64,000 nucleotides of DNA from contig OY811991.1 in the NCBI GenBank assembly GCA_963681505.1, forward strand, positions 2,793,671 to 2,857,670, in the 5' to 3' direction. Position 1 is the stretch's first letter, and every line of letters starts with the position of its first letter. The stretch is from Eunapius fragilis. Its lineage: Eukaryota > Porifera > Demospongiae > Spongillida > Spongillidae. The translations under genes were made by a program, and so were the position numbers. This document shows, in pieces, positions 1-64,000 of the stretch. Under the pieces are notes generated by a model. That model made no database searches. It saw only the letters and a program-made list of their open reading frames with translations, and had not been told where the DNA came from.

Positions 1-174
1 GTACTTCAGCCAAAGCGATGTATCCAAAGCCTTGTCATTCTCTGCCACCCACTTTTCTACAGTTTTAATCGTCATTTTAACCGTCACTGACCGCTTTTTT
101 GGTGCTGAAATGCCATCCTCTACATCGTCCTCACCTTCCTCCCTAACAAGCGCACGCTTTTTTTGTCCTGACAT
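1..174 (-). CDS. N-terminus of hAT-associated protein, partial
   Basis: The ATG is at 174-172 and 58 codons are open to the window edge. The peptide starts MSGQKKRALVREEGEDD and includes a basic stretch, APKKRS, then a segment TVEKWVAENDKALDTSLWLKY-like. This parallels residues 26-50 of the protein at 27628-27942 (TVKKWVTDNEKELTTTLWLTY-like). That second protein continues into a Cys-x2-Cys motif, so this is probably the start of a small zinc-binding domain found at the N-terminus of some hAT transposases or their host-derived relatives. Function is inferred only from this similarity. The C-terminal part cannot be seen. Confidence 0.5.
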   Translation of the reverse strand, partial: MSGQKKRALVREEGEDDVEDGISAPKKRSVTVKMTIKTVEKWVAENDKALDTSLWLKY

Positions 175-260
175 TTTGTCCGAACGTAATTAATTATGTT
201 TGGACAAATGGCTTAATTGATCGGAAAATGGCATGTGTCCGAACGCTATCCGAAACCCTG
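1..260 (-). mobile_element. hAT-like DNA transposon, one terminal part (runs off window)
   Basis: The right end of a DNA transposon enters the window here. Its terminal inverted repeat, read inwards on the - strand from 260, begins CAGGGTTTCGGATAGCG. It encloses the start of a reading frame on the - strand. The boundary is placed at 260 because the sequence from 261 matches the uninterrupted retrotransposon copy at 40098 onward. The inserted DNA therefore lies inside RT fragment A. The hAT-like label rests on the CAGGG terminus and on the protein shared with the insertion at 27543, which has 5-bp target duplications. The rest of the element is outside the window. Confidence 0.6.
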
Positions 261-1445
261 AAATGGGAAGACAAGACAAAAGAAAGGCGAAAGAAACCAG
301 CTAACGTTGTGTGGCTAGACCTGAAAGACGCCTTCGGTTCAGTACCTCACCCAGTCCTCCTCCAGGTCCTCAGCCTAATGGGCCTCCAAGGTGCCACCAC
401 TGCCATCATCAAGTACATCTACATGGGATACACCACCTTCATCCAGACCAAGTCGGAGTGATCCCCCCAAATCCCGTGCCTAAGGGGCGTTAAACAATGG
501 TGCCCCATTAGCCCCATCCTCTTCAACCTGGCCATGAAGGTGGTTATACAGGCGATGGAGGAAGTCCCATAGTCTGGCTATCAGATAGCCAATTCTACCA
601 TCAAGACCTGTACATATGCGACATAAACATGACAGACAGGAAAGTATACCAGTTTTGGTGAATATCGCTTTGCCTTAAAGGCACGGCTCAATCTCCTCCC
701 TACTAGGACAGCACGCTACAGGGCAAGAGAAGCCATACCAGACCGCAGCTGCAGGAGGTGCAATAGAGCAGGAAACACTAGCCCACATCTTGAACCACTG
801 TACTGTCCCAACCATGTTAGCCTGCTCCGCCTCCGGCACAATAAGATACTGTCACGTCTTGCAAATGCCATCCCTGCAAAAATGCGTCGACAGTATAAGG
901 AGCCGGTTGTCCCAGGAGACCGGCTGGGCCTAAAACCTGACCTTGTTGTGCTCGACGACACCAAAAAAGAGGCATTCGTCATTGATGTAACTATGCCCTT
1001 TGAGGGAACGGAATCTTTCCCAACTGCCCGCTTGGAAAAAGAAAAAAAATACGAGCACTTGAAGGCCACATTGAGACAAGGGTTATAAGAGGGTGGAAGT
1101 TGACGCCTTTATTGTGGGCTCCCTAGGCAGCTGGGACACCTCCAATGAGCAAGTTCTACACAAACTAGAAATTGGAAGAAACTACTCAAGGTTGTTCCGG
1201 AACCTATGCTGCACCGAGGCCCTGAAGGGGAGTTTCTCCATTTGGACAACTTTCCTGCAGGACTCAAATAACAACAACTCTACCTAGTCTAGCTGACTTT
1301 TGTGTTTGTGACAATGTATTATGGTGTATACCTCGTGCCAGCAGCACACACTAAATATGTATGTATTACCAACCCAAATGAGGTCGACGGTGTCGTCCCC
1401 GCGAGGGGACCACCTCTTCGGAGGTGCTGACCTTCATTGCTAACT
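261..1445 (+). mobile_element. Retrotransposon fragment A (family 1), RT palm joined to RLE tail
   Basis: This is a decayed copy. Positions 261-620 encode an RT segment with WLDLKDAFGSVPHP followed by a mutated GVKQGCPLSP (GVKQWCPISP). The sequence then breaks just before the YADD box and resumes at about 637 in the region before the endonuclease (YTSFGEYRFALKARLNLLP). The CCHC knuckle around 745-805 is frame-shifted. The RLE core DLVVLDDTKKEAFVIDVTMPFEG is intact at 940-1005. Nearly the same RT stretch, with the same break point, recurs at 40096-40470, so A and J descend from one broken copy. The 3' UTR (1288-1445) carries the family stem-loops and ends in AACT, abutting element B. Confidence 0.8.
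1397..1426 (+). promoter_or_regulatory. 3' UTR stem-loop pair of element A
   Basis: Two adjacent perfect hairpins are visible: CCCC-GCGA-GGGG (1397-1408) and CACCTC-TTCG-GAGGTG (1411-1426). They correspond in position and stem sequence to hairpins in the 3' UTRs of C, C', F and H. They are probably RNA structures recognised by the element's own RT during target-primed reverse transcription; that role is inferred. Confidence 0.6.
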
Positions 1446-3222
1446 ACGGGTGATCCCTGGGAATTTCTGCTTGGTCTTATCACGGTCTTCGCAAACTGGA
1501 TCGGTGATCGGTGATTGTCATCACTCGTCGTATCGTTTCGCAGCCCGACAAATCATCTACCCCTTCGTCATTCTGTGCGACTATCTACCCTCTACCTCCG
1601 AGGGGTGCAAGGACCGTGAGGTTTGGAAAAGCCAAGAAGCTACGTGGTGGGTTTTTCCCCCCTAACTGCAGTAGGGTTTTTTTCCCGGGGACGAGGGTGA
1701 AGTGCCCACCCCCCCCCCCGAATAAACACCGATTTCCTGGCACCGTATTTTACTTTCTGCCAAAAATGGCAACAAGTTCTCCTCAAGCGGAGGTCTGGGA
1801 AAGAACCTACCCACTCCTGTCTGCGTTAAAATGCCCGTGCTGCTCTGCTTGCATGTGGGCGGAAAAATCTTTTGTTCGCCATGTACGAAGTCATTTCCTT
1901 GCCCCACCTAAGGAAGTCTGGGTCTGTGATGTGTGCCGAACGTTGGCGGACTCCAGAATCGCAATAGCGCAACATCACCGCTCACATCAACCAAGAGCAA
2001 CCTCAGCGCCACACCCCCCGATGATACAAACAACGACCGCTCGCGTGGCTACGTTTGCGAGTACTGTGAAGCGGTTCTGCCATCGAGAAAGGGTCTAACG
2101 AACCACGAAAGAGCACATCACCAACCGCTAGTCTCTGCCGCTCTCTCGAGAGATGCCTCCTCCGCGTTACCTCCGCATTTGTCATCTACGCGTTGGACGA
2201 AGGAGGAAATTGCTAAATTCATAGCAGCAGTAGACCGTTTTGGCTTTAAACAAAACGCCCTAATAGCGCAAGCTATCGGTACCCGCTCCTCAACTCAAGT
2301 GGCAAGCTTCAAGAAACGCTACAAATTAAAACATCCCGCTTGGGCTCTGAGGCATGAGCTTCCAACTATCACCCAATCCAACGAGCAGGGCACGCAGTCC
2401 TCCCCACACAGTCCCCAGGCAGCACTCCCCAGTGGAGCACTGACTCAGCAGTCTCGCCTGCAAGTTCATTTGGAGGAAATACTGCCCCTAGACCACATCT
2501 ACCTGCCATAGTAGAAGTCACTCCTGTATCCTCCCCTGATCACTCCTCTGTACAACACACATCTGTAATCTCTCTCCGCACACAGGCCACCCTACAGACA
2601 TGACCACCAAATCGCTAGTAAAGAAACACTTCAAACTCCCACGCAGAACAGTCTCTTCCTTTACTCTCCAACGAAGGCGGGTGGACTCGGCCTCCCAAAC
2701 ATTGAGGACAAGATCCACCTCTTCAGGGTCTCTACAGGGTCTCTACAGCCTTCAAGGTCCTATTTGCGCAGGATGCTCTAATTAGTGATGTCGCAGCCCC
2801 TGCGCTCGCTAGGACGGCAGAGATAGGGTCCAATAACCAGAAGACCGCCGACGGCTTCATCAGCAGCTCCCCTGACCCAGGAGAGGGAAAGCGAGGAGAT
2901 ATCACCTCACTGTGGAGTGAGGTCCGCACCTCCCTCCAACACTGCGGAGCAGAGATCCACATGGGTAATAAGTCCATCTCCTGTGGAGATACCTCGCTGA
3001 GCTGGTGCAAAAGGAAGTTTCTCTCAAGCCTCCTCAGAGATTCGGTGCAAAACCGTTACCTGGAGGAATGGAAACAATGCTCGGATCAGGGCAGAGCTAC
3101 TATTTGCACCTCAGCCCACCCGGCAAGTAACCATTGTGTTACCACCGGTAACTATACCAGCTTCGGAGAATACCGGTTTGCCTTAAAAGCCAGGCTAAAC
3201 CTCCTCCCGACAAGAACATCCT
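1446..3222 (+). mobile_element. Retrotransposon B (family 1), internally deleted
   Basis: The copy begins immediately after AACT, at the end of A. The 5' UTR is about 320 bp. The ORF starts at ATG 1766 (MATSSPQAEVWERTYP). Zinc finger 1 is CPCCSACMW with H-x3-H; finger 2 is VCDVC with H-x3-H; both are in one frame. A frameshift near 2000 moves finger 3 (YVCEYCEAVLPSRKGLTNHERAHH) and the Myb domain (RWTKEEIAKFIAAVDRFGF, about 2190-2340) into another frame, ending at 2511. Nearly all of the linker and RT is deleted. Sequence resumes about 2600 in the RT thumb (KSLVKKHFKLPRRT) and runs through GDITSLWSEVRTSLQHC to LNLLPTRTS at 3220, where it fuses to a family-2 fragment. Not functional. Confidence 0.8.
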
Positions 3223-4530
3223 CAACCACTGTACCCGCAACTTGGGAATGGCTAGGGAACGGCACAACTCTGTCTTGGACTGCACCATCCGGGCAGTCCC
3301 TGAGCACCTGGGTACCAAACAAAAAGAACAACCCATCCCAGGAACATCAGGGGCTTCCCCAGGCTGACCTTCGTCCTTCAGGTAATCTTCCCTGGTCAAC
3401 CTGGTGCAGGAAGTTGGACACCACTCTGCGAGGAGCGATCAAACAGAAACTCAAGAACTGCCACCCAATATTTCTATCTGCCCCAGGCTTCTGGGGGTTT
3501 AGGCGTCCCCAGTGTTGAGGACGAGGGCCATGTAACTCAGTGCAGCCCAGGCCTTCAAGTTCCTCAGAGACACTCAGGACCCCATCATCCGAAGTGTGGC
3601 TCTACACCAGCTGGCAGACACGGTGGCTAAGAGGGCGAGGAGACTGGACCCGACAAAGCTTGAAGACCAGTCCGAATTTCTCAATACAACAGCCATCCCA
3701 GGGGAAGGACATGCCGGTGATCTCCACAGTCTGTGGAGCCAGCCTGGCAAACACGGGTGCCACATTAGAACTAACACCAGAGTCAGCTGTCCTCCACACT
3801 AATAACCACCATCTCAGCTGGCCCCAAAGGAAGCGGGCCTTCCAAGTGTTGAAGGAAGTGATTGGAGCGCGCCATCTGTCAGCCATCAAACGCTCCACAG
3901 ATCAGGGCCAGGCCTTCGACTCCCTTTCACTCCACCCAGACTCGCCATACTTCACTTATACTGGGGCATTCCTCTCATTTTACCAGTATAGGTTCGTACA
4001 TAAAGCTCGCCTGAACCTGCTACCCGTGCGCACCGTTCAGGCACGGTGTCGCAAACTGGTCCCCAGCACACAGTGCCGCCATTGTGGGAGGGCAGAGGAG
4101 ACCCTTGCGCACATCCTCAATCACTGCCACCAACATTTGGGGATGGTGCGAGAACGGCACAACGCTGTTCTGGATCGGATTGAGCGAGCAGTCCCGGCGC
4201 ATCTGGGGACCAAAATGAAAGAGCAAGCCATCCAGGAACATCAGGGGCCAACAGACCTGACCTGACAATCATATCACAAGATAACTCTTCCATCATCCTT
4301 GTCGAGGTCTGTTGCCCCTTCGAATGTTCACCCAATGCACTGGAGGACGCTGCCTGCTCCAAAATGGATAAATACGAGCCCCTGCGGCAGGTCTTCCTGG
4401 AGAGGTATACATCGGTCGAGATTTTGCCCTTCATTGTTGGCTCCCTGGGGAGTTGGTATCCTCCCAACGACAGAGTGCTGTCAAGACTCCACATTGGATG
4501 GAGATCTACCTACCTGAAATTCTGTGCTAA
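3223..4530 (+). mobile_element. Family-2 retrotransposon fragments: RLE piece, then thumb to RLE end
   Basis: Two pieces of a D-type element lie in tandem. Positions 3223-3385 match part of the endonuclease region (NLGMARERHNSVLD, HLGTKQKEQPIPGTSG). Positions about 3386-4525 start again further upstream in the thumb (GLGVPSVEDEGHV) and run through LHPDSPYFTYTGAFLSF, the knuckle CRHCGRAEETLAHILNHC (4074-4127) and the RLE segment ILVEVCCPFE (about 4300), ending near RVLSRLHIG. Several frameshifts and a stop near 4263 break it. About 100 bp of AT-rich sequence with no recognisable element (4531-4635) follows. Confidence 0.75.
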
Positions 4531-4635
4531 ATGTAGGTATGTAATATTTATTAATGCTAAATATCCATAATTCCTTGTTTCCTTACTTTTTACTCAATTG
4601 CTTCCTACAAATCCTACATCACCAATTTAAATTTT

Positions 4636-5345
4636 TATATCTTGATGAAGTACCTCTCCACCAGCACAGCAGGCCACAATTTCAACACCTTGGCATACGC
4701 GGACGATGTGTGCGCGATGGTGACGTCTAAGGCGGTCCTCCAGAGTATCCTGGACCGGTGCAAAGAGTTTGCCGACTGGGCAGGCCTAGTCTTTAACACC
4801 AAAAGGTGCGGCACCTTGTGCATGGTCAACCGCACGCCTAGGCTCTATGCGGACCACCTCTACAACCCTCGACTGGGCACAGAGGCCATCCCTGCCCTCT
4901 TGTGGGAGGACAGGTACAAATACCTGGGATGCCCAATGGGATCCTACCGGACACCAACCAACATGAGGGATGGCCTCTGAGACACCGGGTTGTGTTCTCC
5001 TCCCAACTGGCAGAGTGGCAGAAGCTGGATGCCTTCCGCAGGTTCCTATTCCCCCGGCTATGTTTTGTGCAGAAAGTTGTGTTCCCGGGCGCCATCTGGT
5101 GTAAGAAGCTCGACACTGCCCTCCGTACCACCATTAAGCGCGACTACACCTCCCACCTACAGCCTGCACTAAATACTTTTATCTCTCACAGGCCTTGGGT
5201 GGGTTAGGTATTCCGAGCGTGGAGGATGAGAACACAATTTCCTACTGCACTCAATGCTAACAGACTCTCGTCACCGCAAGCACACATGCAATCTAGACAT
5301 TAGAGAGGCATCTTCATCTATATCTCACCTACCAGCTGATGCTCT
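4636..5345 (+). mobile_element. Family-2 retrotransposon fragments: RT core with YADD, then an RT remnant next to U2
   Basis: Positions 4642-4980 encode the end of the RT palm, including LAYADDVCAMV and DRYKYLGCPMGSYR. After a frameshift, 4990-5210 encodes the thumb start (LAEWQKLDAFRRFLFPRLCF). From about 5236 a different RT stretch follows (LLHSMLTDSRHRKH, LDIREA), breaking off at about 5345 at the U2 5' flank. The same remnant-to-flank joint is found at 41145, so the joint predates a duplication. Confidence 0.7.
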
Positions 5346-5805
5346 TACGAATAATGGAGCGGTTGGTTCTGGTAGGGTTGTACTCCCAGTGGTCCTTGTA
5401 AAACGCGCATGCGCACAGACGCACTTTAAACCCACAACTGCAGGGCGTGCACGCCAGCACACAAATATCAAAATGCAAAACTGCATGGCATCGCACATAA
5501 ACTCTACTATACATGTACTATTTCAATTCAGCACAGCCACACTGGCTTACCAAGGTGTTGGTTGCATGCTGCCATCAAATTGCAGCTAGGAGGTAGGTGC
5601 ACGTGTTGCAATAAAGTTCTGGATCATGCGCACCGTGCTGCACGTGATTTGGTGCGTGCTCTAACCGTGTTGACTCAGGGATGCAGGTGAATGTAATTAA
5701 TGTGCGCAATTTAGCCTGTGAATATTATTAACGGCAAGTAATTTTGTGCCCTAATCGTGCAACGACAGCCAAGCTACAAATACGAAGCGAAAAACTGCAG
5801 AAACT
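5346..5805 (+). promoter_or_regulatory. U2 snRNA gene 5' flank, copy 1 (presumed promoter)
   Basis: About 460 bp, nearly identical to 41146-41597, lies immediately upstream of a U2 5' end in both places. snRNA promoters normally lie here, with a proximal sequence element some 50-60 bp before the start. The block CAAGCTACAAATACGAAGCG (5770-5789) lies close to the start in both copies. Which bases form the proximal element cannot be decided without a set of snRNA promoters from the same species. Confidence 0.5.
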
Positions 5806-5847
5806 ATCACTTCTCGGCCTCTTGGCTAAGATCAAGTAGAAATAACT
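5806..5847 (+). ncRNA. U2 snRNA gene, 5' 42 nt, copy 1 (interrupted by element C)
   Basis: The sequence reads ATCACTTCTCGGCCTCTTGG then CTAAGATCAAG. This is the U2 5' stem-loop I, with one change from ATCGC. Homology stops after ATAACT, where element C begins. Compared with conserved U2, the branch-point recognition stretch after AUCAAG reads UAGAAAUAAC and lacks GUAGUA. The matching 3' half of the gene is not found at the 3' end of C, where only about 15 nt remain before the next element. Confidence 0.85.
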
Positions 5848-6044
5848 ACTTACTATTGTTTAGGCGATCAATAACCAAGCCTCGGGTGGTGTTTCACGCG
5901 AGGGCAAAGCAGCTGTGACAAGGTTTTTTCACCCTCTGTCATACACAACAAGGGTGTTTTTTTCCTTGGGGATTCTGGTGTTGGTCCACCCCCCTAAATA
6001 AATATAGTCCGACCGAGCTCTTTGTAGGTCCGAGAAGAAGAACA

Positions 6045-9000
6045 ATGGCTGAGAGTCTCTCCGAGACGAACGAGTGGATAAGAGTCTACCCTGAAGTAGG
6101 AGTGCTAAGCTGTCCCTACTGTCAAAAGTCATACTGGAAGGCCAAACAGAGGGAGAAGCACGTGAGGAGATACCATGGCCCTCGACAGGAACGATGGAAG
6201 TGTGTGACTTGCTCAAGAGCCTTCTCGACGAAACAGGGGGCGGGAATTCACTACGCGAGCGCACACTCGAAAGCAAATGATGGCCCTAGCGTCGGGGGAC
6301 CAACCGTGAGGGAGGAGGATGGTGAGTAAGAGTCGCTCGCGTGCTCTTTCTGTGGCAGGAGTCTACCCTCTCGACAGGGCCTCCGTAACCACGAGAGACG
6401 GTGGCATCAAGCGGAGGTATCTACGCGTCTCGCGAACCAACCCGACCGCCCGAAGCAACGAGAGAGATGGTCGGAGGAAGAGGTCAGGAAATTTAAGGAG
6501 GCCATTCTTGCGAGGGGAATACGATCTAACAAGAGCATCGCGGAGATGGTGGCAACAAAAACAGCACGACAGGTGGGCTCTTTTAAGAGACGGTTCCTGA
6601 TAGATAACCCATTATGGGATACATTAATTGTCCCACCATCCGTGTCAACCTCCGCCTCCAAGAGCAATAATTCGCCGTCATCTAGTATCCTAGAGAGCTC
6701 CAACCCAGGGAGTCAACAAGGAGAGATGACATCAAGTTCAGGAGAAACCCCCCGAAATCAAGAAGTGGTTCTACCCAAGAGTCACTTGAACACTCCATCG
6801 CCTTCCCTGAGTGACCTGTTAACAAGGGGGCAGGTACCTGAGGAGCAACAGCTACCCCCAATGACTGGTCTGTCTGCTAGTACCCTGCAGGATCCCGAGA
6901 GAGTGGTCACCAATCAGCACCTCCCACTGACCTCTAATCAGAGGTCTAGGATCAACCTGGAGTGGGCTGACAAGACACTCCAGGCTCTGCGACGACCAGC
7001 AACGGGGAGAGAAGAGGCTGAGACTCCCCCAAGTGTCCCTGTCATGACAGGGGCTCAGGGAGCGCAACCTACAGCGGGAGGGGCAAACCCCCAAACAGAT
7101 GAAGTGCTCCAGATTATGGAGATTTTAGTGTCATCCCTATCCCCCTCAGAGGGAACTGGTGGGTTCGGTGTCTGGTACAGGAGGGGAAACACCCAAGAGC
7201 CTAAACCTGGAAGGGGTGCTGGACTGGAACCCACTACTGATTTCTCCACATCAGTGCACGGAGGACAGACCCCCAATGCCAGGGTGGCCATACAGTCCTC
7301 TTAGTCCGACAATGGCCCTAAACAATTCTGTTCACTGGTCCCCAGTTCTAGGATGGCCATACAGCCCAAGCAGCTCCAATACCAGCTTCACAGTCACCTC
7401 TAACAATCCAAGAGGAGTGGAGTTCCAATATGGACGAACTACGGGTGAGTTCACCCCGCTACCGCTCACAGTCCCCCCAGTCCCCAGACTTCCCTAGGCA
7501 TGGCCCCGACTACTCCCTGAGGGACTACATGCAGGGTTACAGGGTGGGAGGGCCCCAACATACTCAATGGCCTTATAGCCCATTGTCCTCCAGTACCCCG
7601 GGTCCTGGTCCAGGGCATGAATATGCCCTGTTGGGAACACGGAGTGGATGGACTCCCAGAATAGTGGGAAGGGGAAGTCCCCCATGGGGAAAAGAGGTTA
7701 CAATAAAGGAGTGGGTGCCCAGGTAAACAAGACCCCACTAGTACACCAACCAACGGGAAGGGGTATGCCAGTGGGGGGGGGGGGTTGGACCATCCAAGGG
7801 AACATGAGGATAGAGGAGGCCGGGTCCAAATGAGCATTGGCCATTCTAGTGGTGGGGGGGACGAGGGTAGTTCGAGCCATAACCAGCTAAGAGGGACAGA
7901 GGGCCCAGACCCCAGAAGAGGAGGTCAGGTAACCCCTAGTACGCCCACACAACCTGGTAGGGAAGGAAACCTGTTAAGAGGGTCAGGGGACCGGCATAGA
8001 CCAGTGGCCTCAGTACGGGATCAGCCCACACACTCCCAACCACAAGCTCCTATTACCAATCCCTCTAATGTCACCCCACTCCACTACCGATGGATATTAA
8101 AGACGACAGAGCCCCATACAGCTCTTCTCTCCACTAAAGCCACGATCAGGAAAGGTCCTCTCCTCAACAGAGTGGGCACTGTGGTGTCGAGATCTAGAGA
8201 AATGGACGGCAGGCCTGTCCCAGTGGGCTTTCAATCGGTCAAAGACTGCCACACCACAACAGGCCTGGTCGAGGAGACAGAGCCAGAAAAGAAGACAACT
8301 ACAGGGGGATGGATCTGGGAATGACTGGAATGCAGAGCCAGAAACAGATGACAGGCCCCAGAGGAGTAGAGGGAGAAACAGGATCATCACTCGGATGGCT
8401 AATCTCCAGAGGAGCTACAACACCTCCCCGAGGAGATGCATGGATGCCATCAGACACACGCCACCACCCCTGAGATGTGAAGTGCCTATAGGTGAAGTGT
8501 CCAACTTCTTCTCTGCCAAACTGGCAGCCCCACAGGGCATTGACCCTTATGTCCCACCACCTTTCCAACTGTGGAATGGTACGACACCGTGTGATGTAAT
8601 GGAGCACACAATCACCCCGGATGAGGTAAAGAGGACATTTCGGGCTATGGAGTTGGACTCTGCTCCTGGGCCAGACCGCATCAGGTACAAAACTTGGAAG
8701 CTCATTGATCCAAATCTGGAAGTCGTAACGGGGATCCTCAACACCTGCAGGACCAATGGGAAAATCCCGCCAGCCTGGAAGTTATCATCTACCATCCTTA
8801 TCCACAAGGGGGATGACCCATTGGTCCTGGACAACTGGAGGCCCATAGCATTGCAGAACACTATCTACAAGCTATATGCGGCCATAGTGGCCCGAAGGGT
8901 GTCGTCGTGGGCGGTTGAGTCTGGGATTATGAGTTCTTCCCAGAAGGGATTCCTCCCAATGGAAGGATGCCTGGAGCACAATCACCTCATGTCATCAGTG

Positions 9001-11464
9001 CTCCAGGACTCCAGAAGGAGGAAGAGACCGGCATATCTGGTATGGCTGGATCTGAAAGATGCATATGGCTCGGTATCTCATGATATATTGTTTCATGTAA
9101 TGAAACTGGCGGGGTTAAAGGGGAAAACTGTGGAGGTGGTGAAGGACTTCTACCACCTGTCAACCACATCCGTCCGCACCAAAAGTAACTCCACAGCCCC
9201 TATCAGGATTGAAAGGGGAGTCAAGCAGGGCTGCCCATTGAGCCCAATCCTCTTTAATCTTGTGATGGAGGTACTCATCCGAGCTGCGGAGGGAGTGGAG
9301 AGAGCAGGCTACAGGATAGCTAACTCGGTGGTCAAATCATTGGCATATGCAGATGACCTCTGCATACTGGCGTCCTCTCCACCCAAGCTGCAGGAGATGC
9401 TTGACAGAGTGTACAGGGCAAGTAAGTGGGCTGGAGTGGCCTTCTCGCCCAGAAAGTGTGCATCTCTGTCGCTAGAGCGGTCATACCGGGCCCGACAAAG
9501 AGTGGCCTCCCAGGCTTACCATCTAGGGGAGACAGCTGTACCCACCATGGCTTGGGAAAACAGATACAAATACCTGGGAGTGAAGGCAGGAGCCAACTCA
9601 GGGGTGGATATAGTGGTCGGACATCGGACAAAATCTGACCAAAACTGTACAATGTCAGCCCAAACTTCCCATTGTCGGACAAAAGTGCCGATCGTTTTTT
9701 AATGTAATTCACAAGTGTGGAATTGATTGTTTGTACAAACATAACCACTGAAAATCGTTTGTATAGACATAAGCCACATGAAGCGGTATTAAATTCATAG
9801 TTACTTAGATTAGCAAAGTTTGCTACGTAGCGCTACAGTACTGCGTGTACATCTATAAAGCCAACGATCGTAAAATGCATAGTTACATGTACGGGAAATG
9901 TTCCAAACCAATTAATCCACGCAAATAGGAATTATTAATCGTTTGTTCAAAATGGCCACGAAGCGGTCGAAAAGGCAGGCATCATTTGCGTGCTTTAAAG
10001 TGGCAATCCACATATGAGAATGTATTTAAAAGGACATATTTAGCAATGTCAGACCATGTCCGACCAACTCCCAATATGGTCTGACATTATGTCAGGCCAT
10101 TTCTGAAACCTTATATCCACCCCTGCAACTCCACCCCTGACCTGGAGAAACTAGGGAGAGATTACATCTCAGACATAGAGGCAATCACCAGGTCAGACCT
10201 CACAGACTGGTAAAAGTTAGATGCCATCCACCTGTTTGCCAAACCGCGCCTAGTTTATACCCTGCAAAACCAACTCCCAGCACTAAGCTGGGCAAAGACT
10301 CTCGACAGAAAGGTCAGAGCCCTGGTAAAGTGTAATCTAAAACTACCAAGGAGGACAACTGATGCTTTCCTCTACTCTCCTTGGCGAGCTGGAGGCCTGG
10401 GTCTCCCGAGAATTGAGGACGAGGTGCACATTTATGGAGTGTCCACCTCGTATCGCCTTCTGGCATTAAGCAAGGACCCCATAGTGGCGGATGTCTCTCT
10501 TGGGGCGTTAGATTTTACGGCCAGAACGCGTTCCCAGGGTTCTCTGTCCCCACAAGAGTTTCTGAACAGTCCCCCACAGAGGGGTGAAGGAAAACAGGGA
10601 GATATTATGTCTCGGTGGAGTAGGGTGCGAACGTCCATGCAGCTCTGTCAAGCTACCATCAACTTGACATCAAAAGAGATCCAAATAGCCGACAGAGTGT
10701 ATGGACCTGCCAAGAAAAGTCTGATTTGCAAAGCAATGAGGGCAGTTATGCAAGACCAACACCTGGCAAGATGGGGAAGAGCCAAGGACCAAGGCAGAGC
10801 GACGGGTTACCTGGCACTACACCCTGCCAGCAACCACTGGATTAGAGGGGGGAAATACACCTCCTTCTCAGAATACCGTTTTGCTCTCAAAGCCCGTCTG
10901 AATCTCTTGCCAACAAGAACTGTAAGGAAGAGATCGGGGGAAACCATCGTGGACGTGAGCTGTCCAAAGTGCCACCTGGAGCAAGAAACGCTTGCCCACG
11001 TTCTCAACCATTGCCCCCCTCATGTGGGTCTGGTGCGGTCCAGACACAATAAGATCTTAAACCGTCTGGCAAATGCGGTTCCACCAACAAAAGGGATTAA
11101 GATCCTGGAGCAGGTGGTTCCGGGAGACACCAGAGCCCTCAGACCTGACATGGTCATCCTCAATGAGGCAAAGTCAGAGGCCTTCATTGTGGACGTTACA
11201 GTGCCCTTTGAAGGGGAGGAGGCCTTCCAGGCGGCTCGCAGAGCAAAGGAGGATAAGTATGCATACTTGAAACCTCTCCTGCACTTCAGAAAAGTGGAAG
11301 TGGACGGATTTGTTGTTGGGGCCCTTGGAAGCTGGGACCCAGATAATAACAAAGTTCTACATAAGTTGTCCATCGGCCAGAACTATGCCATCATGTTCAA
11401 GAAGCTTTGCTGTACAGAGACAATTAAAGGTTCATATGCCATCTGGAGGGCGAAGACTGGTTGA
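6045..11464 (+). pseudogene. Element C polyprotein: ZnF-Myb-RT-RLE, disrupted
   Basis: The ATG is at 6045 (MAESLSETNEW). Zinc fingers are CPYCQKSYW...HVRRYH, CVTCSRAF...HYASAH and CSFCGRSLPSRQGLRNHERRWH; the third follows an in-frame TAA at 6327. The Myb domain (RWSEEEVRKFKEAILARGI) spans about 6460-6600. The frame then stays open to 7304. The linker 7305-8090 is frame-shifted and proline/serine-rich, with repeated WPYSPLS units. RT occupies about 8390-9598 and 10131-10420: SAPGPDRIRYKTWK, WLDLKDAYGSV, GVKQGCPLSPILFN, LAYADDLC. A TAA at about 10212 replaces the Q/W-K codon in TDW-KLDAIH. The knuckle is CPKCHLEQETLAHVLNHC (about 10960-11013); the RLE core is RPDMVILNEAKSEAFIVDVTVPFEG. It stops at 11464. 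Dead as it stands, but few lesions separate it from an open frame. Confidence 0.85.
9599..10125. mobile_element. Non-autonomous hAT-like element inserted in C
   Basis: This is 527 bp with 14-bp terminal inverted repeats, CAGGGGTGGATATA and TATATCCACCCCTG. It is flanked by the direct duplication CAACT (9594-9598 and 10126-10130). Dropping the insert and one CAACT gives an uninterrupted RT frame (GANSTPDLEK). There is no transposase reading frame inside, so it needs a partner. Internal text such as GTCGGACATCGGAC is shared with the elements at 1-260 and 27543. Confidence 0.85.
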
Positions 11465-11587
11465 CTCTGTGTGTGTATGTGGGGGAACAATCCTACTTAT
11501 GCGTACCATATAAGTGCACGCACCGCCGTGGGCGGAATGTTGATTTGTGTACTTGTGTGTACCTGGCCGATGAGCCAGAGAGTGCCA

Positions 11588-11616
11588 CCCCGCGAGGGGT
11601 CACCTCTCCGGAGGTG
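11588..11616 (+). promoter_or_regulatory. 3' UTR stem-loop pair of element C
   Basis: CCCC-GCGA-GGGG and CACCTC-TCCG-GAGGTG occur in tandem. They are preceded at about 11567-11582 by a third hairpin, CTGGC-CGATGA-GCCAG. The order and spacing match those in A, C', F and H. Confidence 0.6.
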
Positions 11617-11668
11617 CGGGCCTTATTGCTGTTTGCAATTATACTCTTTAACTGTTCTTACGAGTGTA

Positions 11669-14600
11669 ACTGGTTTCAGTTTCTGGGTGTTTTCGGGTGG
11701 GGGGAAAGCCTTAGGTTAGGTAAAGCGTTAGGTTTAAAGGGAAGGGTTGGGATAAACTCTACTTGGTCTTGGTCAGGAGGTCTGAGGGCGTAGGCCCACC
11801 TTATACCCGCCGAAGATTATTTTGCCCGAAATGGACTTCCCACCGGACGAAGACGAAGAGGCCGAAAGGAGAAGTCCGTGTGAGTGTCCAGAGGATGTCG
11901 ATGAGAACCGCGTGACTCCGACAGCTGGTGGCGAGTCAGAAGAGAACCACGTGACTCCGACCAATACTGGTGGAGAGCCTGAGGAGACGGAGGAGAACCA
12001 CGTGGCTCCTAACACCGGAACAACCAGCGCGCGGGCCCAGAGTACGGACTTTACCGTCGTACATCCAACGCAAGTCCGTTTCACCTGTTCAGTATGCGCG
12101 CTGACGTATCGAAAGCACGCCTCGCTCATTCGTCACGTGGGTGTGTCACACAAGAGTGTGAACCTCAACATCAAGTTCAAATGCGCTCTGTACACTCACG
12201 CGAACAAGCGGTCAACATCGCTCCACTTCCGGCACGCCCACGGCGTCGCTATCCCTCCGGCGACGATTGACGGGTCCAAGGAGAAGGCGTGTCCCTTCTG
12301 CCCTCTGACGTTCCCATCCAGCCACTCGTGCTCCATCCACATCAGGGAGAAGCACATGGCTGAGGCGTGCCAGCAACGCTCCCGAGAGGCAGCACAGAAG
12401 GAGGCCCAGCAGGGTGTGTCAACAGCCTGTACAAAGTGGACCCAGCGCGAGATAGAACTCTTCAAGGCCGCGCTCGCAAAGTACGGGCCTGCATCCAACA
12501 TCAAACTGGCCAAAGAGATCGGGACCAGGTCTACAGAGCAGGTCAACGTTTATAAGTGCAGGTTCCTGAAGGCTTACCCAACTTGGGTATCGGAACATTA
12601 CCACCCGGCCACACCTATAGACGGAACCGCCCGCTCCTCCGCTACGACACGTAGCCCATCCTCGCAGCCACAGGCTGGTCACACACCTCCAGGCCCCAGC
12701 AACACCCAGGGGAGCAGGACAGCGGGCCCCAGGGCACTTACAGTCCCAACAGTAAACTCAAGCCGGAGGCGTGGGGCACCCCCCGCATTTCCCACATCGC
12801 CACCATCATCACCACCAGATGCAGCAGCTGCCGGGCAACAGCTGCTTACCAGGTCTCCAACATCTACCACCCCACACCAGGCTGTGGCCTCCGCAAGGCA
12901 GCACTACAGTCCTGGGGTGGGTGAGGCACAATCACAGACCCCTGCGGTGACGCCACCTCCGACCCCACCAATCACCGTTTCCCCAGTCACCGCTCAACCC
13001 AGCCAAAAGGAAAGGACCCCCTCACCACCACCTGTGCCTGTCTCAGAGGGAGGGGTACTGAGGCTCCAGCTCCTTGACCAAGCGCTGACCATCCTAAGGT
13101 CCAACAACATCTCCGTGTGGGACCCTGAAGCCTCTTGCTTCTCCCTACCGGCAACGGACCTGGCCACCCCGACATCCTCCTCACCTCTGACTACGGTCCC
13201 CGCAAGGATGCACTGTAGCCCAGGGATGGGTGGGGCCTGCCAGCCTCAGCCACCACCAGCTACCATCCTACCCTACCTGCTCCAGCAACCACCCCACCTC
13301 CGGCTCCAGTCACCGCAAGGAAGCCCTATAATACAGAGGTGGGTGTGGATCACCTGATGTCGCCGTTCGCTGCATATCCAGAGGAGGCACCAGTGTCACC
13401 ACCCTCCATCTTCCAGTCCCTCCTGCACGTCCCGCCATTCGTCCCGGCTGTCCCACGTACATCCATGACACGACGACTGGATCAGGCGTTACAATCCCTG
13501 AGAGGAGAGGCTCCAGACACCTCCCCCCCTCCCACACCACCATCCTCGCCTGTGCACACCCCACCCCCGGCTACGGTCCCCGCAAGACAGCACCATAGTA
13601 TGGAGATGGGTGTGGCTGCAAGTCAGCCGCCGACCGTCCTTCCTGCTGCTATGGAGTCTGTCCAGCCTACACCACTATCACCACCTGGACTGCCTCCACC
13701 TCCAACCAGGGTCCCTGGCCCATTGGAACGGATCGTCATTGACCCTGATAACATGGATCCGACCCTACGTCTGCCATTTCACCAGGAGCTCCTCCCATTC
13801 GCTGACCGAATGCTGGGGGACTTTGAGTGGGTGGCATTCGAATGTGTCTTAGATCGTTGGTCCACAGCCATCAAGGAGGTGGTGATTGCACAACGCCGCC
13901 GCCCCCTCATCCAACCTCAGTGGGCACGTCGCCAGAGAAGACGACACGCAGGGAATCAGCCACAGCCGCAGCCTCCATCACCATCCCCCTCACTTCCACC
14001 GGACCCGTCGCAGTCCACCGAGCCACAGGTCCCGAACACACCCAACAACCGTGCTTCGGTTCGAGCTCGCCAGGCGGCCAAGTCGAGGTATCTGCAGAAG
14101 CTGTATTGTTCCAACCCTGGGGCATGTATGCGGCGACTATTGGACAATGGTCCTCCTGTTTATTGTACCATCCCAGAGCCTGACCTTGTGGGCCACTTTA
14201 CCACCACCTACGCGGAGTCTCCTCCACTGGGCCCACCCCCCGCCTGGCTGTTCCCAGACAGACAGTCAGGTGAAACTGGGGTGTCTGGAGCCACTGATGA
14301 GGGTGATGTCCTCCAGTCTCCGTTCACTCCAGAGGAGGTGGTGACTCAGTTCAAGAGGACGAAGCGAACATCTCCGGGTACTGACGGCATCACCTACGCC
14401 AACTGGAGGTGGGTGGACCCTAAGGGGGTTGATCCTTGCTACCATCTTCAACACCTGCAGGATCAACTCCAGGGACCCCCGCCCCTGGAAACATTCAACC
14501 GTCACCCTCATTCACAAGGGGGGCGACACAGCCAACATCAGGAACTGGAGGCCCATCAGCCTCCAGCTCACAGTGTACAAACTCTATTCAGCCATGATAG

Positions 14601-14970
14601 CCAGACGCATAGCATCCTGGGCTATCGGATGTTCGGCCTTCTCAGCAGCACAAAAGGGGTTCCTTGCATTTGATGGCTGTGCTGAGCACAATTTCCTGCT
14701 CAGGTCGATGTTGACTGACTCCAGACGGAGGAGCAACCTGCTGCTGACATGGCTCGACCTGCGGGAAGCGTTCCCATCCGTGTCCCACAACCTATTGATG
14801 TTTCTGATGCCCGCCTGGGACTGTCAGGCACTGTAATGAAGGTTGTTGGAGACATCTACTCCCATTCCTCCATGTCGGTCCGTACAGGCAGGGAGTCATA
14901 CACGCCACCCATCCCTCAGAATCGTGGGGTGAAACAAGGATGTCCCCTCAGTCCAATACTTTTCAACATC
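11669..14970 (+). mobile_element. Retrotransposon D1 (family 2), 3' truncated
   Basis: It starts at CTGGTTTCAGTTTCTGGG, directly after CTGTTCTTACGAGTGTAA (11652-11668), so its 5' flank keeps more U2 sequence than family-1 insertions do. The 5' UTR shares the GTTAGGTAAAGCGTTAGG block with D4. The copy ends within RT, just after GVKQGCPLSPILFNI, at about 14970. There it joins the N-terminal region of D2, so the last third of RT, the thumb and the RLE are gone. Confidence 0.8.
11831..14970 (+). pseudogene. Element D1 polyprotein N-terminal two-thirds
   Basis: The ATG is at 11831 (MDFPPDEDEEAERRSP). Finger 1 has CSVCALTYRKHASLIRHVGVSH. Finger 2 has lost 6 nt relative to D4, so FKCALCDYTHANK became FKCALYTHANK and a zinc-ligand cysteine is missing. 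Finger 3 is CPFCPLTFPSSHSCSIHIREKH. The Myb domain lies at about 12427-12590. The frame is open to 13357; a short insertion near 13267 shifts it. The linker continues in the frame at 13339-14430, where an extra G shifts it again, then RT runs to 14836 and 14749-14960 in mixed frames. It has several RT motifs (WLDLREAF, GVKQGCPLSP) but no YADD. Confidence 0.8.
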
Positions 14971-16281
14971 TATCAAAAGCGGTGGAAGACTCGGGGATTT
15001 TGGAGGCGGAGCCTGCTCAGGCTGCCGACGAAAAAAGACCGCCGAATGAAGGGGGGTTCACTAACCCTGAAGCAGATGACGTAAGTGCAGTCGAAACAGA
15101 AGTTGATGAGACAGATACTGGAACCACGTCAGGACGCCAACAACAACCAGAGGATGCCGGAACGGGAGTCTCCATTCGTCCCCCGACCAGCCGACACGTG
15201 ACGGACCTCGTCATAATCCACCCGAGTCAGACCCGCTTCACATGCCCGGACACTGGATGCCGACTCACGTACCCCACCCACGCCTCCCTCGTCCGCCACG
15301 TGGGTGTGTCACACAAGCGCATGACCCTCAACATCTCGTTCAAATGCGCTTTATGCGACTACACCCACGCAAACAAACGATCTACCTCGTTACACTTCCG
15401 ACACGCTCATGGTGCGGCAGTTCCTCCAGCGTCGATTGAAGGCTCCAACGAGAAGGCATGTCCCTACTGCCCATTGACATTCCCAACGAAGCGCTCGTGT
15501 TCCACACACATGCGCGAAAAGCACATGGGGGAGGTATGTGCCCAAAAGGCCAGAGAGGCCGCGGAGGAGGTACAGCGGGGGACGTCAACAGCGCGAGCCA
15601 AGTGGACTGAGCGTGAAGTCGATCTGTTCAAGACGGCGCTAGCAAAATATGGACCGGACTCCAACATAAAGCTCGCGGCTGAAATCCAGACCAGGTCTGC
15701 AGCGCAAGTGAACGTGTTCAAATGGCGTTTCCTTAAGGCTTACCCATCATGGTTAAGCGAACATTACCATCCAGCGCCACCCGCGGGCAACGCCCTCAAC
15801 CCTCGTCGCGCCTCATCGTCACCACGCAGCCCGTCCTTATAGACACCTTAAGACCGCTCCCCCAGTGTGACCCAAGCACCCAGGACACTAGTAGGCACTG
15901 GAGCAAGACCTGCCACTGCAAGGATAGCTGTAAGGTCTGGAAGAGGAACACGGCCTGCCACTGCTGTTCCATCATCACCATCATCCCAACTAGCAGTATC
16001 TCCACCTGGACCACAACTAGCAGCCAGAACAGTCACCCCTCCATCTCTGGCTAGTCCGGAGGCGGGAGTAGCCCTTCAACCAGCACTGTCTGATGCAGCA
16101 ACCAACGGATCAAGCCCTATAGACGGCACCTACCAATAATTAATTACCCCTCTATCCTACAGACGGCACCTATGAATAATAAATGAGCGGTGTATCGTTA
16201 CAACCAATCAACACCTTTTTAACACTTGCTTCGTAGAACAGACCTTTGCGCGCCTAACTCTCAAACCTGGTCATGAACGAG

Positions 16282-16289
16282 TATATAAG
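16282..16289 (+). promoter_or_regulatory. TATA-like box of Merlin transposase
   Basis: GTATATAAGAAC lies about 20 bp upstream of the transposase ATG at 16302, just inside the left terminal repeat. It fits a TATA box, but the transcription start would be very close to the ATG. Confidence 0.4.
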
Positions 16290-16301
16290 AACAGGTTTTC
16301 C

Positions 16302-17290
16302 ATGTCTGTACGTATTGTGCTGGAGATGGCTTTTTTGGATGTTGGTCCAATCATGTTCGGCGGGACTGAAGGAGTTATACATTTCTTCAAGACCAAGCGT
16401 GTACTGGCTTCTTCTATGCAATGCACAAGGTTAGTAGGGATGCAAACATTTGCCTCATCCACCAAAACTGTGTACATTAGGTGCACCGTTGCAATGCAGT
16501 CCTGCACTCGCAAAGATGTCATGGATGGTGCTGGGTGGTGGTGCCCCTCCTGCAAGACCAGGCAAGCTCTGAGGACAGGCAGCTTTTTTTCCAAATCAAA
16601 GCTGACTCTGCAGACGTGGCTCATGCTCATCCACTTTTGGGCACGACAAAATCCCGTATTGGACACCGCTGACTGCACAAAGGTGTCCAAAAACACAGCT
16701 ATAGATGTCTACCAATGGCTCCGAGAGGTTTGCTCAACGCGGGTGATCAGGGATGGGCCTGTAATGCTTGGAGGACCAGGGATTATTGTTCAAATAGACG
16801 AGTCTCTGTTTAACCACAAGCCTAAGGTACTCGTACTATAGTACATTTATATATGTTTGTTACTATGTTCCTTCAGTACCACAGAGGCAGGCGTGCAGAT
16901 GTTGAAAACTGGGTATTTGGCATGGTGGACACCTCCCAAAGTCCTGCTTTAGGGTACATGCAGATGGTGGACAGAAGAGATGCTGCCACACTTCTCCCTA
17001 TAGTCAGAGCACACACTGCACCAGGCACCATCATTCATTCTGATGAGTGGGCAGCATACTCAGCTATTGACAGAGTCATTCCCCACGTCCAGCATGGAAC
17101 TGTGAACCACTCCATCGAGTTTGTTGCGAGACAAACAGGTGTGCACACCCAACATATTGAGAGCTATTGGGGTAGGGTGAAGAAGAGGTTCAAGTCTACG
17201 AAGGGTGTGCACAGCCATCAGCTACCAAGTTACCTGGATGAATTCATGTGGAGAGAACGATATGGGAAGAGCAGTGAAGATGCATTTTAA
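16302..17290 (+). CDS. Merlin transposase, two exons, 312 aa
   Basis: Exon 1 is 16302-16826 (175 codons) and exon 2 is 16877-17290. A 50-bp intron with GTACTC...TTCAG borders lies between them. The exons join in phase, whereas reading through gives a stop at 16841. The protein has an N-terminal zinc ribbon (SCTRKDVMDGAGWWCPSCKTRQ), a helix-turn-helix-like region (TKVSKNTAIDVYQWLREVC) and a DDE catalytic domain of the ISXO2/Merlin family: D166 in IVQIDES, D231 in IIHSDEWAAY and E270 in HIESYWGRVK. A YHRGRRADVENWVFG box sits at the exon junction, as is typical of the family. All three acidic residues are present and no lesion is seen, so it may be active. Cut-and-paste transposition is the family function. 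Confidence 0.88.
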
Positions 17291-17984
17291 GAGACAGTAG
17301 TGTGCAGTACCCTGTTTAATTATGCTCATAGGTTTACTTGAGGACATTATAAAATGTTTAAGACCTAAGTATAGCACGATGACCAGGTTTGAGAGCTAGC
17401 GCGCAAAGGTCTGTTCTACGAAGCAAGTGTTAAAAAGGTGTTGATTGGTTGTAACGATACACCGCTCATTTATTATTCATAGGTGCCGTCTGTAGGATAG
17501 AGGGGTAATTAATTATTGGTAGGTGCCGTCTATAGGGCTTGATCCCCATGCCCATGGCACAGTCACCATGAGCCCACCCGACAATGCTCCACAATCCAGT
17601 CCGGGTGGTGAAGAGAGAACCCCTTCACCAGCACCTGTGCAGCTCTCTGAGGAGGGAGTTGCAAGGGTTCAGCGCCTCGACCGGATGCTGCAACTACTGA
17701 GGCCTCAAACCGTCTCATCTTCGACACTCCCAGCAGGCACTACCACCCCCATCTCTACGCCTCCAGCAGCTGACCTGGCGTCTACCGCCCCCACCCCACT
17801 CATAACTCCGGACACACCAAGGATGCCCTACATCCCAGGGGAGGGTGTAGAACAGCCATCGACACCATCACGGGCTGCGATGGTCTCTTCGTCCGACAAC
17901 CTCTCTGACCCACCACCCTCTGTCTTCCACTCCCTCATCAATGCCCCGCCTTTCATTCCCGGAATGTTACATCTAGAGGCACCT

Positions 17985-18778
17985 ACGAATACCGTTTTGC
18001 TCTCAAAGCCCGTCTGAATCTCTTGCCAACAAGAACTGTAAGGAAAAGATCGGGGGAAACCATCGTGGACGTGAGCTGTCCAAAGTGCCACCTGGAGCAA
18101 GAAACGCTTGCCCACGTTCTCAACCATTGCCCCCCTCATGTGGGTCTGGTGCGGTCCAGACACAATAAGATCTTAAACCGTCTCGCAAATGCGGTTCCAC
18201 CAACAAAAGGGATTAAGATCCTGGAGCAGGTGGTTCCGGGAGACACCAGAGCCCTCAGACCTGACATGGTCATCCTCAATGAGGCAAAGTCAGAGGCCTT
18301 CATTGTGGACGTTACAGTGCCCTTTGAAGGGGAGGAGGCCTTCCAGGCGGCTCGCAGAGCGAAGGAGGATAAGTATGCATACTTGAAACCTCTCCTGCAA
18401 GCCAAGGGCTTCAGAAAAGTGGAAGTGGACGGATTTGTTGTTCGGGCCCTTGGAAGCTGGGACCCAGATAATGACAAAGTTCTACATAAGTTGTCCATCG
18501 GCCAGAACTATGCCATCATGTTCAAGAAGCTTTGCTGTACAGAGACAATTAAAGGTTCATATGCCATCTGGAGGGCGAAGACTGGTTGACTCTGTGTGTG
18601 TATGTGGGGGAACAATCCTACTTATGCGTACCATATAAGTGCACGCACCGCAGTGGGCGGAATGTTGATTTGTGTACTTGTGTGTACCTGGCCGATGAGC
18701 CAGAGAGTGCCACCCCGCAAGGGGTCACCTCTCCGGAGGTGCGGGCCTTATTGCTGTTTGCAATTATACTCTTTAATT
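17985..18778 (+). mobile_element. Family-1 tail C' (RLE and 3' UTR)
   Basis: This is almost identical to 10870-11653 of element C: YRFALKARLNLLPTRTVRKRSGE, knuckle CPKCHLEQETLAHVLNHC, RLE core RPDMVILNEAKSEAFIVDVTVPFEG, then SWDPDNDKVLHKLSIG and stop at 18589. Unlike C, it retains the residues QAKG before FRKVEVDGF, so C carries a small deletion here. The 3' UTR stem-loops are at 18713-18741. It ends AATT where the others have AACT, followed by GTTCTTACGAGTGTAAT and D3. Its 5' part was lost in a recombination with D2. Confidence 0.85.
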
Positions 18779-18794
18779 GTTCTTACGAGTGTAA

Positions 18795-21410
18795 TTGTTT
18801 TCGGTTTCTGGGTGTTTTTTTCGGGTGGGGGGAAAGCCTTAGGTTAGGTTAGGAAGCGTGGGTTTAAATTAGGTTAGGCCAAGCCTTAGGTTTTGATTTC
18901 TGCTTGGTCTTGGTCGAGAGCCGGGAAGCTCCCTTCTCGAAAAACTGTCAAAAGCGGTGGAAGACTCGGGGATTTTGGAGGAGGCGGAGCCTGCTCAGGC
19001 TGCCGACGAAGAAAGACCGCCGGATGAAGGGGGTTCACTTACCCTGAAGCGGATGACGTAAGTGCAGCCGAAACAGAAGTTGACGAGACGGATACTGGGA
19101 CCACGTCAGGACGCCAACAACAACCAGGGGATGCCGGAACGGGAGTCTCCATTCGTCCCCTGACCAGCCGACACGTGACGGACCTCGTCATAATCCACCC
19201 GAGTCAGACCCGCTTCACATGCCCGGACACTGGATGCCGACTCACATACCCCACCCACACCTCCCTCGTCCGCCACGTGGGTGTGTCACACAAGCGCATG
19301 ACCCTCAACATCTCGTTCAAATGCGCTTTATGCGACTACACCCACGCAAACAAACGATCTACCTCGTTACACTTCCGACACGCTCATGGTGCGGCAGTTC
19401 CTCCAGCGTCGATTGAAGGCTCCAACGAGAAGGCATGTCCCTACTGCCCATTGACATTCCCAACGATGCGCTCGTGTTCCACACACATGCGCGAAAAGCA
19501 CATGGGGGAGGTATGTGCCCAAAGGGCCAGAGAGGCCGCGGAGGAGGTACAGCGGGGGACGTCAACAGCGCGAGCCAAGTGGACTGAGCGTGAAGTCGAT
19601 CTGTTCAAGACGGCACTAGCTAAATATGGACCGGACTCCAACATAAAGCTCGCAGCTGAAATCCAGACCAGGTCTGCAGCGCAAGTGAACGTGTTCAAAT
19701 GGCGTTTCCTTAAGGCTTATCCATCATGGTTAAGCGAACATTACCATCCAGCGCCACCCGCGGGCAATGCCCTCAACCCTCGTCACGCCTCATCGTCACC
19801 ACGCAGCCCGTCCTTACAGACACCTTAAGACCGCTCCCCCAGTGTGACCCAAGCACCCAGGACACTAGTAGGCACTGGAGCAAGACCTGCCACTGAAAGG
19901 ATAGCTGTAAGGTCTGGAAAAGGAACACGGCCTGTCACTGCTGTTCCATCATCACCATCATCCCAACTAGCAGTATCTCCACCTGGTCCACAACTAGCAG
20001 CCAGAACAGACACCCCTCCATCTCTGGCTAGTCCGGAGGCGGGAGTAGCCCTTCAACCAGCACTGTCTGATGCAGCAACCACGCCCATGGCACAGTCACC
20101 CATGAGCCCACCCCACAATGCTCCACGATCCAGTCCGGGTGGTGAAGAGAGAACCCCTTCACCAGCACCTGTGCAGCTCTCTGAGGAGGGAGTTGCAAGG
20201 GTTCAGCGCCTCGACCGGATGCTGCAACTACTGAGGCCTCAAACCGTCTCATCTTCGACACTCCCAGCAGGCACTACCACCCCCATCTCTATGCTGCCAG
20301 CAGCTGACCTGGCGTCTACCGCCCCCCACCCCACTCATAACTCCGGACACACCAAGGATGCCCTACATCCCAGGGGAGGGTGTAGAACAGCCATCGGCAC
20401 CATCACGGGCTGCGATGGTCTCTTCGTCCGACAACCTCTCTGACCTACCACCCTCTGTCTTCCACTCCCTCATCAATGCCCCGCCTTTCATTCCCGGAAT
20501 GTTATATCTGGAGGCACCTACAATGTCGCCAGAGAGTGAACCAGCGCTGACACTCGCCACCTCCCGGTCGTCCCTGGATGCACAGCCATTCATTCCAGGT
20601 ACAACCTGGACATCAACAAGGGTCCAGCGACTGGACCAGGTACTGCTAACCCTGAGGGAGGGGATCGCTCCAGACACCTTCCCCCCTCCCACGCCACCAT
20701 CTTCACCTCAACACGCCTCACCGCCGACTGCGGTCTCCGAAAGGCAGCACTGCAGCCCGGCGGTGGACGTTGTCATCAGCCAGCCGCTATCTATGTCGCC
20801 AGCTGTGGGAGGGGTCAACCCGCCAACACCACCGTCGTCACCTGGCCAACTACCACCTCCGGCTGGGGCCCCCGGTCCACCAGCTACCATCACCATCGAC
20901 CCAGAAAGGATGGATGAAACCCTGCGTATGCCCATGTACCAGGAGCTCGCCCCCTTGCTGAATGAACTGGCAGAATGGCAGAAGCTCGATGCCTACCGCC
21001 GATTTCTGTTCCCCCGTCTGAACTTTGCGCTCAAAGTAGTGTTCCCAGGGGCTACATGGTGCCGAAAGCTGGACACGGCTATTCGGGCTATCATCAAGCG
21101 GGGACTACACCTCCCACCAAGGACCTGCACACAATACCTCTACTTGTCGCAGGCCTTGGGGGGGATGGGTATTCCAAGTGTTGAGGATGAGTCCCACGTA
21201 GCGCGTTCAGCCCAGGCCTTCAAATTTCTATCGGACTCTAGGGACGTCAGGGTGCAGAACGTGGCAATTGACCAGCTGGTGGCAACAGTAGCCAAGCGGG
21301 CCCCTTATCTGGACCCTACTGACCCCGATCACCACGAGAGGTGGCTAGCCACCACAGCGAGCCCATTGGAGGGAAAGGCTGGGGACCTCCAGTCCCTTTG
21401 GAGCTCTGGA
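18795..21410 (+). mobile_element. Retrotransposon D3 (family 2), RT core deleted
   Basis: The 5' UTR begins TTGTTTTCGGTTTCTGGG after the retained U2 target block. The N-terminal fingers, Myb and linker (19175-20350) are nearly identical to D2. A frameshift is near 20340. The linker (20358-20950) contains two RLDQVL..LR-type motifs. At about 20956 the frame jumps in phase from RMPMYQELAP to LLNELAEWQKLDAYRR, deleting the whole RT catalytic core. The thumb continues to LQSLWSS at 21408, where element E begins. It is an in-frame internal deletion derivative with no polymerase and no endonuclease. Confidence 0.8.
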
Positions 21411-24400
21411 GACCCTTACAAAGGGAGAAACACGTCCGTAAGTGGCATAACCTCCCTCGTCAACAGTGGCGCTGCTCTAGGTGTGAACGAAGCTTTCCCA
21501 CCAAACACCACGTGGCGAACCACTTCTCAAGAGTACACTCCTCTGCCCCCACTTTGCTAAACAGCGACGAGGAAGGAGAGGGTGACACAACAGATGCGGC
21601 ATTCAAATGTCCCTACTGTGAACGGAGCCTGCCATCCAGACAGGGTCTCCGCAATCACGAGAGGCAGTTCCACCAGGCCACCGTTTCTTCGACGTTGGCC
21701 CGAGAGGCGGCGATTCAACAACCGAGCGCGAACGTCACGGAGTCCCTCTCGTCACAAGGCGCAACAAAGAAGGGCGGGAACAGGTGGTCTGACGCGGTGG
21801 AGCTATTCAAGGAGGCAGTTAAAAGGATTGGTTGGAAACACAACAAGGAATTGGCCAAATTGGTGGGAACGAGGTCCACATCACAAGTGGCAGCGTTTAA
21901 GACGCGCTTCGCCCGCAACAACCCTTTGTGGGTGATGGAGAATGTACCAATGTACACGCCACCCCAATCCGCTTCTACAAGGAGTTCTGGACCTGCTACA
22001 CCTTCGTCAGTCTCCACCCCCATCGGGGAGCATCGGGAGGGCGTGGCAACACCGGAACTACCATACCAATCACCACCCCTCCTACTCCCCGCTGGGCCTA
22101 TGGACTCTACACCATCCCCCTCTGGGGGGGACCTCATCATGAGGCAAGGAGACCCAGTGGAGCAGACAAGTACCCCAGCCACATACAAGGTCCCAACATC
22201 TCTACCAACTGCCACACCCATTGGGGAGCGTGGGGAGGGAGTGGCACTATCTGAACAACCACTCCCCGATGGGAACTTGATGTCTACCCCATCACCATCA
22301 GTGACTGAGCTCATCATGAGGTCAGGCGACACAGAAGGGCAACCAATGAAATCAACTGTGGTACAGAGGGCAGAAAGTCTCCTGAGAGACCTAAGGAGAC
22401 CCCTGAGGAGGTCATCAGCCAGACCTCATCTACTCCGGCTCTCCAGCCAAGCCCTGGGGTGACACCCACCATCAACGCACTCCCATCTACTTCGACTCTC
22501 CAGCCAACACTCACCACCAATGCACTCCCAACTGATGGGGAGGTGGTGGAACTCCTCAACAAGTTGCTGGACGCTCCCCTCACCTGGGAGGGGGTACAGG
22601 TACCCAGTCCTAGAGTGGAGGTGCTCAGCAATGTGGAACTGGGAGACGCCCTGGACTGGGAGGAGCTACCGGCGTCACCACACCCCTGCACAAAGGGGAA
22701 TGGGATGATGCAGGGATCAGGATGGCCCGCTAAGCCACATCCCTGGGGGTCTCTCACCAGAGACGGCAACAACAGGAGAGTCAGGGCGGGGCACAAGGAG
22801 CATAGAGGGAGGAACAGGATGGCCGTACAGCTCACTTAGCCCCTCCCCACTAGAACGCTCACCAGAAACAACAACAGGAGAATCAGGAGGACGGGTCAGG
22901 GGAAGTCAAGGGGAAGATGGTGAGCTGCGGGGTACAACCACGCCCACACGCACACAGGGAAATAGGTCAGGCCCTGACTATGCAGTAAGGGACTACATAC
23001 AAGGGAATGTAGTGTTCCTAACCCGCATCCACTGGCCATACAGCCCCATATCCCCTGACTCACGCCCCCCCCCCCCCCCACTTTGGTCGAGGACAGAGGG
23101 TGGATGGATTCCCAGATGTCAGGGAGGGGGAAGTCCCCAGTGGGGAAGAAAGGTACCAATAAAGGGGCCGGGGGGAAGGCAGGGAAGGGCCCAATAGTCC
23201 AACCTCGGGGGAAGGGTACAAAAGAGGGAGGGACAGCAAACCCAGGGGAGAAAAGGAAGGAGGGAGGACAGGACACTAGCACCCACACACCTGTTCCCAC
23301 AACCACACTCACCCCAGCCCCCAACCCTGCACCGATGAGAGTACCTGTAAGGAGACTGGCCATTAGCGTACACCCATCAGTTCCTGCACCCACACTCCCC
23401 CCAGACCCCACCCCTGTACTGATGGGAACACGCATAGGGGGACAAACCACTAACACCCACCCAACAGATGGTACACTCACACACACCCCTGCCTCCACCC
23501 CTTTACCCATGAATAAACACGATGACAAAGCACCAAACATGCTCTTCACTACCCTCAAACCGCGAGCCACGCTGCAAATGGCCGACCAGGCCATTCGGCT
23601 ACTAAGGGACCACTCAGTCACCACTTCCCCCACAGCTCCTGAAAGACCCAAACCACACTCCCCCTCCCCCCTTCCTCCCACTTACCCCGTGACTTCATCA
23701 GCACCTACTGATTCAAGTCCAACTCGCTCTCCTACACCGACCCCCCCCCCCCCCCCCCCTCGTCACGGCCCAGACCCGGCAGAAAGGGACTTCAGAGGCG
23801 ACTATCCTACTGCGCCCCCGGCAATCTCCCAAGATCCAACACCTCCCTCCCACTCCCCCCCCCCCTCGTAGTGGCTCAGACCCGGCAGAGAGGGACTTCA
23901 GTAGCGACTCTCCTGCTGCTTTCCCAGCAAACTCCCAAGTCCGACTACCCCCCTCCCGTCTTGACATACAAAACCTCGTCGCCTGCATCAGGCAAGAAGT
24001 GGAAGAGGATATGGACCAACAGGGCAACCAAACTGGAAAATGCACCCCAACACCACCCCCCACCAAATCGCAGAGGACCCCCTGGCCCCGAACCAGATCA
24101 GTTGCAACTACAGGCCCAAAACCAAACGGAGGAAGCTCAAGAGCAAGGAGAGACAGAGGCCATCTCTCTTCCCCCTCAACTGATGGAGATCATACCCCCC
24201 CCCCCCTCCCTCGACTCTGACTCTGGTCCCCTCGCCGTCTCCCCGCCCACCCATTGGCCAGCTGGCCTCATCTACGCTGCTTACCCAGGGTCAGTACCAC
24301 ACCCCAACACTGCATGCCCCCTCATCCACCCCCATCCCACCCCCGAGACAGCCATTCACCCCAACCCTGCATGCCCCCATAGCAGCTCTTACCCCACCCC

Positions 24401-25238
24401 TGGTCCAACCACATTCCCAAACCACCCCTGCTCCCCGGGTAATCCACACCCCACACTCCATTAACATAACGAGAGGTTGGTCTGCAGGCCCCTATAATTG
24501 GTATGGTCCAGGATGGCTAGATAAGCATACTCCCCGTGTAGGAATAGACAGGAGGGAGAGATCAGGTCCACAAGTAGACACCTGGGAGGAATGGGGGGAG
24601 GGTCCTAGGGGAAAAGGGAGAGATAAATCCACTGGGCCCATGAGTGTCACCGGTCCCAGGCAGGGGGTAGGTCGGGGCCAACAACCCAAGGTGCCATTCC
24701 CTGGAAACAGAAGTAGACACCCAAATAGCAGACCCGGGCAGCCTAGTACTAACAATGAGACACCCATAGCTGCAACCAGTCAACCAGGGATGGGTAGCAA
24801 TCAACCCAATGTCCCAATCAGAGAGCATGCAGGTAGGGCAGGACAATTACATGCAAACCGGGTCAATACTAATGGGCCCCTCCCAAATCCTACTGCCAAT
24901 CACCCAAGTGGTAACAACGCTGTTCGCGGTGGGGGGGGGAGACCGGGGGACTACCCTGCCCCCAACAGGCCCTCTCCTGATGAATCCAGCTGACGACACG
25001 GCCCCAGTAAAACTATTCGCCCTTCTCCGACCCTTCACAAACCGTCGCCTCTCAGACCAGGAATGGTCCCATTGGTGCACACTACTAGACTGCTGGACGC
25101 AAGGTTTCTCCCAATGGTCATGTGACCGCTCCAACCAGTCTCACCAGTCCATCCCAACCCCCCAAGCTGCCTGGGCACGCCGCCAACAACACAGGAGAAC
25201 CAACAACCAACAGCCTAACCCCCAACAGTCCAGAAACC
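21411..25238 (+). pseudogene. Element E/F polyprotein, N-terminal part: ZnF2-ZnF3-Myb-linker
   Basis: Remaining finger-1 half: REKHVRKWH. Finger 2: CSRCERSFPTKHHVANHFSRVH. Finger 3: CPYCERSLPSRQGLRNHERQFH. The Myb domain (RWSDAVELFKEAVKRIGW to FARNNPLW) lies at about 21780-21930. The first frame ends at 22462. The long linker then continues through several frames: LDAPLTWEGVQVPSP, an IHWPYSPISP unit, a helix-like motif RATLQMADQAIRLLRD (about 23567), a HGPDPAERDF unit, and GPYNWYGPGWLDKH (about 24490), also seen in H. It ends with PVKLFALLRPFTNRRLSDQEWSHWC before the insertion. Shifted several times, so inactive. Confidence 0.75.
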
Positions 25239-25348
25239 CTCCTAGAGGGTGTAAATCTTTCAGGTCTAAAGACTTCTCTGCCAAGTGATGTAGAATTATG
25301 TTGGTTCTTATACTATGAAGTAATTCTTAGTTTCTGGTCATTGTAGCT

Positions 25349-25597
25349 GTGTTTGTAGCTGGGAAGCGGCAGTACATTACAGATTTCATATTGCTTTTTA
25401 CTTCGGGCACAGAACAGCACGAAATCAAATGCGACAGCGAGGAAGACAGGGTTTCTTGGATGAAACTGTTGGGCCTTTTGATCCTGTTTCCGCAAGCGCA
25501 CATCCCGGAAGAACCTTTGAATAATCCCATTAAGGATTCCTTTCGTAGCATATTGAGTGCCCAGGCCACAAAGATCGAAAAGATGCCTGTTTTATGA
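25349..25597 (+). pseudogene. PH-domain-like terminal exon fragment
   Basis: The frame is open through RQYITDFILLFTSGTEQHEI, then KCDSEEDRVSWMKLLGLLIL, then PQAHIPEEPLNNPIKDSF, to a stop at 25597. The pattern of a beta strand, then C/E-x-E-E-x-R-x-x-W-M-K-L-L, is what the last strand and C-terminal helix of a PH domain look like. It is preceded by a pyrimidine-rich stretch and TTTGTAG, a possible splice acceptor. No other exon of the gene is seen in the insert, so it is more likely a captured gene piece than a working gene. The parent gene is unidentified. Confidence 0.4.
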
Positions 25598-25724
25598 CAC
25601 TAATTATTATGATCTGGGGTGAGTGTTTCCAGAGTTCTATGGACAGAGGCAACAGCTATAGACTGGCCTCTGCTTCACCTCATTACACGTAGCTAATGGA
25701 ATTTCCAGATGTCATTTAGATATT

Positions 25725-25801
25725 GATTGTGTGTGTGTGTGCGTGTGTGTGTGCCTATGTGTGTGTTTGTATGTGTTGTGTGTGTGTATGTGTGTGAGCC
25801 T
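25725..25801. repeat. GT-rich simple repeat
   Basis: Imperfect (GT)n with interspersed A, C and T bases. Confidence 0.8.
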
Positions 25802-25837
25802 GTGTGATACCTGTACTCTGGAAAAGGGCTTTCATGT

Positions 25838-26060
25838 ATGGGTAGGAAGCTCACCCCAATCCTTCTACAACTCCTAGAAATGGTCACCAAAAACAATGTC
25901 TTTGAGTTTGATGGAGAATACTACCTTCAGACAAAAGGTGTCCCAATGGGTAACATAATGGCTCCCTCATACAGTGGGCTCTTTATGGGAGAACTAGAAC
26001 AAAAACTGATGTTCAACAAACACGCATAGGAAAGATCCTTCAAAGTAGAGGATCCAGTAT
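25838..26060 (+). mobile_element. Penelope-like element RT fragment
   Basis: It encodes LLEMVTKNNVFEFDGEYYLQ followed by TKGVPMGNIMAPSYSGLFMGELE. The block F-x-F-x-G-x-x-Y-x-Q-x-x-G-x-x-M-G-x-x-x-A-P-x-Y is RT motif region 4 of Penelope-like retroelements. Only about 60 residues remain, with a stop at 26029. A GGAGGGA-type purine-rich block follows at 26100-26210. Confidence 0.6.
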
Positions 26061-26887
26061 AGCTATCTAGGAAGGAAAATGGACAGTGACAACATGCAAG
26101 TGATAGGAGGGAGGGATGGGGAGGAGGGAGACGGTGGGGAGGAGGGATGGATGGGGAGGAGGGAGGGATGTGGAGGAGGGAGAGGGTGGGGAGGAGGGAG
26201 ACTGGCAACTTTGTTTTCCATGCATCTACAGTAGAACTATTAACCTTATGTAGTACTTAACCCAATACAATTCCATGTGACACAGGCTAACCTCAGCAAA
26301 TTGTAGTATCCACCATTAAGAGTGAGAGCACTGAAACAGGCCCTTGCTCCTTCTGTTTCCTAGTGCCTTGGAGCTGTTGTTCTGCTTGTTCCTTCTGTTT
26401 CCTAGTTTCTTTGAGTTGTTGTTCTGTTATTTCTTTCAGTTTCATTATCTGATATAGTTGTTGCCTTGTTTCACAAAGTTGTTGGCAACACTGAGATGTA
26501 CAATTATAATGCATTGTGGTTACAACTACTTCGTTTCAGTAGATTCGACAGGTCTGAAATTTCAGATACATCGAACTAGTAGGGGATTATGATGAGTCAG
26601 TGAGAAAAATTTTGATGCACATATATACATGCACACACACACACAAACAAACAATGCTTTAAGTACCTAATCCACCTAAAAAGCTCATTATTCGACTTGG
26701 AACAGATGGGAGGAAGGAGGACATTTTATGAAAGAGGAGGGGGACATATATTTATTTCGCTTGTGGGTATTTTGTCTGGGGATGGGATCTGCTATGATAC
26801 CGGTATGAGCATGGCATGTGACTTAGCATTGGATACAGCAGAAGTTTTTGAGACTGGTTTCAATTCACCCATCAATGCACTTTGTAA

Positions 26888-26888
<1 letters not shown>

Positions 26889-26951
<63 letters not shown>
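26889..26951. repeat. (CA)n microsatellite
   Basis: An uninterrupted run of CA dinucleotides of about 60 bp. Any His-Thr reading frame across it is trivial. Confidence 0.95.
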
Positions 26952-26956
<5 letters not shown>

Positions 26957-27542
26957 CAGTATTCACCTTTCAGAACAAAAGTACAAGTGTCTAGGTAGGA
27001 GCTTCACACTGTTTGGTTGAAACAAACTTTGCCAGCATGTTTTGCAGTGTCTGATTGTAACGTTCATCCAGACCATTTGCCTGTGAATAATGTTAATCAA
27101 GGAAACCGCACCATCACGCGAATGGTTGCCTTCCAAAAGGCGTACCGGTAACATCTAAAGCGCTGTATGGCCATGTTGCGAAAAAAAAACCCTCCGACAC
27201 GCTGCAACATCCCCATCGCAATGGTGACAGACTTCTTCATGGCCAAACAAAGAGCTGCTGACCTCAGCACCCCCATTGGCCCCCCTCCCACCCAGATGTG
27301 GCAAGAGGCAACTCCAACTGACCTCCTAGAAGCTCCCATCACCAGCAACGAGATCCAGAACACCCTCAAGCGCACAAACCCTAACTCTGCCCCGGGACCA
27401 GACCACCTCTCCTACGCAGCCTGGAAGAAACTTGACCCCAATCACGACATCATTACTGCCATCCTCAACACGTGCCGGGTCAACGCCAAAGTCCCACCCT
27501 CCTGGAAAGGCTCAACCACCATCCTAATTTTCAAAGGCAATG

Positions 27543-28084
27543 CAGTGATTTGGATCACGTCCGGTCATCGGACATTATCCGACCAATTTAGACAATTGAC
27601 GGGTAGAATTGCGCATGCGCGGACAAGATGTCTGAGAAACGAGCGCGAGTAGCAGACGAAGCGGTTAGTGCGGTTGATGATGATAGCCCATGTAAAAAGC
27701 GTGGTCTTACTATACAAACTGTAAAAAAGTGGGTGACGGACAATGAAAAAGAGCTGACCACGACATTGTGGCTTACCTATGATCGCCTTGATCGTGACCA
27801 CGTGTCTGCTTTGAAGTGCAAAGTGTGCATACAGTTTGAAGACCAGCTAACTAGCACCAGTATGAGTACATCGGCATCCACCACTTCACATGAGCCGTAC
27901 ACTTTAAATATTGATGACTGGGATAGCTTTTTAGCAGAGTAGTTTTGTGTTTAGTGTATGCAACTATTTTTCTTGATTGTACTCATTAAATTACATGTCT
28001 GGTCAAAATCTATAAATGTCTGATCAAAATTGTCATGTGTTGACTTTATGTCTGGTCAAAAGCCAAACCTTATCCAAATCACTG
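27543..28084 (+). mobile_element. hAT-like element with small ORF, inserted in E/F
   Basis: This is 542 bp with terminal inverted repeats CAGTGATTTGGAT and ATCCAAATCACTG, and 5-bp target duplications CAATG (27538-27542 and 28085-28089). Excision on paper gives HKGN-DTNNLDNW continuity. It codes only for a 104-aa protein, not a full transposase, so it is non-autonomous or a deletion derivative. Confidence 0.85.
27628..27942 (+). CDS. 104-aa hAT-associated N-terminal zinc-domain protein
   Basis: MSEKRARVADEAVSAVDDD, then a basic PCKKRGL patch (possible nuclear localisation), then TVKKWVTDNEKELTTTLWLTY, DRVSALK-like, CKVCIQFEDQL and an acidic C-terminal end, DDWDSFLAE. The Cys-x2-Cys pair with the W and aromatic residues before it resembles the small zinc domain at the N-terminus of some hAT-type transposases and C17orf113-like proteins. 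No catalytic RNase-H fold follows. A related N-terminus is encoded at 1-174 on the other strand. The frame is intact, so it may be expressed; function unknown. Confidence 0.5.
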   Translation: MSEKRARVADEAVSAVDDDSPCKKRGLTIQTVKKWVTDNEKELTTTLWLTYDRLDRDHVSALKCKVCIQFEDQLTSTSMSTSASTTSHEPYTLNIDDWDSFLAE

Positions 28085-30338
28085 CAATGATACCAACAAT
28101 CTTGACAATTGGAGACCCATTCGCTCCAGAACACTTTATACAAAGTGTATGCCTCAATTATTGCCCGCCGCATGTCCAACTGGGTTATCACCAACAAGAT
28201 CCTAAGTACCTCCCAAAAAGGTTTCCTCCCGGTGGAAGGTTGCCTCGAGCACGGCTTTGTGCTTAAGAGCATCCTGCAGGACTCCAGAAGAAACAGGAAG
28301 GCAGCCTGTGTAGCTTGGCGGGACCTAAAAGATGCCTTTGGGTCGGTCCCACACCACGTCCTCCTAGAAACCCTGAGGCTAACCGGCCTTCGAGGTACTA
28401 TCCTAGCCGCCATCCAGGACATTTACTCCGACACGTCCACCTCAGTCAGGACCGCCTCCGCCACCTCTGCCCCAATCCCCTGTCGGAGAGGGGTAAAACA
28501 AGGCTGCCCCCTCAGTCCCATCCTCTTTGACCTCATCATTGAGGTGGTAATAAGAGCGATAGAAGAAGTACCTGGAGCAGGCTACCAAATAGCACACACC
28601 CCCATCAAGACCCTAACATACGCCGACGACCTGTGTGTCTTCGCATCATCTCCATCCATCACCGAACAAATGCTAACGAAAGCCCAGGATGCGGCGGCGT
28701 GGGCAGGGTTGACCTTCAATCCTCACAAATGTGCAACCCTTACCATCATTAGAGGTGGTGGCAAGAGGCAACGAGTCGACAGGCCTCAACCTACGATTGC
28801 AGGTCAACCGATCCCGGCTCTACCCTGGGAAGGCCAGTATGAATATCTGGGATGCAGACGTGGAGCAGACCCGAAGTCCGACCTGTCCCAGGCAGCCAAA
28901 GACTACCTACAGGACTGTAGAGTCATCTTTGAGTCGGACCTAACAGACTGGCAGAAGTTGGATGCCATTAAGCGCTTCGCCAGACCCAGGCTGACTTACC
29001 TGCTCCAAAACCTTGAGCCAAAGATTGGTTGGGCCAGAGACATCGATAAGGCTACGAAATCTCTCGCAAAGCAACACCTGAAGCTCCCGCACCGCACCAC
29101 TTCCAACTTCCTGTTCACACCTACAAGGTTTGGAGGGCTGAGCCTTCCGAACATCGAGGACGAGATTCACATCTTTAGGATATCCACGGCTTTCAAGGTC
29201 CTCTTCGCACAGAACGACATCCACCTCCACGACATTGCTCATTCCACCCTCACGAGAACAACGGAAATAAGAACCAGGAACCAGAAAACAGCCCAAGAGT
29301 TTCTCAACAACCCTGCTGACCCTGGTGAAGGGAGACGAGGGGATATCACCTCCCTGTGGAGTGAGGTCCGCTCCTCCCTCCGTCACTGCGATGCAGAACT
29401 GCTCCTCCACAACCGTACTATCATATCTGGAGGTGTAACCCTGGGCTGGATCAAAAGGAAAGACATCACAGGTCTCCTCAGAGACACAGTCCAGCGCCGT
29501 TACCTGGAGGCATGGAAACGCTGTACTGACCAGGGAAGAGCTGCTAGCTGTACCTCAGCACATCCCTCCAGCAACCACTGGGTCTCAACCGGGAGATACA
29601 CAAGCTTTGGCGAATACCGCTTCGCCCTTAAGGCTAGGCTAAATCTCCTCCCTACACGGACATCCAGGTACAGAGCTGGTGAACAAATCCCGGACCGGAG
29701 CTGCCGTCGCTGCAAGTCAGAGCAAGAAACCCTAGCCCACATCCTAAATCACTGTCCAAACCATGTAGGTCTGTTACGGAAACGCCACAATAACATCTTG
29801 GCACGCCTTTCCAAGGCAATCCCGGCCTGGAAAGGCAGACAGTACAAAGAACAAATGGTTCCAGGAGATGGCCAGGGCCTCAAACCGGATCTGGTAATCC
29901 TCGACGACATCAAGGAGGCCTTCGTTGTTGACGTGGCAATGCCATTCGAGGGAATTGGCACATCTCAAGAGGCCCGAACGGCTAAAGAATGAAAATATGG
30001 CCATCTAAAAGCCCTCCTGAGGTCCAAAGGCTACCACAGGGTTGAGGTGGATGCCTTTATTGTGGGCCCACTAGGTGGCTGGGACCCTGACAACGACACT
30101 GTCCTCCAGAAGCTGTCCGTGTCCAGGAGGTATGCCAAGCTCTTCAGAAACCTGTGCTGCACTGAGGCCATCAAGGGAAGCTTCACCATTTGGAAGACCT
30201 TCATGGAAGGACTGAACTCCATCCCATAAACCCTCTATCAGTGTATTCCGTTAAACAACTTTGGGACTTACGTGTGTCTGCAGCAAACTATTACTTTGTA
30301 ATTGTATGTACCGGCCCGATGAAGCCGAGAGTGTCGCT

Positions 30339-30368
30339 CCCTACGACGGGACCACCTCTTTGGAGGTG
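30339..30368 (+). promoter_or_regulatory. 3' UTR stem-loop pair of element E/F
   Basis: CCC-TACGAC-GGG and CACCTC-TTTG-GAGGTG, preceded at about 30311-30326 by CGGC-CCGATGA-AGCCG. Stems match those of A, C and H with compensated base changes. Confidence 0.6.
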
Positions 30369-30406
30369 AAAACCTCAATGCTATTTTGCATTAATTTTTG
30401 TCAACT

Positions 30407-33400
30407 ACTCTACTGACGGTTAGGGATTGACCTGCAGCTAGTTACTGCGGGAGCTATCGTGCTCCTACCGCCGATCATAGCCATGCCTCGGGTGGTGAAA
30501 CATACGAGGGCGGAGTCGTTGCGACAAGGTTTTTTTTTCATCCTCGGTCTGTACACAATAAGGGTGTTTTTTTTCCTTGGGGAAAAAGGTGTTGGCCCAC
30601 CCCCCTAAATAAATGTAGTCCGACCAAACGCTCCGTAGGCCCGGGAAGCAGAGATGGCGTCATCGTCTGACGTGAACATGTGGACGCGAATATATCCAGG
30701 AGGGAACTCTGATGTGCCCCTATTGCAAAAAGGCGTGTTGGAAACCTTAACGGCTGGAGAGGCATGTGGCCGAATCTCATGGCCCAACACAGCGCCAGTG
30801 GAAATGTAGCGCGTGCTCCCGAACTTTCCAAACGAAGCAAGGAGTGGTGATCCACTTTGCGAGCGCTCACACGAAAACAACCGAAGTACCCAACGCTGCG
30901 AGTGAGAGCACGAGCGACGAGGAGGATGAAGAACTGGAGACGTTCCGGTGCTCCTTCTGTGACAGGAGCCTGCCCTCTCATCAAGGTTTACGGAACCATG
31001 AACGGAGATGGCATCAAGGGGAGGTATCCGCGAGTCTCGCACAACAGGCTGAACCTCCAATTAAGAAACGGATGAGATGGACAGAGGAAGAGGCAAGGTT
31101 GTTTAAGGAGGCCATTGCCCTGTGGGGCTTTAAATCGAATAAGAAGATTGCGGAAATGGTGGTCACCAAGTCAACGGCTCAGGTTGCTTCTTACAAGCGC
31201 CGCTTCCTAGGGAGGAATCCAGTCTGGGCTACTTTTAGTGACCCACCATCTGGGTCAACGACCGCTGACACCTCCATGGGTACTAATTCACCCCCAACTG
31301 GACTGTCTGTGAGTTCAGAATCCCCTCAAGCTTCACCTGCTGCGAGCCAACAACTACCACAACAACAGGTGAGCCCAGGGAGCCATACAATACCCTCCCA
31401 GGACCTACTGGAGCTATCCCCTGTGGGACAAGACTCTACCACATCACCCTCACTGAGCGTTCTGCTTGCGAGGGAGGAGCGAGAAAAGGATCTCCTGCTG
31501 TCAGAAATCAGCTCAAAGAGCAGGGCTATTCTTGTGGAAGCAGACAGGGCCATCAAGATGCTACGAGGGCAGCCAAAGGGAGGTGTGGGGAGGAGGGCCC
31601 AACCAGGGCAAACTCCCCCATACCCCAGTACCTGTCGGAGGTGAGGAATGTCTTTAAAAGTCTACCTCGCAACTCGGCACCGGGTCCAGACCGAATTACC
31701 TACTCCACCTGGAGAGCTGTTGACCCTAGTTGTTACATGTTAACAAAGATCCTAGAGACTTGCCGAAAAAACAAGAGGATCCCGATTACCTGGAAAACAT
31801 CTACCACCATCCTGATTCACAAAGGAGATGACCCCTTGGCAATCAGAAACTGGCGTCCCATCAGTCTACAGAATACAGCATACAAACTATATGCTGCTGT
31901 AATAGCTAGACGTCTCTCAGCATGGGCCTTAGACAACAACATCCTAAGCCAGAGTCAAAAAGGATTCCTCCCCTATGAAGGTTGTCTGGAGCACAATTTC
32001 CTCCTCACCAGCATCCTACAAGACTCCAGACGGAAGAGAAAGTCAGTGTGCATCACCTGGTTAGATCTGCATTTCTCTCTGTCCCACACAACACCTTGAT
32101 GGAGATGCTAACCCACACAGGAGTAGGGCCTCACACCAGCGACATCATTCGTGACATCTACACGGACTCTACAATGTGTGTCCGTACTGCAATGGACCTA
32201 TCTGACCCAATAAACTTCCGTAGAGGGGTGAAGCAGGGCTGTCCACTGAGCCCTATTCTGTTCAACCTCATGATGGAACCGCTCATCAGAGCAGCAGAAT
32301 CCATTACAACGGGGGGTTACACCATCGGAAACCATCGCATCAAATCACTAACATATGCTGATGACTTGTGTGTGGTGGCACAGTCACCAGCAGTCATGCA
32401 GGAGATGCTGGATGTCCTCCAGACGGCAAGCACCTGGACAGGGTTCACCTTCAACCCAAAGAAGTGTGGAACCCTGACACTGTCCAGGTCTGCCCACCAG
32501 TTCGCAGAGACCTTCTCCCCAAGACTAAGCGGAGACGCTGTGCCTTCATTGAAATGGGAGCACCATTATAAGTATTTGGGGTGCAAGGCAGGAGCTGACC
32601 ATTGGACAGAGGCCACCAAACAAGGGAAAGAATATCTTCGCTGCTGCCAGCAAATCGTGGAATCTGGGTTAACAGACTGGCAGAAGTTAGACGCTATCCA
32701 TAGGTTTGCTAAGCCCGGCTTAACATACATCCTGCAAAACACCCTGCCAAACAAGTCCTGGGCACAACTCCTTGATAAAGCAGCCTGAGTCATGGTCAAG
32801 AAAGCATTCAAACTGCCAAAGAGAACTACCACTGCCTTCCTTCACTCACCACCACACAGTGGAGGCCTAGGTCTACCATGCATTATGGATGAGATAGACA
32901 TCCACATGGTCACCACTGCCTTCAAGCTCCTTACAACACCAGACCCTTGTGTGAAAGGAGTTGCCTACCACCATCTCGGTGAGGTCACGGCAAAACACAC
33001 AAGATCCAGCGACCCCACCCGAGGAGATATGGAAATATTTCTCAACGCCACCCCCATTCCTGGCGAGGGCAAGAAAGGAGACATCAAATCCATATGGAGC
33101 TCTGTTAGGTCCTCAGCGGCACGGTGTGATGCCCTGTTTAACCTAACAAATGACAAGATTCTATGTTGCGGTAAGACAATCACCTGGACAGGGAAGAAGA
33201 AGCTGGGAAAGGCGCTAAGAACCAAAATTCTTCAGCCCCATCTTCGTCGCCTACAAGAAGCCTCTGACCAGGGCAGAACCTTCAATTGTGTCGCCCTCCA
33301 CCCCTCCAGCAACCACTGGATCAGAAGTGGCCGATATATATCATTTGGCGAATACCGCTTCGCCATGAAGGGGAGACTAAACCTCCTCCCCACAAGGTCT

Positions 33401-33472
33401 GTACTAAGACGGTCCGGGAAGCGGCAACAGAACACCAGCTGCCCAGGGTGCAACGAAGATTCCATCCACTCC
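30407..33472 (+). mobile_element. Retrotransposon G (family 1), 3' truncated at poly-G
   Basis: It starts right after AACT of E/F. The 5' UTR resembles that of C (CCTCGGGTGGTG, ACAATAAGGGTGTTTT, CCACCCCCCTAAATAAAT). The linker has been cut short at about 31630, joining YPSTC-type linker to RT. The copy ends inside the CCHC knuckle (CPGCNEDS) at a run of 28 G residues. RLE and 3' UTR are absent. Confidence 0.8.
30654..33472 (+). pseudogene. Element G polyprotein: ZnF-Myb-RT-thumb, disrupted
   Basis: The ATG is at 30654 (MASSSDVNMWTRIYPG). A frameshift and a TAA (30748) lie in finger 1 (CPYCKKACWKP then RLERHVAESH). The frame 30766-31644 is open, with fingers 2 and 3 (CSACSRTF, CSFCDRSLPSHQGLRNHERRWH), Myb (RWTEEEARLFKEAIALWGF) and the helix-like motif SRAILVEADRAIKMLRGQ. 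RT runs 31641-32080 (SAPGPDRITYSTWR, LIHKGDDPLAIRNWRPI), then after a small deletion at WLDL..AF continues 32070-33472 with RRGVKQGCPLSPILFN and LTYADDLCVVA. A TGA at 32786 interrupts DKAA-VMVKKAFK. Confidence 0.85.
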
Positions 33473-33500
33473 GGGGGGGGGGGGGGGGGGGGGGGGGGGG
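33473..33500. repeat. Poly-G run (28 nt) at a chimeric joint
   Basis: It joins the knuckle region of G to an RT segment of another copy, I. It could be real or an assembly or polymerase artefact. Confidence 0.9.
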
Positions 33501-33674
33501 TACACAATAGGTCCCAATGGGATGCAGGAGGTCTTAGAAGCCATTCAGACTGATAGCAACTGGGCGGGCCTTAACTTCAACCCTAAGAAGTGCGGAACTC
33601 TCACTCTATCAAGATCGGCTCATCAGTTTGCCGAAACCTTTTCTCCTACCATAAATGGTGAGCAGCTGCCATCC

Positions 33675-34205
33675 GGGTCATTCCATGGGCTGTCAGGAAT
33701 GAATTGGACAGCACCCCTCAGATTTGTGTGCAATTTATCATATTTGCTTGACCTAATATGGATGTTACTTTAACGCATTAATTTTTAAAATCGCACGAGT
33801 GGTTTACGAATTAACACCATCATGAATAATTAATTGTTTTCCACTTTGAAGACTCATAACTCCCTACTCACAGAACGTGTATGGCTATTGTTGGCATCAA
33901 ATTGAAGTTCTCTTAGTATACAATCCGACTATAATATGTTTCTGTGGGAGAGGCGAAAGGGTTAACGAATAAATGTTTATACAGCACGGTTTTCAATATT
34001 TAAGTCACTTGCAGGGTGATACTCAAGAATTTTGTTTTTGTATATGAAAACTGTTCATTGTCCTTACATTTTACAAAAATAAAAAGTCTGAGTATCAGCT
34101 AGTTCTGGGAACTGCAGAGGGTTAAAGGGCAAGACGCCATTTTTAATTTCTTCATGGTTGATTTTATCACTAATGAGAAGCAAGTGTTGTTTAGATGCGT
34201 CTCAA
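33675..34205 (+). repeat. Left inverted-repeat arm
   Basis: AT-rich, no coding potential. It is the reverse complement of 38977-39507 with only scattered mismatches, for example GGGTCATTCCATGGGC against GGGTCATTCCGTGGGC. Confidence 0.9.
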
Positions 34206-34424
34206 GGGTATTACATAATACTGTCCTCAACTATCACAACAGTAAGAAAGGGCGTTGGTAATTTAAAAAATGATTTTTAGTACATCGAATTGCGCATTTA
34301 TTGGAAACCGTTACTAAGCCTTCTCATAATGGGATCGTTGCTTAGGTAAGCGTGCTCGTTATTACTGTCATAAGTGGTTAAAGCTCAACATTTCTTTTGA
34401 TTGGAAGTAAAAAGGAACAACGAG

Positions 34425-34680
34425 GTTTAAATGAACCGGCGGTGAGACCTATTCAACCGGCTCAAGAAGTGGTGGTCCCTCAACTGTTTATACGCTGGAT
34501 GACGGCGTACCGGGGATCGGGGATCCCACCCGCGCGCGTACCGGGGATCCCACCCGCGGCACCACTACCGTGGTGCCGCGGGTGGGATCCCCGGTACGCC
34601 GTCATCCGGCGTATGAACAGGTTGAGGGACCACCACTTCTTGAGCCGGTTGAATAGGTCTCACCGCCGGTTCATTTAAAC
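34425..34680. repeat. 256-bp GC-rich foldback palindrome
   Basis: The arms start GTTTAAATGAACCGGCGG and are mirrored at 34680. The centre is GGCACCACTACCGTGGTGCC. The left arm carries an additional partly duplicated unit of about 32 bp with GGGGATCCCACCCGCG. It has the form of a small foldback element or MITE. It interrupts the N-terminal side of element H and supplies the stop codon (34676) before its open frame. Confidence 0.85.
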
Positions 34681-37600
34681 TCCAACCACCTCGCCGGAGT
34701 GCCTGCCCACCATACAACCTACTATCTCTCTTCAATCCCGGGCCTCTCTACAGCTCGCTGACCAGGCACTTCGATTACTGAAAGCCCCACCCACCACCTC
34801 CCCCCCCAGAACTCAGGAGCCCTCCTCTACACCCCCCACTACCCACCCTGAAGTCCCATCATCAGCTGTCAGACTACATCCAACCCGTTCCCCAACACCA
34901 ACCCACTCTCCCCTTCCGCGACATGGCCCAGACCCCGCTGAAAGGGACTACAGCAATGGCTCACCCTTGGCCTACATCACGCCCCGAGCCACTACCCAGT
35001 CAACAGCACCCCCCATCAGCCTGGCCTTACATGACCTAGTTGCCTCCATCAGAAAAGAGGTGGAACTGGGTTGCAAGTCCAACCCAAGACGAAGGAGGGA
35101 CCAGGGCCACCTCTCCTCACCCTCAACGACTGGAGAAATCTCTCCTCCACCCCCTCCTCAACCAAGAACTCCCTCCCTACCCTGTGACAGCCCAACTACT
35201 ACCCCACATCACCCCAAGGCCTCCTCGAGATCCATGAGTCATTCCTCTCCCTCTACAGCTGAACAACCATCTCCTCCTCCATCAAGTCAGTGGGCCCCCC
35301 CCCCACCCCCCCACTTGCCATATGGCCCGCCAGCGGTAATTACACAGCCTTCCCTGGGTGGGTTGCACATCACAACCACACACGTCCCTCGAATAGCCCC
35401 CACCCCATCTACAAACAATATGAGGGAGGGCAGGTCTGTAGGCCCCTATAATTGGTATGGTCCCAGTTGGTTAACCAAGCATCCACCCCTCATAGACCAG
35501 AACAGAAGTATGGGGCCATGCCCACCACTAGGAAACTGGGTGGGTTGGGGGGAGGGTCCCAGAGGTAAAGGGAAGGAGACACCTTCTAGGCCCCCTATCA
35601 CTACTTCGGCCCGTCCCGTGCTAAGGGGGAATAGGATCCGAGGGCCCACTGGGCCATTCACGGGTAACAACAACAGGGGGGGCCTTGTACCTACAACTGG
35701 ACAACCAAGTAGAGGGTTCAACCAGCCTTATACTTCTAATGGGCCTCATCGACACAGAGTAATCCAACCAGGCAGTGGGGAGTCATTAACCCAACCCAAC
35801 CCTAGTGTCAACCACCTGGGGATAGATGGCGGTGTCCAGCCTGGTGGTGGGGGTGGACCTGAGGATGCTTTGTTCCCCCGGGGTCCCCTCTCCATGAACC
35901 CTAACGACAATACAGCCCCAGTGAAGCTGTTCTCCAAACTCCTCCCCTACACCGAGCGCCTTCTCTCTGACACGGAATGGTCCCAGTGGTGTTCGCTACT
36001 GGACTGCTGGACCCAGGGCTTCTCCAAATGGTTCTCGGATAGATCCAAACCGCCCACACCAACACCCCAAGCGGCCTGGGCGCGCAGACAACAGGACAGG
36101 AGACCAAACGAAAGACGCCCAAACACCCAACAGGACAGGTCCCAAACAAGAAACCGTGCCATAACACGTATGGTCGCAGTGCAGAAGGCCTACCGACAGA
36201 ATCCAAAGCGCTGCATGGCAATGTTGCGAAAATCTCCTCCACCTGTGCGTTGCAACATTCCCATCGCAACAGTTGAGACATATTTCTTAGCCAAGCAGAA
36301 TGTGGCCGACCCCAGCGTCCCCATGGAACCCCCACCATTCCAATTGTGGCAGGACACAACTCCCACTGACCTGCTAGAGGTACCCATCACCAGCCAAGAG
36401 GTACTAACCACACTGAGGAGAACAAACCTAAACTCTGCCCCGGGTCCAGACCGCCTGCCATACGCCGCATGGAAGAGGCTTGAACCAATCCCAAACATCG
36501 TAACCAGCATCCTGAACACGTGCAGGATCAACGCCAAGATACCACCCTCTTGGAAAGGCTCAAATACAATCTTGATCCACAAAGGTGACAGCGTCAACCA
36601 TCTCGACAATTGGAGGCCCATCGCACTCCAAAACACTCTGTACAAAGTGTACGCCTCAATAATAGCTCGACGCTTATCAACCTGGGCCATCAGCAACAAC
36701 ATTGTCAGTCCCTCTCAGAAGGGCTTCCTTCCAGTAGAAGGCTGCCTGGAGCATGGATTTGTCCTGAAAAGTGTCCTGCAGGACTCACGCCGCAACAAGA
36801 GGGAGGCCTGCATAGCCTGGTTAGACTTAAAGGACGCCTTTGGCTCAGTTCCCCACCCTGTCCTCCTGGAAACCCTGCGTCTCGCTGGCCTCCAAGGTAG
36901 CACTCTAGATGTCATCAAAGACATATACACCAATTCAACAACTTCAGTTAAAACATCTTCGGCCACATCCACCCCAATCATCTGCCGAAGAGGAGTGAAA
37001 CAAGGATGCCCCCTCAGCCCTATCCTCTTTGACCTCATCATTGAGGTCATTATAAGAGCAATGGACAGGGTCCCAAAGGCAGGCTACCGAATCGCCCACT
37101 CCACAGTCAGGTCGCTCACATACGCTGACGACCTGTGTGCATTTGCCTCATCCCCCGCCATCATGCAACAGATGCTGACAGGGGCCCAGAACGCGGCAAC
37201 ATGGGCAGGTCTGACATTCAACCCCCGCAAATGTGCAATCCTCTCCATTGTCCGTGGGAGCGGCAAAAGGCAAAGAGTGGATAGACCCCAACCCTCCATC
37301 TCAGGAGAACCAGTACCAACTCTCCCATGGGATGGGCAGTACAAATATTTGGGGTGCACAAGAGGAGCTGACCCAAACTCCGACCTAACCCAGGCTGCCA
37401 ATGACTACCTGAGTGACTGTAAAGTCATCCTGGAATCGGAGCTAACAGACTGGCAAAAAATAGATGCCATCAAACGTTTTGCCAGACCCAGGATGACATA
37501 CTTACTCCAGAACATGGAACCCACCATCAGCTGGGCCAGGTCGATCGACCAAGAGCTGAAATCCCTGGCCAAAATGTGCTTCAAGCTCCCCAACCGTGCG

Positions 37601-38734
37601 ACTACGTCCTACTTCTACGCACAAACCAAGGCAGGTGGCCTGGCTCTTCCAAGGATAGAGGACGAGATCCATCTATTCAGAATCTCGACTGCATACAAGG
37701 TCCTCTTTGCCCAAGGTGACGCCCAACTTCGGGACATCTCAACATCAGCCCTCGGCAAGACTGCTGAGATACGCACTCGAAACCAGAAGTCGGCACAAAC
37801 CTTCCTCAACGATCCAGCAGACCCTGGTGAGGGACGGCGAGGAGACATTAAGTCCCTGTGGAGCGAAGTCCGTTCCTCTCTTCAGCACTGCCGAGCAAAA
37901 TTCAACCTCCAGGACCAGTCAATAACTTGTGACGGCATAACTCTTGGATGGAGCAAGAGGAGAAACATTACTGGCCTCCTCCGTAACGCCATCCAGAGCA
38001 GGTATGTGGAAGACTGGAAGAGATGCCCAGACCAGGGTAGAGCAGTCATCTGCACGTCAGCCCACCCAGCAAGCAACCATTGGGTCACCACAGGCCGCTA
38101 CACTAGTTTTGGCGAGTACCGGTTCGCCATCAAGGCCAGATTGAATCTCCTCACCACCCGCACCTCGCGCTTCAGAGCTGGAGATAGAGTCCCAGATCGC
38201 AGCTGTAGACGCTGCAATACAGAGCAGGAGACCCTCGCTCATGTCCTGAATCATTGCCCAACCCACGTGGGCTTGCTAAGAAAGAGACACAACAACATCC
38301 TAGCTCGTCTCTCCAATGCGATTCCAGTCTGGAGAGGCAAACAATTCAAAGAACAGGGGGTCCCGGGAGATAACCTTGGTCTTAAACCAGACCTCGTCAT
38401 TCTCGATGACACTAAAAAAGAGGCTTTCGTAATAGATGTGACCATGCCCTTCGAAGGGAACGGATCCTTTGCAGAGGCCAGACAGACCAAAGAAAGGAAG
38501 TATGGCCATCTTAAAGCTCTCCTTAATGCCAAGGGCTACAATAGGGTAGAGGTGGATGCCTTTATTGTGGGCCCCCTTGGTAGTTGGGACCCGGCCAACG
38601 ACCCAGTCCTCCACAAACTTTGCATCAGTCGTCGCTACGCAATCCTGTTCCGGAAGCTATGCTGCACTGAGGCACTGAAAGGCAGCTTTGGAATATGGAA
38701 GGCATTCACTGAGGGGCACCCCCCTAACTCATAA
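34679..38734 (+). CDS. Element H RT-RLE polyprotein, 5'-truncated, 1351 codons open
   Basis: The frame opens after the TAA at 34676 with no proper N-terminus, so this is a partial product. Order: linker with LQLADQALRLLKAPP (about residue 25), HGPDPAERDY, GPYNWYGPSWLTKH; pre-RT segment PVKLFSKLLPYTERLLSDTEW; RT with SAPGPDRLPYAAWKR, NWRPIALQNTLYKVYASIIA, KGFLPVEGCLEHGFVLKS, WLDLKDAFGSVP, RRGVKQGCPLSPILFD and YADD at 37121; thumb; CCHC knuckle CRRCNTEQETLAHVLNHC (about 38207); RLE KPDLVILDDTKKEAFVIDVTMPFEG (about 38388-38460). All polymerase and nuclease signatures are visible. Without fingers and Myb it should not find its target by itself. No internal ATG is clearly a start. Confidence 0.85.
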   Translation, partial: TPTTSPECLPTIQPTISLQSRASLQLADQALRLLKAPPTTSPPRTQEPSSTPPTTHPEVPSSAVRLHPTRSPTPTHSPLPRHGPDPAERDYSNGSPLAYITPRATTQSTAPPISLALHDLVASIRKEVELGCKSNPRRRRDQGHLSSPSTTGEISPPPPPQPRTPSLPCDSPTTTPHHPKASSRSMSHSSPSTAEQPSPPPSSQWAPPPPPHLPYGPPAVITQPSLGGLHITTTHVPRIAPTPSTNNMREGRSVGPYNWYGPSWLTKHPPLIDQNRSMGPCPPLGNWVGWGEGPRGKGKETPSRPPITTSARPVLRGNRIRGPTGPFTGNNNRGGLVPTTGQPSRGFNQPYTSNGPHRHRVIQPGSGESLTQPNPSVNHLGIDGGVQPGGGGGPEDALFPRGPLSMNPNDNTAPVKLFSKLLPYTERLLSDTEWSQWCSLLDCWTQGFSKWFSDRSKPPTPTPQAAWARRQQDRRPNERRPNTQQDRSQTRNRAITRMVAVQKAYRQNPKRCMAMLRKSPPPVRCNIPIATVETYFLAKQNVADPSVPMEPPPFQLWQDTTPTDLLEVPITSQEVLTTLRRTNLNSAPGPDRLPYAAWKRLEPIPNIVTSILNTCRINAKIPPSWKGSNTILIHKGDSVNHLDNWRPIALQNTLYKVYASIIARRLSTWAISNNIVSPSQKGFLPVEGCLEHGFVLKSVLQDSRRNKREACIAWLDLKDAFGSVPHPVLLETLRLAGLQGSTLDVIKDIYTNSTTSVKTSSATSTPIICRRGVKQGCPLSPILFDLIIEVIIRAMDRVPKAGYRIAHSTVRSLTYADDLCAFASSPAIMQQMLTGAQNAATWAGLTFNPRKCAILSIVRGSGKRQRVDRPQPSISGEPVPTLPWDGQYKYLGCTRGADPNSDLTQAANDYLSDCKVILESELTDWQKIDAIKRFARPRMTYLLQNMEPTISWARSIDQELKSLAKMCFKLPNRATTSYFYAQTKAGGLALPRIEDEIHLFRISTAYKVLFAQGDAQLRDISTSALGKTAEIRTRNQKSAQTFLNDPADPGEGRRGDIKSLWSEVRSSLQHCRAKFNLQDQSITCDGITLGWSKRRNITGLLRNAIQSRYVEDWKRCPDQGRAVICTSAHPASNHWVTTGRYTSFGEYRFAIKARLNLLTTRTSRFRAGDRVPDRSCRRCNTEQETLAHVLNHCPTHVGLLRKRHNNILARLSNAIPVWRGKQFKEQGVPGDNLGLKPDLVILDDTKKEAFVIDVTMPFEGNGSFAEARQTKERKYGHLKALLNAKGYNRVEVDAFIVGPLGSWDPANDPVLHKLCISRRYAILFRKLCCTEALKGSFGIWKAFTEGHPPNS

Positions 38735-38917
38735 CCCTTTAACTCATAACCCTCTATTGTGTATTTTTGCGTGTCTGCAGCACGCCTTCATTTCTTGTTA
38801 CCTGTAACTGTGTACTACCGGCCCAAATGAGGCCGAGAGAGTCGTTCCCTACGACGGGACCACCCCCTTTTGGAGGTGAAGACCTTCCTTGATTTTTCCA
38901 ATCAATTTTCTTCAACT
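34681..38917 (+). mobile_element. Retrotransposon H (family 1), N-terminus missing, RT-RLE intact
   Basis: It lies inside the inverted-repeat element. The 5' UTR, fingers and Myb are absent, cut at the foldback. The rest, including the whole RT and RLE and the 3' UTR stem-loops (38846-38878), is uninterrupted. The end AACT (38914-38917) is followed by U2 sequence GTTCTTACGAGTGTAATATC, so the 3' junction is the authentic insertion joint. The intact frame suggests it was mobile recently. Confidence 0.85.
38846..38878 (+). promoter_or_regulatory. 3' UTR stem-loop pair of element H
   Basis: CCC-TACGAC-GGG, then CACC..GGAGGTG, preceded by CGGCC-CAAATGA-GGCCG at about 38819-38835. It corresponds to the structures in A, C, C' and F. 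Confidence 0.55.
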
Positions 38918-38980
38918 GTTCTTACGAGTGTAATATCTCGTATCGGGACAATGTCCCGACGATATTACATCAATTTTTGA
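38918..38980 (+). ncRNA. U2 snRNA fragment (stem II to Sm site) after H
   Basis: GTTCTTACGAGTGTAATATC, then TCGTATCGGGACAATGTCCC, then GACGATATTACATCAATTTT and TGA. It is identical to 47330-47392. It stops in the Sm-site region at the edge of the inverted-repeat arm; stems III and IV are missing. Confidence 0.9.
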
Positions 38981-39507
38981 GACGCATCTAAACAACACTT
39001 GCTTCTCATTAGTGATAAAATCAACCATGAAGAAATTAAAAATGGCGTCTTGCCCTTTAACCCTCTGCAGTTCCCAGAACTAGCTGATACTCAGACTTTT
39101 TATTTTTGTAAAATGTAAGGACAATGAACAGTTTTCATATACAAAAACAAAATTCTTGAGTATCACCCTGCAAGTGACTTAAATATTGAAAACCGTGCTG
39201 TATAAACATTTATTCGTTAACCCTTTCGCCTCTCCCACAGAAACATATTATAGTCGGATTGTATACTAAGAGAACTTCAATTTGATGCCAACAATAGCCA
39301 TACACGTTCTGTGAGTAGGGAGTTATGAGTCTTCAAAGTGGAAAACAATTAATTATTCATGATGGTGTTAATTCGTAAACCACTCGTGCGATTTTAAAAA
39401 TTAATGCGTTAAAGTAACATCCATATTAGGTCAAGCAAATATGATAAATTGCGCACAAATCTGAGGGGTGCTGTCCAATTCATTCCTGACAGCCCACGGA
39501 ATGACCC
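38977..39507 (-). repeat. Right inverted-repeat arm
   Basis: Reverse complement of the left arm. Its inner end TTGAGACGC overlaps the last four bases of the U2 fragment, within the Sm-site region (AATTTTTGA). Confidence 0.9.
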
Positions 39508-40095
39508 ATCCTTGAAATGGGAAGATCATTACAAATACCTTGGTTGTAAAGTTGGGGGTGACTACAAGGCAGAAGCAACAACACAACGCAAGAGTATGTA
39601 AACTGCTGCAAAGCCATCTTTGAATCTGGGCTCGCGGACTGGCAAAAATTGGATGCCGTCCATCGGTTCGCGAAGCCCAGTCTCACCTACATCATGCAGA
39701 ACACCCTCCCAAACAAATTGTGGGCACAACTGATCGACAAGGAAGTAAGGAACATGGCAAAACAGGCTTTCAAGCTTCCGAAGCGTACCATTAGTGCCAT
39801 CCTGCACGCACCATCCAGCAGTGGAGGCCTTGGGATACCCTGCATTGTCGACGAAATAGACGTCCACCTGGCCATGACTGCATTCAAACTTCTCACAACA
39901 CCTGACGAGATAGTGAAAGGCGTCGCCTACAAAGCCAACGATGACCTCAGAAAATAATGGAAACGAATCTTAAACAACACGTCCCTTGAATTGCTCGCCC
40001 TATGCAAAAATCATTTTGAAACCTTACTAATAGAAAATAATACTCAGAACAAATAGAACAGGTAGGGGACGAATTCACAAGTGGAATAGCTAGGA

Positions 40096-40489
40096 TAAAA
40101 TGGGAAGACAAGACAAAAGAAAGGCGAAAGAAACCAGCTAACGTTGTGTGGCTAGACCTAAAAGACGCCTTCGGTTCAGTACCTCACCCAGTCCTCCTCA
40201 AGGTCCTCAGCCTAACGGGCCTCCAGGGTGCCACCAATGCCATCATCACGGACATCTACATGGGATCCACCACCTCCATCCAGACCAAGTCGGAGAGATT
40301 CCCCCAAATCCCATGCCTAAGGGGCGTTAAACAAGGGTGCCCCATTAGCCCCATCCTCTTCAACCTGGCCATGGAGGTGGTTATACAGGCGATGGAGGAA
40401 GTCCCAGAGTCTGGCTATCAGATAGCCAATTCTACCATCAAGACCTGTACATATGCGACATATACATATATAGAGAATGGTTCCCCCCA
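40096..40489 (+). mobile_element. RT fragment J (family 1)
   Basis: It encodes KKPANVVWLDLKDAFGSVPH, then LTGLQGATNAIITDIYMGST, LRGVKQGCPISPILFNLAME and ends STIKTCTYAT, i.e. just before YADD. It is a close copy of 261-610, including the same break point. Unlike A it keeps the GVKQGCP box intact. A C-run follows. Confidence 0.8.
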
Positions 40490-40510
40490 CCCCCCCCCCC
40501 CCCCCCCCCC
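40490..40510. repeat. Poly-C run (21 nt) at a chimeric joint
   Basis: With CCCCCCA just before it, this tract joins RT fragment J to fragment K. The context is the same as the poly-G run at 33473. Confidence 0.9.
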
Positions 40511-41145
40511 GTAAGTGCAAGATACCAGAGGAGCAAGTGGAAGCCCACTTCACAACCGTGTATGCTAGATCACCTCCGCTGGGCCCTTCCCCTGGGTGGT
40601 TGTTCCTTCAGGCAGAGTCTGGAAAAGGAAATGGGGGGAGTGTACCAGAAGGTGATAACATGCACTCTCCTTTCTCCCCGAAGGGGGTCGTGAAGCAGTT
40701 CCAGAGGACAAAGAAGTCTGCTCCTGGGTTGATGGCCTCTCCTACGTTATCTGAAGATGGGCGGACCCAAAAGGTCTGATCGTGGCAGACATCTTCAACA
40801 TTTGAAGCACCAACTCCAGAATCCCCTCGTGGAAACACTCCACAGTTACCCTCATCCACAAGGGGGTGACCCTGATGAGATGAGAAATTGGAGACGCATC
40901 AGCCAACAGCTGACCATCTATAAGCTGTATGCAGCCATCATTGCCAGGCGGATTGGTTCCTGGGCCACAGCAACATCCTCCTCTCCAGCTCAGGAGTTCC
41001 TAATCTTTGAAGAGTGTGCAGAACACTATTTCCTACTGCGCTCAATGCTAACAGACCCTCGTCGCCGCAAGCACAATCTAGTCCTGACCTGGCTAGACAT
41101 TAGAGAGGCATTCACCTATATCTCACCCACGATGCTCTTATGAAT
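40511..41145 (+). mobile_element. RT fragment K (family 2), truncated at U2 flank
   Basis: It begins in the pre-RT region (KCKIPEEQVEAHFTTVYARS, PPLGPSPGWLF) and runs through VVKQFQRTKKSAPG, then, with frameshifts at about 40730-40870, through NWRRISQQLTIYKLYAAIIA, ECAEHYFLLRSMLTDPRRR and WLDIREAFTYIS. It stops abruptly where the U2 5' flank begins. It has the same joint as at about 5345. Confidence 0.8.
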
Positions 41146-41597
41146 GATGGAGCGGTTGGTTCTTGTAGGGTTGTACTCCCAGTGGTCCTTATAAAACGCG
41201 CACACGCACAGACGCACTTTAAACTCACAACGGCGGGGCGTGCACGCCAGCACACAAATATCAAATGCAAAACTGCATGGCATCGCACATAAACTCTACT
41301 ATACATGTACTATTTCAATTCAGCACAGCCACACTGGCTTACCAAGGTGTTGGTTGCATTCTGCCATCAAATTGCAGCTAGGAGGTAGGTGCACGTGTTT
41401 GCAATAAAGTTCTGGATCATGCGCACCATGCTGCACGTGATTTGGTGCATGCCCTAACCGTGTTGACTCAGGATGCAGGTGAATGTAATTAAAGTGCGCA
41501 ATTTAGCCTGTGAATATTATTAACGGCACGTAATTTTGTGCCCTAATCGTGCAACGACAGCCAAGCTACAAATACGAAGCGAAAAACTGCAGAAACC
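41146..41597 (+). promoter_or_regulatory. U2 snRNA gene 5' flank, copy 2 (presumed promoter)
   Basis: About 450 bp, nearly identical to 5346-5805, ending directly before the U2 start at 41598. The shared block CAAGCTACAAATACGAAGCG lies about 20-40 bp before the start. No TATA box is seen at -25, as expected for a Pol II snRNA gene. Confidence 0.5.
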
Positions 41598-41656
41598 ATC
41601 GCTTCTCGGCCTCTTGGCTAAGATCAAGTAGAAATAACTGTTCTTACGAGTGTAAT
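41598..41656 (+). ncRNA. U2 snRNA gene, 5' part, copy 2 (split by D4)
   Basis: ATCGCTTCTCGGCCTCTTGG matches the canonical U2 5' end. It continues to CTGTTCTTACGAGTGTAAT, the target block, which is repeated on the far side of D4. Together with 47330-47475 this gives a gene of about 188 nt, the normal U2 length. The branch-point recognition segment reads UAGAAAUAAC instead of containing GUAGUA. Stem IIa (ACGAG...CUCGU) differs from vertebrate U2 by paired changes. Confidence 0.9.
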
Positions 41657-41816
41657 TGGTTTCGGTTTCTGGGTGTTTTCGGGTGGGGGGAAAGCCTTAG
41701 GTTAGGTAAAGCGTTAGGTTTAAAGGGAAGGGTTGGGGTAAACTCTACTTGGTCTTGGTCAGGAGGTCTGAGGGCGTAGGCCCACCTTATACCCGCCGAA
41801 GATTATTTTGCCCGAA

Positions 41817-44800
41817 ATGGACTTCCCACCGGACGAAGACGAAGAGGCCGAAAGGAGAAGTCCGCGTGAGTGCCCAGAGGATGTAGACGAGAACCGCGTG
41901 ACTCCGACAGCAGGTGGCGAGTCAGAAGAGAACCACGTGACTCCGACCAATACCGGTGGAGAGCCTGAGGAGACGGAGGAGAACCACGTGGCTCCTAATA
42001 CAGGAACAACCAGCGCGCGGGCCCAGAGTACGGACTTTACCGTCGTACATCCAACGCAAGTCCGCTTCACCTGCCCAGTATGCGCGCTGACGTATCCAAA
42101 GCACGCCTCGCTCATTCGTCACGTGGGTGTGTCACACAAGAGCGTGAACCTCAACATCAAGTTCAAATGCGCTCTGTGTGACTACACTCACGCGAACAAA
42201 CGGTCGACATCGCTCCACTTCCGGCACGCCCACGGCGTCGCTATCCCTCCGGCGACGATTGACGGGTCCAAAGAGAAGGCGTGTCCCTTCTGCCCTCTGA
42301 CGTTCCCATCCAGCCACTCGTGCTCCACCCACATCAGGGAAAAGCACATGACTGAGGCGTGTCAGCAACGTTCCCGAGAGGCAGCACAGAAGGAGGCCCA
42401 GCAGGGTGTGTCAACAGCCCGTACAAAGTGGACCCAGCGCGAGATAGAACTTTTCAAGGCCGCGCTCGCAAAGTACGGGCCTGGATCCAACATCAAACTG
42501 GCCAAGGAGATCGGGACCAGGTCTACAGAGCAGGTCAACGTTTACAAGTGCAGGTTCCTAAAGGCCTACCCAACTTGGGTATCGGAACACTACCACCCGG
42601 CCATACCTGTAGACGGAACCGCCCGCTCCTCCGCTACGACACGTAGCCCATCCTCGCAGCCACAGGTTGGCCACACACCTCCAGGCCCCAGCAACACCCA
42701 GAGGCGCAGGACAGCGGGCCCCAGGGCACTCACAGTCCCAACAGTAAACCGGAGGCGTGGGGCGCCCCCCGCATTCCCCACATCGCCACCATCATCACCA
42801 CCAGATGCAGCAGCTGCCGGGCAACAGCTGCCTACCAGGTCCCCAACATCTACCACCCCACACCAGGCTGTGGCCTCCGCAAGGCAGCACTACAGTCCTG
42901 GGGTGGGTGAGGCACAACCACAGACCCCTGCAGCGACGCCACCTCCGACCCCACCAATCACCGTTTCCCCAGTCACCGCTCAACCCAGCCAAGAGGAAAG
43001 GACCCCCTCACCACCACCTGTGCCTGTCTCAGAGGGAGGGGTACTGAGGCTCCAGCTCCTTGACCAAGCGCTGACCATCCTAAGGTCCAACAACATCTCC
43101 GTGTGGGACCCTGAAGCCTCTTGCTTCTCCCCACCGGCAACGGACCTGGCCACCCCGACATCCTCCTCACCTCTGACTACGGTCCCCGCAAGGATGCACT
43201 GTAGCCCAGGGATGGGTGGGGCCTGCCAGCCTCAGCCACCACCAGCTACCATCCCACCTGCTCCAGCAATCACCCCACCTCCGGCTCCAGTCACCGTAAG
43301 GAAGCCCTATAATACAGAGGTGGGTGTGGATCACCTGATGTCGCCGCTCGCTGCATATCCAGAGGAGGCACCAGTGTCACCACCCTCCATCTTCCAGTCC
43401 CTCCTGCACGTCCCGCCATTCGTCCCGGCTGTCCCACGTACATCCATGATGACACGACGACTGGATCAGGCGCTACAATCCCTGAGAGGAGAGGCTCCAG
43501 ACACCTCCCCCCCTCCCACGCCACCATCTCCACCTCAACACGCCTCACCGCCGACTGTGGTCTCCGAAAGGCAACACTGCAGCCCGGCGGTGGACGTGGT
43601 CATCAGCCAGCCGCTACCTATGTCGCCAGCCGTGGGAGGGACCAACCCGCCAACACCACCGTCGTCACCTGGCCAACTACCACCTCCGGCTGGGGTCCCC
43701 GGTCCACCAGCTACCATCACCATCGACCCAGAAAGGATGGATGAAACCCTGCGTATGCCCATGTACCAGGAGCTCACCCCCTTCTCTGGGAGGCGGCTGG
43801 GGACCTTTGAATGGGTGGCCTTCGAAGAGGTACTGAAGCGCTGGTCCACTGCCATTAAAGAGGTGGTGACAGCTCAGCGTCGCCGCCCCCCCAACCCCAC
43901 GTCTCAATGGGCACGTCGACGGAGGAGACGGGCACGGGAACGGGAAGGCCGCCCACCATCTCCATCTCCTGACCCGGACCTGCCACCTGACCCATCCCAG
44001 CAGACAGGAGAGCAGGAACAGACCCAGAACCCCACCAACACCAGGGCCTCGGGTCGAGCTAGGCAGGCAGCCAAGGCCAGACACCTGCAGAAGCTCTACC
44101 GGGCTAACCCTGGCGTGTGCATGAGGCGTCTTCTGGTATCAACCCCACCTGTCTTCTGCAAGATTCCAGAGCCAGAGTTAGTACAGTATTTCACCAACAC
44201 GTTCGCTGAACCACCCCCACTGGGTCCACCCCCCGCCTGGCTGTTCCCAGACAGACATCCAGGTGACACTGGGGTGCCTGGAGATACTGACGAGGGTGAT
44301 ATCCTCCAGCCTCCAATCACACCAGAGGATGTGGTCACTCAGTTTAGAAGGACGAGGCGAACTGCCCCTGGAGTGGATGGTATCACCTACACCAACTGGA
44401 GGTGGGTGGACCCTAAGGGGTTGATCCTATCTACCATCTTCAACATCTGTAGGGTCAACTCCAGGGTCCCCCACTCATGGAAACACTCCACGGTGATACT
44501 CATTCACAAAGGGGGAGACGTCACGTCGGTCCGGAACTGGAGACCGATAAGCTTACAGCTGACCATGTACAAATTGTACTCTGCCATCATTGCCAGAAGA
44601 ATCGCCTCCTGGGCTATCGCAACCTCGGCCTTCTCAGATGCCCAAAAGGGCTTCCTAGCGTTCGATGGATGTGCCGAACACAATTTCATTCTCAGGTCCA
44701 TGATGACCGATTCCAGGCGCAGGAAACGCAACCTCCTTCTCGCCTGGCTAGATCTTCGCGACGCCTTTGGGTCAGTCCCTCACCACCTCATACTGAACAC

Positions 44801-46874
44801 CATGCAGAGGTTGGGCCTGTCAGGGTCGGTGCTTGAGATTGTGAGGGATATCTACTCGCACTCCACGGTTTCTGTACGCACTGGAAGGGAATCATATACA
44901 CCAGCTATTCCCCAGAACCGTGGAGTGAAGCAGGGGTGCCCCTTGAGCCCGATCCTCTTCAACATCGTCCTGGAGAGCCTGCTAAAATACCTCGCTACCA
45001 ACAAAGCAGGCTACACCCTGGCACAGGACCACTACAACTCCCTGGCCTACGCAGACGACGTGTGCGTGATGGCGTCAACCAAGGAGGGGCTTCAGAGCCT
45101 ACTTGACCAGTGCAAGGAGTTCGCGGAGTGGGCGGGTCTCGCCTACAATGTGAAGAAGTGCGGCTCCCTGTGCCTGATCAATGAATCCCACATCTATGTT
45201 GACTATCTCTTCACCCCTCACCTGGGCACAGAGATCATCCCAGCTCTCTCGTGGGAGGAGAGATACCGCTACCTTGGATGCCCCACTGGGGCCTATCGCA
45301 CGCACACAAGCGTCCTCGATGAGCTGAGGGAGAACCTGCTCAAGGACTGTGGCATTGTCTTTACCTCCGAACTGGCAGAATGGCAGAAGCTCGATGCCTA
45401 CCGCCGATTTCTGTTCCCCCGTCTGAACTTTGCTCTCAAAGTAGTGTTCCCAGGGGCTACATGGTGCCGAAAGCTGGACACGGCTATTCGGGCTATCATC
45501 AAGCGGGGACTACACCTCCCACCAAGGACCTGCACACAATACCTCTACTTGTCGCAGGCCTTGGGGGGGATGGGTATTCCAAGTGTTGAGGATGAGTCCC
45601 ACGTAGCGCGTTCAGCCCAGGCCTTCAAATTTCTATCGGACTCTAGGGACGTCAGGGTGCGGAACGTGGCAATTGACCAGCTGGTGGCAACAGTAGCCAA
45701 GCGGGCCCCTTATCTGGACCCTACTGACCCCGATCACCTCGAGAGGTGGCTAGCCACCACAGCGAGCCCATTGGAGGGAAAGGCTGGGGACCTCCAGTCC
45801 CTTTGGAGCTCAGTGCGCGGCAGCCTCATCCTGACAGGGTCATTCATCAAGCTGACGGAGGAATCTGCCACGCTGCACACAGCGAAGCATACTGTCACGT
45901 GGGCCAAACGCAAACTCGCATACCAAGTGCTTAAAGAGGGTACTAACAGCCGCCACCTCACCCTCCTCCAACACTCAGCAGACCAGGGCAGGGCGTCCTT
46001 CTCAACCTCACTCCACCCGGACTCAACCTTCTTCACGTACACTGGGGCATTCCTCTCCTTCCCCCAGTATAGGTTTATTCATCGTGCAAGGTTGAACCTT
46101 CTCCCTGTCCGCACGGTACAGGCTCGTTGCCGCCGACTGGTCCCCACTACACAGTGCCGAACCTGTGGGAGAGTCCCTGAGACCCTTGCCCACGTGTTAA
46201 ACCATTGCCATTTCAACCTGGGAATGGCAAGGGCGAGGCACAATTCCATCCTCGAGAGGATCGTGCGGGCGGTCCCGGAGTTTGTGGGGACCAAGATGAA
46301 AGAACAGCAGATCCCAGGAACAACGGGGGACAACCGCCCTGACCTCACCATCATCTCTCCGTGTGGCACCAAAGTCACCCTGGTTGAAGTCTCCTGCCCC
46401 TTTGAAGGCACACCAACGGCTCTGGAGGATGCAGCCAACCTCAAGATGACAAAGTATGAGCCCCTGCGTCAACAGCTCCTCCAGACCTATGCGGAAGTCA
46501 CCATCCACCCCTTCATCGTGGGAAGTCTGGGCAGCTGGTTCCCAGGAAACGACAGAGTCCTCTCTGCCCTGCGCATTGGCCAGAAATATGCAGCTCTGAT
46601 GCGGCGCTTGTGTGTGGTCTCTGCTATAGCTGGGTCCCAGAACATCTGGTACCAGGCTATGTGCAAGAGCCACCACAGACCAGCCAGAGGGGAAGATGGT
46701 CCCACTGACACAGGAAGAACTGAAGTCACTGAAGGCGATGGCCCTGCTGCGGTTGGTGCTACTGTTGTCGGAGGTCCTGAAGCTGTGGGGGGCCCTGTGA
46801 CACCTCAAGGGGGTATTGCACTTGACAATGCCAGCGTCCCACTCAACAATGCCAGCGTCCCAGCTACACCTTGA
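41817..46874 (+). CDS. D4 polyprotein: 3 ZnF - Myb - RT - RLE, 1685 aa
   Basis: The start is the ATG at 41817 (MDFPPDEDEEAERR); the frame is open back to 41772, but with no earlier ATG. Domains: C2H2 fingers at about residues 84-107 (CPVC, H-x4-H), 116-139 (CALC) and 154-177 (CPFC); Myb about 203-255 (KWTQREIELFKAALAKYG); proline-rich linker to about 830 with repeated LDQAL..LR and ARQHYSPG motifs; RT about 838-1190 with APGVDGITYTNWR, WLDLRDAFGSVP, NRGVKQGCPLSPILFN and YADD at 1078-1081; thumb; CCHC knuckle C1447, C1450, H1459, C1464; RLE P-D1509 and E1524 in RPDLTIIS...VTLVEVSCPFE. The fingers and Myb should bind U2 DNA, the RLE nick it and the RT copy the RNA. No lesion is seen; a repeated PLNNASVP tail ends the protein. 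Confidence 0.93.
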   Translation: MDFPPDEDEEAERRSPRECPEDVDENRVTPTAGGESEENHVTPTNTGGEPEETEENHVAPNTGTTSARAQSTDFTVVHPTQVRFTCPVCALTYPKHASLIRHVGVSHKSVNLNIKFKCALCDYTHANKRSTSLHFRHAHGVAIPPATIDGSKEKACPFCPLTFPSSHSCSTHIREKHMTEACQQRSREAAQKEAQQGVSTARTKWTQREIELFKAALAKYGPGSNIKLAKEIGTRSTEQVNVYKCRFLKAYPTWVSEHYHPAIPVDGTARSSATTRSPSSQPQVGHTPPGPSNTQRRRTAGPRALTVPTVNRRRGAPPAFPTSPPSSPPDAAAAGQQLPTRSPTSTTPHQAVASARQHYSPGVGEAQPQTPAATPPPTPPITVSPVTAQPSQEERTPSPPPVPVSEGGVLRLQLLDQALTILRSNNISVWDPEASCFSPPATDLATPTSSSPLTTVPARMHCSPGMGGACQPQPPPATIPPAPAITPPPAPVTVRKPYNTEVGVDHLMSPLAAYPEEAPVSPPSIFQSLLHVPPFVPAVPRTSMMTRRLDQALQSLRGEAPDTSPPPTPPSPPQHASPPTVVSERQHCSPAVDVVISQPLPMSPAVGGTNPPTPPSSPGQLPPPAGVPGPPATITIDPERMDETLRMPMYQELTPFSGRRLGTFEWVAFEEVLKRWSTAIKEVVTAQRRRPPNPTSQWARRRRRRAREREGRPPSPSPDPDLPPDPSQQTGEQEQTQNPTNTRASGRARQAAKARHLQKLYRANPGVCMRRLLVSTPPVFCKIPEPELVQYFTNTFAEPPPLGPPPAWLFPDRHPGDTGVPGDTDEGDILQPPITPEDVVTQFRRTRRTAPGVDGITYTNWRWVDPKGLILSTIFNICRVNSRVPHSWKHSTVILIHKGGDVTSVRNWRPISLQLTMYKLYSAIIARRIASWAIATSAFSDAQKGFLAFDGCAEHNFILRSMMTDSRRRKRNLLLAWLDLRDAFGSVPHHLILNTMQRLGLSGSVLEIVRDIYSHSTVSVRTGRESYTPAIPQNRGVKQGCPLSPILFNIVLESLLKYLATNKAGYTLAQDHYNSLAYADDVCVMASTKEGLQSLLDQCKEFAEWAGLAYNVKKCGSLCLINESHIYVDYLFTPHLGTEIIPALSWEERYRYLGCPTGAYRTHTSVLDELRENLLKDCGIVFTSELAEWQKLDAYRRFLFPRLNFALKVVFPGATWCRKLDTAIRAIIKRGLHLPPRTCTQYLYLSQALGGMGIPSVEDESHVARSAQAFKFLSDSRDVRVRNVAIDQLVATVAKRAPYLDPTDPDHLERWLATTASPLEGKAGDLQSLWSSVRGSLILTGSFIKLTEESATLHTAKHTVTWAKRKLAYQVLKEGTNSRHLTLLQHSADQGRASFSTSLHPDSTFFTYTGAFLSFPQYRFIHRARLNLLPVRTVQARCRRLVPTTQCRTCGRVPETLAHVLNHCHFNLGMARARHNSILERIVRAVPEFVGTKMKEQQIPGTTGDNRPDLTIISPCGTKVTLVEVSCPFEGTPTALEDAANLKMTKYEPLRQQLLQTYAEVTIHPFIVGSLGSWFPGNDRVLSALRIGQKYAALMRRLCVVSAIAGSQNIWYQAMCKSHHRPARGEDGPTDTGRTEVTEGDGPAAVGATVVGGPEAVGGPVTPQGGIALDNASVPLNNASVPATP

Positions 46875-46989
46875 ACTGCATTATTCAGCACGAGACTGCC
46901 CTCCTCCCTCTCCCGACCCACTGTGAACACTACCCATTACCCCATACCCCTTTCATACACACCTCCCCTACATACCCTTCCCCACTACT

Positions 46990-47054
46990 CTTCTGTCACA
47001 CACACACACACACACACACGTCTCCTTGACACCCCCCCCCCCCCCCCCCCCCCT
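46990..47054. repeat. (CA)n and poly-C tract in D4 3' UTR
   Basis: A short CA microsatellite followed after 10 bp by about 21 C residues. Such runs are unstable and the exact length may be an assembly approximation. Confidence 0.85.
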
Positions 47055-47325
47055 GTTTGACCATCCTGCCTTGGATGTCACTGCCGGTCATCGTACCAAC
47101 GATCTCTACAATCCCCGAGTCTGTCCTAACTGCTGAACTACCACTTTGTCACCAAACTGACAAATTGCGTGCCATTTTTCTATGATAGTTAGAATATGTG
47201 TATGTTGTTTGTGCATTCTACCTCCCAACGTAAAGTTGAGGGGCTCCCCAGCGATGGGATTAAAGATGGCCCTGTTGGTGTTGTGCCGTGTATTTTGTAC
47301 ATTGTGCAATTCCATTATGAAATTT

Positions 47326-47475
47326 AACTGTTCTTACGAGTGTAATATCTCGTATCGGGACAATGTCCCGACGATATTACATCAATTTTTGAAACCTGGG
47401 ACTCGGAGTGAAGCTTGCTTCGCCGGTCCCACGGATTGCCCCAGTATTGCACTACATCTGGGTGCGGCCCATCCC
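47326..47475 (+). ncRNA. U2 snRNA gene, 3' part (downstream of D4)
   Basis: After AACT it holds stem IIa/IIb, the Sm site AATTTTTGA (47384-47392), stem III (GGGACTCGGAG...GGTCCC) and stem IV (CCCCAGTATTGCACTACATC then TGGG). The end is set at about 47475 by length and by analogy with U2 of other animals. It is the natural partner of 41598-41656. The insertion must prevent a normal U2 transcript from this copy. Confidence 0.9.
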
Positions 47476-47734
47476 CCTTGGGGGAAATAAAATCCATAAT
47501 ATCAGACTATAAGTAAAGAGTCAAATTGAGGACTTAGAGTTTTTTGATGTTTATTTTAAGTATGTTATAAAAAAGCTTTGGTAATTGGAGATAATGCTTA
47601 ATTGATCTTAAAGTGATCTTGTTTTGGATGCTTAAGCCATGAAGTCATGTTTATGGCACTCCCCGGTCGGACCTGATGAGTATAGCACTCCCCTTTTCGG
47701 AAATCCTGTAACCGCCTCTGCCATTATGTTTATA

Positions 47735-48187
47735 CACAGCCAACAGTTTACAGTATGGTAACAATATTGATAAGCCTATCAACCTGTATCAAGCCAGATG
47801 TAATTATTGTATCATGATGATAGCGCTGACAACATTGTACCAGGATCGAAATAAAAAATTGTTACCACATGTTATCAATCTGTGCCTAGCTTGTTTTTGT
47901 CGTATGTCTATTGATAACAGCTTGTACCAATATTGATACGATATACACAGCCAATCGTTACCGATATTGGCTCAATGATGATAGACACAATAACCTTGGT
48001 ACAATAATGATATCAAACATGACCCAATACTGATATAATATCTGTATTGGATCAATGTTGACATAGTAACTTGGAACAGGTTGATAACATCCTGGAGCAG
48101 TATTTGAGTATCATTTGTACATCAACCATGACATCAATATTGCTTCAATAATGATACACATATTACATAATAGCACCGCATCACTGT
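47735..48187. repeat. AT-rich repeat family with ACACAGCCAA ends
   Basis: Copies of ACACAGCCAA (47737, 47945) border sequence made of loose repeats of TATCAATATTGG, GATAACA and TGATACA words. Similar text lies at 52300-52545 (ends TTTTTGGCTGTGTA) and 54784-55076 (ends TTATTGGCTGTGTAG), in the inverse orientation at the right ends. Possibly a MITE family that the DIRS-like element entered. No coding potential. The 250 bp before it (47486-47734) shows nothing recognisable. Confidence 0.45.
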
Positions 48188-48291
48188 TAGGAAAGCGCGG
48201 GAGGGAGAGAAAGAACGAGCGTCAGCGCTCAGTGCTCCCGCCACTAACTGTCAAGCAGCTCAATCAGCTCGTCGTCCAGCGACTCTGACGC

Positions 48292-49041
48292 ATGCAAGAA
48301 GAAGAAGTTCAAGCGGCGAAAAAGGACCCACCACTCCAGGTCGCGCGAGACAGCAGCTTCCTCGACGCCCCCTTCACTACTAGTACCATGGTCCCTACCC
48401 CCTCGAGGCGCGAAGTCAAGAGGATCAAGAAGGGAACGTATGCCCACTTTGAAACTTCTCTCTCCCATAGACGATCCAGGTTCCTCACTCCCCGGCGGGA
48501 AGCAAAGAAGGGCAAGCACAGACGCCAAGTCTCTGACCTCGGCAGCTGGCTGGAGGCGTGGCATATCTTTGTCGCCATCCGGGTCCAGATTCCACTGGAG
48601 CTGGTGAATTACCAGTCCATCATCTACCAGCTGTTCTCAGTGTACTCCGTCGCGGCATCCCTGAAGTACGACAAGCTCTTCAGGCAAGCTGAAGCCAAGA
48701 ACAAGCAACAGACTCTTCGCTTGGATGCAGTGAAGGAGGACCTGCTGGTTTGGTGTGTCAGGAATCTTCCATTTCGGACCAGACAACAACCCTCTGCCAA
48801 CCCACAGATTGGGACTTCAACTGGAGCATCTGCAACACACTCCGAAGCTACAAGTGGTAGTCATCACCATGTCGAGCACACAACCCACACACCATCAGAT
48901 GAGGAGGTCTGCCAGAGGTTCAACCTTGGACAGTGCATCAAGAGAACAGAACGTGCCTTCTGCTACTTGTATATGCTGGGTCACAGGCTGCGGTGTGGAG
49001 CACCCCGCCAAGGCCTGCCCCCGTGCCACTCCTGGGACTAG
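48292..49041 (+). pseudogene. DIRS-like element gag-like segment
   Basis: 249 codons: basic N-terminal part (KKDPPLQVARDSSF, RREVKRIKKGTYAHF), then SWLEAWHIFVAIRVQIPLEL, VNYQSIIYQLFSVYSVAASL, KYDKLFRQAEAKNKQQTLRL. The W-x-x-A-W...Y...I-x-x-L pattern recalls the ORF1 of DIRS/Ngaro elements in invertebrates. The end (CQRFNLGQCIKRTERAFCYL) looks like a degraded zinc knuckle: shifting frame gives CTCCTCWVTGCGVEHPAKAC-like text. Identity rests mainly on its position before RT and recombinase. Confidence 0.5.
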
Positions 49042-50175
49042 GTGAGCTCCAGCAAGCACACACTCCACTACAACGCGAGCTCAGCCTTAGAGCGATAACT
49101 GAAGGATCATCCCGACAAAGCGTGCGTCTCCTGGCTGCTCAATGGTATCAACAATGGTGTGTCACCGGCTACAATGGACCTCACATTCCTTTCACTGCAC
49201 GGTCCACCTCTGCACTACCACACCCAGAGATTATTGAGGTGGACCTGGGTGCATCCTAGGCCCATTTTCCCAACACACCCTAGAGCACCTCCGCACATCC
49301 GCAGTTCCAAAGAAAATGGCAAAAATGATTTTATCGCTAAAGAAGATTTCGCTGTCCATTACTCCACAATTGACAATGTGGTGGGGCCCCTTAGCAGATT
49401 TGAAAAAGAAGCCGTGATGGCCAAGGTAGACCTAAAATCTGCGTTCAGTATGGTTTCAATCCAGGCCTCTGAATGTGGTGAGAGCAGTACTACATTGACA
49501 CCTGCCTCCCCTTTGGTATTTGCTCGGCTCCCAGCATCTTCAAAAACTTTGCTAGCAGGACGCCTGCTCCTACATTGCCTTATCCACCTCTCGACCACAG
49601 TGAAGGAGGCTTCACCACCATATCCATCTTAATTCTGAAGCCAGAGCTGACATACGATGGTGGAACAGCTTCCTACCATCTTGGAATGGCATTTCTATGT
49701 TCCTCCCCAAAGTGGAACTGTGCAGAGTCCATCCAGTTGTACACGGATCCGGCACCTGTGGTTATGGGCCTACTTGGATGGGGCCTGGTTCAGAGGCAAC
49801 TGGCAGCCACACCAGCAACTACCCAAACGGTTTGTACAGTGGCAGGAGCTATTTACCATAGTGGCAGCAGCCCACACTTTGGGCTAACTCCTGGCAGGAC
49901 GGTACATCAGATTCAACTGTGACAATCTGCCCATTGTCCACGCATGGACCAACCAGTTCTCTAAGAACCCAGGAGTAATGAAACTCTTAAGGACCCTGTT
50001 CTTCATTGCGGCCAAACAGCTTCACAGTCTCCCTGGTGCACCTCCAAGGCAGACAGAATTCAACCAGATATCACGTTTCATTTCCCTCGCCCCTCAGGCA
50101 AACCAGCTCCCCACACCAGAGCCTCAAGAGCTGGCAGAGCTCTAGAAGGTCGCCTGAGACCTCCTCCACAGAGCT

Positions 50176-51005
50176 GTGGCCCCTCCAATGTCCACCTCCT
50201 ACAGGGCAGGGATCAGGAAGTACTATGCCTTCTGTCACAAATTTAACCTGACCACTCCGCCAGTAACCAAGCACTCCATCAACCTTTTTGCTGCATATCT
50301 CAGTCAAATGCTTCAGGCCAACACTATCCTGGTGTACTTGGCAGCTGTCACCCACCTCCACCTTGCTCGTGGGTTTAGCAGTCCAGCGCACAGCAACCCA
50401 ACATTGAACCTAGCCATCAAAGGCATGCAACACTCTCAGTGCCCAGCACATCTCAGGCCCTGCCTCTCACAGTTGAGATGTCTGGAGACACTAGAGACCG
50501 ATCCCCTGAGAAGGCACAACAGAGAGCAGCCCTCACATTTGGTTTCTTTGGGTTCCTGAGGGTCAGCGAATACACCTTGGCTACCAGAGGCGGATTCGAC
50601 CCCACACCCCATGAGAAGCGATATCACCTGGGTCAAGAATGGTGTTCATTTTCTCATCAAGAAGTCAATGGCTGACCAAATTGGACGAGGTGCTATCGTA
50701 TCCATGGGCTACACTCACTGGGCATCTTGCCCAGTCATTGCGCTGTGCTGCAAGCCTACTGTGAGCATGGCAGCACCAGCACCCCCTTTTTCACTTTCAC
50801 ACTGGTTGCCCACCCACCTCAAGAGCAATGAGAGCTATCCTGCAAGACCCACTGATCAGGATACCTCCAAAGTATAACACTCGCAGCAGCCTCAGGATCA
50901 GAGCAGCAACAGCTGCACACCCAGGGCTCTCCACCATCCAGCGGCTGGGGTGTGGTGTGGAGTAGTACCACCAACACCACCTATACCTGGTGCCCACTGA
51001 CAAGT
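50176..51005 (+). pseudogene. Tyrosine recombinase of DIRS-like element
   Basis: Starts MAPPMSTSYRAGIRKYYAFC, then the core-binding helices (NLFAAYLSQMLQANTILVYL, AAVTHLHLARGF). The catalytic region is in another frame: LTFGFFGFLRVSEYTLATRG, with the first catalytic Arg in FLRVSE; later RIRAATAA..G.S..IQRLG holds the H/K-x-x-R equivalent in mutated form. The final tyrosine would lie near VEYYHQHHLYLV (about 50965-50995). At least two frameshifts. Confidence 0.6.
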
Positions 51006-51055
51006 CCTTCAGACACAGCTATGGTAGCATCAGCACAATGACCACCCCCTGTACA

Positions 51056-51074
51056 CACACACACGCATGCACAT

Positions 51075-51141
<67 letters not shown>
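51056..51141. repeat. (CA)n microsatellite
   Basis: More than 70 bp of nearly pure CA. About 340 bp after it (51142-51480) show no gene. Confidence 0.95.
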
Positions 51142-51144
<3 letters not shown>

Positions 51145-51481
51145 AGCTGTATTTTCATTTTGTACTACCACCTGGAACCAATCATCCAAGAATCAATTCA
51201 TTTGGGAATTTCGGTTTCACTTGGACAGCACACTTTGGGTTTCTACCCTAACCTAGCCGCCTTAACGTGACCAGCTGACCAGCGTCATGGTGTGGCAAAC
51301 TGGTGACCCAATGGTAACCATGTTAACCCTTGGTCCCTGTCAGGCTCAGTGGTGGGAGGGGTCATGCAGCACACCTGACTGGCCGATTGTCACCTGCCCC
51401 CTTACGGGCAAATTGCATTAGAGTTAAGCACACATTAATATTGTACAAAAATGAGCATCAATTAGAATATAATACGCGCGT

Positions 51482-52110
51482 GATGTTTTTCAAAAATGCT
51501 CCGCGCTACGAATCACATTTCTCTTTCCTGAGGTGTATTAATCATGAAAAGGGGGAAAGAAGCAAAGAAAAACTTGGGCTTCCAAAAGGTACTGCTCTTC
51601 AATTCCATTATTTTTTTATTATAGGAGCCGCGATCGAGTTTCCTGCTAACTTTGCCGCGAGACACTTGAAAGTGGATGGCGGCAGATTAACTACAAATTC
51701 GAAGGTAGCTTACTTTTGCCTATCAATGTGTGTGAGTACATGTTCTCTGTTGGAGAGTGTACGATGTAGTACGAGATGCCTACTGTACGTCGATCTGAGA
51801 CCGGCCATTCTCGAACACGGATATGGTTAACTCCCGTTTGTGTATGATCTTTATTGGTGTTTGTCTCAATCCAGCTCTCACAAGTGGTTAGGTAAGTTGT
51901 GCATAGCTTAACTCGCTACGTAGCATCCATTACAGCATTGCAACGTGTAAGCATACTCTCTATCGCTTTGCACAAGTCCATAGAGGTAAGTACATGACCA
52001 ATTGAACGGTGTTATCATATCGTGTTCGTTTTTAAACAGGTTGCGTATCATGATCAGTTACGAGATACCGCTGCCGTCTACCTGTCGAAAGGACTACAGA
52101 GGTGTACAGT
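51482..52110 (+). other. Exon-like segments of an unidentified host gene
   Basis: Three pieces can be joined in phase. The first ends at about 51588 (EKGERSKEKLGLPK) before GTACTG. The second runs about 51625-51705 after TTATAG (AAIEFPANFAARHLKVDGGR, LTTNSK) before GTAGCT. The third runs about 52038-52108 after AAACAG (VAYHDQLRDTAAVYLSKGLQ) before GTGTAC. The phases agree (G|GA, then 0), which favours real exons. I do not recognise the protein; further exons are not identified, so a pseudogene remains possible. Confidence 0.35.
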
Positions 52111-52189
52111 TTGCATCACCATTGCTTGTGTTTGTTCGTGTATGTTTGATGAAAAGAAGTTTACAAAATTATCAACCTGATACAAGGGA

Positions 52190-52545
52190 GGGGATGGGGG
52201 GGGGGGGGGGGGGGAAGGAAAGGTGATGGTTATACGGTAGTGCACGGTTAGCCAAAGCCACGCTATTTAACGAATTCATAGCTATCATTCTTGATCCAAT
52301 AATGCCAGCCCATCCTTGGGTCAATATTGCACATGTATCATGATTGGCCCAAGGATGACTCATGAACGGGCCATCTTGTTATCATCTACCGATCGGATAA
52401 TGATGTATCATGCATGCTCCAACTTCCCCAAAAACGTTGATGCAATAATGTTACGATTTATTGGGCCAATAATGATGTCATCCTGACCCAATACTGCGTC
52501 AATATTGGTCCAATCGTTAGTTTTTGGCTGTGTACCGTATATAAA
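52190..52545. repeat. G-run and AT-rich repeat relic
   Basis: A G-run at about 52197-52214 is followed by loose repeats of CCAATAATG and TCAATATTG, ending GTTTTTGGCTGTGTACC. It belongs to the ACACAGCCAA-ended family seen at 47735. Confidence 0.4.
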
Positions 52546-53215
52546 TAACTGGTATATTAGCAAAAAAAAAGACATGCATACCGAAGTGTGTAAATGAAGG
52601 TTCCCATTGTTTGGATCTCTTCGATGCTCTCAAATCACTGACTACCAGCTTCCAGGTTGTAAGTTATTTTCAGAGCCATGCAGATAATTCCAATTCCACG
52701 ATGTAGGTGCGCTCTTACAAATAAAGCCGCCCACAGCTATAACTTTGTGTTACATGTATATCAAAACCGACATTACCAGTTGCCTCTCGAAGATAACTAC
52801 AGTTCACAACTCAGACCACTGCCGTAAGTACAAGGGTGCGCATCAAATAGAATAATAAGTAGACGTACCCACTTTGGTTTTGATGACCGGTAATACCGCG
52901 CGAGCGGTCAGAGAAGGCGTACCCGTAGATGCGCTTCATTCTCAGAATGCTATAGGGCTGTGTGTATTATTTTGCGACTTTTTTCTAGGACGTTACCCCC
53001 CCCCCCCCCCCCCAATTATTAACCAATCAACAAATCAATTAACAGCCTTTGATGTAATCTACAGTGTAACTGTCTCTGTCTCAAGAGCAGTCGCATCTAT
53101 TTGTATAGGAAATCAAGGGACATCTAGAGGAGATAATGGGGGGGGGGGGTGTATGAGCAGTGTGTTTGTAACACACACTAGTTTGTGTGTACATGCAAAC
53201 ATGGCTCACTATGTG
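52546..53215. other. No gene recognised
   Basis: Contains a C-run (about 52996-53013), a G-run (about 53138-53148) and AT-rich text. A possible short exon end, ATCACTGACTACCAGCTTCCAG|GTTGTAAG-like, near 52655 cannot be tied to anything. Confidence 0.4.
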
Positions 53216-53217
53216 CA

Positions 53218-53595
53218 TTTCATAGACGCTCACAGGAGCTGCACATCGCTTCCACACTCTGTGTGTGTGCGCCTGTAACCGGGTCCTCAAAGTGGAGGGA
53301 GTGGTTCACGGTCTCATGCAACATCCCAGTAGTTGCAGTGATTCTACTACATGCCTTCCATTCATCGCTGTAGATAGTACTGCCAGGACGAATGTGGTGC
53401 TGGATGAGAGGGAGGAGTGTGGCAGCATCTCTGAGCTCAACCTCGATTAGGAAGCACTCTCCAGTTATTCTCTCAGTTCCTCCAAACACCCAGTGACCTT
53501 CCACCTGCCTGCTTGGTTGTACTAAACTAGCTCTCATCATTTTCTACTTCCCCTCCTGGTCCTCCAATGATGAACGGATGCCATCCTGACCCCTG
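53218..53595 (-). pseudogene. Merlin-type transposase relic
   Basis: On the - strand the text reads GGPGGEVENDES (about 53560-53545), then QVEGHWVFGGTERITGECFL, ELRDAATLLPLIQHHIRPGS, TIYSDEWKACSRI and ETVNHSLHF, then VTGAHTQSVEAM. These match the D, D and E regions of the Merlin DDE domain (IDES, SDEW, THTQ-x-IE), though the first D is N here (NDES) and the sequence is otherwise shifted. It is a different lineage from the intact copy at 16107. No terminal repeats were found. Confidence 0.7.
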
Positions 53596-54000
53596 ACAAC
53601 TCACTCTAGCTCTCTAACAATGTTTATCTCGGCATATGTATTTGCATATATAATGCAACATGTTTGTTCAAGCTGTTAAAATCAATATGCCAGAAATACT
53701 ACAAAGCAGAAAGTACATCTATTTCTCCATATCATTTCGTGTATGCTCCAGTTTGGACCTACATCAGCTTCTGTGCAGAAAGGTAATATGATCTTGCATT
53801 GCTTACAAACATGACTAGTACCTTTAACCATATAGGTGTGAGTCGTTCAATGCTTCTATAAGAGCATAGAATGTTCTGTTATGGGAACCACAAGTCACCT
53901 AGCCGGGACATTGCAACTTTGCACATTTGCAATATTACACATGGCACAAATGGAGAGTAAGTGTTGTCATATATGTTTTGTAAAAACAAAATTAATTTGG
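53596..54000. other. No gene recognised
   Basis: AT-rich intergenic sequence without a coding frame that I can support. Confidence 0.4.
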
Positions 54001-54011
54001 GTTTCATTTTT

Positions 54012-54116
54012 CAGTGGTAATTCTACTCTGTTTAAACTTTCAACACTATCAATGGTACTTCCATTAGGAGCTTTCTATGACAGTGAAATCTATCGACCTG
54101 GGGCACTGCGTTTTGT
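54012..54116 (+). other. Exon-like segment, hydrophobic peptide (possibly VMA21-like)
   Basis: Between TTTTTCAG and GTGAGT lies an open stretch encoding NSTLFKLSTLSMVLPLGAFY, then DSEIYRPGALRF. The hydrophobic segment with PLG resembles the first membrane span of the V-ATPase assembly factor VMA21, but the match is short and no second membrane exon was found. Treat as a weak suggestion. The ORF-like text at 54426-54664 downstream has no recognisable features. Confidence 0.22.
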
Positions 54117-54783
54117 GAGTGTTTTGTCATGCATTTGTATTGTGGTGATTGTATCTTGTTTAATAGGTATGTCGCATGTCCCAAGCAATGCAATTGCAGA
54201 ATATAGTTGTTTCGTTTCATGGCAGTGAACCCTGCCATCTCTCCATCCTCTGTTTTGCCCAAGACACGGTACGTCTAGCTAGCTAGTGCGTCTGTACTCA
54301 ATGGTTTCATCACACAGGTTGTACATGTCAAGGGATAGTTCATATTGTCTGTTGTGGTGGATAGTACGTACAGCATCAGTCAGGTAAAACGGAACAGTTA
54401 TTAGTGATGTTATTATACAAACTCAATGTCCCATGCAGAATGTCAAGTTTGGAGTTTTACTTGCAAACCAAAGTACAGAGGAGCTGCATTCTGTTTAATT
54501 CAGGCTTTTCGACCTCTCGCTACTAGCTGTGAGGAAGCTGTACTCAATGACTGTGACTGTGCCCTGTTCGCGCTGTCAAATGAAGTCATAGCAACTGCAG
54601 CTTGCAACGAACATCAGAAGAGCAGTTTCCTTTGTACACCAATGCTCAGCAACATGACACTTTGAAGAGGGGCCAACACCTGTACAGATTGAAAGAGAGC
54701 AAGATGTCATGACTTTTATGACTTTAGTAACAATATGTATTGCTACTACAGGTACTGTACATTGCCTACGTAGAATTTATTAA

Positions 54784-55076
54784 AGTTATTTACTTCCGCC
54801 TTATCAATACTGTTACAAGGTTATCAATACTGGTACAGGATTGAGCAATAACAGCTTGGTACAATATTGATGAATGAACGGTATTGTTACAGTATTGATA
54901 CATGAAAGACACAGGTTGATATCAATGCTGTTACAAGACTGCTGCATCGGGATTGTATCAACTTTGCCCGAAGGCATTGTAAACAGGATTGTAAACTACC
55001 CTGTATCAATGATGATATCATCGTGTAACAATACCGTATCAATGTCGCTACAATAATAGATTATTGGCTGTGTAGA
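54784..55076. repeat. AT-rich repeat, ACACAGCCAA family
   Basis: Loose repeats of TATCAATACTGGTACA-type words, ending TTATTGGCTGTGTAG. Related to 47735-48187 and 52300-52545. Confidence 0.45.
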
Positions 55077-55133
55077 GGTGTTGCACTCATGATCTCAGGT
55101 AAAGTCATGTGATACACCCACGCTGGGGGCAGC

Positions 55134-55328
55134 TTGTATATTGCTAAAACCTGCTGCGTTGTAGGCTGCCGCGAAGCGTTCCGGGAGAGACAAACAAATA
55201 GCGTTCTTCTCCATATACCATCAGTTAATTTTTGCCACGAAAAAGCTATATCAAGAGCTTTCATCTTGACGAAGAACAGTCTGATGCATCGATGGAGTAA
55301 GGGTCGATTTTTAGACCCGCTAGCATGA
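55134..55328 (+). other. Possible THAP-like zinc-finger exon remnant
   Basis: Encodes KTCCVVGCREAFRERQTNSV, then LLHIPSVNFCHEKAISRAFI. The C-x4-C spacing followed by a hydrophobic-x-IPS segment recalls the start of a THAP domain, but the second Cys/His pair and the AVPTIF box are not visible. May be chance. Confidence 0.2.
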
Positions 55329-55373
55329 CCTTCGATTCATATCTGGATGGGGAATCCGCAGATAGACTTTGAA

Positions 55374-55709
55374 AACACGCTCCATATATCCCCATTGGCG
55401 CGCAAATTGCGCGTCAATGGATGGAGCGTGTATTAATAGTATACGTGCGTAATGATTATACACCCCTACAGATGACGGTGTCCAGGGGTATAGGGAATAT
55501 GTCTCGGGGGGTGGTCATTTAAATGCCTGTCCCGGGGGGTTAGAAGGCATAATAGAAGCTTGTCCAGGAGGCATTTACAGAGATATAACATAAGCTTGTC
55601 CAGGGGTGCTTTTACATATTGTCCCGGGGGGGGGGGGGGGGTATGTTTGCAATTATTGTCATCTGTAGGGGTGTACGGTTAAATAATGGAATAGCCCAAT
55701 GTATGGAGC
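55374..55709. repeat. Foldback repeat with degenerate internal units
   Basis: ACACGCTCCAT (about 55375) is inverted at ATGGAGCGTGT (about 55700). An inner pair, ACACCCCTACAGATGAC (about 55461) and GTCATCTGTAGGGGTGT (about 55658), is perfect. Between them lie four to five degenerate units with GTCCAGGGG or GTCCCGGGG. A separate short palindrome (GGCGCGCAAATTGCGCG, about 55398) sits next to the left end. Form of a MITE. Confidence 0.55.
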
Positions 55710-56184
55710 GTGTTTCTGTGTGTATTATACACACTTGCCCCCAATATTGTCACATGACAGTCGTCGTGACGTCAGCCGTGCAACACCTCTATTGTAAAGT
55801 TACCAACTTTGTGCCATTCGTCCATGAAACAAATATTAGTCCTAACAAGATGTGTTCGTGACGAACTCCTTTGTGTAATCGCCACCTCCATCTTTGTAAC
55901 ATGTAATCCCAATTAGTGCAACCTAGCCACTCCTACATGTGGTCCTGGCTAGGTCATTTAACTACAACATCAAAAACTGGTCAGGGCACGGCTGACTGAC
56001 GATAAGTGGCACGTGATGATTGTCTTGTAAGTGGGGTGTATCTCACTAACGGAAGTGCGATTTGAAGCCCTAAGCTCTGAAGAATGATGTTAAATAAGTA
56101 CACTGACTGCTCTCATATAATCCGTGCGCACCTAAGGAAAATATCATTTTAATAAGCTCACATGTGCCTTCACACTGTGAGAGA
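55710..56184. other. No gene recognised
   Basis: Intergenic sequence without supported coding frames or clear repeats. Confidence 0.4.
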
Positions 56185-57278
56185 GAGGCGATACAGTGTG
56201 TACGGGTTGCCCCAAATGCCACAAGGGGCTAAGAAATTATAATTGTACTTATTAGTCGCTCAACCACTGCCCACTTGTGGGTCTTATCCAGGCCAGATAC
56301 ACTGGGACTTGCTAGCGTAGTCCCAGGTTTCAAAGGGTTCCCACTTGAACAGGCTGTCCCAGGAGACCTGCGGTCCGCCTGACCTGGTAATCCAACAGGT
56401 TGCTGGGAAGGCCTTCTCTCTCTCGAACGCCTACTTTAAATCATTCCAGAGGCTTCCGGAAGGTCGAGATGGATGCCTTTGCTTTGTGTTGTGTGCACTA
56501 GGAAGCTGGGGCCAGTGGCGTAGCCCAGGGCAATATTGATGGCAGGGCATGCAATAGGGGAGGGGGGGGGGGGGGAGGGAAGAGGCTCCCCCAGGCCATT
56601 TCAGTCAGCATGGTATAAGTTGAATTTATCCATGCATGGCTACAGTACTCAGTGAAAAAGGACCTGTTACTGTTATTGCTGTCGTTTATTTGGTCCAAAC
56701 ATGGTTCCAAATTAGAAGAAACCTACATGCCATTAGAGGGATTGAAGGACAAGAAGCATGCTAAAGGGAAAGATGGTGTACATGATACCTGCTGTGCTTA
56801 AAATTTAAAATTACCATGGATCAATACACAATATGAATTCACTTCATAAGACTGATAGCTTGCATGCATGGAATATGTAGGGCTAAACAAATTGAAATTG
56901 CATCAGAACACTTGCATTTATTACAGTAACTGAGTACTAATTGATATTGACAGGTGTACAGGGGAGAATGCAGGTGTTTGATGCAGTATATAGGAATCCT
57001 TAAGTTACAATTAGTAGATGGAGAGCTGCTATTACTACGGTAGTGGGGTTAGCAGCAATACTCTTTAATCATGTGTCGAGCCCACGCGCTATATTATGTT
57101 AATACTGTTCATTACTGCAGGATGAGATTATTATGCATGGTCAGTTGGTAAGGTCTAGGCCCTACCAGGCCCTACCATAGCTAAGTCACTGCTGGGACCC
57201 TGACAATGAGGCAGTGCTAAGAAACATCAGTTAGCTGTAAATATACCAACGTCTTCTTTGCAAAAGCTATGCTGCACA
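56185..57278 (+). mobile_element. Retrotransposon tail L (family 1 RLE), interrupted, fused to U2
   Basis: Left part, 56185-56512: CTGCPKCHKG, SLNHCP (knuckle), then VPGDLRSA-like, FRRLPEGRDGCLCFV-like text with the pattern KVEMDAF...LGSW. Right part, 57192-57278: DPDNEAVL and a decayed KLCCT, ending where the U2 3' fragment begins. Both parts are contiguous in intact copies (LGSWDPDND), with an hAT-like insertion between them. The 3' UTR is missing, so the joint to U2 is secondary. Many lesions. Confidence 0.65.
56513..57191. mobile_element. hAT-like non-autonomous element in L
   Basis: 679 bp with imperfect terminal inverted repeats, CAGTGGCGTAGC at the left and GCTAAGTCACTG at the right, and flanks CTGGGGC and CTGGGAC (7 of 8 bp scale, one mismatch). 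The CAGTGGCGTAGC terminus is common in animal hAT-type MITEs. It contains a G-run (about 56558-56575) and AT-rich text; no transposase. Confidence 0.6.
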
Positions 57279-57352
57279 GGGCCTCGGAGTGAAGCTTGCT
57301 TTGCCAGTCCCACGGGTTGCCTCAGTACTATTGCACTACCTCTGTTAGTGGC
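57279..57352 (+). ncRNA. U2 snRNA 3'-terminal fragment (stems III-IV)
   Basis: CTCGGAGTGAAGCTTGCTTT, then GCCAGTCCCACGGGTTGCCT, then CAGTACTATTGCACTACCTC. It matches 47400-47475 with several changes, so it comes from another, more decayed U2 copy. The Sm site and 5' half are absent. Confidence 0.8.
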
Positions 57353-58065
57353 CCAACCTCCATAGGTAAATGTTGGATGATATATACATGTCTATCCTAA
57401 AGGTAGAGGTTAGGTACAGAAGTAGCAAACTAAGTTTAATGAAGAGTCCTATATTGTGTTGCTAAGCTGACCATAGGAAAAGCGCTCTGTTGCTAAGGCC
57501 AAGATGTGAACATGTGTTTCTATAGATGCATTCAATGAGCGATCCTATGTTGGGCATTCAGGCCAATTGCATTGCAGGACATCCTTTCCCCTATGACACC
57601 CCCTTATCCATTCAAATCATCCCAAACTGTTGTCGATATGGTTCCAGGTTTTATATTAAAGTGGGGGCTCCCTGGGTGCAGCACTCCAGTCATAGCCTTG
57701 ACTGCGGCCAGTTTGCTTTCATATGAGGCAACTCTCTGAGGTGGCCAGAACGTTTGATAAAGATGCAAATGAAAAGGGAGGAATGTGATCAGAACGGGCT
57801 GGAGTTGTGTCTAGGTCTATGCTCTCTCTCCACTGTTCAGCACACCATTCATATTGCACAGGGTTACTAAGGATTACACTCAACACTCCATCACTGCCAT
57901 CATCAGGCTACCTCAACCATTTAATAGAAATGCACACCATTCCACAGGCATGGTCACACGTGTTTGTATGTACTACTGTGAATTCCTCACTTGATCATAA
58001 ATATTTCGTGATTCATAAATACAGATCTCTGGTATTGCAGTAAAAAAAAAAAAAAAAAGAAGTGC
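57353..58065. other. No gene recognised
   Basis: Intergenic sequence downstream of the TPC gene (which reads leftwards). A poly-A run is at about 58042-58058. I see no supported coding frame; the frame at 57526-57726 lacks recognisable features. Confidence 0.4.
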
Positions 58066-58766
58066 CTATTCAACTATGTAGTCAATAGCATCCTTGATCT
58101 TCCAGATGAGTGCCTTACAGCCAATAAAAGTCCGTTTCTTTGCTGTTCTTGTCTTGGAGTTGTCCTTTTCTATCCAAGCCTGTGTAGGGAGATAGTAGAA
58201 ACTTACCCACACCACACCATGGTCCTCCCTCACTACACCATGGTCCTCCCTCACCACACAATGGTCCTCCCTCACCACACCATGGTCCTCCATCACCACA
58301 CCATGGTCCTCCATCCCCACCCTTATGTGCACAGCTGTTTGTATGCCAGATTTAAATAATCCAACCATTTAGAATAGCACACATAGCACGTGCATACTTT
58401 TAAAGGTGCATACCATATTATTACCACAATCATTTGTGAGCAGGTCGCAATTACTTTTCAAACATTAATTTTTAATCCACCCTCTTCTGTGTGAGTTACC
58501 TCTGTCATTTCTTATGCAGACCCTTAATGACTACACACTATTGTGAAATGGGACGCCAAAGACTAACTGCTTACACCCTGCACTTATAGAACCCTTCCCT
58601 TTCCAGCCAGTAAGTGTGGCATGTACTATATGCATGACTTGCTTACCATGATTTCATTCTCATACATCAGATAGAAAAGGTCTTCTTTGGATCTGTAGTG
58701 TTTCCCAAGAAGAACTGAGATATCCCCCTAAGCAGAAATGGTACACAAATAAATGAGCGAGTGCGT

Positions 58767-58822
<56 letters not shown>

Positions 58823-59883
58823 ACACTGCTAGTAGCCCTAGCTCTAGTAGTTACAGAAATGTTTCCCCCCAATCCATACCTCTCTATCTGGTAGGATGTC
58901 TGAGCGCTCCTTGATCTTCTTTTGGAAGTAGCTGATGTTATGGTACTTAACTTCATTGTTGGCTGTTTTCACCTCTCTCTGTATCTTCTCCAGCTCTTGT
59001 ACAAGGCGCAGTGTGTCTTGGTAGGACACATCCAGTTTGATCACCTTGTGCTGAGCATCTTTTGCTGCAGCAAGATATTAAAATTGCCAGCCATGCCAGC
59101 ACATGTCCCTCAAAAAGCATGCTCACCCCCTGCCCCTCAACCCACCCCCTGTCCCTCAAGAGGCATGCCCACCCCCTGTCCCCCAAGAGGCATGCCCACC
59201 CCCTGTCCCTCAAGAAGCATGTCTTCCCGTTCCTCAAGAGGCATGCTCACCCCCTGTCCCTCAAGAGGCATGCCCACCCCCTGTCCCTCAAGAGGCATGC
59301 CCACCCCCTGTCCCTCAAGAAGCATGTCTTCCCTGTCCCTCAAGAGGCATGTCTACTGCATGCCACTATGTATTGTAACAATCACTTTCAGCTGAGTCGG
59401 TCTGCTTCATTGAAGTGGGGAACAGCATCATTACAATACATGTAGTACTAAACTGGAGCCATTAAAATATGATGTGTCTATGTGCTGCACTTCAGCAATA
59501 CCAATAAACGGTATGATTTGTGTGTCAGTGGTATGTGTGTGCACCAATATAAGTGTACATGTATACTGATGTAAGCTTAGGACTTTTTAAATCACACCCA
59601 AATCCCTTGAGAATATGGTGATGGGGGTACATAAGGGCCACATACTCCTCCTCCCCTCCTACAGTCGTCAACCCCCTCACCGCACATACATTCCTGACAG
59701 CAGGTACACCCCTGGGGGTGGTGCCTCCGACAGTTCTTCAGTTTAGTGTCCTCTTCAGCAGACAGTAATATCTTGAAGGTGACTGCCTCTACAACATACG
59801 TGATCACCACAGTACTCACCACCTGTGTGTGTATGCATTGGGCATGTGTGTATATGTGTGTTAAGCATTGTCGTTTGTGCGTG

Positions 59884-59918
<35 letters not shown>

Positions 59919-62900
59919 GTTTATTTATATGTAACTATATGAACCTTTGTATATACATGTACACACCTATGCGTGCATGTGTGTATGTGTGTGTGTGCGT
60001 CCTATGCACAACTTAATACATATGCACACACGCACGCACACCCTGCAAGGGGTATGGCTTACAATAATCATACCAAGATTGTAAAGTGGAAGCACATGAA
60101 GAAGAACCTGACCAGGTATGGCCGTGATGACTGACTGGCAAAGGACTCCTGCATGTACAGAAAGAAATAGGAGGAGGAGGGAGGAGGAAAAGGGGAAGGA
60201 GGGGGTATAGGAGGAGAAGCGGTAGGAGGGGTAGGAGGGAAGGAGGAGGGGAGTAGGAGGAGGAAGTTCAAGAGTGAAGTTACCTAAGAAGCATATCAAA
60301 CTCACCATCGCAAGGAACCAGTTATTTACCACCATCTGCTGAAACAGCAAAACTATATAGATACGTTGATCAGTTGAGGCTTTCAGAGACAGGTACCTAC
60401 ACAAATACACTGCCTGCACAACCTTACAGTGCCCAGGACTTACCATAGCTCCGCACAAGGTTATTAAAGTTGTTTAGCCAAAAGGCAGTATTATCAGTGG
60501 TATTAACGACACCTGCATAGCTTGACCCAATCCCGTACCAGGAGGTGTTGCTACAGGAAGAGAGGTGTGGGTTGCCATGGTTGCAGCAAATTCATAAACT
60601 ATAGAGCTCTCCCTTCGTACCAACACTCTGGTCCAACTTTATTGAACAGTGTCTCCATCCCAATAATGGCAAAGAAATAGTAGACTATGAGGACTACCAA
60701 CAACACACTGTTTGGGGACAGGGGCAATGACTTCAAGAGGTCCAAGGAAGGACTGGGGACTGTACCTGGCCAGTTGTGGCATCAGAACTCCTACTGCTAC
60801 CCATATATCACGAAACCGCTTCTTTAGGTGAAACAATCTGAAACAAGATGTTTATGTAATTCAAGAAGTTCAATTCCACATCTGAACCTCTCCAATTTTC
60901 ACAGCCTCCCTAACCTCATCCCCAGCCTCCTTAACCTCATCCCCAGCCTCACTAACCTCATCCCAGCCTCCCTATCCTTATCCCCAGCCTCACTAACCTC
61001 ATCCGGCCTCACTAACCTCATCCCCAGCCTCCCTAACCTCATCCCCAGCCTCATTGACCTCATCCCCAGCCTCATTAACCTCACCCCCAGCCTCACTAAC
61101 CTCATCCCAGCCTCCCTAACCTCATCCCCAGCCTCACTAACCTCATCCCCAGACCCTAGCCCCACCCCCAGTATATAAACCTTGTACCTGAATAGCCTCA
61201 GCAGTCTCACAATGATGAGGTATGGACTGAGGTCAGTTATCACAGGCGAGTTCAACACCTGAGCCACAGAGCTTGCCACAATGACTACAAAATCAAGCCT
61301 GCAAAGAGAAGTGTTCAAGTGCGCATTTGAGTGTATGTGAACGTGTATGCGTGTATGGTGGGTGTGTTAACAAAACATAGACAGGCTGAAGGCTTGATGC
61401 ACTGCAAAGCCAGTAATTAATGAACAGTTCATCACTAACGTGTGCACATGATTAGAGATTACATCATTTTTAGGATACCAATACATGAGCTAATAATAAG
61501 TGTACTGAATACGTCAGCATAGTATTAACACAGTGGGAGGAGCAAAGAATAATGTAGTCACAGCAACGCACCTAAACATACCTAACAATGATGCAATAAT
61601 AAATAACTCACTTATGCCAGAATGTTGAAAAAAATTGGATTGGTCCAAATCCGATGATCCGCAGAAGAAGTTCAATGAGATAGACTTTGTTATAAGAACA
61701 TATAATTGCAACCTGGTACTGTTCTCCCATATACAAACGGTTCACTTACTTCCCATGAAAATGTAATAACCAGGTAACCCTGTCTGGGCAACTATAAACC
61801 TGTTGGAGACATCTGTAGGAAAACAGAGTCACACACACATACACACACACAGACAAACACACACACAAACACACGTACAAACACACACATACACGTACGC
61901 ACAAACACACACAACAAATACACACAAACACACACACAAACACATGCACACACAAACACACAAGCACACACACAAACACACACACGCACACCATACCATC
62001 TTCGGACACGATGCAAGCAAAGTAAAGTGCCAAAACAAAGTTGGCTATGACCACTACACCTGGAGAGGTTTGGAGGAATGGAGACGGGGGGGGGGGGGGG
62101 GGAGGGGGGGGGAGGAAGAAGGGTTGCAATGAAAATGCCTTCTTCCCCTATTGGAATAACAAACCCTCCTACCCCTCCCCACCACATGCATGCAATAGAA
62201 AAATGAAATGTTCTCTACAGAGCTGTAGTGCAAACACATATGCACACGTATACACATACATAAGCACACACATACATAGGCACACTCATATACATACATG
62301 TATGCACGCATACACGCACACATGCAACTCACTCATGATGGAGTTGAACCATTTCCATGACACCAGCTTATAGACGGCTAAAGGGAAGGAAAGTGTTAAC
62401 CCAGGAAACATAAAGAAGGGATGAGAGTGACTCACTTTGTGATATTGTAATCATGGATTTTGGAACAAACCTCCTCTGATAAACTTTACGCTTCTCCTGT
62501 ATTACCATATGGTGCTGGTGGGTGAGGGGTGGGTGAGGGGTAGGTGGAGGGTAGGTGGAGGTGGAGGTGAGGTGGATATGGAGGGTTAGCGGAGGGGTAG
62601 GTGGAGAGGGGTAGGTGAGGATGGAGGGGTAGGTGACAGTACCTTTTTCCACTGCAGCTTAATGGCTTCATAGAAGTGAAAGAATTGGTCCAATGAGATG
62701 AAGTTACAGGAAGCATGCTCAACAGGCGCACTCTTGGTGGATAGCTTGTTCAGTACAAGTGCATTAAAGACACACAACACCTGCCAGTCAGCTGTGTGAG
62801 GGAACAGCAGTGACTACCAGAGGTGACTATAAGAGGAAGGCAGATTCTGGGGGAAACCCCTATACTTTTTTTGTTCCTATACTCAGAACTGCTAACCTCA

Positions 62901-63904
62901 CCCCAGAACACACTATTAAATGTCCGATTCCTTTCCATTTGTACGAAATACATTCCCTGACAAATAGAATACTTAAAAAAAATTACTTAGTGGTGAAGCA
63001 TGGCTACACCCCCACAGTCAAGGGCTTGTGGCAGTGGTGAAGCATGGCTACACCCCCACAGTCAAGGGCTTGTGGCAGTGGGGAAGCATGGCTACACCCC
63101 CACAGTCAAGGGCTTGTGGTAGTGGGGAAGCATGGCTACACCCCCACAGTCAAGGGCTTGTGGTAGTGGGGAAGCATGGCTACACCCCCACAGTCAAGGG
63201 CTTGTGGTAGTGGGGAAGCATGGCTACACCCCCACAGTCAAGGGCTTGTGGTAGTGGGGAAGCATGGCTACACCCCCACAGTCAAGGCTACACCCCCACA
63301 GTCAAGGGCTTGTGGCAGTGGTGAAGCATGGCTACACCCCCACAGTCAAGGGCTTGTGGTAGTGGGGAAGCATGGCTACACCCCCACAGTCAAGGCTACA
63401 CCCCCACAGTCAAGGGCTTGTGGCAGTGGTGAAGCATGGCTACACCCCCACAGTCAAGGGCTTGCAGCATTAGTGGCAATGTTGTGTCTCATACACATTG
63501 TATTAGCACCTTTCTCTGGAGAATCTTTGGGGACAGGTCTTGCAGATAGGCTTGGCAAGATTGCAGATGTCCCAGTGGCTCAAGATGATGGTTTGCTCAA
63601 GATCACACATTACGCACTGGGGCAGTTCCCCCCAACCACCCTCCCCCACTACCCACTACCTAAAGTGCTCAACTTACGCATCTTTGGCTTGTACTGCTGC
63701 ACAAACAGCACGAAGTCCTGGAATGAAATGCCGTCCTTTCCAGCTAATATCTGGTACCCCCTCTTCAGAGCATCCCTGGTGAAAGGTGCAAGTGCTGAGG
63801 GGAGGGAGCAATGGTGGGCATCGCCCTTACCTTCGGTGAAGGAACAACTTCTTAAACTTCTTCTTCTCAACATCTTTGAAGGTACTGTACACTACTCCAA
63901 GAAG
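58066..63904 (-). CDS. TPCN: Two-pore cation channel (TPC), C-terminal half, multi-exon, 5' end outside window
   Basis: Exons in gene order: 63904-63831, 63775-63678, 62791-62643, 62496-62436, 62377-62333, 62059-61997, 61812-61750, about 61723-61612, 61298-61188, 60837-60766, 60707-60621, 60550-60444, 60352-60306, 60148-60074, 59822-59681, 59064-58880, 58727-58647, 58179-58066 (stop TAG). Phases agree except around 61750-61723, where the gap is too small for a normal intron. Encoded: end of repeat I and linker ([38 protein letters not shown]); repeat II S1-S6 ([32 protein letters not shown] as S4, [18 protein letters not shown], pore [30 protein letters not shown]); then a coiled C-tail. TPCs are endolysosomal Na+/Ca2+ channels gated by PI(3,5)P2 or NAADP. 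TPC1-type is favoured by the CCNTS loop. Confidence 0.85.
58200..58318. repeat. Intronic minisatellite, about 21-bp unit
   Basis: Tandem CACCATGGTCCTCCCTCAC units, about five copies, in the last intron of the TPC gene. Confidence 0.85.
58768..58822. repeat. (CA)n microsatellite
   Basis: Intronic, about 50 bp, between TPC exons. Confidence 0.95.
59103..59352. repeat. Intronic minisatellite, 27-bp unit
   Basis: About nine copies of GTCCCTCAAGAGGCATGCCC plus ACCCCCT, with a variant CAAGAAGCATGTCTTCCC. The period is a multiple of three, so it makes long spurious frames on both strands; it lies in a TPC intron. Confidence 0.9.
59886..59918. repeat. (GT)n microsatellite
   Basis: Short GT run in a TPC intron. 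Confidence 0.9.
60900..61165. repeat. Intronic minisatellite, about 20-bp unit
   Basis: About a dozen CCCAGCCTCACTAACCTCAT units with small variants, in the TPC intron between the S3 exon and the S4 exon. Confidence 0.9.
61830..61992. repeat. CA-rich imperfect microsatellite
   Basis: ACACACAAACAC-type imperfect repeats in a TPC intron. Confidence 0.9.
62518..62640. repeat. G-rich minisatellite
   Basis: Degenerate GGGGTAGGTGGAGG units in the intron between TPC exons at 62496 and 62643. Confidence 0.8.
62993..63466. repeat. Intronic minisatellite, 44-bp unit
   Basis: About ten tandem units of TGGCTACACCCCCACAGTCA followed by AGGGCTTGTGGCAGTGGTGA and AGCA, highly uniform, with two shortened units near 63285 and 63395. 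The uniformity implies recent expansion or homogenisation. Confidence 0.95.
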
Positions 63905-64000
63905 CTAAATGCAAGCACACACACACACACACACACACACACATGGTTAAACAACCACATACTAATGAGATCATGAGCGTAACACCCTTACCCTGCCCCC

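Follow-up and report, generated by a model that had tools for sequence, protein, structure and literature searches.

Utopia elements are defined by their association with U2 snRNA genes, and their 3' flank starts at nucleotide (nt) 39 of U2 (Kojima and Jurka 2015, PMC4640811). They encode a protein with a restriction-like endonuclease (RLE), one to three N-terminal zinc fingers and a C-terminal zinc motif. Their target duplications measure 20 bp in reptiles and are absent in arthropods, tandem insertions are described from Nasonia, and Phytophthora carries several Utopia families although it has at most ten U2 genes that are intact (PMC4640811). In this survey of 2015, many families were low-copy or had undetermined ends, and its main text contains none of the words Myb, sponge, Porifera and Amphimedon.

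R2-homologous proteins of sponges are described in PMC13188248 (2026), the only treatment of such relatives among the matches listed in a literature search that had most subscription journals outside its scope. As stated there, lack of a Myb domain is a criterion for Utopia, and Myb-bearing sponge elements are called non-site-specific. One model presented in the same source derives R2 from Utopia or a common progenitor, and a sponge R2 homologue is raised there as a possible donor of the N-terminus of R2 lineage A. A statement in PMC5678591 places a ZF/Myb region in all early-branching LINEs, so a Myb domain in Utopia may be less unusual than the criterion of PMC13188248 implies.

Here, we analysed a stretch of 64,000 nt from Eunapius fragilis (GCA_963681505.1, contig OY811991.1, 2,793,671-2,857,670, forward strand), hereafter the window, and searched the genome (219 Mb in 24 contigs) for related loci. 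We conclude, with a probability of about 0.92, that an element in the window, D4, is a recently mobile Utopia-type element, typed by its site and domains and with its reverse transcriptase (RT) compared with R2 only.

Results

A complete element interrupts a U2 gene

D4 cuts a U2 gene after nt 59, and U2 resumes behind it at nt 39 (Table 1). The 21 bases AACTGTTCTTACGAGTGTAAT (U2 nt 39-59) flank the element on both sides. The longer block TAACTGTTCTTACGAGTGTAAT is also found twice (41635-41656 and 47325-47346); because its 22nd base, T, is present both at U2 nt 38 and at the 3' end of D4, duplication lengths of 21 and 22 are indistinguishable. The window has five matches to the 17-base core AACTGTTCTTACGAGTG with up to three mismatches, where shuffled sequence predicts 0.14. 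The sequence from 47325 to 47476 corresponds to U2 from nt 38/39 onward with 98.7% identity. Its Rfam U2 score is 99.9 bits, and the Rfam start at 47309 is a spurious extension into the tail of D4, the real junction being 47325/47326. The 5' part scored 42 bits; a partial gene is expected to fall short of the cut-off, which is 46.

When the flanks of D4 were joined in silico, they aligned with uninterrupted U2 loci of the same genome, upstream and downstream flank included, over 515 columns at 90.9% identity (L017) and 468 columns at 93.4% (L013); 11 further loci matched over shorter stretches. The joined flanks are an ordinary U2 locus. The initial annotation had described a full-length open RLE retrotransposon within a U2 gene, and junctions, duplication, open reading frame and domains all agree with it. 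The coordinates that it gave for the U2 parts, its view that the two halves form a gene of normal length and its duplicated target block are likewise borne out by the alignments.

Table 1. Features of the window, with positions counted from its first nucleotide
Feature	Position	Strand	Basis
Another broken U2 gene, 5' part, ending at nt 42 (4-bp duplication type)	5806..5847	+	Pattern and alignment
Degenerate lineage-2 relative	6072..11458	+	tblastn pieces, best to A or F
Target copy between two relatives, 1 mismatch in 21	11650..11670	+	Target search
Broken close relative of D4/E	11786..14970	+	95% to D4 at N-terminus, 91-98% to E further on
Target copy, 1 mismatch	18775..18795	+	Target search
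DNA transposon with 531-nt inverted termini, containing a lineage-2 piece and U2 nt 39-105	33675..39507	.	Terminal repeats and alignment
U2 snRNA gene, 5' part, nt 1-59	41598..41656	+	100% vs uninterrupted U2 of the same genome
Target duplication, 5' copy, 21 bp (U2 nt 39-59)	41636..41656	+	Repeat comparison
Complete element D4, 5,669 nt	41657..47325	+	Ends from target duplication and second copy on C7
Single D4 ORF, 1,685 codons from first ATG	41817..46874	+	Open reading frame
N-terminal zinc finger 1 (CCHH)	42072..42137	+	Invariant C/H columns in 5/5 proteins; AlphaFold2 model
N-terminal zinc finger 2 (CCHH)	42168..42233	+	Alignment; AlphaFold2 model
N-terminal zinc finger 3 (CCHH)	42282..42347	+	Alignment; AlphaFold2 model
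Myb-like DNA-binding domain	42420..42536	+	Pfam PF00249; AlphaFold2 helices; colinear with R2 finger-Myb region
Reverse transcriptase domain, YADD at 45048-45059	44505..45281	+	Pfam RVT_1 E 2e-32; R2 structures; motif position
CCHC zinc knuckle	46155..46208	+	Alignment with R2 and elements A, B, F
Restriction-like endonuclease core (RPD ... EV ... K)	46335..46457	+	Aligned with R2 endonuclease region
Poly-C tract in D4 3' UTR	47032..47053	+	11 nt longer than in C7 copy
Target duplication, 3' copy, 21 bp	47326..47346	+	Repeat comparison
U2 snRNA gene, 3' part, from nt 39	47326..47476	+	Rfam U2 and alignment

A second copy of D4 lies in a stack of three elements

The survey of the genome that had been proposed for further U2 copies with the same insertion yielded one on contig C7 (2682549-2688206). 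This copy is identical to D4 at 5,658 of 5,658 aligned bases (0 substitutions) and differs solely by 11 gap columns, all of them in the poly-C tract, which is shorter on C7. The 5' flanks are unlike: U2 nt 1-38 stand before D4, and the 3' UTR of another element, B, before the C7 copy. Behind the two copies, the first 109 bases of U2 are identical, two differing sites follow within the gene, and downstream of U2 the loci diverge. The lack of substitutions between copies whose flanks differ argues that D4 moved very recently. It is improbable that the pair results from duplication or gene conversion between U2 loci rather than from two retrotranspositions: U2 genes form a small multigene family, and the 109 identical bases would be compatible with such an exchange, but the 5' flanks are unrelated and the loci diverge behind U2, yet the element itself is free of substitutions. 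Comparison of the two loci thus suggests two insertions of one very recent lineage. D4 may be active at present; it had been called a candidate active copy, and the substitution-free C7 copy now makes this reading stronger than the openness of the frame alone.

The broken U2 gene on C7 houses three elements that differ from one another and all have long open frames. It reads, in order, U2 nt 1-42, element A, the 21-bp target, element B, the 21-bp target, the D4 copy and U2 from nt 39. The open frames comprise 1,617 codons in A, 1,779 in B and 1,700 in the D4 copy. Identity to D4 is 40% over 879 residues for A; for B it is 65% over 1,278 residues and 47% over the N-terminal 483. The junctions on C7 are compatible with more than one order of insertion of the three elements.

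Domains of the D4 protein

Stop to stop, the frame of D4 runs for 1,700 codons, from 41772 to the stop codon at 46872-46874, and its count from the first ATG is the one given in the initial annotation, which had also listed three fingers and a Myb domain. Both are recovered. The twelve C and H residues of the three fingers are invariant in all five element proteins (D4, A, B, E and F), and an AlphaFold2 model of the D4 N-terminus presents finger-like units and a three-helix unit at Myb with moderate confidence (pLDDT by block 71-86 in the fingers, 79-85 in Myb and 45-65 in the linker; overall pLDDT 73, pTM 0.38). The Myb family PF00249 scored 25.3 bits on the N-terminal piece of D4, above the cut-off of 24.4, and 22.0 bits, below it, on the whole protein. 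All five N-terminal pieces matched this family at E <=0.1 and three of them exceeded the cut-off, A with 25.8 and F with 30.8 bits in addition to D4; B (14.8) and E (23.3) fell below it. The fingers and Myb of D4 are predicted to bind DNA.

We compared profiles of the five elements with solved structures. The two best matches to the N-terminal profile were R2 proteins (9nl3, 1.3e-14; 9dou, 1.7e-14), colinear over the three fingers and Myb, followed by CTCF chains (best 3.7e-12) and then the R2 of 9nl2 (3.6e-11). The best structures for the RT-to-RLE profile, to which E contributed without an RLE, were also R2 (9nl2, 1e-100; 8gh6, 1.3e-73), each with a second matching stretch across the knuckle and the endonuclease. 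We take 9nl3 to be zebra finch R2 from its match to 9dou (R2Tg), 9nl2 to be turtle R2 from the literature and 8gh6 to be Bombyx R2. The RPD, E-V and K positions of the D4 RLE presumably have the catalytic roles of their counterparts in the R2 endonuclease. Neither a protease family nor an APE endonuclease family was matched by the D4 protein in Pfam at E <=1, and no HDV-like ribozyme of the kind found at the 5' end of R2 was among the Rfam matches of D4 and element A at E <=5.

U2 loci and two lineages of elements

A U2 5'-end pattern (up to two mismatches) gave 37 matches in the genome and 18 for the backwards control. U2 5' ends account for 20 of the 37 (17 exact and three variant, on C1), a number that leaves out weaker ones such as C1:12509111. 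All U2 numbers are minimum values; in the family search, 46 of 6,854 candidates were scored and 28 matches reported. A full-length U2 match follows 13 of the 20 ends, twelve of these loci looking normal and one, on C10, diverged. Among the seven broken ends, four stop after nt 42 (AACT), D4 after nt 59 and two otherwise.

By identity, D4, B and E form one lineage (lineage 1) and A and F another (lineage 2), and the RT tree agrees with modest support (82/67 and 88/97, respectively). In lineage 1, the 21-bp block precedes both D4 copies as well as B and E. Going downstream from each nt-42 end, the first RT match belongs to lineage 2: two of these elements, A and F, were read over their whole length, the one in the window is best to F, and the one at C21:3353250 was assigned by its 51% identity to D4 alone. 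With the same 3' junction and 5' ends at nt 59 versus nt 42, these junctions point to a bottom-strand cut that would be common to the two lineages and a top-strand cut that would differ between them (21-bp versus 4-bp duplication). Four different open elements (D4, B, A and F) are found among about 20 U2 loci of one genome.

Relatives of D4 are associated with U2 sites

An RT query of the whole genome returned 134 matches, and a single element often accounts for several of these. The genome holds 40 target copies, 12 of which sit in uninterrupted U2 genes, and the same pattern searched backwards occurs once. A split at 34% identity, chosen after viewing the match list, divides the RT matches into two groups of 67. 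In the group at or above this value, a target copy is no farther than 10 kb away for 48 matches and no farther than 25 kb for 59; in the group below it, no match has a target copy within 50 kb. For the other eight matches of the upper group, every target copy found is over 50 kb distant; C19 has two of them (61 and 68%), C21 has three (34, 45 and 55%), and C4, C14 and C16 have one apiece (35-36%). The matches are not independent, since many are pieces of one element or share one C21 region. The relatives are associated with U2 sites. A low RT match at C18:139762 was considered as an R2 relative outside U2 and rejected, its upstream frame reading by eye as an APE-type LINE. No relative beyond this genome was confirmed in viral or prokaryote contigs, each scanned with two short patterns.

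Estimates of dN/dS (Nei-Gojobori) for relatives were low, with 0.17 for D4-B (0.09 from RT to RLE), 0.18 for D4-E and 0.20 for B-E, and these values are rough because dS is high (1.0-2.4); the comparison of A with D4 was saturated. The near-identical pair F and G gave 0.54 from 8 differences. A second recent jump was considered for this pair, whose proteins are 99.6% identical, and rejected. G lies between the 531-nt termini of the DNA transposon and has its sequence in common with F up to U2 nt 105, so that copying by this transposon is the most likely origin of G. The U2 piece at 38914-38980 sits in the same transposon and was discarded as the partner of the 5' part at 5806. Element E was not counted as intact: its frame ceases to resemble the family ahead of the RLE, and the U2 gene behind it is uninterrupted.

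The initial annotation had classed D4 as R2-type. The domain layout speaks for this label and the RT does not: in a tree of nine rows, the five U2 elements are separated from three R2 proteins at 100/100 support. This tree has few references and an unsure root, its outgroup joining the U2 side by a very long branch (4.14). That D4 is a true R2 which happens to sit in a U2 gene is more improbable still than a copied locus. Its succession of three fingers, Myb, RT, knuckle and RLE is that of lineage-A R2, and its best PDB matches are R2 proteins, but its RT lies across that branch, in a small tree, and its relatives cluster at U2 sites, the target being U2 and not 28S.

D4 is one of many relatives in the same window (tblastn pieces from 282 to 41338). 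A region so rich in related repeats might favour the false joining of a repeat to a U2 gene during assembly. Such an artefact is highly improbable here, as the same junctions with the target duplication recur on C7, another contig of 10 Mb, and the joined flanks of D4 give a normal U2 locus.

Host

The host was assessed from a 28.5-kb contig (C24), which is the mitochondrial genome; its genes were named from the first 13 kb, protein genes by eye. On one strand, they are trnF, rns, trnG, trnV, rnl, cox2, trnK, atp8, atp6, trnR, cox3, trnQ, trnW (listed as SeC, tca), trnN, trnL, cob, trnT, atp9, trnS and trnP. We take the mitochondrial atp9 and this gene order to be demosponge features. Oomycetes, insects and reptiles had been named as the main hosts of Utopia; the host here is probably none of these, and the mitochondrial contig suggests a demosponge.

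Discussion

Mechanism and implications

The enzymatic steps that we infer for D4 are most likely those of target-primed reverse transcription. The endonuclease would nick U2 on its bottom strand, at the boundary of nt 38 and nt 39. The freed U2 end would then serve as primer for cDNA synthesis, which would begin at the 3' end of the element RNA and thereby place the start of the 3' junction at U2 nt 39. The top strand would be cut 21 nt downstream of the nick, after nt 59, giving the 21-bp duplication. Because such a duplication keeps the nick site on both sides, further elements could stack in the same broken gene. D4 may be transcribed from the U2 promoter.

The identical pair points to a very recent jump, and the stack on C7 shows the 21-bp duplication re-creating the target. 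The locus also offers a natural system for studying how a host copes with repeated breakage of essential U2 genes. D4 is a new member of the Utopia-type elements and has special use for the question of R2 origin: its combination of Myb and U2 bears on the proposal in PMC13188248 that R2 may stem from a Utopia-like element. The same combination predicts U2 placement for other sponge R2 homologues described as non-site-specific. It is possible, although on balance doubtful, that U2-specific elements with three fingers and Myb are the stock from which the R2 N-terminus came and that the Myb-bearing sponge proteins called non-site-specific are in fact U2-specific. One genome would then hold both states needed for testing how an R2-like protein changed its target, top-strand cuts 21 or 4 nt away from a common bottom-strand nick.

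Comparison with known systems

Keno inserts at the same 3' site of U2 (PMC4640811), but D4 is almost certainly not a Keno-like element, given that Keno has an APE endonuclease and D4 an R2-like RLE with no match to an APE family. The nematode NeSL elements differ by a Ulp1-like protease and a spliced-leader target, whereas D4 is without a protease match and targets U2. D4 shares with R2 of lineage A three fingers followed by Myb, colinear with 9nl3, and a homologous RT and RLE. It differs in its target, its flanks being U2 and not the 28S rDNA R2 site, and in its fingers, which are all CCHH while ZnF2 of R2 is CCHC (PMC13188248).

Compared by description, D4 resembles the sponge proteins of the E. 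muelleri-1 type in Myb, in fingers that are all CCHH and in a sponge host, suggested here by the mitochondrial contig (PMC13188248). Those proteins are called non-site-specific, whereas D4 is U2-specific; the flanks of the proteins so called are more Utopia-like, according to the same source. D4 carries Myb and yet is specific for U2. The statement in PMC5678591 on early-branching LINEs puts the use of missing Myb as a criterion for Utopia in PMC13188248 itself in doubt; the defining criterion in PMC4640811 is the site.

D4 is closest to Utopia, as the initial annotation had proposed. It lies in a U2 gene with a 3' flank from nt 39, encodes RT and RLE in one ORF and has three N-terminal fingers and one C-terminal zinc motif. 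Its duplication of 21 bp is similar to the 20 bp of reptile Utopia, and stacked insertions, as in Nasonia, and several families with few U2 genes are common to both (PMC4640811). Differences from Utopia are the probable sponge host, a group absent from Table 1 of PMC4640811, the Myb fold of D4 and the presence of 21-bp and 4-bp duplications within one genome. The term Utopia-type fits D4 better than R2-type because its insertion point, U2 nt 39, is the Utopia point printed in PMC4640811.

Relatives and derivatives of the U2-inserted elements

Upstream of D4, the complete Utopia-type element residing within a U2 snRNA gene, the window is in good part occupied between positions 282 and 41338 by fragments of both lineages of U2-inserted elements, arranged in nests and stacks. 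This region includes a DNA transposon with inverted termini, which is flanked by a 4-bp duplication (ATCC) and belongs to a family with at least 40 terminus copies genome-wide (40 of 469 candidates scored). The copy in the window has captured 4.3 kb from a U2 element of lineage 2, together with U2 nt 39-105, and this captured piece is 99.8% identical to the locus on contig C16. The left end of the piece (34425-34680) presents nested inverted repeats, with 60 and 30 nt matching perfectly and 35 nt matching at 94%.

The 3' UTRs of D4 and element A (L086), one element from each lineage, both contain a long poly-C tract, and it is only in the length of this tract that the two D4 copies differ. Element E, another member of D4's lineage, possesses a long open frame that departs from the family immediately ahead of the endonuclease. 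The U2 gene that comes after it is uninterrupted; E has thus either lost its 3' end or had it replaced. Finally, one U2 5' part on C16 is fused to the RT region of an element, apparently as a deletion derivative.

Features of the window and of related loci in the same genome
Feature	Location	Description
DNA transposon with inverted termini	window 33675-39507	termini of 531 nt, starting GGGTCATTCC
U2 branch-site pairing region	window 41629-41640	AAGTAGAA vs Rfam consensus AAGUGUAGUAUCUG
Long poly-C tract, D4 3' UTR	window 47032-47053	
Element E	L085, C21:3345600-3351700	1,661-codon open frame
U2-RT fusion	L033, C16:2046817-2046913	U2 5' part of ~73 nt joined directly to interior of RT region

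Branch-site pairing region of the U2 genes

A pattern search for the usual U2 16-mer AAGTGTAGTATCTGTT returned no exact match, and allowing up to two mismatches yielded 204 matches against 378 for a control pattern. All 13 uninterrupted U2 genes that we found (L009-L021) carry AAGTAGAA at the place of AAGUGUAGUAUCUG in the Rfam consensus. Either the host possesses an altered branch-site recognition sequence, or it has a second class of U2 that our search missed.
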